Source: Selaginella tamariscina
Lineage: Eukaryota; Streptophyta; Lycopodiopsida; Selaginellales; Selaginellaceae
NCBI GenBank assembly: GCA_003024785.1
Contig: PUQB01000299.1
Location: forward strand, 1 to 64,000
Length of the DNA stretch: 64,000 nt
Direction: 5' to 3'
The notes under the pieces are model-generated. The model ran no database searches, was not told where the DNA came from, and worked only from the letters and a program-made list of their open reading frames with translations. Position 1 is the first letter of the stretch, and each line of letters begins with the position of its first letter. Both the position numbers and the translations under genes were made by a program. This document shows, in pieces, positions 1 to 64,000 of this stretch.

Positions 1-795
1 ACCTCCAAGTTGATTACCGCAGCCGCCTGAATCACTGCCGAAACAAAAGGAGAACTCGCGAAGATGACCATGAAACCACTTGCTGCCAAGTGCATTCCAC
101 TAAACTGCAAGGCCTCCTCAAACTTCCGGATCTAGCTGCACAATGTCCTTGTTTGATGCTAGCACCTCCATATACAAGCTCATTGGGTAAGTCGAGGATG
201 ATGAGGTTGAAGCCGTTATTCACCTACCACTTCCTGGAACACCGTTTGTGACTCAACCGTATGTAGTTTGTCAACCTATTGTCGGAGCTTGGTGTACACC
301 TCTGTCTGGGAAGCACCTGGCTCGAAGAAAGACCTGCTCATCTCCTCCATATTGCACACAGGCAGGTCGTAGGATCCACGGGATGCAGCCAGTGTCGAGA
401 TGAAGATCATCAGGTCGTCCTTGATGTCCAAACCATCTACAAGTGGTTGCACCTCATTAATTGTAAAGTCGATTGCCGACGGAGGGCTATACAAGAGCTT
501 GGTCCCGCTTCGATCCCTTTGCAGGTGTAGTTGTCTTTCGCACCGTCTTCTTCATCTTGCTCTTCTTGATAGCCTTACTTCGTTCGGCTCCCAAACAATC
601 GCTGAAAGATCTTGCCATGCATGTCGAACAGTGAGCTCTCCCAAGCTGGTGGCTTTGCAACAGACAGTCGAGCCCAGAATGGAACATGCTCCCGTTCGAA
701 TGGTGTTAGAGCTCCTCTGCTCTTCGACCACATGTGAGGCTCGCTTGTATGATCTATCCACAGCTTTCATCGTCTGAGACGGTGCCACCCTACGG
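1..795 (-). pseudogene. DNA-methyltransferase-like gene fragment, C-terminal part, open at window edge
   Basis: Read on the minus strand, a likely splice acceptor near 796 opens an exon. It encodes a Lys-rich linker (about 590-530), then a segment with INEVQPLVDGL (about 450-415) ending at a stop near 276. Further on comes the motif FNLIILDLPN (about 215-187), and in another frame LAASGFMVIFAS (about 85-50). The last two have the spacing of motif IV and the following beta strand in beta-class amino-methyltransferases. The plus-strand gene at 10-13 kb has the same order: Lys-rich linker, then LLLD, then an IYFLILA-type strand. At least two frame changes and an internal stop suggest a pseudogene, and any ParB-like N-terminal part is missing; the 880-1421 repeat lies where it should be. 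The homology is judged by eye; the rest of the gene lies outside the window. Confidence 0.45.
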
Positions 796-879
796 AATAA
801 ATGTGACATTAATATTTAGGATTAATATTAAAATATGTGAATAATTGGTAAAGGTGAAGATATTTCAAATCATAAAAGG

Positions 880-1421
880 TAGATGCAAGTTGTAACTAAA
901 ATGGGCATGGCTATAGTCCCATTTCCTAATAATTAGCAATTTTAGCTATTTAATTAGCATTTTCTAATATTAAAGGAATATTCTTTAGAATATATGTTTG
1001 AAAAGAGAATATTCTATTTTGTATTCTACCCTTTAATAAATTATAGCATTTATTGAACAAAAATTAATAACATTATAAAGTAGAATGTATTAAATTATAT
1101 AATATATTGCCTAATATAACAATTAAGGAAGAGCATAAGAGGTACATTATATAAATATTGATGTTGTTATTAAAATATTAATATTTAAATATAACATTAT
1201 TAATTAAAATTTGTAGTAATAATAAATATATATATAAAATCTTATAATAATATAGTCAATCTTCCATATCATTTTTATTAATATTTATATAGTTAAATAT
1301 ACAATTTTGGTACTATTATTAAAGAGTTTATAATAATTATGAATATTAAATATATTGATATTTATAATTTTGTAATTGCTTTAATTCTTCAGAAACATAC
1401 ATTTCTTGCAGTTTTGTTAAT
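880..1421 (+). repeat. 540-bp dispersed repeat, inverted partner at 37751-38290
   Basis: This A+T-rich stretch, starting near ATGCAAGTTGTAA and ending near CTTGCAGTTTTGT, is almost identical to the reverse complement of 37751-38290. Agreement looks well above 90%, with small indels. It begins TGCAAG and ends CTTGCA, like an LTR with short inverted ends. However, the match runs a few bases past the CA end, no target duplication is visible, and no primer-binding site or polypurine tract adjoins it. It lies between the left-edge methyltransferase fragment and the 3' end of the transposase-like gene. No coding capacity was seen. Confidence 0.75.
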
Positions 1422-1469
1422 CGTGACTTTATCAACGCTTCTTGACATCCACCCATATCGATGGATTTA

Positions 1470-3568
1470 ACATTTATAAACATGCTGGGTCTTTTTGATT
1501 GGGAGACCATGTTTTCTGTAGGCATCCATTATATCTTTCGCTCTCCTTCTCGTGTCGCCTTTTTTATGGTTTGAACCATGCAACCTTAACAATATTTTTT
1601 TGTGATTATTCAGGTGTGTCGATAATTTGACCCATCCAAATAGGCTGATTATATGACGCATCTGGAGTAATGAGAACCATCATTAGTTTTTGAAGATCCT
1701 TGCAGCAATCAAAGTATGCTTTAGGTTTTTGGTTTACCCTAAACTCTCAACAGGGCCATCTGTTTTTTGTGCAGGTTGCTGACAATGCCTCTCATATTCC
1801 CAAGTAGCCTCAAGTGCAGATGTGTTCATGAGAGCATTATGTAAAGGTTGAAGGTGTTGTTTCTTCACTTTGAGATCACTGATAGGACTTGTCTGTGAGT
1901 GGGCTTCAAGGTTTCTGAAACACATGGCTAACGACCCAATAGTGAAATTGGAGTCGCTAGACCAATGTGGAAGTGAAAAGTGTCCATATGACTCACAACC
2001 GTGTCCATGTGTTAGCACACCTGTCAATGAAATCGGAAGTTTCATGACATTTCCAAGGCACTTTGGTGTTGCAAAGAGCTTTGGAATGCTGGTCTTTGAA
2101 TGATCCATCTTGTCATGGATCAAGCACAGGTACTCTGATGGCGTGACACAGAAAGCATGCGGTGTGCATAGTACTGAGACCGGCAAGTTTGTTGTGCAAT
2201 CATGTGGGCCTCCATCTTCCTTTGAATGGTAGTGATCTCCACCAAGGTTTTTGCACAAGCCTCTGCAGCCTTCAATGATGTACAAGTGTCACACTTAGAA
2301 AAGCTAGAGTGTTTTGCAATCTCCACATCCTTAAAATGAGTATTCCATATGTTGTTGAAGGTACCAGTGCAGATTGCTTGGAGCCCCATCAAACTGAGGC
2401 ACTTGTTCACATGTTCACACAGTTTCAATTGAGTGTAGATTGAAGGTAAAACCTTGAGATTTTCCCTGACCCCTGCATTTGTGGTTCGGCATTTGTGAGG
2501 CATCCTGTCTGCATTTGCTTCCACAAAAGCCTTGAGTATCTCTATGGCTGCCATGATGTGAGAGCGGGTTTTGACCAAGCGAGTGTTCCCATGAACTGAG
2601 GTTCGCGCTCCATCTAGCCACTCATCCCTCCGACGGTAGAACGTGGTCTTTGGGATCCCGTATATACTGTACCAAGCTTTGAAGCAGATGGCCACCTTAT
2701 TAAATACCATGGATGTACTCTGATAACCTGTGTCCGAGGCCATTCCATCAATACACCCAGTTAGTGCAGCATATACAAACTCATGCCTTTGCTTTTGGGT
2801 GAGCATACGAAAGACATGTCTACATTGGGTAATTTCATTCCGGTCTGCCATCTGACAACACTTCTTCTTGCAACAGTCAATCGTGGAAATGCTCGTAACA
2901 CTTTCGGAAGATGTAGGATCCATCTTTACCCTCTTGCTGAAACTTGCAGGGGAAGATCTACAACCCATGAATCGCCTTTTTCTTACAATAGGACCAATGC
3001 AAGGAACCTCTTCAAATATGAGTTGTTCTTCCGGGTTGTTATTATTGAAATCCAACCCAGAATATGTTGAACCATCTTGCCGTCTTAATTCAGATGTTCG
3101 CCACCTCACGAGGGATCCAGGATACAATGTGCCATTAGGTGAAACCTCTGTCACAACTACACCCACGAAGTCGGACCCTAGTTTCTCTTCTGACACTGCT
3201 TCCATTGGATTTATAGCTGTGATGATGCCTCTTCCGACTTCAATCTCACGAAGAAAGAGAATCACCTCATCCATCACAGCAGGCAAGCCATCATCTGGTA
3301 AACTCGTGCTACTATTTGTTTGTGACTCTGCATATTCTGTGTCAGCCTTGACTTCATCCAAATTCCACAATACAGGAGAACCCTCCTCAAATTCCATTCC
3401 CAGAACCTCAACATGCTTGTAAATGGTGTTCACCCATACGTACACACAAGATCCTTGGGCAATATTGTGACATGATGCATTATTATCTCGAACTTCCACA
3501 GTTCCAGTGCCAACTATCTCGTTGTTCCGAAGAAGACATACTTTATCTCCAGTATTAAACATATTGTC
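1470..3568 (-). pseudogene. Transposase-like gene of the DUF7869 type, frameshifted
   Basis: The main reading frame starts after a splice acceptor (TGCAG at 3573-3569) and runs to 2120. Its first 70 or so residues (GDKVCLL.. to SPVLW) look like a small beta-rich N-terminal domain. Next come a Cys cluster (CCKKKCCQ), a segment with FYRRRDEWLDG that suggests DNA binding, and the zinc-like motif SKCDTCTSLK. Near 2140-2180 the frame shifts, and 2110-1734 continues with IHDKMDHSKT, LTHGHGCESYGHF and DSNFTIGSL. This resembles the RNase H-fold core of DUF7869 proteins common in algae, mosses and ferns. A stop near 1734 and another frame (MVLITPDASYN) lead to a basic tail near 1470. At least three disruptions make an intact product unlikely. 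Family assignment is from memory of conserved phrases; no search was run. Confidence 0.7.
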
Positions 3569-3716
3569 CTGCACATAAATAATTGTATTATTTATGATAT
3601 CTGTTTATGCAATATTTCTAAGAAATCTGAATTACGGTTACTTAATAATATGCATATGCAATAATACATAATTATGTTTAGAGATAATATCTCATGTTTG
3701 ATTAATACAACTGATG

Positions 3717-4447
3717 GGCGGGATTAATCCCGCCCACGAATCCCTCCGACGAGGAACGGTCGGCGGGATTAATCCCGCCGCCGACTCAACCCCTTCGGAG
3801 AGAGTCGGCGGGATTAATCCCGCCTTGGACTCCCTCCGAAGGAAGAGCCGGCGGGATTAATCCCGCCGCCTCTTCCTTCGGGGGAGTCCGGCGGGATTAA
3901 TCCCGCCGACTCTCTCCGACGAGGAAGTCGGCGGGATTAATCCCGCCGCCGACTCACCCCTCGGAGAGAGTCGGCGGGATTATCCCGCCACGAATCCCTC
4001 CGACGAGGAACGGTCGGCGGATTAATCCCGCCGCCGACTCACCCCTTCGGAGGGAGTCCAAGGCGGGATTAATCCCGCCCACAATTCTTACGACGGGGAA
4101 TGGGTGGCGGGATTAAACCCGCACATAACTCTCTCCAAAACTATGATTTCAAAGAGATCTCGGGATAAATCCTGTCCCCAAATCCTTAAAACAGGGATGT
4201 GGTGGCGAGATTAATCCCGCCACCCCTTCCCTGCCTCCTAAAATGGTTGGCGGGATTAATCCCGCCGACAACTCTTTCTAATAAATTCTGGTAACTCTTC
4301 ATCAGTTGAGAAGGTTATCGGCGGGATTAATCCCGCCACTCTTTTTCAGTGGCGGAGAAGCATTGCCCGAGAGATGGTGGCGGGATTAATCCCGCCACCT
4401 CTTCGAAGAGGCGAAAAAGAAATGGCCGGATTAATCCCGCCGCCCGG
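3717..4447. repeat. Palindrome array 1: about 16 copies of GGCGGGATTAATCCCGCC
   Basis: The 18-bp perfect palindrome occurs intact at 3717, 3762, 3807, 3850, 3890, 3930 and 4062, and again near 4247, 4319 and 4378. Near-copies with one or a few changes lie between these (for example 3973 and 4016, each one base short) and at the end (4424). Spacing is about 40-60 bp. Spacers such as GACTC..TTCGGAGAGAGTC are themselves short inverted repeats, so the array alternates two kinds of hairpin. It is G+C- and CpG-rich in an A+T-rich setting and starts about 150 bp upstream of the first visible exon of the minus-strand transposase-like gene. The function is unknown. Confidence 0.95.
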
Positions 4448-5160
4448 TTAACCTAGAATATTAAGTTAAAAGGATATTTAAACGGGATAAATCCCTAACG
4501 GAATATATTATAATCCTAATGCATTCCTAAACCCCTAAATTGTAATTTTAAGAGAGAATGTAAGAGAGTGAATCTTTATAAGTATTTTTAAATTTGTTTA
4601 TAATACTTACTTGTAAACAGCACTGAAGGCGCCGTGCTTTCCTATAAAGAATAGCACCCAATTTAATCTCGCTCCTGAGATGATCACTATGAAGAAAAAA
4701 AAGATCTAAAGAGTGAAAAATACAGAAATGAAGAAACCCTTGCCGGAGAAAGAACCAGATCTGAATTTGAGTGGGAAATTAAATGCATTTTCAAATTTAC
4801 ATGTCAGACCGACAATACATATGTCAGAAATTCAAATTTTTTAAAAAGAACAGAAAATAAAATTTAAGATGAGTTGACACAAATATCCGACACTCTGACA
4901 TATATACTCTCCAGTTCCAATGAGTATTTTAAAATTGCATTTAATGTTATTCAAGTGATTCAAGCTGTTTAATATTACGAAATTTTAGACTATATTCTAC
5001 ATTCTTAGTATTCAAGTATATTTATATTATATATATATATAATATATACTTATACAATAAATAAATTGATATATTATTATGTATCATTTAAAATATATTC
5101 ATAGTCTGTTTATTATTATTATTTTCTTAATTACTCGAGTATTTAGTTTTCATTTCCTAG
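4448..5160. other. A+T-rich spacer without recognised gene
   Basis: No convincing coding frame is visible. The part at 4600-4790 is less A+T-rich and contains TATAAAGAATAGC, followed by a purine-rich stretch. It could be a leader or untranslated exon, but no splice or start signal settles this. The rest is simple A+T-rich DNA. Confidence 0.4.
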
Positions 5161-5164
5161 TATC

Positions 5165-5800
5165 AATGGGATATTCTTTAATATTTTATTAATATTTGAA
5201 GAATATTCTAATATTAAACCTGATTATCATAATTAAATTAGTCTTGTTCTTAATTATTGCAGTAATTATTCTACATTTGTATATATTAATGGGATTTTCT
5301 CAATTAATTTGTTATTATTTCAAGAATATTCATGTGTTAAACCTTATTATCAATATTAAATTAATACACACTATGAACATATTTTAAATTATACATAATA
5401 ATACATCATTTTATAATATATAGTCATATATAGTTTTAATAATATATATATTAATATCATTTCCTTAATTACTTGAGTAATTAATCTTCTTTATATTAAT
5501 GGGATATTCTTTATTATTTTCTTATTATTCCAAGAATATTCCAATATTAAACATGATTATGATAATTAATTTAGTTAATTATTTGAGTACTTAATTTACA
5601 TTTGTATATATTAATGGGATTTTCTCAATTAATTTCTTATTATTTCAAGAATATTTCAATGTTAAACCTTTTTATCAATATTAAATTAATATATATTATT
5701 AAAACTATATATGGCTATATATTAGATAAAATCATATATTATTATGTATAATTTAAAATATGTTCATAGTGTGTTTATTAATATTATTTTCTTAATTATT
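5165..5800. repeat. A+T-rich higher-order repeat, about 328-bp period
   Basis: The phrase AATGGGATATTCTTTA occurs at about 5167 and 5496, and AATGGGATTTTCTCAATTAA at about 5288 and 5616. Each is followed by similar text (TTATT..CAAGAATATT..AATATTAAACC). This gives two roughly 120-bp diverged monomers repeated as a pair with a period near 328 bp. Short flanking phrases (TTTCTTAATTA) also recur at both ends. The translated frame at 5196-5387 is a by-product of this repeat. Confidence 0.7.
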
Positions 5801-6035
5801 CGATGTTTGTTTTGCACACATATATAAACACAATCATAAATTTACACACGCATTACAAGAACTTACAAAAACACATATGCACACACATGCACAACCCTAA
5901 ACCAAACTGAAGAAATATGTTGCTTCTTTATTGAAAACATCATGTTCAACGCATGTATGATATATGTACTCAATCTGTGTGTATGTAACACATTGAATTT
6001 ACATGTGTAATATTTATATTAAGCTTGTTGGGAGC

Positions 6036-6620
6036 AAACCCTAAACCCTAAACCCTAAACCCTGTGTATACATGTGTGTACAAAAATAATTTTTCAACAC
6101 TCTCTCTTCACACCATGCATGATCCATCCTAAACCCTAAACCCTAAACCCTAATATGTAACACAATGAATTTACTCATGTAATATGTATGTATGTCTGTG
6201 TGTATACACGTGTGCATGTATATATGTGTACTCTGTATGTATATATGTGTACTTTCTGTCTTCTCTCATACATACACACCATGCATGATCCATGTTAATA
6301 TGTACTGTCTCTCTTCTCTCAAACATACACACCATGCATGATCTATAATATGTACTCGGTCTCTCTAATATTATGTACTAATATGTATGTATGTCTGTGT
6401 GTATAATACACACCATGCATGATCCATAATATGTACTGTCTCTCTTCTCTCATATACTATGTATGTATATCTGTGTATAATATGTGTAAGTATATATGTG
6501 TACTAATATATGCAATGTGTACAAAAATAATTTTTCAACACTCTCTCTTCTCTCATACATACACACCATGCATGATCCATCCTAAATCCAAAACCCTAAA
6601 CCCTAAACCCTAAACCCATG
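6036..6620. repeat. Interstitial telomere-like tracts in a CATGCATGATCCAT minisatellite
   Basis: Three short runs of CCCTAAA are present, at about 6036-6063, 6128-6152 and 6589-6616, each with three to four units. The plant telomere repeat is TTTAGGG, so these are interstitial telomere-like sequences. They sit in a region where CACACCATGCATGATCCAT recurs (about 6113, 6279, 6327, 6411 and 6566). Two of these copies run directly into a telomere-like tract. TATGTATGT and TGTGTGTATACACG runs fill the spaces. No gene is present. Confidence 0.85.
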
Positions 6621-6989
6621 TAATATGTATGTGTGTGTATACACGTGTGTATGTATATATTATGTGTATTAATATATGCAATGTGTATGTATGTATTGAT
6701 ACACATGAAACTTTAACACTCTCATGGACACACACATGTTAAATCCCTGCATGATTTATATTTTTGGGGTGTATGTGATACACCCACGCACACGCACGCG
6801 CTAATAATATAATGAAAGAATATTCGTTTAGGGCGAATCTATATTTTATTCTTTTTAGGGTTTAAGTATATTCTCAGAAGGAATATTCTATTAGGGTTAA
6901 TATATATATTTAATTCCTTTAGGGTTTAGGTATATTCTTAGGGTTTCAAGAGGCGGCGGCTGTGAAATCGGCGGCGGCGGCTGTGCACA

Positions 6990-7000
6990 CAGGTGAGATC

Positions 7001-7031
<31 letters not shown>

Positions 7032-7296
7032 ATATATGTATAGGAGTGTGCGTATAAATTTATTTATTAGTTTTATCTCTCGCACACACACGCACACTCC
7101 TGTGTATGTATATGTGTGTGTGGGTGTGTGTTTGTTTATCTGTATGATTTTATTTGTTTCGCTCACACACGCATACACACGATATACATATACACATATA
7201 TATATATATATACATATATACATACATATATTATGTGTACCAGTATCTGTAAATTTTTTTTTATTGATCTATCTCTCCCACACACACGCACACTGC

Positions 7297-7363
<67 letters not shown>

Positions 7364-7996
7364 CAATGCATATTAACAAATAGTATACAACACTAGTTTA
7401 TATATATGCTTATATATTCATATGGGTTATATATCTATATACACACATATATATATGTGTGTGTTTATCTGTATAATTTTATTTATTTATTAGTTTTATC
7501 TCTCGCACACACACGCACACTCCTGTGTATGTATATGTGTGTGTGTGTGTGTGTTTGTTTATCTGTATGATTTTATTTGTTTCGCTCACACACGCATACA
7601 CACAATATACATATACACATATATATACCTATATACATATATACATACATACAACACTAGTTTATATATATGCTTATATATTCACAGACTCTCTCTCTTT
7701 CTCTATGGATTATATATCTATATACACACATATATATGTGTGTGTTTATCTGTATAATTTTATTTATTTATTAGTTTTATCTTTCGCACACACACGCACA
7801 CTCCTGTGTATATATATGTGTGTGTGTGTGTTTGTTTATCTGTATGATTTTATTTGTTTCGCTCACACGCATACACACGATATACATATACACACATATA
7901 TATACCTATGTACACACATATATTATGTGTACCAGTACTGTATAATTTTATTTATTTATCTATCTCTTGCACACACACGTACACTCCTATACATAC

Positions 7997-8043
<47 letters not shown>

Positions 8044-8103
8044 TATATATGTGTGTGTTTTTATCTGTATAATTTTTTTATTTATTAATTTTATCTCTCG
8101 CAC
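6990..8103. repeat. CA/GT/TA microsatellites inside a longer repeated unit
   Basis: Long GT, CA and TA runs (for example GT at 7000-7027, CA at 7300-7342 and TA at 8010-8032) are embedded in a longer repeated text. The phrase CGCACACTCCTGTGTATGTA recurs near 7090, 7514 and 7796, with a diverged copy near 7980. It is followed each time by TTTATCTGTATGATTTTATTTGTTTCGCTCACAC or a close variant. The open frames here are Cys/Val/Tyr/Ile/His/Thr simple-sequence translations and are not genes. Confidence 0.9.
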
Positions 8104-8123
8104 ACACGCTAAGCCCCTCGAGC

Positions 8124-9722
8124 GGCGGGATTAATCCCGCCGCTATAGGTTTATGGCCTCGGCGGCGGATTAATGGCTATGGGGCCATGGCGGCGGGATT
8201 AATCCCGCCGCCGAGGCCCTTCACGCAGGCTATGGGCGGCGGGATTAATCCCGCCGCTCTACGACAAACCGAAGAGCGGCGGGATTAATCCCGCCGCCCA
8301 TGGCCTGCGTGAGGGGCCTCGGCGGCGGGATTAATCCCGCCGCTCACCCATGCCCTGCGCGGAATGCGGCGGGATTTATCTCGCCGGCAATGGCCTGTGT
8401 GAAGGCCCTAATGGGCGGGATTAATCCCGCCGGATTCCGCGCAGGGCATTTACAGGGGATGGGCGGCGGGATTAATCCCGCCGCTCATGAGGCTAACCGA
8501 AGAGCCTGCATGAAAGATCCTGCACGGAAGGCTAACCGAAGAGCCTGCATGACATGTCCTGCGCGTAAGGCGGCGGGATTAATCCCGCCGCCCAGGGAAT
8601 TCACGCAGGACATGAACGGCGGGATTAATCCGGCCCCACGCTCATGCCCTTCGCGGAGGGCGGCGGGATTAATCCCGCCGCTCAGGCACTTCCGCAGGAT
8701 ATAAGCGGCGGGATTAATCCCGCCCCCACCCATCCCTGTTCAAAATGCCGCAGCCAATATATATGTGTGAGCGCATGATTTACGAGAGGGCGGCGGGATT
8801 AGTCTCTCCGAACCTTCATTACCCGGTGGCGGGATTAATCCCGCCACCCTTCTTTTTTTCCTCCATTGGTATGTTGAATCAATCCCGACTAACTCTGTCT
8901 GAGACGGAGAAGGTTTACAAAATACCAATGGAGGGAACTGAGAAGGGTGGTGGGATTAATTTCACCATCCCTTACATGGTGGGCGGGATTAATCCCGCCG
9001 CGTACGCATGCCCTGCGCGGAATCGGGCGGGATTTATCCCGCCGCCATTGGCCTGCCTGAAGGGCCTAGGCGGCGGGATTAATCCCGCAAGATTTCGCAC
9101 AGGGCATTGGCGTTCGGCGGGATTAATCCCGCCGACTAAGGCCTGAGTGAAGGGCCTGGGAGCGGGATTAATCTCGCCGCGTACGCATGCCCTGGCGGAA
9201 TCGGGCGGGATTTATCCCGCCGCCATTGGCCTGCCTGAAGTGCCTAGGCGGCGGGATTAATCCCGCCCGATTCCGCGCAGGGAATTGGCGTCCGGCGGGA
9301 TTAATCCCGCCGCATAGGGACGAGTGAAGGCCCTGGGCGGCGGGATTAATCCCGCCGAGTCTTCAATGCCTGTTGGAGGAATGAATCCCGCCACCCTTCC
9401 TTTTCTCCATTGGTGAGTCGGACCAATCCCAAACGTTTCTGTCTGAGACGTAGAAGGTTTTCAACATACCAATGGAGAGAATTGGGAAGGGTGGGGAAAT
9501 TCATTTAACCATCACTTACATGGTGGGCGAGATTAATCCCGCCCCCTTTCTGGAGTCACTGAAGGGGTGTGAGAAATAAATCCTGCCCAGTTCTCTCTGA
9601 GACCGAGAAGGGTGGCAAGATTAATTCCGCACTCCCGTTCAAGGCCTCCAGAAAGGTGGCGAGATTAATCCCGCCCACTCTTTCAGGAGGCATTGAAGGG
9701 GTGGCGAGATTAATCCCGCCGC
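8124..9722. repeat. Palindrome array 2: about 29 copies of GGCGGGATTAATCCCGCC
   Basis: The array begins with a perfect copy at 8124-8141 and holds roughly 16 perfect copies and a dozen near-copies, ending near 9722. Spacers form a different family from array 1, built on GCCCTGCGCGGAAT and GGCCTGCGTGAGG. Successive spacers are often reverse complements of each other. About 180 bp is tandemly duplicated (CGTACGCATGCCCTG at 9001 and 9180). Two spacers carry longer inverted arms: CCTCCATTGGTAT at 8860-8872 with its complement at 8922-8934, and a related pair at 9404-9414 and 9468-9478. The array ends about 300 bp upstream of the first visible exon of the ParB-like gene. Frames such as the one at 8300-8704 are translations of the repeat. 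Confidence 0.95.
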
Positions 9723-9834
9723 ACCTTCCATGTGAATATATATGTGTATTAGTATATATAAGTTGCATATCTCATTTTATTTACTTTTATCATCTTATCA
9801 TAATATTTCGAGTAAAAGCTAGGAATCTATGTAA

Positions 9835-9921
9835 AACTGTCCAGAGCTCACATTTGTGGTGGTTCTAAAACGAAATGTTATCTTTCTTTTGCACTAACAC
9901 AAATGTGAGCTTCGGACAGTT
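9835..9921. repeat. Imperfect 24-bp inverted repeat (hairpin) upstream of the ParB-like gene
   Basis: Arm one at 9835-9858 (AACTGTCC..GCTCACATTTGTG) pairs with arm two at 9898-9921 over 24 positions with two mismatches. The loop is about 39 bases. The size would suit a small-RNA precursor or a very short foldback element. No target duplication or promoter could be assigned. Confidence 0.75.
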
Positions 9922-10024
9922 AATTACGTCTACTTCTCTCTGTGTATTATTTTTGTATATTCGGGTTTATACAAGTGTGTGTGCGTTTTTATATAATTTA
10001 TATTTATAGTGTATTATTTTGCAG

Positions 10025-12909
10025 AAGGACGATTTGATCAAACAAGGAGATCGAGTCATTAGTATGGAGTCGTCGTCAAATTCTGGGTAAGAATTAAAAT
10101 AAAATCTGTTATACTCGGATACTTGAACTAATCATTTTTGTATTCAGATGTGGAATTGAGGTGACATTAAAGACAAGAGCAGGAGAAGAGATGGGCAGGG
10201 GGATTCTGGAATCAACTTGGCCATATTTTAAGATAAATGGGAAGCGCATTGGAGCAACCATGGCTGCTGTCAAATTAACCTCTGTCACATCTCATGGACA
10301 AGCAAAACAATGGAAAGTAGATTCGCTAGTCAAGCACCCGAAAGCAGGCTGCGAACCCAGATTGGACGATGCTCGACACATATGCCTTGTTCCATCCAAT
10401 GTCACGTTCTCGGATCCAGAGGTCGTCAGTTACAACATTAATTTCGGGTGGTTTTGTCGACTTGTGGATAATGACGTTCACGTGTTCACTAATGATGTTG
10501 ACCTTGGAGTTCTTCTTCAACTCAACGAAAGCCCATCTATGGAGGGGATCCATCTGGATGTCTACTTCGAAAATCTTCAGACTCATCGAGTAGGTGTATT
10601 GTCAGGAGATATTGCTTCACAATACAGAAAATCAGCAAGTGAAGCAATCTTCCCTCTTCACATTGAAGAAGAACACAGCGACATCATAATGGAGATTGAG
10701 AGGGTGGCTCGGTCTCAGGTTCTCTACAGATCACGTTCAATTTGCTTAGGGAGCTTTGGGAGCTGGAAGAGTGTACCGAGAACACTAGAACAGCTGCAGT
10801 CGGGGATCACACATGTTGATTCGGATCGCAAAAGAAAATCATCAATCGTTTTGTCAGCTGCACCTGTGGCATCTCATGCTGCAATAAGTCACAAGGAAAT
10901 GATGTTGGATGATAAGATTTATCCTTGTAGGGTTAAATATTGCAGCGTCAACCCAAACTTCAATTACAGGCCACTCAACCAGGAACGTGTAGCTGAGCTC
11001 ATGGAGAAGATGAAGGACGACAATTCTTATACCGTTCCACATAATGCTGTTTTGTGTCCATACTATGAAAGAAGGAAGGGCGCTGACAAAGTCTGGATCA
11101 CAACACCAGAACAACTCATGAAGATTCAGACGGAGAATAAAAAATCTATCAAGTACTACATCATTAGTGGCCAGCACACAATAACGGCAGCCCAACGACT
11201 TCTCGAGGAACACAACAAAGGAACGATGGCAACAAAACTTTCCGAGCATACCCGTGAGAAGCTGACAAAAAGATCGGCGTTTTTAGCTAAGCCGAATCTC
11301 ACAATCGAGCAGTACCATAAGTTATCGGCGGAATGGGACGCTGCCGACACCAACCACTACAACAGCAAAATATGGGAGAAGTTTAAACACACGCGAGCCG
11401 TGTGGGAATCTCTTCAGCGACCACAAAGAGCTACCGCAGGGAATACACAATCTGCGGAATACCGGGTAAGCAAATTGTTTGGGCGGGATTTATCTCGCCG
11501 GTATATTAATCTGTCTTTTTCCTCAGAGAGTTGAAGAAATTGCAGCAGTTGATTTTGCCCAGGTGGGCGGGAAGGAAACATCCTTTCTGATGATGTTGAT
11601 TTCTTGCCCCGAAGATAAGATCTTTGCCAAATGGTTGGGGATTATGGAATCCTTTTCAAAAGGAACACTGAAGAAGAAGCAGACAAGTGAAGGGGAGCCC
11701 TCAGAAAAGTCTGCAAAGAAACCCAGTAAGACGCCGAAGGCTAAGTCTGTTCAATCTACAAAGGATGTAGACAACGATTTCAAGCTCACATGGTTGAAGC
11801 CTTTAAATGGAACAACGATGGAGGAGATGGAAGTCTTGGCTGATTTGGTGATCGATGGCAAACTACAAATTAATAACAGCAGCCCAACCTCTCCTTTTCA
11901 TCTCAAGGCAATGGAGTTGAAGACGGTCAGGCATTTCAAGGAGTGGTTGGGAATACACTGCCACAAACTGGGTTGGACCTCGACTTCAACATATGAAGAG
12001 GTCAGCAAATATTTGCATGTGACGAACGATGATATGCTTGTCGAATGGGTGAACCAATCGGAAGATCTGGGCAAGAATCTATTGCACGCCAACGCCAAAA
12101 AGGAGAACATTGGGATGACGCCTTCTCTTATGGCAGTCCTTCAGCAGCGGAGAACCGAATTGAACCTTATAAAGGAGGATGCTACAAATCACGACAAGCC
12201 CTACAGATGTTTGTTGTTAGATTCGGAGACTTTATGGGGTAACATCACTGCCTTGTAGGAAACCGTTTCAATTGTTCGTGATGGATCGGCGGGTGTCAAA
12301 AAATCTTTCGACAGATAGGGCACTAGAGGATCTGGTGGAGAAACTTAGCCGTGCAAGCATATACATAGAAGGTATTTATTATTGAATTCATGCTTGCGCT
12401 CTTCACTGATACCTACTTTTTCAGGTATTTATTTCTTGATTCTTGCTCATGTCACCGATACTTTTGCCTTCGCCTTCGCCAAGAAGAATAGACATCGTTG
12501 GACAGGATTTTATATGAACGATGCTAATCCCAAGTGCATTGATACCGTTGTTCACTTGGTTGTTAGGAATGCGCCAAACAATTTCAAGCTTCCAAATGAC
12601 TGGCCAGGCATCTGTTTGCACTCCAACGGCCCTGAACCTCCATCCGATACACCGATAGGTATGAGTGACGTATTCGGCAATGTACGTTATCCAAACATTA
12701 CAAGTCAAGCGGCACGGAGCATCGTCAACTTGATTAGGGGTCCTCACAGTGATGCGTGGGTTTTTGACTACTGCACTAGGGGGTCCGTCTTGAAGGAGTG
12801 TTACCTTCGGCATACATGTGTGTTTGCCGTTGAAAAGGATAAGACCATGGTTGAGGACCTGAACAAGTGGATAGATTGGGTCTCAACTGAGTACCCCAAC
12901 GATCCATAA
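10025..12909 (+). CDS. ParB-like domain protein with divergent C-terminal DNA methyltransferase-like domain
   Basis: Suggested exons are 10025-10086, 10148-11465, 11527 to about 12238, about 12239-12371 and 12425-12909. Introns 10087-10147, 11466-11526 and 12372-12424 have GT..AG ends and keep phase. An ATG lies at 10064, but the frame is open back to an acceptor at 10024. Counting from that ATG, residues 10-90 look like a small beta domain. Residues 262-360 resemble a ParB/sulfiredoxin-fold domain (PLNQERVAELMEKM, then YYIISGQHTITAAQRL). A Lys-rich linker follows. Near residue 672, LLLDSETLW sits where a DPPY-type motif IV would be; then come IYFLILAHVTD and VFDYCTRGS..CVFAVEKD, like motifs X/I. 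A one-base frame change near 12236-12239 breaks the model. ParB-methylase fusions are typical of phages and bacterial mobile elements. Altered catalytic motifs argue against methylating activity. Confidence 0.62.
11482..11499. repeat. Lone degenerate copy of the array palindrome inside an intron
   Basis: GGCGGGATTTATCTCGCC differs from the array palindrome at two positions and lies inside the 61-bp intron at 11466-11526 of the ParB-like gene. The same variant (GATTTATCTCGCC) occurs inside array 2 near 8370. It is the only copy I noticed outside the two arrays. Confidence 0.85.
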
Positions 12910-13200
12910 AGGCGTATTTGAGAAAGTTCCCTCCAGATAAGTGCGATAGCTCTGAAGGTGAATCTGGTTCAATCTCGGAGTCTGAGAACGAACTTCAATC
13001 AGATATTAGACGGAAGTTATCTCGAGGAGTACAGAACATTCGCACACTCCAGGACCCATGGAAACATCAATAGAAGATGCAGAAGATCTTGAACCATCTC
13101 ACAAGCGGCTTAGACCTTCTTCGCCTCACTCAGAAGGTAATAGCGAAGAAGAATTGATAATGAATTGATAGAGTGACGAATAGTTGTAAATGAGTGTAAC
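12910..13200 (+). pseudogene. Probable frameshifted C-terminal tail of the ParB-methyltransferase-like gene
   Basis: Right after the stop at 12907-12909, another frame is open with KAYLRKFPPDKCDSSEGESG and an acidic Ser/Glu-rich stretch, to a stop near 13071. Overlapping it, a third frame begins METSIEDAEDLEPSHKRLRP and ends near 13168. Low-complexity acidic and basic tails of this sort are common at the ends of such proteins. I infer they belonged to the upstream gene before frameshifts; they could also be an unrelated exon. Confidence 0.4.
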
Positions 13201-13379
13201 ATAAGGCATTTTTGTATATTTCTTTTATATTTGTACAGAAAATAAATTCTCAAGGATTAATGAAGCTTTTAGTTCAAACATGGGTCACACATTAACAAGG
13301 TAAATAATATACCTTGATAATTTTAAGGTCAGCTAATTATCATTTTGCAGATGTAATGAAATAATTGAGAACATGGATT

Positions 13380-14606
13380 TTCAGCATTGCCATGAGGTAA
13401 GAGAGGGGTTTGGCGACAATTTCTTGTGCCACATGTCAGAATGACAGAGTTCATGCAGGAAATGGATAATAATGCAGCTCAAAACATCGTTACCATGGGG
13501 CCACTTCATCATCATTTTTATTGGCTTCAGTTCCGAAATCAATTTCTTCAGCGCATGCAATATCTGAATCTTGTAAGGATGATGTACAATTAAATGATGA
13601 AGGGATAGGCAACGAGATAGTGGCAACGGATAAATGTGAAAGGGAGCAAACAAGTGATTTGCAAAGTATTCAAGAGGCAACGCTATCTCATGTTACTCAT
13701 GGCCATATTGTGTTGTTGGATGTCAATGGTGTTCTGCTTCATCGACAAAGGCCCAGGATAGAAAAACAGAAATCAAACAAGGAGATTTCATTCCTTGTCA
13801 TGGTAAATTTCGATATGATATTATTTTTCGTCCAGGGTTGGATCGTCTCTTTCAAAAGCTTAAGGAGATGGGTGCGCTTGTGGGGATTTGGTCATGCATG
13901 CAGATTCATAACTTAACACCGCTGTTGAGTTTACTTAAGAAACATTGTAGTGTTGCAGAAGAGGTGATTCGTAAAGATTGGATTTTTGACCAGCGAATGT
14001 GTTCATAAACCTCTCGAATTTCACAATATAAAAAGGAAAGCAAGCCATACTTCTTCAAGAATGAAAGAATAATTGGGACTCATGGGGAGATCAGTCGCTT
14101 AAGGATAATGAAGAACGCACAGATGTTAGTAGTAGACGACTCTCCTCAGAAGGCTATGCTCAACCAAAACATTGCTTGTATTCATCCAATCACTTTCGAT
14201 CCATATTCTGATACCGATATCATGGATGAGCTAGTGAACTACTTGGATACGTGCCTCAGAAAAAGAATCTCGAAAATTTTTGTGAGCAGTATCCACCGTA
14301 TCATACATTTCCTGAAGCTTTTCTTTCTCGTGATATTGAATTTTATAAAATGAAGGATAGCAACCGGGCGCTTTATATAATATTATTCTTAAGGAACGTC
14401 AGTTTTTAGATGAGCCTTTATGCAGACCTTCTCTTATCACATCTTATGTATTAACAAGGATGGCAACTCCCAATTGCATTCGTGAGAGTGTTAAGTGGTG
14501 GCAACAACATCAAGATATTGACCAAAATGATTTGATTAATCCGGAGAGTGATGATTTAGACAAAATGAAAAGATTTCTTTGTATGATAGAAAGAAAGTAT
14601 TTATAA
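13380..14606 (+). pseudogene. FCP1/NIF-type HAD phosphatase-like gene, broken
   Basis: The frame at 13521-13800 reads an acidic leader and then HIVLLDVNGVLLH, matching motif I of FCP1/SCP (NLI-interacting factor) phosphatases, usually DLDETL. Here the second Asp is Asn and the Thr is Val. After a frame change near 13800 comes FRPGLDRLFQKLKEMG and IWSCMQIHN, then KDWIFDQRMC. At 14108-14270, LVVDDSPQKAM and FDPYSDTDIMDELVNYL match the last HAD motif and C-terminal helix. Another frame carries on with YPPYHTFPEAFLSRDIEFY to a stop near 14606. Family members dephosphorylate Ser/Thr residues, such as the polymerase II tail. Changed motif-I residues and several frame breaks suggest an inactive copy. 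It lies on the same strand as the ParB-like gene, about 200 bp downstream. Confidence 0.6.
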
Positions 14607-14840
14607 AAAATTAACATGTTGATAAGAAAATGATTTCATTTGTAATTATGTTTGATAGTATTTCTTCATTATTGTAAACTATTTTTAGAATAATATGAAT
14701 ATTCTAAGATATTTTAGGAATATTCCTTACTAAGTAAGGTTATTGAAGGATTAATTAATTAATTAATTAATATTTAAGGCTTAATTACATATTAATTAAA
14801 TGATTAATTAATAATTAAAACTTAAGTATTAATTAGTAAT
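14607..14840. other. A+T-rich spacer with TTAA runs
   Basis: No gene is visible. TTAATTAATTAATTAATTAA lies at about 14753-14773 and similar text follows to 14835. The stretch separates the phosphatase-like gene from an inverted gag gene. Confidence 0.5.
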
Positions 14841-15800
14841 TTATTTTATATTCCCATTTTCACGTATCATGCCCACTTTAGTTACAACGTGCATTTTAAT
14901 AAGACATTTTGCCACCTTGTGTCCTGCTTCATCACAATACATGTATAGGTTCTCACTGTGGCGACGTTGCTTCTCAGCAGCGGAAAGAGAGCCACGCTTG
15001 GATTTCTCAACCTCCATAGGAACTACTCCAGAAGGTGGTGCAGGAACATGTACCACAGCTGCAGGATTGGTTTGCAGAAACTATTGAAGAGATCTTTCTT
15101 GACGACGCTCGAACAAACGGTTGTCGCAACGAACAGCTTGTTGCATGATCTCTGCTAATGTTTGGGCATCCGGTAACGTAAGAAGAAGGTTCTTCACGTC
15201 ATCCCTCAACCCAAAACAAAAGTGTTTGATCAATGTAGTCTCGTCCCATGGAATGTTCGTGCAAAGTTGCTGAAATTTGGATGCATAGACGGAAGCTGGT
15301 CGGGATCCTTGAGTGAGCTTTCGTAACTTCGTGCATGCGGAATGGTACTTGTTAGGATCCCCAAAGCAGGCTTCAAAGGCAGCCATGAAACCTTCAAAGT
15401 CTTTCATCAATGGGTCATCACGCTCCAGCAAGGGGGCAACCCAAGCCCGTGGAGATCCACTTAGTAAGGATGCCAAAAGGCCAACCTTTTGTGCATCAGT
15501 CGAGTAGCGGCGTGGTTGCATGCGGATCAAGAGCCGGATCTGATTCAGGAAACCTTGGAAATCAGCACGATTGCCATTGAACTTTTCTGGCCTGGTGATC
15601 TTCGGCTCCGAAGAAAGGTTCGATGAAGAGGGAACCACCGATGCCTGAGAGAGAGCCTGCACAGCAGCCTTGGAGGATGCATCAGCAGCTGCATGTGCCG
15701 CATTGGTGGAACCTTGTAGATCGGTGACCACTTGGCGCAAAGTGGCCAGCTCATGAAGCAACATTTGGTGCTCGCATTGAAAGTGCTCAAAATCAACCAT
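14841..15800 (-). CDS. gag: Ty3/gypsy gag polyprotein, family II copy 1, in inverted block
   Basis: The frame at 15800-15081 encodes about 239 residues. It has a coiled-coil-like N-terminus (HELATLRQVVTDLQ) and then a retrotransposon gag core (ITRPEKFNGN, DFQGFLNQIRLL, GSPRAWVAPLL, FCFGLRDDVKNLLL). A second frame at 15056-14841 holds the zinc-knuckle remnant YCDEAGHKVAKC, where the first Cys of the usual CCHC pattern appears to be lost. Gag forms the virus-like particle that packages element RNA. The LTR at 15896-16453 lies upstream in the same orientation, while the matching pol is on the plus strand. The block therefore appears inverted relative to pol. Confidence 0.8.
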
Positions 15801-15895
15801 GATCTATGAAAGAAAAAGGAGGAAAACGAAGGAAAAGATTCAAGGAAAAAAAGTAGCTGGGAAACGGAGAGCTATGAAATCAGTTACTATCAATC

Positions 15896-16453
15896 TGTCA
15901 AGCCACGATCCAAGAACTAGGAAGAGGGCAGGATTCCAAGAACAAGAAGGCTTGACTCAGGAGCAGGACGGAGAGCAAGACAGGAACTTAGGAACTCAAG
16001 AGTAAAACCAGGCGCAAGACAGGATCCAGGAGCAAGATAGGAACAGGACAGGATCCGGGAACAAGACAGGAGCAGGACAGGATCCAGGAGCGAGACAAGG
16101 AGAGAACAAGAAGCAAGACAAAAACAAGACAAGACAAGATTGATCGTAGTAAGACTGGTTTGATAGTCTGATTGTACAACAATTAGGTCGGAACTTTTAT
16201 GCTCACAACTCCAAGAGCTAATCTAGGCATGAGTGCTAAAAGTGGTTGCATGCATGTAAAGTGGTTGCATGCATGCAGAGGCTAAGATGAGTCCACATGT
16301 CCCTTATCCTCTAGGCATGTCCTGTGGCATATCCTGTAGGAATATCCTGCAACTGTATCTTGTATCCGGAATCCCTGTAGGAATATCCTGTAAGAAAATC
16401 CTGCAACCCGTATCCTGTATTCGGAATCCTATATCCTATATCAGGTCGTGACA
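15896..16453 (-). repeat. LTR of gypsy family II, copy 1, inverted 5' LTR
   Basis: Read on the minus strand it begins TGTCACGACCTGATATAGG and ends GGCTTGACA. It contains a string of CCTGTA/TACAGG-bearing words, a GAGTTGTGAGCATAAAAG box and a run of CTTGTCTTGTC. It matches the plus-strand LTR at 20337-20859 and the minus-strand LTR at 25957-26349. CATAAAAG may be the TATA box. No tRNA-Met-like primer site was recognised next to it. Confidence 0.8.
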
Positions 16454-19400
16454 CATCTCAATAATCGAGAGCTCGAGTTTGCCCTGTTAGACACTGGTGC
16501 AAATGCATGCTTCATGAATGACAGTTTTGCAACTCAACATAGCATTCTAGTGGTGAAGTTGAAGCGTGCAGTTCCTGTAGATGTGGCCGATGGTCGTCTG
16601 GTTGCTTTTGGCGCAGTTACCCATGCTACCAAACCTCTCACTTGCAGTCATGGCACATTCAACTATTGATTTCCTTTAACTTGATCAAGACTCGGTCGAC
16701 TCTCATCATTTTGGGCATGCCATGGTTTGTTGTTGCAAATCCTCAAATCAACTAGAGGTTTAGGACACTCACGTTTTCCTCTCTGGTAACCAAGATCAAT
16801 CCTGTACCTTTTGTGTGCAGGATACATACTTAGTGTTTGAGGCAGTACAAGCTACAGGATTGACCGTGCCTGTTCTTGTATCAGTGTTGAAGACTCCTCC
16901 TCGACAGGATTCACCTCATGTTAGTTCCTAGCACATCCGCAGGCTCTCTCCACTCTGTAAGTTCACGGATTCCTGTACAGGGTTCTTCCAATCCTGTATC
17001 AGTGTTGAAGGTTCCTCCTCAATAGGATCCACCTCCTATTGGTTCGTCAGCACACTCACAGGCTCTTCTTACTCCTATGCATCCACGGACTTCTGTACAG
17101 GATTCATTCAATCCTGTACACTTGTCAACATCCACACATGTTTCTCCTAATCCTGCCTCTTTTCATTATTCTTTTTTTGTTCACCCCCCAAGATCCTTCC
17201 TCTTTTTCAATCACAGCTCCCTCCTTCTCCTCTCCGAGTTCTTACCACTACCATATGAACTTGCCACTGATCTGCTCCTTTTCATTTTTTGCTTTCCAAG
17301 TAACTCCTACGTCCTTTCTACCTTTTCTGTATCCGTCTCCCTATTTTTCAATCTCCTTCTCCTGTTCCTTCTTCTTCTCCTTCTTCTTCCCTGCCATCCA
17401 AGTATCACTCCTTTTTAGGACGTTTTTGATAAGCACAAGGCTGCAGTTCTTCCTGTTCATAGGTCCTACGTCTGTCCTATTGATTTTGTGGAAGGAAAGA
17501 CTTCATCATTCAGATAATTTATGCACTATCACCTACAGAATTGGAGGTTCTTCGTCAGTACATGAGGAAAACTTGACATCTGGCTTTATTCATCACTTAA
17601 AGTCCCCTGCAGGAGCACCTATCTTCTTTGTCAAGAAGAGAGATGGGAGTTTACGTTTGATTGTGGACTACAGAGGTTTGAATCAAGTCACCATTCGGAA
17701 TCGGTATGTTGCCATTGATCCCGAACTTCTCGATTGGCTGCAAGGAGCAAAGGTGTTCACGAAGATCGACTTATGAGGGGCTTACAATCTTGTATGGATT
17801 CGTCTAGGCGATGAGTGGAAGACTGCCTTTCGTACAAGGTATGGACACTTCGAGTACACAGTGATGCCTTTCGAACTTACCAATGCCCCAGCCGTGTTCC
17901 AACACATGGTGAACGACATATTTCGTGATTTCTTGGACCAGTTTGTGGTAATCTACTTTGATGACATTTTGATTTTCTCCAAGGACCAGGTGGCTCATGA
18001 CAAGCATGTACGATAGTCCTACAAAGGCTTCGCAAGCATGGCCATATGCGAAGTTGGAGAAGTGTTTCTTCAACAAGGAATTGTGGAGTTCTTGGGCTAC
18101 ATCGTCTCTCATGCTGGCATTTCCATGGACATGCACAAGGTCAAGACTATCGCGGAGTGGGAGAGGCCCAAGTCTGTACGAGACGTACAATGTTTTTGTA
18201 AACTTCTACAGCGTTTCATACAGCTTCTCCAAGCGTGTACTTCCACTCACGGAACTCACCAAGCGCACATGAGTGTTCTCTTGGTTTGACAAGGCGGAAC
18301 ATGCATTCACACAACACTCAAGGACGCCTTCACGATAGCTCCGATTTTAGCACATCATGATCTTTTTGTCCCTTCTTTGTTGAAGCAGATGTCTCAAATT
18401 TTGCAGTAGGATTGTTCTATCACAAGTTGGAGAAGACAAGTTGCTTCATCCTGTAGCTTTTCATTTCGTAAGTTCCTTTCAGAGAAGATCAATTACGAGA
18501 TTCATGACAAGGAACTCAAGGCCATTGTGGATTTGTTTGAGGAGTGGCGGCATTTCCTAGAAGGTGCTGCGCATCCTATAAGTTCTTATGGATCACAAGA
18601 ATCTGGAGTACTTTCAAACGGCTCGAGTTCTCAGTCGGCGACAGGCTAGGTGGGCGGAGTTCCTATCACATTTTGATTTCGTCATCATCTATAAGCCTGG
18701 TTTTTGAAATGGCAAGGCGAATGCATTGTTAGGCGCTCTTACCTTGCACTGACCCCGGGCGATCCTGCATATGACTGTCAAAAGCAAGTGTTGTTGGGTC
18801 TTGATGACTTCGGCTTGCAGCACTACAAGTTTATCAGGCTCCAACAGATTCCACACTTCTATAGGACATCCGTTTGTAGTTGGCTACAGACGACTTGGCA
18901 TGGAATGTGTTTTCACACATTAGTCTGACATCGCAAGTTCCTCTTCCTCCAGTTCCCGTACAGACTACAAGTTGTTTACCATACAGGACGGACTCCTGTA
19001 TCGGGAAGGTTTATGTTCCTGTTGGTGTTTGCAGGACTCGTGTGGTACAGGATTGTCATGATACCCCGACTACAGGACATTTTGGTGTGGCCAAGATAGT
19101 TGAGTTGGTGACCGCAACTATTGGTGGCCTGGGTTGCGAGGTTTTGTGGACAAGTTTGTACGGAGTTGTGACACCTGCAATAGGTCGAAGATGCCTCATC
19201 ACGCACCCTCTGTCTTCTTCGTCCTCTTCCTGTTCCTTCTGCTCCTTGAGATCCATTTTTATGGATTTCTCACAGATCTTCCTCCTTCTCGTGGATTTGA
19301 TGCAGTTCTTGTGGTGGTTGACCGTTTCACCAAACAAGCTCATTTCCTACCCTGTCACAAGACTGCTACAGGCCAGACAATAGCTGAGTTGGTGATCTGC

Positions 19401-20336
19401 GAAGTGTTCCGACACCATGGTCTTCCTAAGAGCATTGTTTTTGATCGAGGCCCATAATTCATGTCCAAGTTTTGGCGAGAACTTCTCCAGAGTCTACAGG
19501 TTAAAGCGGACACTTTCTTTAAGATACCATCCACAAACTAATGGGCAGTTAGAACGCACGATTCAAACCTTGGAAGAATATCTTCGATGCTTCATCAATT
19601 ACCAACAGGACAATTGGTTGGACCTTCTTTCAATGGCGGAATTTGCCTACAACAACTCCATTCACGCATCTACATGCCAGAGACCTTTCTTTGCTCTTAC
19701 AGGCTACCATCCACGTTTGACTTTGCTCCTCCTGCTTCTCCTTCTTCCGTTCCTGCAGTACAGGATCGTCTCCAGCATCTTCATCAGGTACATGAGGATC
19801 TCCAGGTTCATCTTCAGCAGGCACAGAAATGATACAAGCATCATGCTGATGCTCATCATCAACTGGCACCTACATACAAGGGTGATCTTGTGTGTTCTTC
19901 GTTGGCATATTCGCACCAACAAGCCTTCTTCTAAGTTGGATTTTCAACGATTGGGACCTTACAGGATTGCGGCTGAGGTCAATCCTGTAGCTTTTCGATT
20001 CGAGTTACCATCTATGGTGAAACTTTATCCTGTGTTTCACACCTCTTTGTTGGAGCCATATCATCCTTCTTCTCTTCCTAGTCGTGCTTTTTCTCCTCCC
20101 CATCATGTGGTCATTGACGGTGAACCTAAGTACAAAGTTGCAGCCATCCTTGATTCTCATCTTCATCACTGCTAACTTCAATACTTAGTAGATTAGAAAG
20201 GTTATTTACTTATCGATCGCACTTGGGAACCTGCATCCAACTTACTCCATGCTTCTTCCAAAGTTGTTGCTTTCCATCGGCGTTATCCTGCTAAACCAGG
20301 TCCCAAGACTCATGGAACTCGTCCTTAGGGAGGAGA
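16454..20336 (+). pseudogene. pol: Ty3/gypsy pol polyprotein, family II copy 1
   Basis: Domains run in the chromovirus order. Protease (LLDTGANACFMN) is at about 16480-16670. A Ser/Pro/Phe-rich variable linker with direct repeats follows to about 17540. Reverse transcriptase lies at about 17560-18290, with [19 protein letters not shown] and the catalytic YFDD box at about 17953. RNase H is at about 18310-18730. Integrase runs from about 18950 to 19900, with a zinc finger ending CDTCNRSKMPHH, a DDE core and YHPQTNGQLERTIQTL. A chromodomain-like end (RTWEPASNLLHASSKVV) sits at about 20215-20300. A stop at 17774, several frame changes and further stops make this a dead copy. A purine-rich tract (GGGAGGAGA) precedes the LTR at 20337. 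Confidence 0.85.
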
Positions 20337-20859
20337 TGCTATCACAACCCGATACAGGATGCATGATACAGGATATGGGTTACAGGATATGCCTATAGAA
20401 TATACCTACAGGATATGCTTGCAAGATATTTCTATAGGATATACCTACAAGATATTCCTACATGATATGCTTATAGGATATACCTACAGGATATGCTTGC
20501 AGGATATTCTTATAGGATATACCTACAGGATATTCCTACAGGATAATATGCCTATAGGATATACTATAGGATATGCCTAGAGGATAAGGGTCACTATGTT
20601 TAGCTCATGACCAGATTAGACTCATGATTAAATTAGCTTGGAGTTGTGAGCATAAAAGCTCTGACCTAATTGTTGTACAATTAGTTATTATCAACACCAG
20701 TCTTTCTACGATCAATTTTGTCTTGTCTTGTTTTGCTCCTTGCCTCCTGCTCCAATTCTTGTCCTACTCCCTGTCCTACTCCTTGTTTCTGCTTTTGAGT
20801 CAAGCTTCTTTGGTCTCGGAATCCTGCTCTCTTCCTTGTTCATGGATCGTGACTTGACA
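20337..20859 (+). repeat. 3' LTR of gypsy family II, copy 1
   Basis: It starts TGCTATCACAACCC just after a purine tract and ends GTGACTTGACA. The first 250 bp is a minisatellite of CTACAGGATATGCTTATAGG-like words (20350-20590). The second half matches the inverted LTR at 15896-16453 (GAGCATAAAAGCTCTGACC, CTTGTCTTGT). Confidence 0.8.
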
Positions 20860-21081
20860 ATACCTGAGTGTAACTAACAATGTGTATTCATTGTGTACAT
20901 GCACAAAAACCTCCATATACTTGAATCTTCCCACATCACAAACATTCTCAACCATACTTAATAAAATTGGCAAGTTTTCTTACCTAGTTTTTGAGAAAAT
21001 GAAGATTGTGAATTTAATGCTCTTGTTAACAAGGGAATCACCCTTGTTTCAACTAATCAATCTCCACATTGCAAACAATGT
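20860..21081. other. Unassigned A+T-rich stretch left of the small LTR element
   Basis: No gene is recognised. Together with 24845-25780 it forms the sequence into which the small LTR element inserted; the five bases 21077-21081 (AATGT) are repeated at 24840-24844. Confidence 0.5.
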
Positions 21082-21244
21082 TGTCATAATTCTAATCTAG
21101 TGAATTGACTACCTGGGTAAAGATTGTGGGATATGTGGACAAAAAGACTCAAGCGTAACTGGGTCATCACGACTAGGGGCCTCTCATAAACACCAATTAG
21201 CCCTTTGCCTAGTTGACATAAGGGGAGAGGGAAAGGTTATGACA
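21082..21244 (+). repeat. LTR 1 of the small-LTR element
   Basis: 163 bp, TGTCATAATTC..GGTTATGACA, preceded by the AATGT duplication and followed by the primer site at about 21247-21258. Confidence 0.88.
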
Positions 21245-21436
21245 TTTGGTATTAGAGCAGTCCCGGATTCGATTCTCATCAGAGGATGAACTTTGCTTAA
21301 AGCTCACACTACTAAGGTTGGCCACTTGTCCTTACTTAACTAAACCCTTCAATGACATGTGATACGAGTACAGCAAAGAGGTCACACAATGTGGGGATCG
21401 CCTCATTGTGTGACTGCTTGCTCGATTGATATGTGA

Positions 21437-23254
21437 TGTTATAGTTTTTACTATGACTCGACCTTTACTTTGGATGTTGACTGTTGTTACCTACTGTACT
21501 ATGTTGATGGACCCTAGATGTAGTAGGAAATAGGCCCGCTTAGTGCACTTGGGTATCTGGTGATGGTTCGGCCGGGTGTCATTAGGTATTTGCAGGAAAC
21601 TCTAAGCGAAGCTAGAACTTACATTCTAGAAACCCAACCCAATTTTGACGTTCGAATAGGCTGATTGGTTTTTGCATATGAGTTCGGCGTGTTAAGTAGG
21701 GTTAGGAACACCCCTAGGGTTGACCTAACCCTAGGGTTGCCCTAACCCACGCCCTAAAACCCCCACCCCCTTGGGTAGGGTTTAGGGGTAGGAGTAAGGG
21801 TGAGTTATAGGCTCATATTGTTAATTTATCTAAGGGGCTAAAATTCAGTGCCAGCCCACTAACATATAGGAAAAGAGGGGGGGGCTCGTCACATAAATAA
21901 GGTAGAGTATATGTAGGAGAGCTCCTGGGTTCATGAATGAGTTCGTTGCTCTTCTGCTAGTGCAAGCTTTAGCTTGTGTCGTTAATACAACCCTCTGTTG
22001 TGCCGCCCTAACTTCCAGATGCCAGGGGTACGTCCCACCTTCGGGGTAGCTTACCCTTAACGTTGGCGAATCCATGCCTGGGAGGTCTTGTCGGAATGCA
22101 CGTTCCAAGAGGCAGAGGTTGAGGCTTGTCTCCAGCCTCCTCCTCCACGTCAAGCTAGGTGTAGCACTCACGGCCAAGCAAGGCACATCCGTGTCCTTGT
22201 CCAACTGTGGGCGTGGGATCTTGTTTGACAGGTTCATGTTACTGGTTCCTGAGGGTTCATTGAGGGGTTCTAGAGTTGGCATTTAGGAGACATTTGTGGC
22301 ACTTGGTGCAACTCTTGAATCTAAGGGCTATGGGATGATAGCCCACATCGGGGAAGGTAATGTCACATGGAGATGTGACACTGGGCTAAACGTCACATGG
22401 TACAACGCCTGAGGCACGCCCTTTGGGGTTATGTCATGGGCTTGTCGCCAAGGGGTTGGATACTTTAGCAAACAGACATGCTTGTGCTTGCACTAGGGTG
22501 CTAAGCCTTGGGCATCCGCTCAAGGGAGGTTAGGTCTTATAACTAGGTGTGCTTTGGCACACTTGGCTAGGGGAGTGTTCTCCTTGGAATTCAAGGGTTG
22601 AACAACCTAAACATGTAGCAGAGCCCTTTTGTGAGGTACTCGCAAGGTCATGTGCTTAGGGTTATCCCAAACCTAGCCTTAGGGAGTTTGCTTAGCAGAA
22701 CACTCGTGTTCGCCTATGGCGCACACTCGTGTCCTCACTAAGTATAGCCCTAGGTCTAGGGTATAACTTGGCCACTCAAACCCTTAGGGGTTAGTCGTGG
22801 TTCAGGGTACCCCTTGTCGCCCTAAAGGGGTTGTACTCCCGGATGAGGGTGATTCCTCAAGGGGTAAGTGACGATGCCTTAGCTCTGTCCAGGGGTATGT
22901 GTGGAACCACACGCTCCTTGAGGGGTTAGGGCATGAGCCTGTCTAGGTCTTCTAGGGCAAGACCCTAAGTCAACTAGGGTTATCCCTCAAGGGTTTGGGG
23001 GTAGACACTCTAGGGAGATGTGGCTAAACCCTAAGTCAACTAGGGTTTATCCTCAAGGGTTCTGGGGGCAGACATTCTAGGAGACTTAGGCTAAACCCTA
23101 AGTCTCCTATTCACTTGGGCATTAGAGTCTAACCCTAGGGGTCGTTGAGGTTGTTCTAGGAAACTTAACGTTGCTCACACATGGTGATGACGCCGAATGG
23201 CCACCTGGCAACCACATGTTGCCACGTGTGGCCCTTTAGGTTAAAACTCTGACA
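21437..23254 (+). mobile_element. Solo LTR, 1.8 kb, related to the chromovirus LTR
   Basis: It begins TGTTATAGTTTTTACTATGA, like the LTRs at 30438 and 36781, and ends TAAAACTCTGACA, like their 3' ends. It is flanked by TGTGA on both sides (21432-21436 and 23255-23259), so it is a genuine insertion reduced to one LTR. At 1818 bp it is about twice as long as the intact elements' LTRs. The extra part (about 22320-23240) contains repeats of CCCTAAGTCAACTAGGGTT and CCTCAAGGGTT. No coding region is present. Confidence 0.85.
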
Positions 23255-23259
23255 TGTGA

Positions 23260-23756
23260 TGCGAGTACAACCAAGTGGTCATACAATGTGAAGATTGCTT
23301 CTAAACTTGGTGCGAGTCAAGTGTGAGAAAACGCCTCTAGTTGCACTTTTTAGGAGGAAGGGCATGAGTAGAAACGCCTCTGATTGCACTTTTTAGGAGG
23401 AAGGGCATGAGTAGAAATGCCTCTGGCTCACCTTTTGAAGGAAGGCATAACGTGAGGATCCCTCATTAATCGCTTGCTTGATTGACATGTGATGCGAGTA
23501 TAGCCAAGCAGTCACACAATGTGGAGATCGCCTCTGAGCTGGGTGCGAGTCAACGCCTCTGGCTCCACCTTTTGGAGGAAGGCATAGTAGCAACCCTTGA
23601 GTCTGTGGATGAGGGCATTTACTTTCTCAAATGGGTGAAGAGTGTCATAGTTCTAACCTGTGAGTTGATTACCTAGGTAAAGATTGTGGGATATATGGGC
23701 AAAAAGACTCAAGTGTAACTAAGTCATCATGACTAGGGACCTTCTCATGTGGAGAG
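23260..23756. repeat. Internal tandem repeats of the small-LTR element, first segment
   Basis: Copies of TGATGCGAGTA..CCAAG..GTCA.ACAATGTG.AGAT lie near 23258 and 23488, alternating with AACGCCTCTG and TTTTAGGAGGAAGGGCATG. The last 115 bp (from about 23643) is a truncated LTR copy joined directly to the complete LTR at 23757. There is no gene. Confidence 0.75.
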
Positions 23757-23912
23757 TGTCATAATTCTAACCTAGTGAGTTGGACTACTTGGGTAAAGAT
23801 TGTGGGATATGTGGGCAAAAAGACTCAAGCGTAACTAGGTCATCACGATAGGGGCCCTCTCATAAACACCAATTGGCCCTTTGCCTAGTTGATATAAGGG
23901 GAGGTTATGACA
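23757..23912 (+). repeat. LTR 2 (internal) of the small-LTR element
   Basis: 156 bp, TGTCATAATTCTAACC..GAGGTTATGACA. It is followed by the primer-site variant TTTGGTATTAAAGCGGTCC, as at the first LTR. Confidence 0.85.
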
Positions 23913-24676
23913 TTTGGTATTAAAGCGGTCCCGGATTCAATTCTCATTAGAGGATGAACTTTGCTTAAAGCTCACGCTACTAAGGTTGGCGCACTTGTTA
24001 CTAACTAAACCCTTCAATGATATGTGATGTGAGTACAGCCAAGAGGTCACACAATGTGGGGATCGCTCATTATGTGACTGCTTGCTCAATTGATATGTGA
24101 TGCGAGTATAACCAAGTGGTCATATAATGTGGAGATCGCCTCTGAGCTGGGTGCGAGTCAAGCAAGAGTAAAAACGCCTTTGGTTGCACTTTTTAGGAGG
24201 AAGGGCATGAGTAGAAATGCCTCTGGCTCCACCTTTTGGAGGAAGGCAAATGTGGGGATCGCCTCATTGTGTGATCGCTTGCCCAATTGACATGTGATGC
24301 GAGTACAGCTAAGCAGTCACATAATGTGGAGATCGCCTCTGAGCTGGGTGCGAGTCATGCATAAGTAAAGCCAAGCATAAGTAGAAACGCTCTGGTTGCA
24401 CCTTTTAGGAGGAAGGGCATGAGTAGAAACGCCTCTGGTTGCACCTTCTAGGAGGAAGGGCATGAGTAGAAACGCCTCTGGCTCCACCTTTTGGAGGAAG
24501 GCATAGTAGCAACCCTTGAGTCTGTGGATGAGGGCATTTACTTTCTCAAATGGGTGGAGAGTGTCATAGTTCTAACCTGGTGAGTTGATTACCTAGGTAA
24601 AGATTGTGAGATATATGGGCAAAAAGACTCAAGTGTAACTGAGTCATTATGACTAGGGGCCCTCTCATGTGGAGAG

Positions 24677-24839
24677 TGTCATAATTCTAACCTAGTGAGT
24701 TGACTACCTGGGTAAAGATTGTGGGATATGTGAGCAAAAGACTTAAGCGTAACTAGGTCATCACGACTAGGGGCCCTCTCATAAACACTAATTGGCCCTT
24801 TGCCTAGTTGGCATAAGGGGAGATGAAAAGGTTGTGACA
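24677..24839 (+). repeat. LTR 3 (right end) of the small-LTR element
   Basis: 163 bp, TGTCATAATTCTAACC..GGTTGTGACA, followed by the AATGT target duplication. A truncated LTR copy precedes it from about 24558. Confidence 0.88.
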
Positions 24840-24844
24840 AATGT

Positions 24845-25789
24845 CATAAATTTCAAGCTTAAAGAGTTAACAATGAAATGCACAAGTGTGTGCCAAACCC
24901 CTTCACTATGCAACTTCTTTATATTCAATAAACCAAAAGTGGAAACATATGTTTCAACACTTCTATTTCTGGTAGATCACGCTATTTACCCCAAAATTGT
25001 ACTAATAAGAATGCAAAATATTATCTTAAGTCTCCCTCATGATCACCTATGAGATACAATTGTATTTAAATTAGCCAGGTTATCTAACTGGAACAAGAGT
25101 GCACACTTATAACTAACTAAGGCTTTGTTCAAATTAAGGGACTTGAATTCAATAATACAATCAACCTAATGTTTGTAACCAACATCATCAAAATACTATG
25201 AACATCAGACAATATTTTAACTACATTGCATTTTCGAATTAACCACTTAACATATTGATCATATGTTAATACTCGAATATCTGTTGTACCATAAGTCCAG
25301 CACCATAGCTTGCTTTTTAAGTTACGCTCTTAAAACATGTGCTATGGTGAAAATTCATTTCGCACTTTTTGTTAAATTGTAGTGTATAATCTTATATTTG
25401 AAAATGCCTCTTTTACCAAAGTCAAAGATGCACATTTGAATATTATAAGTCATTTTTTGTTTAAAGTTAAGCCAAACTCAATGAGCACTGTTATGTTCTT
25501 AATCATGTGTTATCCCAATTCCATGCACTTTAAAGGAAAAAGAAAAAATTTCAATAATGTGCAGACTTAACATATCACATGATCCACTTCACAAAACTTG
25601 GAAAACAAACTAACTTGCCATGTCTTGTGAAAGTGTTTGGTAAATTAACTAGAGCAAACATAAAGTAAAGTAACATGGGCAATCATAAGGTAAAGTAACA
25701 TGGGCAAATATAAGGTAAAGTTACTACTTGGAAGTTGTCTTCTGGGTGCTAACTTCAACATTAGAGTCATAACCTACACTAGCTTACCA
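24845..25789. other. Unassigned A+T-rich DNA, no recognised gene
   Basis: Only short frames are present (for example 24792-25052 and 25382-25570), with no recognisable motif. A small inverted repeat CACCATAGC..GCTATGGTG lies near 25300 and 25342. Short phrases (AAGTAAAGTAACATGGGC) repeat near 25665-25700. Confidence 0.45.
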
Positions 25790-25956
25790 AGCAAGTGTTC
25801 TCTAAAGAATTATAAATCTCAGGACCAACTCTCTGTGTAGAATACAGATGTGTTCGCCAAAAGTGATAAAGTACTTTAAAAATTTAAAACTATGAAACAT
25901 AGTGCACTTTAGGCAGTCCTATTGATCGCAAAGAATAGGCACTAATACTAATTTTT
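25790..25956 (-). mobile_element. Degenerate remnant of a chromovirus leader and primer site
   Basis: GCAAGTGTTCTCTAAAG to GGCAGTCCTATTGATCGCAAAGAA aligns with the minus-strand leader of the chromovirus at about 62110-62280, which ends at its primer site. The primer site here is eroded. It directly adjoins the family II LTR at 25957. Confidence 0.6.
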
Positions 25957-26349
25957 TGTCAAGCCACAACCCAAAAGCAGGATAAGACAAGGAAGCTTGA
26001 CTCAAAAGCAAGGCAAGAATAAGGAATAAAATAAGAACAAGGAACATAACAAGAATGATCGTAAAATAACTGGTGTTGATAGTAATTAATTGTACAAACA
26101 ATTAGGTCAAAGTTTATACTCACAATCCAAGAATTAATCTGGGCATAAGCTAAAAATGATATTCCAAGAGCTAATCTAGGCATGAGCTAAAAATAATGTC
26201 CCTTATTCTATAGGTATATCTTGCAAACATATCCTATAGGTATATCCTGTAGGCATATCATGTATCCCATATCTTATATCCTAAATCATGTATCTTGTAA
26301 GTCATATCCTGTAAGCATATCTTATATTTTGTATCTAATCTTGATAGCA
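25957..26349 (-). repeat. 3' LTR of gypsy family II, copy 2
   Basis: On the minus strand it starts TGCTATCAAGATTAGATAC and ends GGTTGTGGCTTGACA. It carries fewer of the TACAGG-type repeats than copy 1. A purine tract (GGGAGGAGG on the minus strand, about 26350-26358) precedes it. Confidence 0.75.
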
Positions 26350-29300
26350 CCTCCTCCCTAAGGACAAGTTCCATGAGTCTTAGGACTTAGTTTAGCAGGA
26401 TAATATTGATGAAAGGCAGCCTTGAAAGAATTATGAAATAAATTGGATAAAGGTTCCCAAGTGCGATCGGTAAGCAAATAACCTTTCCAATCTACTAAGT
26501 ATTAAAGTTCGACAATGAAAACGAGAATTAAGGATGGCTACAACTTCGTACTTAGTTCATTATCAATGACCCATGAGGGAGGATAAGAAGCACGACCAGG
26601 AAGAAAAAAGGATGATATGGTTCCAACAAAGAGGTGTGAAACACATGATGAAGTTTCACAGTAGATGGTAGCTTTAGTCAAAAAAAGCTACAGGATTGAA
26701 CCTTAGCTATAATCCTATAAGGGCCCAATCATTGAAAATCCAACTTAGAAGAAGGAATGTTAGTGAGGATATGCCAACGAAGAAGCTACACGAAATCACT
26801 AACCTTGTATGCAGGTGCCGGCTAACAATGAGCATTAGCGTGACACTTGTACCATTCTTATGCTTGCTAAAGATGAACTCAGAATCATTCTATACCTGGC
26901 GAAGATGCTGGAGACAATCCTATACTGCAGGAGCAAAAGAAGGAGAAGCATGAAGAGCAAAGTCAAAACGTGAATGGTAGTCTGTAAGAGCGAAGAAAGG
27001 TGTCTAGCCTGTAGATGCATGAATGGAGTTGTTGTAAACAAACTCTTCTATAGGAAGAAGGTCCAACCAGTGTCTTGTTAGTAATTAATGAAGTAGCGAA
27101 GATACTACTCCACGTTCTGACTACTCATCAGTTTGCAGATGAATCTTGAAGAAAGATTTGCTTTAACTTATAAAGTTTGGAGAAGCTCTTGCCAAACTCT
27201 GAACATGAATTATTGGGCCTTGATAAAAAATAATGCTCTTAGGAAGACCATGATGTCGAAACCACTTTGTGGATCATCAACTCAGCAGTGTCTGCATATA
27301 ATCATCTTGTTATAGGTAGGAAATGAGCTTGTTTGGTGAAACGATCAACCACACAAAAATTGCATCAAATCCACGAGAATAAGAAAGATCTGTGAGAAAA
27401 TCCATAGAAATGGATCTCCAAGGAGCAGAGGGAATAAGAAGAGAATGAAGAAGATTAGAGGGCGTGTGACGAGGCATCTTTTCACATTGTAGGTGTCACA
27501 ACTCTATACAAAACTTTCCACAAAATTTCGTAACCCAGGCCACCAATAGTTGCGAGTCACCAACTCAACTGTTTTGGCCACACCAAAATGTCATGTAGTT
27601 GGGAGATCATGACAATCCTGTATTTCACAAGTCCTATAAACACCAACATAAATGTATAGGAGACCTCTCGGTATAAGAGTTCGTCCTATATGGCAAAAAC
27701 TTGTTAGTCTATACGGGAACTGGATTTAGAGGAGCTTGTGATGTCAGACTAATGTGTGAGAACACATTCTTTACCAAGTCATTTGTGCAAAATGGATGCC
27801 CTATAAAAGTGTTGAATTTACTGGAGCCTGATGAACCTATAGTGCCACAAGCCAAATCGATCAGGACCCAACAACACTTACTTTTGACAGTTATATGCAG
27901 GATCGCTCAGGGTTGATGCAAGGTAAGAGTGCCTAGACAATGCATCTGCTTTCCCATTTTGAAAACCATACCTGTAGCGATGACAAAATCAAAACGTGAT
28001 AAAAATTCTGCCCACCTAGCATGTGTCAACTGAGAACTCGAACCGTTTGAAAAAATTTCAGTTCTTGTGATCCGTAAGAACTTGTACAGGATGCGCAACA
28101 CCTTTCAAGAAGTGCGTCACTCCTCAAATGAATCTATAATGGCCTTGAGTTTCTTGTCATGAATATCATAATTGATCTCCACCGAAAGAAACTTACGAGA
28201 ATGAAAGCTACAGGATGGAGTAACTTATCTTCTCCAACTTGTGATAGAATAGAACCTACTACAAAGTCCAAAGCATCTACTTCAACGAAGAGGACAAGAA
28301 GGAGTAGGATGCGCTAAAATCGAAGCTGTTGTGAAGGCGTCTTTGAGTGCTGTGAATGCATGTTCCGCCTTGTCAGACCAAGAGAAATCCCTTGTGCACT
28401 TGATGAGTTCTGTGAGTGGAAGTACATGCTTGGAGAAGTCCTGTATGAATCACCTATAGAAATTTGCAAGCCAAAAAACATTGTACATCCGTACAGACTT
28501 AGGCCTCTCCCACTCCCGATAGTCTTTATTTTGTGCATGTCCATTGAGACACCGGCAAAAGAGATGATGTAGCCCAAGAACTCCATAGTATCCATGTCAA
28601 AAAAAACACTACTCGAACTTTCATACAAGCCATGCTCGTGAAGCTTTTATAAAACTAGTCGTACATGTTTGTCATGTGCTGCATGGTCCTTGGAAAAAAT
28701 CAAAATGTCATTGAGGTAGATCACCACAAACTGGTCCATGAAGTTGCAAAAGATATCGTTCACTATGTGTGGAACACTGCTGGCCATTTGTACGTTCAAA
28801 AAGCATCACCGTGTACTCTAAGTGTCCAACCTTTATGAAAGGCAGTCTTTCACTTAGAATCCGTAAAAAATTAATAGGCCTCCTCGTAAGTTAATCTCCT
28901 GAACGCATTTGCTCCTCATAGCCGATCGAGAAGTTCCAGGATCAATGGCAATGGTACCGGTCTGGATGGTGACTTAATTCAAATCTTTATAGTCCGCAAC
29001 CAAACACAAACTCCCATCTTTCTTCTTGACAAAAAAGATAAGTGCTCATGTAGGGGACTTTGAGTGACAAATGAAGCTAGATGCCAAGTTTCTTCAATGT
29101 ACTAGCAAAAAATTTTCAATTATGTAGGTGACAGTGCATAAATCGATTCAAACGGTGGAGTCTTCCCCTCTCCAAAATCAATGAGATAGTCGTAAAACAT
29201 GTGAATAGGAAGAACTGTAGTCTGTGCTTATCAAAAACGTTCTGAGAAGAGTGATACTTGGATGACATGGAAGAAGTAGGAGAAGGAGAAGAAGGTTGAA

Positions 29301-30432
29301 AAACAAGAGAGTCAGTACAGAGAGGTAGAAGAGGATGTAGGAGTTACTTGAAAAGCAAATAGATGAAAAGAGTAGGATCAGTGGCAAGTTCATGCATATA
29401 GTAATTTGGTTGATGTGGTAGTGTTGTTGCCGTTGGGTCGAGTGTCGGGTTTTAGTTTAATTTGTGCTAGCACTGGTTTTCTGAATTGGTTTGTGTACAT
29501 TACCAACATGGTTTTAGTATGGTATGGTTAACTATATGGTGAGTTCCAAAAGCAAGTGGGAGAACGTGTTCAAGTTCCATGTTGGGTTGTCAACCCACAC
29601 ATGACGAGGCTGCATGTGCTAAGTTAGTATGTCACATTCAAATGTAATTCACATGCGCTTTCATATCTAGTAGCATTTAGTATTTTAGGAACGTGGAGAG
29701 GAGAAGGAGGGAACTGTGAATGAAAAAAAGGAAAGATCTTAGGGATGGAACAAAAGCAGAGTAATAAAAAAAGGCAAAATTGGGGAAAACATGTCTAATG
29801 TTGACGAGTGTACAGGATTGGAAAAAACCCTGTATAGAATCCGTGAATGCACAAAGAGTGAGGAGAGCCTACGAATGTGTTGATGAACTAACAAGAGGTG
29901 GATCTTGTCAAGGAGAACCTTCGACACTGATACAACAGTAGGCACGGTCAATCCTATAGCTGTACTACCTCAGATACTAAGTCATATCCGCATGAACTCT
30001 ATCATTCTAGCATGTGAGACAATTATTTTTGTCATACCCTCTTTACCTTGTGTCACTATTGAAAATCCTTGCACATAGGAAGGTACAGGATTAATCTTAG
30101 CTGCTAGAGAAGAAAACATGAGTCTCCTAGATCTCTAATCAATTTGAGGATTTGCAACCACGAACCATGGCATGCCAAAACAATAAGAATCATCCGAGTC
30201 TTGATCAAGTTGAAGAAAATCAAATAATTGAATGCGCCATGGGTGCAAAAGAGAGGTGTGGTAGCATGGGTAACTGCGCCAGAAGCAATCAATCAACCAT
30301 CTGCAACCTTTACAGGAACTGCATGCTTCAATTTTATCACTGGAATGCCATGCTGAGCTACAAAAGTGTCATCCATGAAGCATGCATTGCACCAGTGTTT
30401 AACAGGGCAGACTCCTTGAGCTCTCAATTATT
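26350..30432 (-). pseudogene. pol: Ty3/gypsy pol polyprotein, family II copy 2, no gag
   Basis: The minus strand repeats the domain order of copy 1. Protease begins near 30430 (LFCTHGAFNYL lies downstream of it at about 30240), the low-complexity linker is at about 29150-29950, reverse transcriptase at about 28300-29060, RNase H at about 27900-28300, and integrase and the chromodomain at about 26400-27800. In the catalytic box the minus strand reads IYLND at about 28712, so the first Asp of YxDD is Asn. Stops and frame changes occur throughout. Its 5' end is cut at the start of protease by the chromovirus LTR at 30438; no gag lies upstream. Confidence 0.8.
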
Positions 30433-30437
30433 AAGGT

Positions 30438-31377
30438 TGTCATAGTTTTTTACTATGACTCGACCCTTTACTTTGGGGTTTGACTGTTGTTACCTACCGA
30501 GTTGTGTGGCGAACCCTAGTTGTAGTGAGAAACAGCCCCTTAGTGCACTTAGGTGTTTAGGGGTAGTCCGGCCGGCTGTCACTAGGTACCTCGAGAAACT
30601 CTAGGCGAAGGTAGTACTTACCCTCTAGAAAACTCTCCCCCAGTTTGAGTTACGGATAGGTTTTCCGTTAAATATAGCTTGTCAAAAAGGGTTAGGGACA
30701 CCCCTAGGGTTGACCTAACCCTACGCCCTAATACCCCCCCTAGGGGTTAGGTTTAGGGTTAGGTTAGGACAACCATTTTCTCTAAGGGCTGGCATTTCCG
30801 TGCCAGCCCACTTACTCATTTAGGTAAACAGGGGGGGGGGGTCCGTCACATAAATAAGGTAGAGTATATGTAGTGAGGCTTCCTGGGTTCAAAAGAGAGC
30901 TCGTTAACCTCCTACCGGTGCAAGCTAAGCTTGTGTCGTCAAGGTGCAACCCTCCGTTGTGCCGCCCAAACTTCCACACGACAGGGGTACAACCCACCCT
31001 AGGGTTAGACTATCCTTATCGTTGGCAGGATCTTGCCTTTGAGAGGGGCACGTCACTTCCAAGGAGTTAGTCAGATTCCTTGGTCCGAAAACCTGCCCAA
31101 GCTCAAAGACATTGCCCGAGTTCACGTTCCGCAAAACTAGCCTTGCTCCGGCCGCCTCAACCACGCCAAGCTAGGAACGACACCTAAAGCTCGGCTAGTC
31201 CGTGTATCCTGATTCACAAGGTGAGTCTCGTTTGGACTTAGTCAGTTAGGGTTTGTTCCTAAGGCTTGGGTTCCTAATACGGGTTACTTTACCAGATTCC
31301 GTGGGGTTTCCAGAGAGGGGATTCCAGGGTTGGCACCTGGCAAGCCGCCTTTGTGGCACCAGGTAAAAACTCTGACA
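30438..31377 (+). repeat. 5' LTR of chromovirus 1
   Basis: 940 bp, TGTCATAGTTTTTACTATGA..AAAAACTCTGACA. It includes repeated TAGGGTTA words, a C-run, a G-run (about 30830-30841) and CACATAAATAAGG, a possible TATA region. Confidence 0.92.
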
Positions 31378-31702
31378 ATTGGTATCGGAGCAAGTTCTCT
31401 GCGGTCAGTAGGACTGCCTTAAGTCGTAGAGTGTTTCAATGTTTAGATAACTCTAAATTCTTGATATACTCTATTGCTTTGGTTGACATGTCTGTATTCT
31501 GCGCAGAGAGTTTGATCCTGTGAGTTGTCAAACTTCGGAGAACACTTGCTCAGTGAGTCGGCGTGAGATTCTAGGTATGTCCGAAAGTCTTATGCTAGTT
31601 AAGCTGATGTGTGTGGGTGTACAACCTGTGCAGGGTGTTTCCAGTTTCACATTGGGAATATTCCAAGCATATTCTCCGAGTGTTGAACTAGGGTTCAATA
31701 CG
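31378..31702 (+). other. Primer-binding site and leader of chromovirus 1
   Basis: ATTGGTATCGGAGCAAG follows the LTR. TGGTATCGGAGC is one change from the usual plant initiator-tRNA-Met primer site. The untranslated leader runs to the gag start ATG at 31703. Confidence 0.85.
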
Positions 31703-33461
31703 ATGAGCAAGAAAAGCAACCAGAGCCTGAGGCAGAGAGGGCTGTCGCAGAGGCTCAAAATGAGGAGATGGATGAGCTGATCCAGGTCGACCCCCTAGGT
31801 TAGACAACGACCTGGTTGGCGAGAAATAATGATGGATGCCCTAAACGAACTTCGAGGGGATGTTTGGGGTTGAACGACCGAATCGATAATGTTGCCGTTC
31901 GGATTCCAACGAATACTACAGTGCCAGATGTTCCGCAACCAGACACACGGAAAAAAGAAGAAGAAGCATGACTCAGAGTCAGGTTCCTCTGAATCAGATT
32001 CTTCGACGGAAGTAGGTGGTAGAGGTCCCAGTAAATTCAAACCGGTAAAGCCTTCGAATTTCATGGGTTCAAAGGATTACAAGGTTTTGGATGACTGGTT
32101 GTATGATATGGAAAGCTATTTCGAGGCTGCTTCCGTGAGAAAGACAGAAAAGGTTGCATGTGCCAAGCAGTTTCTTAAAGAAGAAGCTAAGACTTGGTGG
32201 CGAATTGTTGAAGGTGAACGTGGATACCGAAACAGCTGGAAGCACATGAAAAAGGAGATCAAAAAGCAGTATATGCCGGATGATCTCGGTTTGCGATTGC
32301 GTGCTGACCTGGCACTTTGTCAACAGGGAGTTCGGGGAAGTCCTATGGACCACGTTTATCGATTCGAAAGTGTACGGCGATTGGTGCCAAATATGAGTGA
32401 TGATGAAGCTCGAAGTTGCTTCATGGCTAGCTTGAATGAGAAGACGCGAAGGAAATCTTAAGGTACAAGCCAACAAGCTATCGGGAATGTCAAGAGGCAG
32501 CTCAAAAGGTTGCTTATGGCATGTCGTTAGAAGACTTGTACAAAGGGGAGGAAGCAAAACCTAAACCAAGGAGTTTCCTCCAAAGTCTGGGTTCAGAAGG
32601 TTTGATAGGCGACCAGATCAATCGCCATCAATTCGAAGTGCAAGTCCCTTTGTCAGTTCCAAGTTTTCGGACACATCAAGACCCACCGGATTTCGGAAAC
32701 CATTGGCGTTACCACCTCCTCAGCAGGCCAAAGGATCGGCTCCAAAGTCTGCTCCCCCGCGTTCCGCAGGCGGGGTCGTGAAATGTTATAATTGTAACAA
32801 GCCTGGTCATTTTGCTAAAGAGTGTCCGGCACCCTCACAACAATCAGGACATTTCAAGGCGATGGTAGAAGAGGAAGTTGCTGAACCAGAAACGCTTGAA
32901 GATCCGGAAGATGAGTCAGAAGAGGTAATGTTGTGCCAGACACAACCTGCCTTATTCGCTATTCAAGACAAAACTGACCCTTTGCTATATTTGACAGGAA
33001 GGATACGAGGGGACCGAGTCCGAATGATGATCGATACTGGAGCAACATACAACTTCATATCGACTAGTCTAGCTCGTCGATTGAATTTGGATGTAATAAA
33101 GATGTGTGAAATAAAGATCAATTTTGGCAAAGGTTCTCAAAATACTAATAATATAGCAAGGGCAGTTCCTGTCCAAATCAAAGATTGGAAGGCTAAGCTA
33201 GACTTAGTTGTCTTGAATATGACGGGGTTTGACTTTGTTTTGGGTATGGAATGGTTCCATAAACATGTAATCGAAATGAGGGGTTCCGGAGATAATCGAA
33301 TCACGCTTGCAGCAGATAAAGAGGACATTAGAAAGACCACGCTCAAAATGGAAACGCTAACTGATAAGGATTGGAATCCTATGTTCCTTACCTTAACTCA
33401 GTTGCGTAAGGCAGTTAGACATCGAACGTGTGTTTCTTGCAATGGTTTTGGATACTGGTGA
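31703..33461 (+). pseudogene. gag-pro: Chromovirus 1 gag and protease, frameshifted
   Basis: The start ATG at 31703 opens MSKKSNQ; the frame is lost within about 30 residues and resumes at 31889. The gag core follows: DYKVLDDWLYDMESYFEAAS, KTWWRIVEGERG and SVRRLVPNMSDDEARSCF. A frame change near 32455 interrupts it. The zinc knuckle CYNCNKPGHFAKEC is at about 32785 and the aspartic protease motif MMIDTGATYNFIS at about 33027. Gag packages the RNA and the protease matures the polyprotein. Comparison with the minus-strand copy shows this one is shifted near its start and near 32455. Confidence 0.88.
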
Positions 33462-33479
33462 AGTCAAAATAGGAGATGG

Positions 33480-36359
33480 TCAAGAATCTGTTCCTAACCT
33501 ATTTTGGAAGTCTTGAACATGTTTAAGGATGTGTTGCCAAAGACTTGCCGCCGAGTTACCTCCACGTCGAGTGTGGACCACAGATAGAGATTTTGCCAGG
33601 TTCGTCTCCACCGGCAAGAGCCCCATATCGGTTGAATCCTCAAGAGTTAGTAGAATTGAAGAGACAGCTGACAGAATTGATTGGTCGAGGACACATTCGA
33701 CCTAGTCGATCGCCATATGGTGCACCTATCTTGTTTGTAATGAAAAAGGATGGTACGATGCGAATGTGTGTGGACTATCGAGCACTGAACGCGATAACTA
33801 TCAAAAATAAGTATCCTCTTCCACGAGTGGACGACTTATTTGATAGGCTATCAAAAGCAAAGTATTTTTCAAGAATAGACTTGAGATCGGGTACCATCAG
33901 ATTCGGGTAGCAGAGAATGACATTGAGAAGACCGCTTTTCGAACGCGTTATGGATCATTTGAGTTTCTAGTCTTGCCATTCGGGTTGTGCAATGCTCCAG
34001 CAACTTTTTGCACAATGATGGATGATGTGTTTAGAGACTATCTAGACGAGTTCGTAGTGGTGTATATTGATGACATTCTGATTTTCAGTTCGACAATTGA
34101 GAACATGTGGAACACTTAGAAAAAGTGTTTCAGAGGTTGAGAGAGAACCAGTTGTATGCTAAAGAAAGCAAGTGCGCATTTGGTCAAACCAAGATAGATT
34201 TCTTGGGACACTTGATCTCAGGTGGGGAGGTTGCCATGGACCCAAAGAAAATTCAAGCTATTACTGAGTGGATGACTTTAAAAGATGTGCATGAAGTTAG
34301 ATCATTTCTTGGTCTGACAGGGTATTACCGAAGATTCATAAAGGGTTACTCGGAAATAGCGGCCCCATTGACAGATCTTACGAAAAACATTCCATGGCAT
34401 TGGACTCCAGAGTGCCAACGTGCGTTCGTCAAACTCAAAGAGGCTATCTCTTCTGAGCCAGTTTTGCAGTTGCCCATCTTTGAAGATCCCTTTGAAGTAG
34501 AATGTGACGCTTCCGACTTTGCAATTGGTGGTGTATTGCAACAGAAAGGACATCCAGTGTCCTTTTTCTCGAAGAAGTTAGATGCCGCGCAAACTCGATG
34601 GCCTACTCACGAAAAGGAGATGTATGCTATTGTTGCTTCCTTGGAGTATTGGCGTCATTATCTTCCAAGTCATGGCACTGTGGTTTGGACAGATAGTGTA
34701 ACTCTAAGGTATTTTGAAACGCAGCCGAAGCTATCGCCAAGTATGCTAGATGGCAGCAGAAGTTGGCACGATTTCAGCCTGAAATCAAACATAAAGGGGA
34801 AAGGACAATGTGGTAGCTGATGCACTCAGTAGAAAGGGTCATCTTCGATTATGTCAGCACCCGTGTCAACTTTGGTGGATGAATTTGTGACGGCGTATCC
34901 TCAGGACAAGTTTGCTAAGGAGGCTTTGAGCCTGGTGGCAAAGAGGAAACAAGTTCATCAGTTACGAAGAGATGGTAATATTCCAGCAGGAATAGAAAGT
35001 CGAATGGATGCACTCAAACAGGCCATTTTGCGTACGAGATGGAGTTCTTTATTATAAAGAAAAGAGACTCTATGTTCCAGAAGGGACATGGAGGGAGAGG
35101 CTGTTAAGAGAGCATCACGACGTTCCTTTGGCAGGACATGGTGGAAGGCATAAGACGTTGGCTTTGTTGAAACAGGGATTCTATTGGCCGGGTATGATAG
35201 ATGATGTTGCCAAGTATGTCAAGACATGCCCCACATGTCAACAAGTAAAGAGCCGATCGCAAAAACGAGCTGGGAAGTTGCAGTGTATACCGATTCCAGA
35301 GCGGCCATTTCAAAGTGTTACTTTGGACTTTATCATGGGATTGCCAAAATCTTGTGGTTTTAATGCGCTCATGGTGGTAGTCGATCGGTTTTCAAAGGTT
35401 GCTCATTTCATTCCAACTGTAGAGACAGTGAATGCAATTCAAGCAGCAAAGTTGTTCTTCCACGAAGTCATAAGAGTGCGCGGACTACCGGAAACCATGA
35501 TCTCAGATCGGGATCCTCGGTTTACGGGAAGTTTTGGGGAATTGTTTAAGCAATTTGGTACGATGCTCAAGTTCAGTACAGCTTACCATCCGCAAACTGA
35601 TGGTCAAACGGAGAGGGTGAACCGACAAGTCGAGGACTATCTCAGATGCTATGTTCAAGGTGATCAACTTGATTGGGCTGAACACTTAGATATGGCTGAG
35701 ATATGTTACAATAACTCGATGCACACTGCAATCGGATGTAGCCCGATGGAAGTGTTAACTGGGAATAAGGGTGGTATTCCTCAGAGTATGGTGTTACCGA
35801 AAGACGATAGCAATCGAGTTCCATCTGTAGCAGAGTTCACGGGACAATTGTATCGAACATGGGAAGCTGCTCGTCAAGCGATGGCTGCAGCACAGGAAAG
35901 GTATCGTCAGCAGTACGATAAGCATCGGGGGATGTAGAGTATCAGGTTGGGGATATGGTATTGTTGAGTACCAAAAACCTGAAGGTTCCAACGACTCTTT
36001 CGAGGAAGTTTCTATCGCACTACATAGGTCCATACAAGGTGGTGAAGCAAGTAGGGAAAGTGGCTTATGAGTTAGATCTTCCTCCAGAGTTGGGAACAAT
36101 ACACAATGTGTTTCATGTCAATTTACTCGAGCCATTCCACAAGGATGAGAAACATCCGCAGAGATATGAAAACTTACGTCCGCTTCCTGAGCTGGTCGGC
36201 GATACGAAGGAGTTCGAAGTTGAGTCGATATTGATGCAAAGGATATTAAACGCTGAGGACGGAAAACGTAAACGAGAATATCTTGTTAAGTGGAAGGGTT
36301 ACCCGGCATGCGAGTCGACATGGGAACCATTGGATAATCTACAAACGCGATGGAGATAG
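33480..36359 (+). pseudogene. pol: Chromovirus 1 pol: reverse transcriptase, RNase H, integrase, chromodomain
   Basis: Reverse transcriptase starts near 33545 ([34 protein letters not shown]). It changes frame near 33893, after LRSG, and continues with the catalytic YIDD at about 34063. RNase H is at about 34480-34830 (VECDASDFAIGGVL). Integrase at about 35080-35930 has the zinc finger TCPTCQQVKSRSQ, DRFSKVAHF, SDRDPRFTG and YHPQTDGQTERVNRQ. The chromodomain ([18 protein letters not shown]) at about 36200-36340 places it with chromoviruses, which use this domain to target chromatin. At least four frame changes (near 33893, 34105, 34830 and 35935) make it inactive as it stands. Confidence 0.9.
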
Positions 36360-36780
36360 TGAAGAGTTTGAGGCAAGGTCTCAAACTGTTAGTAATGATG
36401 ATAGAAATAAAGTGAACTTATTTCTTTTAACCTAGGGGCCGAAGACAACCTTAACTAGAGGCCTCCATATAAATTCTAGTTAACTAAAGAAATTAACTAA
36501 CTTGTTGTCTGTGTCGGGTGACAGACTTTGCAGACGTGCAAAAGGTCTCCAAATGACTTCTTGTCGCAGGTGGTGCCTCCGGCAGCTGAGTTTCGCTCAG
36601 TGAACGACGGTTCTGAAGTACTTGGCTTCGCGTAATGCAAGGGGGGTAATAAAACTTGTGAACTTTTTGGCTGACTCCGCATAGAGTGATTAGTGTTAGT
36701 TTTTAGTTAATTTTTCTAACCTATCTAGTCTTGGAGTTAGACGTCAACGAGGACGTTGACATTTTCAAAGGCGGGGAGTG
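36360..36780 (+). other. Chromovirus 1 3' untranslated stretch and polypurine tract
   Basis: Non-coding in this strand. It ends with AAAGGCGGGGAGTG immediately before the 3' LTR, the expected primer for plus-strand synthesis. Confidence 0.8.
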
Positions 36781-37750
36781 TGTCATAGTTTTTACTATGA
36801 CTCGACCCTTTACTTTGGGGTTTGACTGTTGTTACCTACCGAGTTGTGTGGCGAACCCTAGTTGTAGTGAGAAACAGCCCGCTTAGTGCACTTAGGTGTT
36901 TAGGGGTAGTCCGGCCGGCTGTCACTAGGTACCTCGAGAAACTCTAGGCGAAGGTAGTACTTACCCTTAGAAACTCTCCCCCAGTTTGACGTTCAGTAGG
37001 TTTTCCGTTAAATATAGCTTGTCAAAAAGGGTTAGGGACACCCCTAGGGTTGACCTAACCCTAGGGTTGCCCTAACCCCACGCCCTAATACCCCCCCCTA
37101 GGGGTTAGGTTTAGGGTTAGGTTAGGACAACCATTTTCTCTAAGGGCTGGCATTTCCGTGCCAGCCCACTTACTCATTTAGGTAAACAGGGGGGGGGGGT
37201 CCGTCACATAAATAAGGTAGAGTATATGTAGTGAGGCTTCCTGGGTTCAAAAGAGAGCTCGTTAACCTCCTACCGGTGCAAGCTAAGCTTGTGTCGTCAA
37301 GGTGCAACCCTCCGTTGTGCCGCCCAAACTTCCACACGACAGGGGTACAACCCACCCTAGGGTTAGACTATCCTTATCGTTGGCAGGATCTTGCCTTTGA
37401 GATAGGGGCACGTCACTTCCAAGGAGTTAGTCAGATTCCTTGGTCCGAAAACCTGCTCGCAAGCTCAAAGACATTGCCCGAGTTCACGTTCCGCAAAACT
37501 AGTGGTTGAGGCCTTGCTCCGCCGCCTCAACCACGCCAAGCTAGGAACGACACCTAAACTCGGCTAGTCCGTGTATCCTGATTCACAAGGTGAGTCTCGT
37601 TTGTGGACTTAGTCAGCTAGGGGTTTGACTTCCTAAGGCTTGGGTTCCTAATACGGGTTACTTTACCAGGTTCCGTGGTTTCCAAGAGAGGGGATTCCAG
37701 GGTTGGCACCTGGCAAGCCGCCTTTGTGGCACTAGGTAAAAACTTTGACA
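36781..37750 (+). repeat. 3' LTR of chromovirus 1
   Basis: 970 bp with the same ends as the 5' LTR. It keeps a segment CTAGGGTTGCCCTAACCC (about 37061-37078) that the 5' LTR lacks. It abuts the 540-bp repeat at 37751. Confidence 0.92.
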
Positions 37751-38290
37751 AAAACTGCAAGGGAATGTATGTTTTCTGCAGCTTAAAGCAATTACAAAAT
37801 TATAAATATCATATATTTATTTCATAATTATTATAAATTCTTTAATAATAGTACCAAATTGTTTACTTAATTATATAAATTTAAAAAATGATATGGAAGA
37901 TTGACTATAATATTATAGGATTTTGTATATTATATATATATTATTACTACTACAAATTTTTAATTAATAATGTTATATTTAAATATTAATATTTTAATAA
38001 CAACATCAATATTTATATAATGTACCTCTTATGCTCTTCCTTAATTGTTATATTAGGCAATATATTATATACTTTTTACTTTTATAATGTTATTAATATT
38101 TGTTCAATGAATGCTATAATTTATTAAAGGGTCGAATACAAAATAGAATATTCTTTAGAATATTCTGTTTTCAAACATATATTCTAAAGAATATTCCTTT
38201 AATATTAGAAAATGCTAATTAAATAGCTAAAATTGCTAATTATTAAGAAATGGGACTATAGCCATGCCCATTTTAATTACAACTTGCATA
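37751..38290 (-). repeat. 540-bp dispersed repeat, inverted copy of 880-1421
   Basis: Its reverse complement reads TGCAAGTTGTAATTAAAATG at one end and CTTGCAGTTTTTGT at the other, nearly the same as 880-1421 throughout. The chromovirus LTR cuts in exactly where the match ends. Confidence 0.75.
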
Positions 38291-38691
38291 TACAATAAAG
38301 CACTGACGTAAGAGAAATTGAAACCGCCGGTTCTGACTGGGATGCCATATTGATCGCCATTGCAGATGTACTCGTTGTGTCGGTGTACTCGTCCATCGAT
38401 TCCATATGTGCCTACCGAATAAAAGAAGAAAAAGACGAAAGACTTGAAGATGGGGAAAGAGGAAGAAACTAAAGAAGAATTTGGAAACCCTAATGTGTAC
38501 TGTCGGCTGAGTAGTGCTCCTATTTTATACTTAGAGAATTTATGGTCTGTCAGTCTTTGCGGAGCAGTCCACTTGTCGAGTTCAGATTGGTTGAGTGTGT
38601 GAATACCTTGGTTTGTGCTAAATTTGACAGAGAATATCTCATCATTAGATTTTGTATTCCTTGGATTTGCCGATTTCTTGGATTTTGTCAT
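38236..38691 (-). CDS. Hypothetical protein, about 150 residues
   Basis: An open frame on the minus strand begins MTKSKKSANPRN and includes HRHNEYICNGDQYGIPVRTG. The last 18 or so residues lie inside the 540-bp repeat. The Phe-rich middle (about 38420-38450 region) followed by TCGGTAG suggests a short intron rather than coding sequence. I do not recognise the family. It lies 3' of the Athila/Tat-like integrase in the same orientation, so it may be an extra open frame of that element or a host exon. Confidence 0.35.
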   Translation of the reverse strand: MTKSKKSANPRNTKSNDEIFSVKFSTNQGIHTLNQSELDKWTAPQRLTDHKFSKYKIGALLSRQYTLGFPNSSLVSSSFPIFKSFVFFFFYSVGTYGIDGRVHRHNEYICNGDQYGIPVRTGGFNFSYVSALLYMQVVIKMGMAIVPFLNN

Positions 38692-38748
38692 TCGCTCGTG
38701 TGAGTAATCCTGTTGATGTTTCCAGAAGATTCTACTGATGTCTACTCA

Positions 38749-41700
38749 CTAAGAGGCCACTTGCTTTTCCATGTCTTGCTCTGACTTACGATTTTGATCG
38801 TATTCCGAGCCACTGTTTAGTGCAGATGTTTCTAGGTCCATCGTATTGTGCAATTCGTACTCTGGGTCATTATCAAAATCTTCCTCTAGCTTGTTAGATT
38901 TATATTTCCGTATGCAATTCGTATTTGTTGTAAGTAAGACTCGTGTTGTAGTGTTCACAAGAGTGACGGTGTTGTTATCTCGTATATCGGTAATAATATA
39001 TGGTCCATACCATTTGGACTTGAATTTATGACCAATGGGTCGAAGATTTCCTTGATAATGCTATACCATTTCTCCGACTCGGAATATGGGTCGTCGTTGT
39101 ACTCATTGTAATCGATCGTGCCATGCCTTAATATGTGTTTGTATTGCTTGTATGTTGAAAACTACTTCTTGTTGTTTCTCATCGAGTTTTTCGAGTTGTA
39201 ATAGTCGTTGTATAACTTGCCCTGCTTCCCAATGCCATATTTAAGTGACATCCGCAATGATGGAATGATATACTCTATAGGCATAATAGCTTCTAATCCA
39301 TATGTAAGTTGAAATGGAAGAACTTTGTTACCACTTTATATGTAGTACGGTATGCCCATAATGCTAATGGAAGTTTTTCATCCCAATTTTTGCAATTTGT
39401 GTTTACTATCTTGGTTAATACGGTCTTCAGTATTTTGTTAGTAGCCTCTGCTTGTCCATTGCCTTGCGGATAATACACCATGGAGACATAATGCTTTACT
39501 AAATATTCGTTGCAAAGTACTTTGATGACGTTGTTGACGAAATGAGTTCCTTGGTCACTGATAAGTTCCATTGGAGCGCCAAATCATACTACGATATTCT
39601 TGTAGATAAACTTAGCTACACGTGTTGCACGACAATCCCGTAATGCGATAACTTCTACCCATTTAGTAACATAATCCGTGAGTACCAATATATACTGATT
39701 CCTCTTGCTACTTTTAGGATTGATTGGTCCCATAAACTCCATTCCCCATTTCATAAATGGAGCTAATGGTTTCGTTGGATGTAATGGTTGAACTTGATGG
39801 TGTGGAGCTGGTTGATGTTCGTTGCACTTCAAACATCTTTGACAATATTCGATAGCATCCTTGAATAATGTGGGCCATCATAATCCGGGCTGTAATATTT
39901 TCCGTGTTGTTAACATTTCTACAAAATGTCCATTGTATTCCCCTGAGTGAGCTTCCCGTAATACGAACTGAACTTCTTCCATTGGCACACATCTCCTTCA
40001 AACTTCATCTTTGCTCTTCTTATATAGTATACCTGACACCATGTAGTATGGCTTATATCGTAAGACGAGTTGTTTTGATTTCCATGTTTTGGTTGTTGTT
40101 CTTATTGTATCTGAAATAAGTTAGCATCTGGTAGTTCATCATTCACACCAACACCTTCTTCTTCATTCGTAATACGGCTTAAAAAATCTGCTTGTTGGTG
40201 TAGTTTGCCTGGTTTATGGATGATTTGAAAGTCGAACTCCTGTAATAATAAAAACCAGCATACTAATCTTCCTTCGAACTTAGTCTTGCTTAATAAGTGT
40301 GTAAGAGCTTGATGATCGACAATGAATTTGACTTTGTTTGCTAGCAAATAATGTTGAAATTTTTTTGCTACATAAACCATTCCGAGTGCCTCCTTTTCCA
40401 TAGTCGTATAATTTTCTTTTGCAGGTGATAACCGTCGACTTGTGTAATATAATGGTCGATCTTTTCTGTCTTTCTGGGTTTGTGTTAATATGCATCCGAT
40501 AGCGTATGACAATGCGTCCATTTGGACATGAAACTCCTTCCACCAATTTGGATTAGCTAGTATGGGAGCCGTCATTAATGCCTACTTTAATGTATTAAAG
40601 CTCTATTCGCATTGCGGATCCCATTTGAATGGTTGTGTTTTCTTCAAAAGCATAGTTAATGATTTCGCTATTACTGCGTAATTTTTGATAAATCTTCGAT
40701 GATATCCCATTTTCCCAAGAAGCCATCGTACTCCGCTTACGTCTTTAGGAAGTTGCATTGTTTGTATGACTTTGATTTTATCTTGATCCACCATTATTCC
40801 ATCCTTGCATATAATATGCTCGAGCAAAATTCCTGATCTGACGGAAAATATGCACTTCTCCGGATTAAGAGCTATATTATTTAATCGGCATTTCCCAAAA
40901 CACTTCGTTAAACAGTCCAAGTGTTTATCTTGTGCTCCATAAATGCTAAAATCATCCAAGAAAACTTTCATAAACGTGGTCAAATAATCCCGGAATGTTT
41001 CACTAACCAAACGTTGGAAGGTAAATGGTGCATTGCATAGCCCAAAAAGCATAATGCAATACACATATGTACCCCAAGGACTAATGAATGCCGTTTTTGG
41101 TTGATCCTCTGGATCTACTTGCACTTGATTATATAATGAAAATCCGTCCAAAAAGGAGTACATTTCGTGTCCTGCTACTATATCCAACAATTCCTCGATG
41201 AATGGTATTAGGTATGTATCCCACTTTGTTATATCATTCAATTTCTTATAATTGATGCAGATACATAATTTGCCATTCTTCTTTAGGACTACGACAATTG
41301 GTGATAGCCATTGCAGGTTTTTAATTGAATATATGAATCCGGCCTATAATAACTTGTCCACTTCTTCTTTAACTTTCGCCAAAAATGTTGGATTCATTCG
41401 ATATGCTTGTTATTTCCTGGGGACTACATGTGGTAGTAATTCTATCTTATGGGTACAAATTGTGGGTGGAACTCCCTTAAGATCTTCGTAACTCCAAGCA
41501 AAAACATCTGCATTTTGATGTAGTACCACTATCAGCTGTCTTTGGTATTCCGACTCAAGATCAATTGCTATTCATACTTTTTGTGGTCAATATTCACTTA
41601 TTTTAATTTCAACTTCTTCAGTCTTCTCATTCGTCGTAATTTCTAGTTTTTATTGAGTTCGTATTCTTTATTCGTGCTCTGTCTCGAATTGTAACTATTG

Positions 41701-43720
41701 TTGCAGAGGTTGTTTAAACTTATCCATCAGTTTGAGAGTATCCATATGTTGCTATTGTTAATTACTAGTAGCTGTCTTTTCTAGATTTTCCTCTTCTGGT
41801 GTCATTTGGTATAAATTAGCTTGTGCTATCTCTACGAGGTCTGGATTATTGAGTTTTTCTTCTTCCTTGTTCAAGCCGTAATGCCAGTCGAAATCCTCCA
41901 TTTGTAATGGTTGGGTTGGTCGTTCAATTGGCTTTCTTTGTTGCGTTCAAACGACTGCTTCTTGATCATTCTTATAGAGTATCATTTTGTTGTGCTCCCA
42001 ATTATGTCGTACTTTTGCATCTCTTAACCATGGTCTTCCCAGTAATATCTAATATGATTTGCTCGTTTACTCGATACGTAGTACAACCAAAGACACCTTA
42101 AACTTGATTCCTGCAATTTCTATACATACAGATCTAATTATACCAATGGGCCTGACTTTTCTCTAATCAGCCATCCGTATCAAGAAAGGTGCATTTTCAA
42201 TAGGCCCAAGACCCAATTGTTTGTAAGTTTGCTCTTCAATTATATTCACTCTTCAACCTCCATCAATAGGTATATTCTGAATATTGTTTTTGCCAATTCG
42301 AGCCGTAATCATTGGCACTTTTTCATCCCAGTCCTTCTCGTCTGTAAGAACTTCCATTGTATTCACTCCTACTTGACTTGTATCAGTTTGAATATTGCTC
42401 ACGTCCAAAGCATTTGTTATTTGTGTTTGCAAAAATGGTGCTAATGTCAGTAACTTCCTTATAGTTAACTGTACAGGTTGTTGCAGAATCACAACAACAA
42501 TACGATCTCCAAGTGGTACTGTTGATGTGGATTGCTGTGAATGCATGCTCATTTCATTAGTCATAGAGTCTTGATTTTCCTCTTGTTGCATTTTCTGAAT
42601 TTAATCAGTCACTCTTTGTACTATAGCCTTTTCTTTCTCCCAATTCTTGCATATTGGTTCTTCTTTTGTTGGTTCAACCCGTACTTGTTTGGCCCATGTT
42701 ACCGCATACATCTCAGTTGAGGGTAGTTCTGTATCTTGCTCCCATTTGCACTCGTAATTTTGTTCGTGATGGTCATCTACTAGATCATTCTCTTGTTGAA
42801 CTTCAATTCTCCGTGTCTGGTTCAGTGGAAGATGTTCCGGTGTTAAATTCACGTTGTGGACGTTCTGGTGAATAATGTCCCATCTCACTACATGTGTAAT
42901 AGCGAATACTGTTGAGTCAATTACATTCAGTAGAATAGTGTCCTTTTTCTCCACATTTAAAACATGTCACATTAGGATTCTGACCTCGTAATGCTGGTGG
43001 AGGTGGTATTGGTGGTAATAATGGTGGTCCTGTCTGTGCTGGGGCTGGTAACAAAGATTATCCCCTACGTGACATTTCCGTATTATTACCTTGTCAGAAA
43101 AATGTTCCGAATTCATGGGGAAATCTCCTTTCATTGCCATTCATACGTTCCCCATTATACACTCTTTGTGGATAATCATATGAATTAGCATTTGGTGACT
43201 GTGAATAATCATATGAATTCGCATTCCGGTTATTGTTCCATCTGGGTGGTGGTGGAAAACTCTCAGTACGTCCCATCATTTATTGGGTTTTATATCCAAT
43301 AGTTTGACATTATCTCGCTTCATGTCCTATTCCTCCACACATCTGACACTTGGGTATTCTACATTCAGAAGCATTATGTCCTTCATTTTTGCATGTTGTA
43401 CAAAATATTGTTTTAGTTCTTGGCCGTATTTCACTCTCCCTCCGATATTGTCTTCTTGATTCTCGTTCATCATCATCTATGTATCTTGGAGGTATCAACA
43501 CTTCAAGCTGTTTTGCTTCCTTAATTGTTTCACTTAAATCAGGCAGTTTTATCAATCGTACTTGAAGCTGTAAATTGTCCCGTAGTCCGTTTATATACCA
43601 TTTCTTTGCCAATTTATCACTGACATCTCCGACCTCGCAACGGTTGTATAATCTCTGAAATCGTCGAGTGTAATCTTCCATTGCCTCAGTAGGTCCCTGC
43701 CGTATTTCTTGTACATTTGG
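38749..43720 (-). pseudogene. Athila/Tat-like Ty3/gypsy element A: gag, protease, RT, RNase H, integrase
   Basis: Reading the minus strand from high to low coordinates: gag with CCHC knuckles (CTTCKNEGHNASEC at about 43390-43350, another near 42950); a protease-type DGG motif (IQNIPIDGG at about 42270); and reverse transcriptase at about 41480-40600 with the catalytic FLDDFSIYG near 40960. Then RNase H is at about 40575-40150 (VQMDALSYAIGCIL, HKPGKLHQQADFLSRI), and integrase at about 39990-39000 (MELISDQGTHFVN, KFKSKWYGPYIITDI). FLDDFS rather than YxDD, and DGG at the protease, are typical of the Athila/Tat branch. Many stops and shifts are present. No clear LTR or primer site was found for it. 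Confidence 0.8.
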
Positions 43721-43882
43721 TAGGTCATCATTAATGCCGACATCGTCTTCCCCAATCGTAATGCGGCTTAAGAAATCGGCTTGTTGGTGTAGCTTGCTTG
43801 GTTTGTGAATGATTTGAAAATTGAACTCTTGCAACAATAAAAACCATCGTACTAACCTTCTTTCAAGCTTCATCTTACTCAA
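43310..43882 (-). CDS. In-frame RNase H-gag fusion across an element junction
   Basis: This 190-residue frame starts with the end of RNase H (EFNFQIIHKPSKLHQQADFL, at about 43830-43770). Near 43725-43735 it passes into a gag sequence (QGPTEAMEDYTRRFQRLYNR), then two zinc knuckles. The same RNase H end in element A (at 40150-40250) is followed by other sequence. It marks the joint between copy B (to the right) and copy A (to the left). Whether the fused frame is ever translated is unknown. Confidence 0.7.
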   Translation of the reverse strand: MSKMKLERRLVRWFLLLQEFNFQIIHKPSKLHQQADFLSRITIGEDDVGINDDLPNVQEIRQGPTEAMEDYTRRFQRLYNRCEVGDVSDKLAKKWYINGLRDNLQLQVRLIKLPDLSETIKEAKQLEVLIPPRYIDDDERESRRQYRRESEIRPRTKTIFCTTCKNEGHNASECRIPKCQMCGGIGHEAR

Positions 43883-46860
43883 TAAATGTATAAGTGCCTT
43901 GTGATCTACAATGAATTTTACCTTATTTGCTAACAGATAATGTCAAAATTTCTTGGCAGCATAAACCATTTTGAGTACCTCTTTTCCATAGTTATATAGT
44001 TCTCTTCTGCATGTGCTAATCTTTGACTAAAGTAATATAATGGACAATCTTTCCCATCTTATTATATTGTGTTTAATATGTATCCGATAGTGTAAGATAA
44101 TGCATCCACTTGCACATGAAATTCTTATGTCCAATTTGGGCTAATGAGAATAGGTGCTTTCATTAATGCTTGTTTCAACATTTGAAAACTTTATTTGCAT
44201 TTTGGGTTCCATGTAAAGGGTTGTCTTTTCCTTATAACATGGTTAAAGGCTTTGCTATTGCAGCATACTTTTTGATATATCGGTGATGATATTCCATTTT
44301 ACCAAGTAGCCGCTGTATTTCGCTCACATATGTAGGAGGTTGCATAGTCTATATTACTTTCACTTTATCTTAGTCCACCATTATCTCGTCTTTACATATA
44401 ATGTGACCTAGTAGTACTTCTAATTGTATACAAAATACGCACTTATCTAGGTTAAGAGCTATATTGTTCAATTGATATTTCCCAAAACATTTCGTTAAAC
44501 AATCTAAATGATCGTCCTTTGTCCTGTAAATGCTAAAATCATCCAAGAAAACCTTCATAAATGTTATCAGATAATCACGGAATGTTTCACTAACTAAACA
44601 TTAAAAGGTGAATGATGCATTACATAATCCAAAATGCATAACGCAATATGTGTATGCACCCCAAAGATTAATAAATGCTGTCTTTGGTTGATCTACTAGC
44701 TCTACTTGCACTTGGTTGTATCCTAAAAATCCATATAAAAGTGTCATGTCTTGCTACTATATCCAACAACTCTTCAGTGAAGAGTATTGGATATGTATCT
44801 CGCTTAGTTATGTCATTCAATTTTTTATAATTAACGCAAATTCATAATTTGTCGTTCTTCTTTGGTACTATAACAATTGGTGATAACCACTATGGGTTTT
44901 CGATTGGATATATGAATCTGGCTTGTAATAATTTGTTGACTTCTTCTTTAACTTTTGCCAGGAACTTGGGGTTCATACGATAAGCTTGCTGTTTTCTAGG
45001 TATTGCATGTGGTAGTAATTCTATCTTGTGAGTACAGATTATTGGTGGAACCCCCTTGAGATCTTTGTAACTCTAAGCAAACACATCAGCATTTTGACGT
45101 AGTACATTCACCACTTTGAGGTCCTCCACTATTCGCACTTTGCGTGGTCCATAGTCACTTATTTTGATTTCTACTTCTTCAGTCCTCTCATTACTCATAA
45201 TTTCTAATTTCTGTTGTGTTCGTAATATTTGTTCACGCTTTGTTTTAAATTGCAGTTGTTGATGTGGGTTGTTTGTTTGAACTTGTCAGTCAACTCGAGA
45301 ATGTCCATATGTTGTCGATGTTGATCATTGGTGGTTGTAATTTCTTGTTCAATAACATCTTTTTTGTCTTTCGGTGTCATTTGATATAAATAAGCTTGTG
45401 CAATCTATATGAGTTCTGGGTTGCTATTGAATAAAACTTTTTCTTCTTATGTATTCAAATCATAATGTCAGTCGTAATCTTTCATTCATAAAGGTAGAGT
45501 TGGTCACTCAATTTGCTTCTTTTGTTGCGTTTTAATAACTGCTTCTTGATCATTATTGTACAGTACCATTTTGTCGTCTTCCCAATTATGTTGTACTTTA
45601 GCATCTCATAGCTAGGATCTTCCTAATAAAATTTGGTATGGTTTACTAGTCTATCCGATATGTAATACGACCAAAGACACCTTAAACTTGATTCCTACAA
45701 TTTCCATACATACGGATCTAATTATACTAACAAGTCGTACTTTCCTTTGATCAAATATTCATACTAAGAATGGTGCATTTTCTATTGAACTTAATCCTAG
45801 TTTCTTGCAGTTGTGCTCTTCAATAATGTTGACTCCTAAGCCCCCATCAATGGGTATGTTTCGAATGTTGTTTTTGCCGATGCGTGCGGTAATCATTGGC
45901 ACTTCCTCATGTTAATCGTTTTCATCTCTAAGAACTTCAGTCGTATTCACCTCAATTGGACTTGTATTGTGCTGAATATTACTTATGTTCAAGACGTTAG
46001 CTATTTGTGTTCGTGCTAGTGTCAATAACTCTCCTATATTTAGTTGTATGGGTTGTTGTAATATGACGGCGACAATATAATCTCCAAGTGGTACTGTTGA
46101 TGTGGACTCTTGGGATTGCTCACTTGCTTCCTTGGGTATAGGATTTTTCTTCTCCTCTTGCTGTATTTTTTGAATTTGACTTTGCACTGTAGCTTTCTCT
46201 TCTCCCAGTTTTTACATATTGGTTCTTCTTTGCTTGATTCTATTTGTGCTTGTTTAGCTCGTGTTACTGCATATGTTTCTGTTGAGGGTAACTCCATATC
46301 TTCTTCCCACTTGCATTCGTGATCCTGTTCATCTTCTTGATCGTCCTCTTGTTGAATTTCAATTCTTCGCGTTGTTGGTTCAGTGGTGGTACTCCCATGT
46401 TAAATTCACATTGTGGGCACTCCAGTGAATAATGTCCTATCTTTCCACATGTGTAGCATTGAACATTGTTGAGCCTATTACATTTAGTGGAATAATATCC
46501 TTTCTCCCCACATCTAAAACATGTGACATTTGGATTCGGACCACATAGTGTTGGTGGAGGCGCTATTGTTAGCAATAAAGTTGGTCCAGCTTGTGCTGGG
46601 GCTGGTAATAGAGGTTGTCCCTTTGTGGTATCTTTGTATTGTTGTTTTGGTGGTAATATAACCCTGTTTCATGGGGTATCTCCTCCCATTACCGTTCCTT
46701 TGTTCTCCATTGTATGGCTTTTGTGAATAGTCATATGAGTTGGTGTTTCGAGTTTGTGGATAGTCAGATGGGTTTGTGTTCCTCATCGTGTCCCATCTAG
46801 GTGGTGGTGGTGGGTAGCCTTCAACATGCCCAATCATTGGATATGGTTTGTACCCTATAC
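43730..46860 (-). pseudogene. Athila/Tat-like Ty3/gypsy element B, truncated at both ends
   Basis: It has the 3' part of gag with two zinc knuckles (CFRCGEKGYYSTKC and CYTCGKIGHYSLEC, about 46530-46410), a protease region at about 45920-45600, and reverse transcriptase at about 44990-44200 with FLDDFSIY near 44540. RNase H ends at the junction near 43730. It is 5' truncated near 46860 (before PPPPPRWD) and lacks integrase. It is a diverged relative of element A, with more stops. Confidence 0.78.
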
Positions 46861-46879
46861 TTCAAATTCTAAACCCACA

Positions 46880-47660
46880 TAACTTTATTTGACAACCACC
46901 ATAAATCTTAACCCTATGTGACCCATTCGACGGTGAAATTATAAACTCACTTTTTAAAAATCTATTGAAAGGGTTATATTTTAAAACGAGGTTTTTTTTA
47001 AAATAAACTACCTCGACACTTAGGACATCCTAAATCTTAAACTCACATGGTTCTGACATCCTACATCCTAAGCTCATATGGCACATCTAACAATTAAATC
47101 TTAAATTCTCTTTATTAAATCCATTCAAATAGTTATATATTAAAAAAATAATAACATAAAGGTTTTTCTAAAATAAACTTCAGTGCTAAAGATCTTATAA
47201 ATACTTTATCAAATGGCCATCCTAAACTTATACGACCTCATTTGATAATCACTCTAAATTTTAAAGTCAGATGGCCCAACCAACAATTAAATTTTAAAAT
47301 CCATTGGAAAAATTATATTTTATAAAAAAAACCTCAACACTAAGGTTTTTATAAAATAAACCTCAAATCTGATCGACCCACATGGTCCCGTTTCACAACC
47401 ACCCTAAATCCTAAGCCTATGTGACACATCCAATAATTAAATCCTAAACTTCCTTTTTAAAAATCTATTTGAGTGGTTAGAGTTTAAAAAAAAAAAACTC
47501 AATGTAAGGATCTTATAAACACCCTGTACAACAGTCGTTCTAATTTAACGTAGCTTGTCCGACAACCACTTTAAATCGTAATCCATGTGGCGTGTCTTGA
47601 AATTATCTTAAACTCTCTTTGAAATCCACTGGTGGTTATATTTTACAAAAGCTGGGTGCG
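46880..47660. repeat. Degenerate satellite-like repeats, period about 160 bp
   Basis: Phrases of the type CCAACAATTAAATCTTAAA, AAATCCATTGAAA.GGTTATATTTTA and TTTTATAAAATAAACCTC recur about five times (near 46945, 47095, 47275, 47430 and 47600) with heavy divergence. No gene is present. The repeats end near an isolated GGGTGCGGAGG. Confidence 0.65.
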
Positions 47661-48194
47661 GAGGTGCAAAATAAAATATTCTTTAAACTTGTATGTGTGG
47701 TATAAATTAACTGCAACTTTGTTAACTTGACAAGCTTGAGTTTATTTTTGTTTGTGTTTATATTCTCCTAAACACTGGATCATTACCTAAAAAAAGGATT
47801 TACATTCAACAATGTATGTATATGCACCCTAGTTTAGTTTCGATATTAGAACTTTTGTTGATTTGGCAATGTACAAAGAGAATTACTAATATAAAGACGG
47901 AAAACTATGCTTGTGCTTCTGCACAGCTTTCAGATACAGACTTCAAGTTCATTCATGATGTGTGTGTTTGTGTGTGTGTATATGTGTGTGTTTGCGCATG
48001 TGTGTGTGAGAGAGAGAACTTGATATTCTATTGAAATATACATATAAATGGTTTTGAAACTTAAACTGCAAGTTACCTGAGTGTATTCATTGTGTCAAAC
48101 GAATTAAAAATACAATACCTTTTAATAAAAGAAGTTCGAACTTGTAAAACGCTAACAGTTGCTGCCAAAGAAACATTGCATTTCAAATCTTTAT
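47661..48194. other. Spacer with a GT microsatellite
   Basis: A GT-rich run lies at about 47958-48010 followed by GAGAGAGAGA. The open frame through it (47816-48034) is simple-sequence at its end and not otherwise recognisable. Confidence 0.55.
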
Positions 48195-48779
48195 ATAATA
48201 TATTTTAGACTATATATTAACATAATGTACACTTTAATATATTTTAATATGAGTATTATATTATTGTAATTAAAATATTACAAATTCTATATTAAAACGC
48301 CTTACTGACTTTAAAATTAAAATATAAAATCTCATAATATTATAGGATTCTTTATCTCAATATAAATCTCCTATTAAAATAAAAATTGTTACAATTTATA
48401 AACTTACATTTTTAATTTAAAATTATCATTAATGCGTAATGAATTTGAATTTGTTATTAATTTCATTTAATCAATTACATAATGAATTTATTGTTTTTTG
48501 CACTGTCTGAATCTATTCTTAGTTGTTAACATCGATATTATTTATTTATATATTCATCTCCAATATATGTAATATTCAGCCAAACTATATATATATACAT
48601 AGTAAGTTAAATTTTATATTGACAAATTATAAAACACAAACAACTTAAAACTCAATTGAGAGTTTTTAATGAATCTACTATTTACATATATTTATCTCTC
48701 TTTACAAATATTTATAACTAGTTACTTTAGTTCATACAGCATTGCATCTTTATAACTGTAAACACATTCCAAAATGGAA

Positions 48780-49141
48780 CTTGAATAACATAGTTAATTA
48801 GGGTTCCCAGAATCCCTGCAGCAGGCACAGTAGTTGAGTGTAGCTTCTCAGTTACCATTGTAGAAAGCATGGCTTCCACATTTCTTGCATGGCTGATTGT
48901 TATAGACATGTAACAACTGCTTGCTTTAATTTGCACCACCTATCGCACCGTCTTATCGAAAGATGGCAGTGCACTGCCCAGACATTCGCGATGTGTAGCT
49001 CGAGTATATAGTTCAATCGTTGAACCTTCCAATAGCAGCTCGACAATCGTCGGGTTAACACGTCCACAGTTCTGAGCCATTGCCAGTTATCACTTTTAAC
49101 ACATGCATGAGATGCAAGGAAATACTTGTAAAACTCCATTG
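48780..49141 (-). pseudogene. KP4-like secreted cysteine-rich protein gene, unit 1, broken
   Basis: The copy starts MEFYKYF with a shortened signal-peptide region (part of the hydrophobic core is missing compared with unit 2). It loses frame within the next 20 codons and shows further indels. Cys codons corresponding to the conserved ones can still be located in different frames. The KP4 family comprises small secreted proteins first known from a fungal killer toxin, with relatives in mosses and lycophytes. Several breaks make this copy a clear pseudogene. Confidence 0.6.
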
Positions 49142-49699
49142 AATATAAAGTTCTTTGTTTGTATAGAATGAGTTGGGATGTGTCTCTTTTATACTTATAG
49201 TTGGCGTATCCACTTTTGACACGACAGTTAATACTTGCGTGTTTAATTTTGTCACCACAACATAAGGAAACTATTAGTGTGCCTTCATTACTACAAAGTC
49301 ACGTGTTTCAAACTAGGTTACAAATTTAGGTTATTGGGTCAGCATATATATACATACTTACTTATATGATAAGCACATACATGTATAAATATGATATGTA
49401 TGTCCATGTAAATATTCCACATACAACAGACACGTAATGTATGAAAATTTCTAAATGCGAAGAAACAGAAGATGCAAACTCAACTCCAGTTCAAAAGAGT
49501 ATCTTTAACCACTCGTTTCAAGGGTCAAAATAATAGAATATTACACTTTTATGTATATATAATTATAGATTTTTGTATCTTTTTCTTTTTTCTCTCTCTC
49601 TATATAATATTCTTATTAGACATACATACAGTTCAATTATACTTACACATACATATATCATTAATATTGAATAGCTAGGAACATGTTAGTATTGTAACC

Positions 49700-50040
49700 T
49701 TATTAATGATAGCTAAAGCTTGATTAGCACCATAAAACCTCACTTAAAGACTTTCCAAGGCTGGCTGAGTTAATAACATTTGCAATCACTGCAATCGTTG
49801 TTGTCTCTTTCACACTGGCACACATTGAACGGTACATGGCAGTACTTCCTGTTTAAACACACATTGTGTGGTGTGTGAAAAGCTTATAGTTATTCTCACG
49901 CACGCACACACAAAACTTGCCTGCACAAGTGCAAGTAGCACCATGGTCAATCTCTCTGCTGCCCCTCCTCAGCCATTAACAGGTCGCCTATGACATTCTC
50001 AAAACCCGCCACAGCGAACATGAGCATGAGTGAAGCACTA
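49700..50040 (-). pseudogene. Small cysteine-rich protein gene, unit 1, broken
   Basis: The minus strand encodes a hydrophobic start (MLMFAVAGFENVIGDLLMAE) that reaches a stop shortly afterwards. A Cys-rich part ending CQCERDNNDCSDCKC is at about 49835-49775. A possible acceptor (AAACAG near 49852) could join them through a short intron. I do not recognise the family. It is the counterpart of the frame at 53560-53870. Confidence 0.4.
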
Positions 50041-50412
50041 ATTAGCTTGCTGGTGTCACCTTTACTTAATACCCTTGTTTACTGTTGGTTAATTGTAAGT
50101 CTACATTCACTATTTATATCGCACCAAGGCTCTAAAACAGCATATTCTTTCCCTTATTCTTTATGCAAATAATCTTAAATTAAAAAGAATATTCTTCAAT
50201 GTTATGCGTGTGTCGTGTAATAACAGGTGACAGTTTATGTAAAGCACTCTTATGCTCTCTTAAACATTATGTGAGAGTTGGCTTATTTGAAGTATGCCGA
50301 ATGGTCATGTAACAACTTACGGATCTACACTTCTTTGCAGTAGAAAAGCACAACAATTGGTTCTTGCACTTCCAAGATATTACTGCAACACAAGTGAAAA
50401 CATCCAACTCAT

Positions 50413-50844
50413 CTACAGCATAGTTTGCAACTGTAAAACTAGTAAGGTCCAAGTCTTGTGTGCTGTCCGAGGTCTTGAGTTGCGGAGAGCTAGTCCAGAA
50501 ATATAAGTATTACAAACCAAAGGTCTTTGCATGAATTGTGATAAATGAACCACTGCATATGCAATATCTGGGCCAACTGGATGTAGAAAGGTACAAGAAG
50601 AACAATCCAACCAGTATCCAGTACTTAATGATAGTGATTTCTCCTGGTTAACAGAGCTGGAGTAGGAGGAGAGAGTTCTTTCCAGTCGAGATATCCTTTG
50701 AAGCACTCCAATACAGGTCCCAACACATTTCAGAAAGGAAAATGCCTCCACTTTAATAAAAGATGAACAAGTGTGAAATGTGTCAAGAATTTCTAAATGC
50801 AAATGTTTATGATATAAATCTTGAGATGTGTGATGATCAGGCAA
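50413..50844 (-). pseudogene. Ty1/copia reverse-transcriptase fragment, unit 1
   Basis: Within this minus-strand frame the phrase GPDIAYAVVHLSQFMQRP (about 50580-50525) matches the RPDIxxAVxxLSxFM segment near the end of copia reverse transcriptase. The upstream LVGLFFLYL-like text is in another frame. Nothing else of the element is evident, so it is an old scrap duplicated with the unit. Confidence 0.6.
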
Positions 50845-51320
50845 TAAAATGAAATATTAAGATTAGAATTTAAAGATTTAGCAGAGTCTGTCCAGTCCGT
50901 AGAGGGCAGCAGTAAGTGAAAGATCCGGATCAAAACCATCATCTAACTCTGGTGTGTGCAGATGTCAAATGAACAAAATCTCATAATGATGCAGCCTTGC
51001 CATTAGAGCAATCCAAACTGACTCATACACAAGAGGAGGATATGAACCCTACAGCAACTGCGGAGTCTGCTCCTGATATAACACATGTTCCTAACTTCCT
51101 ATTATAGCAGATGTAAATGATTTAATGATTTCTCTCTGGCCACTTAGAAATGAGGAGAATGAATGATTAAAATGTATAAATAAAAGCACAATGTGTACGT
51201 CTGTAGCATGTACATGGAATCATGGATCTATATAAATATTACATCGATGCATGCTCCAACAATATGGTAGTAAAGTACTCTCCTTGTTCAAACTTAAATT
51301 AAACAGGGATACAGCTCCCC

Positions 51321-51379
51321 TCCACATCACCAGCTTCTACATAGCGTGTCACTTAGAATGACATGGCAGGTGATGTGGA
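51321..51379. repeat. Short inverted repeat present only in unit 1
   Basis: TCCACATCACC at 51321-51331 pairs perfectly with GGTGATGTGGA at 51369-51379. The corresponding place in unit 2 (about 55140-55185) lacks it. It may be a tiny foldback insertion, though no target duplication could be fixed. Confidence 0.65.
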
Positions 51380-52648
51380 AAATAATATATATATTTTTAA
51401 TTTTAAATTATAATAAATATAAATTAATAAATATTAAAACCAAGATAAATAAAGATATGTAAAAATAAAAGGTTTTTTATGTATACATTTCTTATATTTA
51501 AAGTGATAATTAAATATTAAATATAAAATTAATAAATATTAAAAACCAAAAACAATAAAATATATAGAACTTTATGTATAAATAAGAGAACGTGTAACAT
51601 TAACCGTAAAGGTATTTTACGTACATATTATATTTTAAATGAAAATCAAATTAAAAATAATAATTAATAAATATATCCATGTTATTAATTATCACATTCA
51701 CAAATTAGTAATGTGACACTTGATGATTAAGAGGGGGTTATACATGTGGATGCGTGTGTGTACGTGAGTAGTCGTATTCTTGAATTATGCGTCTATTATC
51801 ATTTATATCTGCCACACACTACAAATATATTAATATGTGTAAATTATATTTCGCTTATAAATCTTAAGCTTCAAAAGAGATTAAACTATATATTAATACG
51901 ATTTTTATTTCTTGCTTTAAATTTTATATTATATTTTTAATAGATTATGTTAATTAATATTATATACAAATTACATTATGTACATTTTAAATCTATTTTA
52001 ATTTGAGTATATATTATTATATCAATATATTACAAATTATATATTAAGAACACCTTAGTAACTTTAAAGTTAAAATATAAAATCTACAATGGGATTTCTT
52101 AACTTTTAATATTAAAATTAAAAATTATTATAATTATAAACTCATATTTTAAATTAAAAATTGTCATTAATGCCGCAATTAACTTGAATTTTACTAGAAA
52201 TTTCATTTAATGAATTGCATAATGAATTTGTTATTTTGCATTGTCTTAATCTAATCTTATTTATTGACATTTTTTTATTTTATATTCCATCTTATAAAAT
52301 ATATATATAATATAATAAATTAAATCTTATATTAATAATATTTTAAAAGAACCAAATTAATGTAAACTACAAAATAAAAACATTATATAAGACTATGCAA
52401 ATATTATTTTGAAATCTTAGCATGTATCCCAATAAAACGCAATGATACAGATTTATATATATTTATCCATCTTTATAATATTTATAACTAATTACTTTTG
52501 TTCAAACATATCTATTTAGCATTATAACCTTATGCCTTGCTCCAAACACGATTCCCAGTGGTTTCAAATTGAAACTTGAATACAAAATATATGTAAACTC
52601 CAGTCAACTTTATTTGCTTATTCATGCTTAGCACTCAAGATTACATAG

Positions 52649-53022
52649 TTAATTAGGGTTCCCAGAATCCCTGCAGCCGGCACAGTAGTTGAGTGTAGCC
52701 TCACAGTTACCATTGTAGAAAGCATGGCTTCCACATTTCTTGCATGGCTGATTATTATAGACATGTAACAACTGCTGCTTTAGATTTGCACCACTTATCG
52801 ATGGATACGCACCGTCGCATCCAAAGATGGCAGTGCACTGCCCAGACACTCGTGATGTGTAGCTTGAGTATATAGTTCCATCGTTGAACCTTCCAATGGC
52901 AGCTCGACAATCATAGGATTAACACGTCCACACAGTCCTGAGCCATTGCAGTTATCACTTTTAGCACATGCATGAGATGCAAAAACAAGCATGAGAACAA
53001 GGAAATACTTGTAAAACTCCAT
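52649..53022 (-). pseudogene. KP4-like secreted cysteine-rich protein gene, unit 2, one frameshift
   Basis: The minus-strand start at 53022 opens with a typical signal peptide (MEFYKYFLVLMLVFASHA) and then CNGSGLCGRV, the usual KP4 beginning. Near 52915 the frame changes by one base. The other frame continues with GQCTAIFGCDG, a spacer with an amphipathic helix-like LKQQLLHVYNN, then CKKCGSH and a final Cys-rich end (CAGC), stopping at 52649. The order of Cys residues fits a KP4-like fold, with a secreted, probably antifungal-type role known for relatives. The single shift could be real decay or a base error. It is the better preserved of the two copies. Confidence 0.68.
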
Positions 53023-53559
53023 TGATATAAAGCTCTTTGTATAAATGAGTTGGGATGTGTCTCTTTTATACATATAGCTGGCGTATCCACTTTTGACACG
53101 CCAGTTAATACTTTGCGTGTTTAGTTTTGCCACGACAACGTAAGGAAACTATTAGTGTGCCTTCGTAGAATACGGAAACTACAAAAGTCATGGTTTCTGC
53201 ATGCAATCTTCTCACGAATATATTGGGTCAGCATATATATATATACATATCTTACATATATGATAAGCACATACATGTATAAATACGATATGTACGTCCA
53301 TGTAAATATTCACACACAACACACACGTAATGGATGGAATATTACACTTTTATGTAATATATAATTATAGATCTCTCTCTCTATATATTATATATAATAT
53401 ATATTTATAATACTCTTGTTAGACATACATACAGTTCAATATACGTGATATACGTACACATACATATATTACATTAATACTGAACAGCTAGGGAACATGT
53501 TAGTATTGTAAACCTTATTAACGATAAGCTAAAGCTTGATTAGCACCATAAAACCTCAC

Positions 53560-53870
53560 TTAAAAACTTCCCAAGGCTGGCTGAGTTATATAACATTTGC
53601 AATCACTGCAATCGTTGTTGTCTCTTTCACACTGGCACACATTGAACGGTACATGGCAGTAAAACACACGTTGTGTGTGTGAAAAAGCTTATAGTTATCT
53701 CACGCACGCACAACTTGCCTGCACAAGTGCAAGTAGCACCACGTTCTATCTCCTGCTGCCCCTCCTCAGCCATTAACAGGTCGCCTATGACATTCTCAAA
53801 ACCCATTGCGTCAGATGCAGCAAAGGAGGCCATAGCAAACATGAGCACTAATTAGCTTGCTGGATGCCAT
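53560..53870 (-). CDS. Small cysteine-rich protein, unit 2, possible short intron
   Basis: A frame at 53848-53627 begins MLMFAMASFAASDAMGFENV and reaches ATCTCAGKLC. In another frame downstream (about 53655-53580) CQCERDNNDCSDCKC continues the Cys-rich theme. In unit 1 a splice-acceptor-like AG lies between the parts; here that position is altered. About ten Cys residues in under 90 amino acids suggest a secreted or metal-binding small protein, but I do not recognise it. Confidence 0.4.
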
Positions 53871-54339
53871 CTTTACTTAATACCCCTTGTTTACTGTTGG
53901 TTAATTGTACATTCACCTGTTTATATCACACCAAGGCCTGCATGCAACTCCTGCATGTGCCTCTAAAACAGCATATTCTTTCCCTTATTCTTTATGCGAA
54001 TAGTCTTAATTCAAAATTCTTCAATGTTATGCGTGTGTCGTGTAATAACAGGTGACAGCTTATGTAAAACACGCTTACAATCTAGCCCATTTGATGCAAC
54101 AGCCTTTCAGTCAGAACTCCCACAAGAAACCATACGGTTTCTGGGTGTTTGCTCTATGTGAGAGTTGGCTTATTTGAAGTATGCTGAATGGTCATGTAAC
54201 AACTTACGGATCTACACTTCTTTGCAGTAGAAAAGCACAACAATTGGTTTCTTGCAATTCCAAGATATTACTGCAACACAAGTGAAACATCCAACTCATC
54301 TACAGCATAGTTTGCAACTGTAAAATTAGTAAGGTCCAA

Positions 54340-54600
54340 GTCCAAGGTCTTGAGTTGCCGAGAGGTAGTCCAGAATTATACGAATTACAAACCAAAGGTC
54401 TTTACATGAATTGTGATAATAAACCATTGCATGTGCAATATCTGGGTTAACTGAATGTAGAAAAGTACAAGAACAATCTAACCAATATCCAGTACTTAAC
54501 GATAGTGATTTCTCCTGGTTAACAAAGCTGGAGTAGGAGGAGGAGAGTTCTTCCCAGTCGAGATATCCTTTGAAGAACTCCAGTACAGGTGCAACACATT
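54340..54600 (-). pseudogene. Ty1/copia reverse-transcriptase fragment, unit 2
   Basis: Counterpart of 50413-50844. The minus strand keeps the same region around 54430-54490 but with more changes (the GPDIAYAV phrase is eroded). It was duplicated with the unit. Confidence 0.5.
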
Positions 54601-55770
54601 TCTTACGATGTAAGAAAAAAAATGCCTGCCACTTTTTTAAAAAAAAATGAGCAAGTGTAAAATGTGTTAAGAATTTCTAAATGCAAATGTTTATGATATA
54701 AATCTTGAGATGTGTGATGATTAGGCAAGAAAAAGAAATATTAAGATTAGAATTTAAAGATTTAGCAGAGTCTGTCCACTTCGTAGAGGGCAGCAGTAGT
54801 GAAAGATCCGGATCAAAACCATCGTCTAATTCTGGTGTGTGCAGATGTCAAATGAACAGAATCTCATAATGATGCAGCCTTGCCATTAGAACAATCCAAA
54901 CTGACTCATACACAAGAGCAGAATAGGAACCCTACAGCAACTACGGAGTTTGCTCCTCCTAACTTCCTATTATAGCAGATGTAAATGATTTAATGATTTC
55001 TCTTTAGCACACTTAGAAATGAGAAGAATAAATGATCAAAAGTATGCAGAATAAATAAAAGCACAATGTGTACGTCTGTAGCATGTACATGGAATCATGG
55101 ATCTATATAAATATTAGTCGTGATTGTTGAAACTTAAATTAAACATTGCACGATGAATATTCTACAGGCATGATAGAAGGTAATATATATTTTTAATTTT
55201 AAATTATAATAAATATAAAATAATAAATTAATAAATATTAAAACCAAGATAAATAAAGATATGTAAAAATAAAAGATTTTTTATGTATACATTTCTTATA
55301 TTTGAAGTGATAATTAAATATTAAAATAATAAATTAATATATTTAAAAACCAAAACAATAAAATATATAGAAATTTATGTATAAATAAGAGAACGTGTAA
55401 CATTAACCGTAAAGGTCATTTACGTACATATTATATTTTAAATGAAAATCAAATTTAAAAAAAAATTAATAAATATATCCATGTTATTAATTGTCACATT
55501 CACAAATTAGTAATGTGACACGTGATGATTAAGAGGGGGTTGTACATGTGGATGCGTGTGTGTACGTGAGTACGTCGTATTCTTGAATTATGCGTCTATT
55601 ATCATTTATATCTGCCACACACTAACAAATATATTAATATATTTTAACTGTGTAAATTATATTTCACTTTAAATCTTAAACTTAAAAAAAGAGATTAAAC
55701 TATATATGAATACGATTTTTATTCTTTGCTTAAATTTTATATTATATTTATTAATAAATTATGTTAATTA

Positions 55771-55911
55771 ATATTATATACAAATTACATTATGTACATT
55801 TTAAATATATTTTAATTTGAGTATTATATTATTATCAATATATTATAAATTATATATTAAAACACCTTACTAACTTTAAAGTTAAAATATAAAATCTACA
55901 ATGGGATTTCT
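55771..55911. repeat. Tandem duplication unit 3, left part
   Basis: This continues the unit sequence (TTACATTATGTACATTTTAAAT..AATCTACAATGGGATTTCT) and is interrupted at 55912 by the inverted chromovirus. The unit resumes at 63243. Confidence 0.8.
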
Positions 55912-56879
55912 TGTCAGAGTTTTTACCTGTGCCACAAAGGCGGCTTGCCAGGTGCCAACCCTGGAATCCCCTCTCTGGAAACCCCACGAACTGGTAAAGT
56001 AACCCGTATTAGGAACCCAAGCCTTAGGAACAAACCCCTAACTGACTAAGTCCACAAACGAGACTCACCTTGTGAATCAGGATACACGGACTAGCCGAGC
56101 TTTAGGTGTCGTTCCTAGCTTGGCGTGGTTGAGGCGGCCGGAGCAAGGCCTCAACCACTAGTTTGCGGAACGTGAACTCGGGCAATGTCTTTGAGCTTGC
56201 GAGCAGGTTTTCGGACCAAGGAATCTGACTAACTCCTTGGAAGTGACGTGCCCCTATCTCAAAGGCAAGATCCTGCCAACGATAAGGATAGTCTAACCCT
56301 AGGGTGGGTTGTACCCCTGTCGTGTGGAAGTTTGGGCGGCACAACGGAGGGTTGCACCTTGACGACACAAGCTTAGCTTGCACCGGTAGGAGGTTAACGA
56401 GCTCTCTTTTGAACCCAGGAAGCCTCACTACATATACTCTACCTTATTTATGTGACGGACCCCCCCCCCTGTTTACCTAAATGAGTAAGTGGGCTGGCAC
56501 AAATGCCAGCCCTTAGAGAAAATGGTTGTCCTAACCTAACCCTAAACCTAACCCCTAGGGGGGGGTATTAGGGCGTGGGGTTAGGGCAACCCTAGGGTTA
56601 GGTCAACCCTAGGGGTGTCCCTAACCCTTTTTGACAAGCTATATTTAACGGAAAACCTATCGTAACGTCAAACTGGGGGAGAGTTTTCTAGAGGGTAAGT
56701 ACTACCTTCGCCTAGAGTTTCTCGAGGTACCTAGTGACAGCCGGCCGGACTACCCCTAAACACCTAAGTGCACTAAGCGGGGCTGTTTCTCACTACAACT
56801 AGGGTTCGCCACACAACTCGGTAGGTAACAACAGTCAAACCCCAAAGTAAAGGGTCGAGTCATAGTAAAAACTATGACA
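55912..56879 (-). repeat. 3' LTR of chromovirus 2
   Basis: 968 bp; on the minus strand TGTCATAGTTTTTACTATGA..AAAAACTCTGACA. Near its outer end GTGCC replaces GGTGCC relative to the other LTR. Confidence 0.92.
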
Positions 56880-57289
56880 CACTCCCCGCCTTTGAAAATG
56901 TCAACGTCCTCGTTGACGTCTAACTCCAAGACTAGATAATGTTAGGAAAAATTAACCAAAACTAACATATCACTCTATGCGGTCAGCCAAAAGTTCACAA
57001 GTTTTATTACCCCCCTTGCATTACGCGAAGCCAAGTACTTCAGAACCGTCGTTCACTGAGTCGTAAACCCAGCTGCCGGAGGCACCACCTGCGACATGAA
57101 GTCATTGGAGACCTTTTGCACGTCTGCAAAGTCTGTCACCCGACACACAACAAGTTAGTTAATTTCTTTAATTAACTAGAATTTATATTGGAGGCCTCTA
57201 GTTAGGTTGTCGCCCCCTTGGTTAATAAGAAATAAGTTCTTTATTCATCATCATTACTAACAGTTTGAGACCTTGCCTCAAACTCCTTC
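56880..57289 (-). other. Chromovirus 2 polypurine tract and 3' untranslated stretch
   Basis: The complement of CACTCCCCGCCTTT adjoins the LTR and equals the polypurine tract of chromovirus 1. No reading frame is recognised in the rest. Confidence 0.75.
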
Positions 57290-60170
57290 ACTATCTCCAT
57301 CGCGTTCTGTAGATTATCCAATGGTTCCCATGTCGACTCGCATGCCGGGTAACCCTTCCACTTAACAAGATATTCTCGTTTACGTTTCGCGTCCCTCGGC
57401 GTTTAATATCCTTTGCATCCAATATCGACTCAACTTCGAACTCCTTCATATCGCCGACCAGCTCAGGAAGCGGACGTAAGTTTCATATCTCTGCGGATGT
57501 TTCTCATCCTTGTGGAATGGCTCGAGTAAATTGACATGAAACACATTGTGTATTGTTCCCAACTCCGGAGGAAGATCTAACTCATAAGCCACTTTCCCTA
57601 CTTGCTTCACCACCTTGTATGGACCTATGTAGTGCGATAGAAACTTCCTCGAAAGAGTCGTTGGAACCTTCAGGTTTTTGGTACTCAACAATACCATATC
57701 CCCAACCTGATACTCTACATCCCGCCGATGTTTATCGTACTGCTGACGATACCTTTCCTGCTGCAGCCATCGCTTGACGAGCAGCTTCCCATGTTCGATA
57801 CAATTGTCCCGTGAACTCTGCTACAGATGGAACTCGATTGCTATCGTCTTTCGGTAACACCATACTCTGAGGAATACCACCCTTATTCCCAGTTAACACT
57901 TCCATCGGGCTACATCCGATTGCAGTGTGCATCGAGTTATTGTAACATATCTCAGCCATATCTAAGTGTTCAGCCCAATCAAGTTGATCACCTTGAACAT
58001 AGCATCTGAGATAGTCCTCGACTTGTCGGTTCACCCTCTCCGTTGACCATCAGTTTGCGGATGGTAAGCTGTACTAACTTGAGCATCGTACCAAACTGCT
58101 TAAACAATGTCCCCAAAACTTCCCGTAAACGAGGATCCCGATCTGAGATCATGGTTTCCGGTAGTCCGCGCACTCTTATGACTTCGTGGAAGAACAACTT
58201 TGCTGCTTGAATTGCATTCACTGTCCTCTACAGTTGGAATGAAATGAGCAACCTTTGAAAACCGATCGACTACCACCATGAGCGCATTAAAACCACAAGA
58301 TTTTGGCAATCCCATGATAAAGTCCAAAGTAACACTTTGAAATGGCCGCTCTGGAATCGGTATACACTGCAACTTCCCAGCTCGTTTTTGCGATCGCTCT
58401 TACTTGTTGACATGTGGGGCATGTCTTGACATACTTGGCAACATCATCTATCATACCCGGCCAATAGAATCCCTGTTTCAACAAAGCCAACGTCTTATGC
58501 CTTCCACCATGTCCTGCCAAAGGAACGTCGTGATGCTCTCTTAACAGCCTCTCCCTCCATGTCCCTTCTGGAACATAGAGTCTCTTTTCTTTATAATAAA
58601 GAACTCCATCTCGTACGCAAAATGGCCTGTTTGAGTGCATCCATTCGACTTTCTATTCCTGCTGGAATATTACCATCTCTTCGTAATTGATGAACTTGTT
58701 TCCTCTTTGCCACCAGGCTCAAAGCCTCCTTAGCAAACTTGTCCTGAGGATACGCCGTCACAAATTCATCCACCAAAGTTGACATGGGTGCTGACATAAT
58801 CGAAGATGACCCTTTCTACTGAGTGCATCAGCTACCACATTGTCCTTTCCCGCCTTATGTTGATTTCAGGCTGAAATCGTGCCAACTTCTGCTGCCATCT
58901 AGCATACTTCGGCGATAGCTTCGGCTGCGTTTCAAAATACCTTAGAGTTACACTATCTGTCCAAACCACAGTGCCATGACTTGGAAGATAATGACGCCAA
59001 TACTCCAAGGAAGCAACAATAGCATACATCTCCTTTTCGTGAGTAGGCCATCGAGTTTGCGCGGCATCTAACTTCTTCGAGAAAAAGGACACTGGATGTC
59101 CTTTCTGTTGCAATACACCACCAATTGCAAAGTCGGAAGCGTCACATTCTACTTCAAAGGGATCTTCAAAGATGGGCAACTGCAAAACTGGCTCAGAAGA
59201 GATAGCCTCTTTGAGTTTGACGAACGCACGTTGGCACTCTGGAGTCCAATGCCATGGAATGTTTTTCGTAAGATCTGTCAATGGGGCCGCTATTTCCGAG
59301 TAACCCTTTATGAATCTTCGGTAATACCCTGTCAGACCAAGAAATGATCTAACTTCATGCACATCTTTTAAAGTCATCCACTCAGTAATAGCTTGAATTT
59401 TCTTTGGGTCCATGGCAACCTCCCACCTGAGATCAAGTGTCCCAAGAAATCTATCTTGGTTTGACCAAATGCGCACTTGCTTTCTTTAGCATACAATTGG
59501 TTCTCTCTCAACCTCTGAAACACTTTTTCTAAGTGTTCCACATGTTCCTCAATTGTCGAACTGAAAATCAGAATGTCATCAATATACACCACTACGAACT
59601 CGTCTAGATAGTCTCTAAACACATCATCCATCATTGTGCAAAAAGTTGCTGGAGCATTGCACAACCCGAATGGTAAGACTAGAAACTCAAATGATCCATA
59701 ACGCGTTCGAAAAGCGGTCTTCTCAATGTCATTCTCTGCTACCCGAATCTGATGGTACCCCGATCTCAAGTCTATTCTTGAAAAATACTTTGCTTTCGAT
59801 AGCCTATCAAATAAGTCGTCCACTCGTGGAAGAGGATACTTATTTTTGATAGTTATCGCGTTCAGCGCTCGATAGTCCACACACATTCGCATCGTACCAT
59901 CCTTTTTCATTACAAACAAGATAGGTGCACCATACGGCGATCGACTAGGTCGAATGTGTCCTCGACCAATCAATTCTGTCAGCTGTCTCTTCAATTCTAC
60001 TAACTCTTGAGGATTCAACCGATATGGGGCTCTTGCCGGTGGAGACGAACCTGGCAAAATCTCTATCCTGTGGTCCACAACTCGACGTGGAGGTAACTCG
60101 GCGGCAAGTCTTCTGGCAACACATCCTTAAACATGTTCAAGACTTCCAAAATAGGTTAGGAACAGATTCT
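57290..60170 (-). pseudogene. pol: Chromovirus 2 pol: reverse transcriptase, RNase H, integrase, chromodomain
   Basis: On the minus strand, reverse transcriptase is open from 60078 through the catalytic YIDD near 59580 and past [15 protein letters not shown], where the frame shifts near 59420. RNase H lies in the frame 59476-58832 (VECDASDFAIGGVL). Integrase is split between frames at 58640-58287, 58372-58100 and 58221-57732, with breaks near 58385, 58225 and 58045. The chromodomain region (about 57450-57300) is also broken by indels. The reverse-transcriptase part is better preserved than in chromovirus 1, the integrase part worse. Confidence 0.9.
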
Positions 60171-61955
60171 TGACCATCTCCTATTTTGACTTCACCAGTA
60201 TCCAAAACCATTGCAAGAAACACACGTTCCCGATGTCTAACTGCCTTACGCAACTGAGTTAAGGTAAGGAACATAGGATTCCAATCCTTATCAGTTAGCG
60301 TTTCCATTTTGAGCGTGTCTTTTTAATGTTCTTTATCTGCTGCAAGCGTGATTCGATTATCTCCCAGAACCCCTCATTTCGATTACATGTTTATGGAACC
60401 ATTCCATACCCAAAACAAAGTCAAACCCCGTCATATTCAAGACAACTAAGTCTAGCTTAGCCTTCCAATCTTTGATTTGGACAGGAACTGCCCTTGCTAT
60501 ATTATTAGTATTTTGAGAACCTTTGCCAAAATTGATCTTTATTTCACACATCTTTATTACATCCAAATTCAATCGACGAGCTAGACTAGTCGATATGAAG
60601 TTGTATGTTGCTCCAGTATCGATCATCATTCGGACTCGGTCCCCTCGTATCCTTCCTGTCAAATATAGCAAAGGGTCAGTTTTGTCTTGAATAGCGAATA
60701 AGGCAGGTTGTGTCTGGCACAACATTACCTCTTCTGACTCATCTTCCGGATCTTCAAGCGTTTCTGGTTCAGCAACTTCCTCTTCTACCATCGCCTTGAA
60801 ATGTCCTGATTGTTGTGAGGGTGCCTGACACTCTTTAGCAAAATGACCAGGCTTGTTACAATTATAACATTTCACAACCCCGCCTGCGGAACGCGGGGGA
60901 GCAGACTTTGGAGCCGATCCTTTGGCCTGCTGAGGAGGTGGTAACGCCAATGGTTTCCGAAATCCGGTGGGTCTTGATGTGTCCGAAAACTTGGAACTGC
61001 CGACAAAGGGACTTGCACTTCGAATTGATGGCGATTGATCTGGTCGCCTATCAAACCTTCTGAACCCAGACTTTGGAGGAAACTTCCTTGGTTTAGGTTT
61101 TGCTTCCTCCCCTTTGTACAAGTCTTCTAACGACATGCCATAAGCAACCTTTTGAGCTGCCTCTTGACATTCCCGATAGCTTGTTGGCTTGTACCTTAAG
61201 ATTTCTCTTCGCGTCTTCTCATTCAAGCTAGCCATGAAGCAACTTCGAGCTTCATCATCGCTCATATTTGGCACCAATCCGTACACTTTCGAATCGATAA
61301 ACGTGGTCCATTGGACTTCCCCGAACTCCCTGTTGACAAAGTGCCAGGTCAGCACGCAATCGCAAACCGAGATCATCCGGCATATACTGCTTTTTGATCT
61401 CCTTTTTCATGTGCTTCCAGCTGTTTCGGTATCCACGTTCACCTTCAACAATTCGCCACCAAGTCTTAGCTTCTTCTTTAAGAAACTGCTTGGCACATGC
61501 AACCTTTTCTGTCTTTCTCACGGAAGCAGCCTCGAAATAGCTTTCCATATCATACAACCAGTCATCCAAAACCTTGTAATCCTTTGAACCCATGAAATTC
61601 GAAGGCTTTACCGGTTTGAATTTACTGGGACCTCCACCACCTACTTCCGTCGAAGAATCTGATTCAGAGGAACCTGACTCTGAGTCATGCTTCTTCTTCT
61701 TTTTCCGTGTGTCTGTTGCGGAACATCTGGCACTGCAGTATTCGTCGGAATCCGAACGGCAACATTATCGATTCGGTCGTTCAACCCCAAAACATCCCCT
61801 CGAAGTTCGTTTAGGGCATCCATCATTATTTCTCGCCAACCAGGTCGTTGTCTAACTCTAGGGGGTCGACCTGGATCAGCCTCATCCATCTCCTCATTTT
61901 GAGCCTCTGCGACAGCCCTCTCTGCCTCAGGCTCTGGTTGCTTTCTCTTGCTCAT
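60171..61955 (-). pseudogene. gag-pro: Chromovirus 2 gag and protease, frameshifted
   Basis: The start codon at 61955-61953 opens MSKRKQPEPEAERAVAEAQN and the frame continues to about 61650, where it shifts. The gag core is in the frame 61593-61255, and a one-base change near 61275 separates it from NMSDDEARSCF. The knuckle CYNCNKPGHFAKEC (about 60880) and protease MMIDTGATYNFIS (about 60630) follow. A further shift near 60360 leaves the protease end apart from pol. The N-terminal part is intact here where chromovirus 1 is broken. Confidence 0.88.
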
Positions 61956-62283
61956 CGTATTGAACCCTAGTGTCAACACTCGGAGAATATGCTTGGAATA
62001 TTCCCAATGTGAAATTGGAAACACCCTGCACAGGTTGTACACCCACACACATCAGCTTAAACTAGCATAAGACTTTCGGACATACCTAGAATCTCACGCC
62101 GACTCACTGAGCAAGTGTTCTCCGAAGTTTGACAACTCACAGGATCAAACTCTCTGCGCAGAATACAGACATGTCAACCGAAAGCAATAGAGTATAACAA
62201 GAATTTAGAGTTATCTAAACATTGAAACACCCTACGACTTAAGGCAGTCCTACTGACCGCAGAGAACTTGCTCCGATACCAAT

Positions 62284-63237
62284 TGTCAGAGTTTTTACCT
62301 GGTGCCACAAAGGCGGCTTGCCAGGTGCCAACCCTGGAATCCCCTCTCTGGAAACCCCACGGAATCTGGTAAAGTAACCCGTATTAGGAACCCAAGCCTT
62401 AGGAAGTCAAACCCCTAACTGACTAAGTCCACGAACGAGACTCACCTTGTGAATCAGGATACACGGACTAGCCGAGCTTTAGGTGTCGTTCCTAGCTTGG
62501 CGTGGTTGAGGCGGCCGGAGCAAGGCCTCAACCACTAGTTTTGCGGAACGTGAACTCGGGCAATGTCTTTGAGCTTGCGGGCAGGTTTTCGGACCAAGGA
62601 ATCTGACTAACTCCTTGGAAGTGACGTGCCCCTATCTCAAAGGCAAGATCCTGCCAACGATAAGGATAGTCTAACCCTAGGGTGGGTTGTACCCCTGTCG
62701 TGTGGAAGTTTGGGCGGCACAACGGAGGGTTGCACCTTGACGACACAAGCTTAGCTTGCACCGGTAGGAGGTTAACGAGCTCTTTTTGAACCCAGGAAGC
62801 CTCACTACATATACTCTACCTTATTTATGTGACGGACCCCCCCCCCCTGTTTACCTAAATGAGTAAGTGGGCTGGGGAAATGCCAGCCCTTAGAGAAAAT
62901 GGTTGTCCTAACCTAACCCTAAACCTAACCCCTAGGGGGGGTATTAGGGCGTGGGGTTAGGTCAACCCTAGGGGTGTCCCTAACCCTTTTTGACAAGCTA
63001 TTTTAACGAAAACCTATCTTTTGTAACGTCAAACTGGGGGAGAGTTTCTAGAGGGTAAGTACTCCTTCGCCTAGAGTTTCTCAAGGTACCTAGTGACAGC
63101 CGGCCGGACTACCCCTAAACACCTAAGTGCACTAAGCGGGGCTGTTTCTCACTACAACTAGGGTTCGCCACACAACTCGGTAGGTAACAACAGTCAAACC
63201 CCAAAGTAAAGGGTCGAGTCATAGTAAAACTATGACA
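62284..63237 (-). repeat. 5' LTR of chromovirus 2
   Basis: 954 bp, same family as the LTRs at 30438 and 36781. The primer site complement TTGCTCCGATACCAAT adjoins at 62268-62283. Confidence 0.92.
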
Positions 63238-63242
63238 TTTCT

Positions 63243-63586
63243 TATTTTCAATATAACTTTTAATATTAAAATTAGAAATTATTATGATTATAAACTTAAA
63301 ATTGTCATTAATGCCGCAATAAACACTATTGAATATTTAATTTAAAGAGAGATCCTTAGGAAAATTAGTTAAAAGTATTATAAGGCTTTTGAGAAAACTT
63401 CAAGTTTTACTAAAAAATTCATTTAATCAATTGCATAATGAGTTTGTTATTTTGCTTGTCTTAATCTAATCTTATTTATTAACATTGTTTTTATTTATAT
63501 ATTTCATCTTACAATTAATGTAAACTACAAAATAAATACATTATGTAAGACTGTGCAAATATTATTTTGAAATCTTTAGAATGTAT
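63243..63586. repeat. Tandem duplication unit 3, right part
   Basis: This resumes the unit sequence after the chromovirus (ATTAATGCCGCAATAAAC; TTGCATAATGAGTTTGTTATTTTGC). It carries about 100 bp not seen in units 1-2 near 63325-63405, then stops at the LTR of another element. Confidence 0.75.
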
Positions 63587-64000
63587 TGTTATGAACCATA
63601 TAACGAATCAAAAAATATTCCCTAAAAAGGTATAAGCCAGAATATTTCTAAAGAGTTATACCTAGATCTAAGAGTAAACCTTTTGGAGAGACTAGAGACA
63701 TCGGGTGGTTTTGTGAAGGTCTCTAGTTTGTATGTAGTGGTGCCTAACAATTGGTATTGGAGCAAAGTTCGAAATAAGTGACCGGTAGGTAGGAAGGAGA
63801 GGATAATATCACTTGTGCGGAGATGTTGAACATTGAGAGACAAATTGTCAAAGGAGGAGCAAGCCCAAGGGCAAAAGTTTCAATGGTAGCAAGGACAAGT
63901 ACATGCCTAAGAAGCTTTAGGAGATGGAGCGTGGAAAGGAGTACAAAGAAGACTTCTCTAGAGCACAATGAGGAGCCACACACATGTGCTATTATGGTGG
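63587..64000 (+). mobile_element. Short-LTR Ty1/copia-like element, 5' end, continues outside the window
   Basis: A 163-bp LTR (63587-63749, TGTTATGAACC..GCCTAACA) is followed by ATTGGTATTGGAGC, an initiator-tRNA-Met-like primer site. Downstream, short frame pieces resemble the end of a copia gag (a KGGASPRAKV-type basic stretch, ending near a CYYGG-like knuckle start), shifted between frames. Very little leader separates the primer site from the late-gag text, so it looks internally deleted. The right half is beyond the window. Confidence 0.65.

Follow-up and report, generated by a model that had tools for sequence, protein, structure and literature searches.

What a gene that had been read as a fusion of a ParB-like domain with a DNA methyltransferase does in the genome of Selaginella tamariscina, and whether its product is an enzyme at all, are the questions raised by a locus on contig PUQB01000299.1. 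We analyzed a stretch of 64,000 nucleotides of this contig, hereafter called the window. The original prediction described an intron-containing gene with a ParB-type core and a C-terminal half ordered like a beta-class N4/N6 amino-methyltransferase, and it regarded the gene as part of a self-modifying or self-partitioning mobile element. The idea that genes of this type are carried by eukaryotic transposons is already in print. The brown-algal transposon Sola1-1_Ec32 of Ectocarpus is described as encoding, on the strand opposite to its transposase, a protein of 1104 aa with a ParB-like DNA-binding domain and a DNA methyltransferase, and comparable transposons of green and red algae are cited beside it (PMC12477816). 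To place the Selaginella gene relative to these systems, we provide a description of its structure, of the element that carries it, of the evidence for its two proposed domains and of the palindrome arrays that surround it.

Structure and integrity of the 976-aa gene

As judged from splice sites and reading frames, the region from 10064 to 13168 on the forward strand is one intron-containing coding gene composed of four exons. Exon 1 (10064..10086) and exon 2 (10148..11465), which encodes the ParB-like segment, are followed by exon 3 (11527..12371) and by exon 4 (12425..13168), which encodes VFDYCTRGSV at 12760-12789 and ends the frame of 976 aa. The three introns are short and of spliceosomal type, with lengths of 61 bp (10087..10147, GT-AG), 61 bp (11466..11526) and 53 bp (12372..12424, GT-AG), and the second contains at 11482-11499 one copy of the palindrome discussed below. 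Nine copies of the gene, that of the window and eight that were fetched, were compared in detail. The splice-site bases at the three introns are the same in 9/9 copies and the spliced frame of 976 aa is uninterrupted in three of them (C603, C660 and C948), which indicates that the four exons constitute one gene and not, as would also have been conceivable, parts of separate genes. The three open frames also establish that intact gene copies exist. Small indels break the spliced frame early in the remaining six copies, the window included, and do so at differing places; exons 3 and 4 are both frame-shifted in the window copy. Some of these breaks may stem from indels introduced in assembly. An intron of 20 bp near 12239, at first taken for the third, was dropped, as it is a frame shift specific to the window that is absent in all eight other copies.

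Exon 2 is present in at least 96 copies in the Selaginella tamariscina genome (300,702,823 bases in 1391 contigs), a count that is a lower bound since 96 of 6576 candidates were scored. In ten of the 96 copies, with the window's own among them, the protein sequence of exon 2 is identical, and none of the matches listed falls below 90% identity. A degenerate pattern designed for diverged lineages gave 18 matches versus 13 in a reversed control, and the five matches that were fetched yielded one decayed copy of the same family.

A giant cut-and-paste transposon carries the gene

The gene resides within a transposon copy that extends from 883 to 14894 of the window (14,012 bp), with inverted termini and boundaries compared across seven copies; the six other both-ended copies measure 14.8-15.0 kb. 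The left terminal inverted repeat, ATGCAAGTTGTAACTAAAATGGGCATG, occupies 883..909 (+) and the right one 14868..14894 (-), both being 27 bp long with 2 mismatches between them, and the consensus of the inverted termini is ATGCA[A/C]GTTGTAACTAAA[A/G]TGGGCATG. Single-base indels occur at the termini of two copies, with one base missing at the left end of C603 and one additional base at the right end of C948. Flanks were fetched for eight copies and left ends for six, and alignment to the window indicates that the unit common to the window and the fetched copies stops at 14894. Target duplications of 4 bp were found at three of the copies with both ends, namely TCTA at C224, ATAT at C627 and, only if one additional base is allowed in its right end, GAAG at C948. 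An empty site for C224 also exists on the same contig, where a stretch with identical flanks has no insertion and a single TCTA, and another stretch, with 83% similarity, is likewise without the insertion. Because the empty site puts ATGCA inside the inverted repeat, an earlier assignment of TGCA as the target duplication was dropped; the duplication consists of four other bases. The remaining four both-ended copies, including that of the window, have non-matching flanks and may be rearranged. The inverted repeats, the 4-bp duplications and the matching empty site of C224 thus identify the element as an integrated cut-and-paste DNA transposon with a 4-bp target duplication, and together with the many copies they confirm that the gene is part of a mobile element, one that is giant, high-copy and recently multiplied. 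The self-partitioning function that had been suggested is not needed by an element that is integrated in this manner.

A remnant of a DUF7869 transposase gene is located at 1467..3604 on the reverse strand, divergent from and on the opposite strand to the 976-aa gene, and lacks about 0.93 kb at 1734-1742. In other copies this missing stretch holds the motifs DNCAGENKN and GHTHEDID; the region is present in 5/6 other left-ended copies and C660 aligns with a different gap. The presence of a transposase-like neighbor gene is borne out by matches to PF25273 (DUF7869) with E values of 7.7e-27 and 2.4e-12, both on pieces from copies other than the window and the latter on a composite of three copies. 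A short intron lies within the DUF7869 domain in six other copies. The DUF7869 exon has at least 300 matches in the host genome (150 of 4251 candidates scored) and matches in none of 14 control genomes. At least eight linked pairs of exon 2 and DUF7869, on opposite strands and 8-10 kb apart, were noted by eye in a partial count (C224, C113, C3, C147, C102, C660, C91 and C236). As for classification, Bao et al. reportedly gave a 4-bp target duplication as a feature of the Sola superfamily in 2009, one that the Selaginella element exhibits in 3/7 both-ended copies, and DUF7869 is presumably linked to Sola transposases. Passages of PMC5199201 and PMC10294476 contain nothing that assists in its classification.

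The transposon additionally carries a third gene, at 13441..14606 (+, start approximate), that encodes an NIF/CTD-type HAD phosphatase, adjoins the right terminus and is interrupted in the window. The C715 copy of this gene matches PF03031 with an E value of 4.3e-9, and the pieces in the window remain under the Pfam cut-off. To our knowledge a phosphatase of this type is unusual cargo for a DNA transposon.

Outside the transposon, the right flank in the window sits in a Ty3-type gag gene. The same gag gene is also found in the C627 stretch, where the neighboring sequence does not match the left flank of the window. Pieces of Ty3-type retrotransposons are present in 14895-64000 (Retrotrans_gag at 15081-15803 on the reverse strand, E 8.4e-13), as are other pol-like open reading frames recognized by eye and a 7.3 kb inverted duplication with 98% identity (30438-37754 / 63237-55908). 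The window has no match in Rfam.

Evidence for the ParB-like segment

The ParB-type core motif that had been reported is present as SGQHTITAAQRL at residues 348-359 (11166-11201 of the window), including the box-II-like SGQHT at residues 348-352 (11166..11180, +), in which threonine takes the place of the arginine of the canonical GxxR. GxxR is the P motif of ParB/Srx proteins, and its arginine is absent from the GQHT at residues 349-352; in proteins that have been tested, replacing this arginine abolished nucleotide binding, according to PMC12704722. We compared the protein with a profile built from 199 bacterial and phage ParB-methyltransferase fusions. With hhalign, approximately 32 residues around box II align at YIISGQHTITAAQRL (E 0.011, probability 3.9%) with a score reached by 0/200 shuffles, and HMMER gives 6.1 bits for box II, a score reached by 2/500 and 0/1000 shuffles and by 0/295 open reading frames of the window. 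The query in both tests was a segment of 125 residues picked by eye after the motif was seen, so the box II signal is a biased hint. The full 976-aa protein scores only 2.4 bits in HMMER against the ParB-methyltransferase profile. In an earlier test, a segment of 210 residues compared with 120 bacterial fusions was aligned at box II, but at least 8/60 shuffles scored higher.

No meaningful match came from Pfam for the spliced protein or its parts, nor from NCBIfam and PHROGs for two of those parts; weak matches to DUF658, Rhabdo_M2, BUD3 PH, IL31, GATase_2 and phrog_21535 were disregarded. The ParB_N profile (PF02195) detects nothing across the whole host genome and has matches in 11/14 control genomes. 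Word-seeded searches of a large protein set found no homologues of exon 2 or of the full protein, and no relative of exon 2 was found among phages and viral contigs. Of the sequence searches of the PDB, one yielded nothing and the others gave matches that were dismissed as chance: two designed repeat proteins at E values of 8e-06 and 0.022, of which no single stretch passed alone, and CDK inhibitor 1B nine times at E values no better than 0.014. A single-sequence structure model of the ParB-like region has a mean pLDDT of 41.9, which is too poor for a fold search. The proposed ParB identity consequently retains a marginal signal of about 32 residues in two tests, set against a third test that was beaten by shuffles, the missing arginine and, for residues 262-360, the lack of a significant match to ParB/Srx in the family libraries tried. 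We regard it, from the sequence, as weakly supported.

Evidence for the methyltransferase-like half

The C-terminal half fares worse. When it was compared with the 199 fusions using hhalign, 127/200 shuffles reached its score, and with HMMER the scores of its two parts were reached by 331/1000 and 243/1000 shuffles. PF01555 and related methyltransferase profiles gave no match (Pfam, NCBIfam, PHROGs and the 199-fusion profile), nor did the C-terminus have a significant match to Rossmann methyltransferases in the family libraries tried. The pattern [DNS][PI]P[YWFH], which describes a DPPY/W-type motif, occurs nowhere in the 976-aa frame, and LFVMDRRV (residues 696-703) stands where an alignment by eye would put the catalytic motif, with DRRV at the expected place. 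The structure model of exon 4 is unusable (mean pLDDT 33.5). Scores at chance level, no family match and no DPPY/W motif leave the beta-class N4/N6 amino-methyltransferase assignment unsustained, and the absence of the motif also makes the self-modifying role less likely. With the arginine of the P motif changed to threonine, the lack of relatives in the sets searched and the poor models considered as well, both domains are unproven and enzyme activity appears unlikely.

These results bear directly on the possibility that the gene encodes a working ParB-methyltransferase, in which the ParB-like part would bind the arrays and the C-terminus would methylate adenine or cytosine of its own element. 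Such a reading has precedent in layout, as Sola1-1_Ec32, too, is a DNA transposon of giant size in which the strand opposite to the transposase encodes a protein of about 1000 aa (1104 aa, compared with 976 aa in Selaginella), and the authors of the algal study suggest that proteins of this kind bind the transposon that encodes them and modify it (PMC12477816). However, the lack of any methyltransferase signal in the libraries or against the 199 ParB-methyltransferases, the DRRV where a DPPY/W-type motif should be and the missing box II arginine all argue against a working enzyme, which we consider improbable.

Palindrome arrays and the proposed role of the protein

The palindrome arrays reported beside the gene are a pronounced feature of the element. 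Allowing up to 3 mismatches, the 18-bp palindrome GGCGGGATTAATCCCGCC has 42 sites in the window, 42/42 of them inside the transposon, versus 0 in 100 dinucleotide shuffles of the window. Array 1 (3717..4441, 14 copies) is situated just upstream of the transposase and array 2 (8124..9720, 27 copies) just upstream of the ParB-like gene, with a commonest spacing of about 45 bp. Upstream of the ParB-like gene, an array of 23-28 sites is present in all nine copies of the element, as is the site in intron 2, and in seven of the nine an array of 13-19 sites precedes the transposase at its usual offset; C458 has twelve sites at another offset and in C505 the stretch is interrupted by other DNA. The host genome contains 27,128 exact copies of the palindrome and 0 of the reversed string. 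Another 58 sites lie past the right terminus on the eight stretches that were fetched, 54 of them on the C224, C660 and C715 stretches, which hold further copies of the element, two on C458 and two on C603. The arrays show no depletion of CpG, with ratios of observed to expected CpG of 1.18 and 1.01, but the transposase region does, with a ratio of 0.42. Values of 0.68-0.76 were obtained for the remaining parts of the element that were measured and 0.63 for the window outside the element; the high CpG of the arrays may reflect conservation of the palindrome motif only.

Two further features were observed in this region. Within array 2, at 8788-9543, stretches of about 200 bp are duplicated (8788/9335 with 81% and 8983/9162 with 91% identity), a sign that the array grows by tandem duplication. 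Between array 2 and exon 1 lies an inverted repeat (9839-9917) with 20-base arms, 18/20 paired, and a 39-base loop, which is possibly a hairpin or promoter element.

Dense arrays upstream of both genes, together with the intron site, suggest that a dimeric DNA-binding protein uses the palindrome for self-recognition, and this arrangement suggests the accessory protein as the natural candidate reader. We tentatively favor, at somewhat less than even confidence, a role as an accessory gene of a giant DUF7869 transposon whose product would bind the arrays carried by members of its family and thereby control or protect expression of the transposase and of itself. In this scheme, the 976-aa protein would use its ParB-like segment or another region to bind the arrays both in cis and in trans, and once bound it would act on expression of the two genes by analogy with VANC of the VANDAL elements, perhaps as an anti-silencing factor as in Arabidopsis. 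Any methyltransferase-like C-terminus would then be a degenerate, non-catalytic module.

The palindromes could instead be bound by the DUF7869 transposase or by a host transcription factor, with the 976-aa protein otherwise employed, and the position of the arrays directly upstream of both genes is that expected of operators. Transposase sites are usually subterminal. The arrays are at least 2.8 kb and 5.2 kb from the termini, and given that usual location this distance counts against transposase sites; a palindrome inside the accessory gene's own intron in 9/9 copies also speaks against the transposase or a host factor as the reader. We view this alternative as rather unlikely.

The substitutions also bear on the self-recognition role. 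Across ten further copies of exon 2, pN/pS values range from 0.19 to 1.94, based on few changes and with two frame-shifted stretches left out, and from 0.28 to 1.7 with those stretches kept, when one pair without replacements gives 0. These values do not reveal selection on the 976-aa protein, a point against the self-recognition role. At residues ~189-215 of exon 2, single-base gaps common to five of the ten further copies (L048-L052) shift the sequence to another frame, after which the original frame is restored. Another possibility is that the element captured the gene but draws no function from it, and that the frame is open only because the copies are young. Values of pN/pS near 1 in several comparisons, the broken spliced frames of 6/9 copies and the presence of a second cargo gene, the NIF phosphatase, are all in keeping with functionless cargo. 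On the other hand, the gene, its splice sites and its upstream array are found in all nine copies, the exon 2 frame remains open in five copies over three single-base gaps, and the breaks differ among copies and may partly be assembly indels. We assign this explanation a low probability.

Comparison with known systems

The Selaginella element shares with Sola1-1_Ec32 and its algal kin, as they are described, the form of a giant DNA transposon (generally >10 kb) with a gene for a large protein opposite the transposase. Unlike Sola1-1_Ec32 as described there, it measures 14-15 kb, resides in a land plant, encodes a DUF7869 transposase and bears palindrome arrays, and its domains are too diverged for the profiles tried and have apparently lost their catalytic residues, a comparison in which the algal proteins are represented by their description only. 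Bacterial and phage ParB-N6/N4 methyltransferase fusions (PF02195 + PF01555) resemble the Selaginella protein in the order of segments, as seen by eye, and in the box-II-like motif. They differ in that the Selaginella protein has GQHT in place of GxxR, no DPPY, long additional N-terminal and middle regions and introns, and beyond the marginal box II there is no significant profile match between them.

A further parallel in organization is VANC of Arabidopsis VANDAL transposons. It is described as a transposon-encoded protein that binds short, tandemly repeated motifs located upstream of genes and within introns of its own family and that causes loss of DNA methylation (PMC5735166). Both systems have a transposon-encoded factor, a candidate one in Selaginella, and short motifs that are arrayed upstream of genes and in introns and concentrated in their own family. 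In its non-coding parts the Selaginella element thus has what a VANC-like system should have, motif arrays that are concentrated in the family. The motif of VANC21 is 9 bp long with one orientation, whereas that of Selaginella is a perfect palindrome of 18 bp. A more far-reaching interpretation would be that a land-plant transposon converted a ParB-methyltransferase into a dead scaffold that serves non-enzymatic, sequence-specific self-recognition and anti-silencing, with a parS-like palindrome in some 27,000 exact copies genome-wide and an origin independent of VANC, and to this we attach only slight probability.

No land-plant case of a ParB-methyltransferase on a transposon was found in the literature searched, which consisted mostly of papers other than those under subscription. 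What looks new is the land-plant host, a lycophyte, together with an 18-bp palindrome that recurs in arrays ahead of both genes and also lies in intron 2. The palindrome makes the self-recognition hypothesis directly testable in vitro. If self-recognition should prove untrue, the earlier reading of this locus would still be corrected, to a gene that is cargo of a mobile element and whose enzyme domains are unproven.
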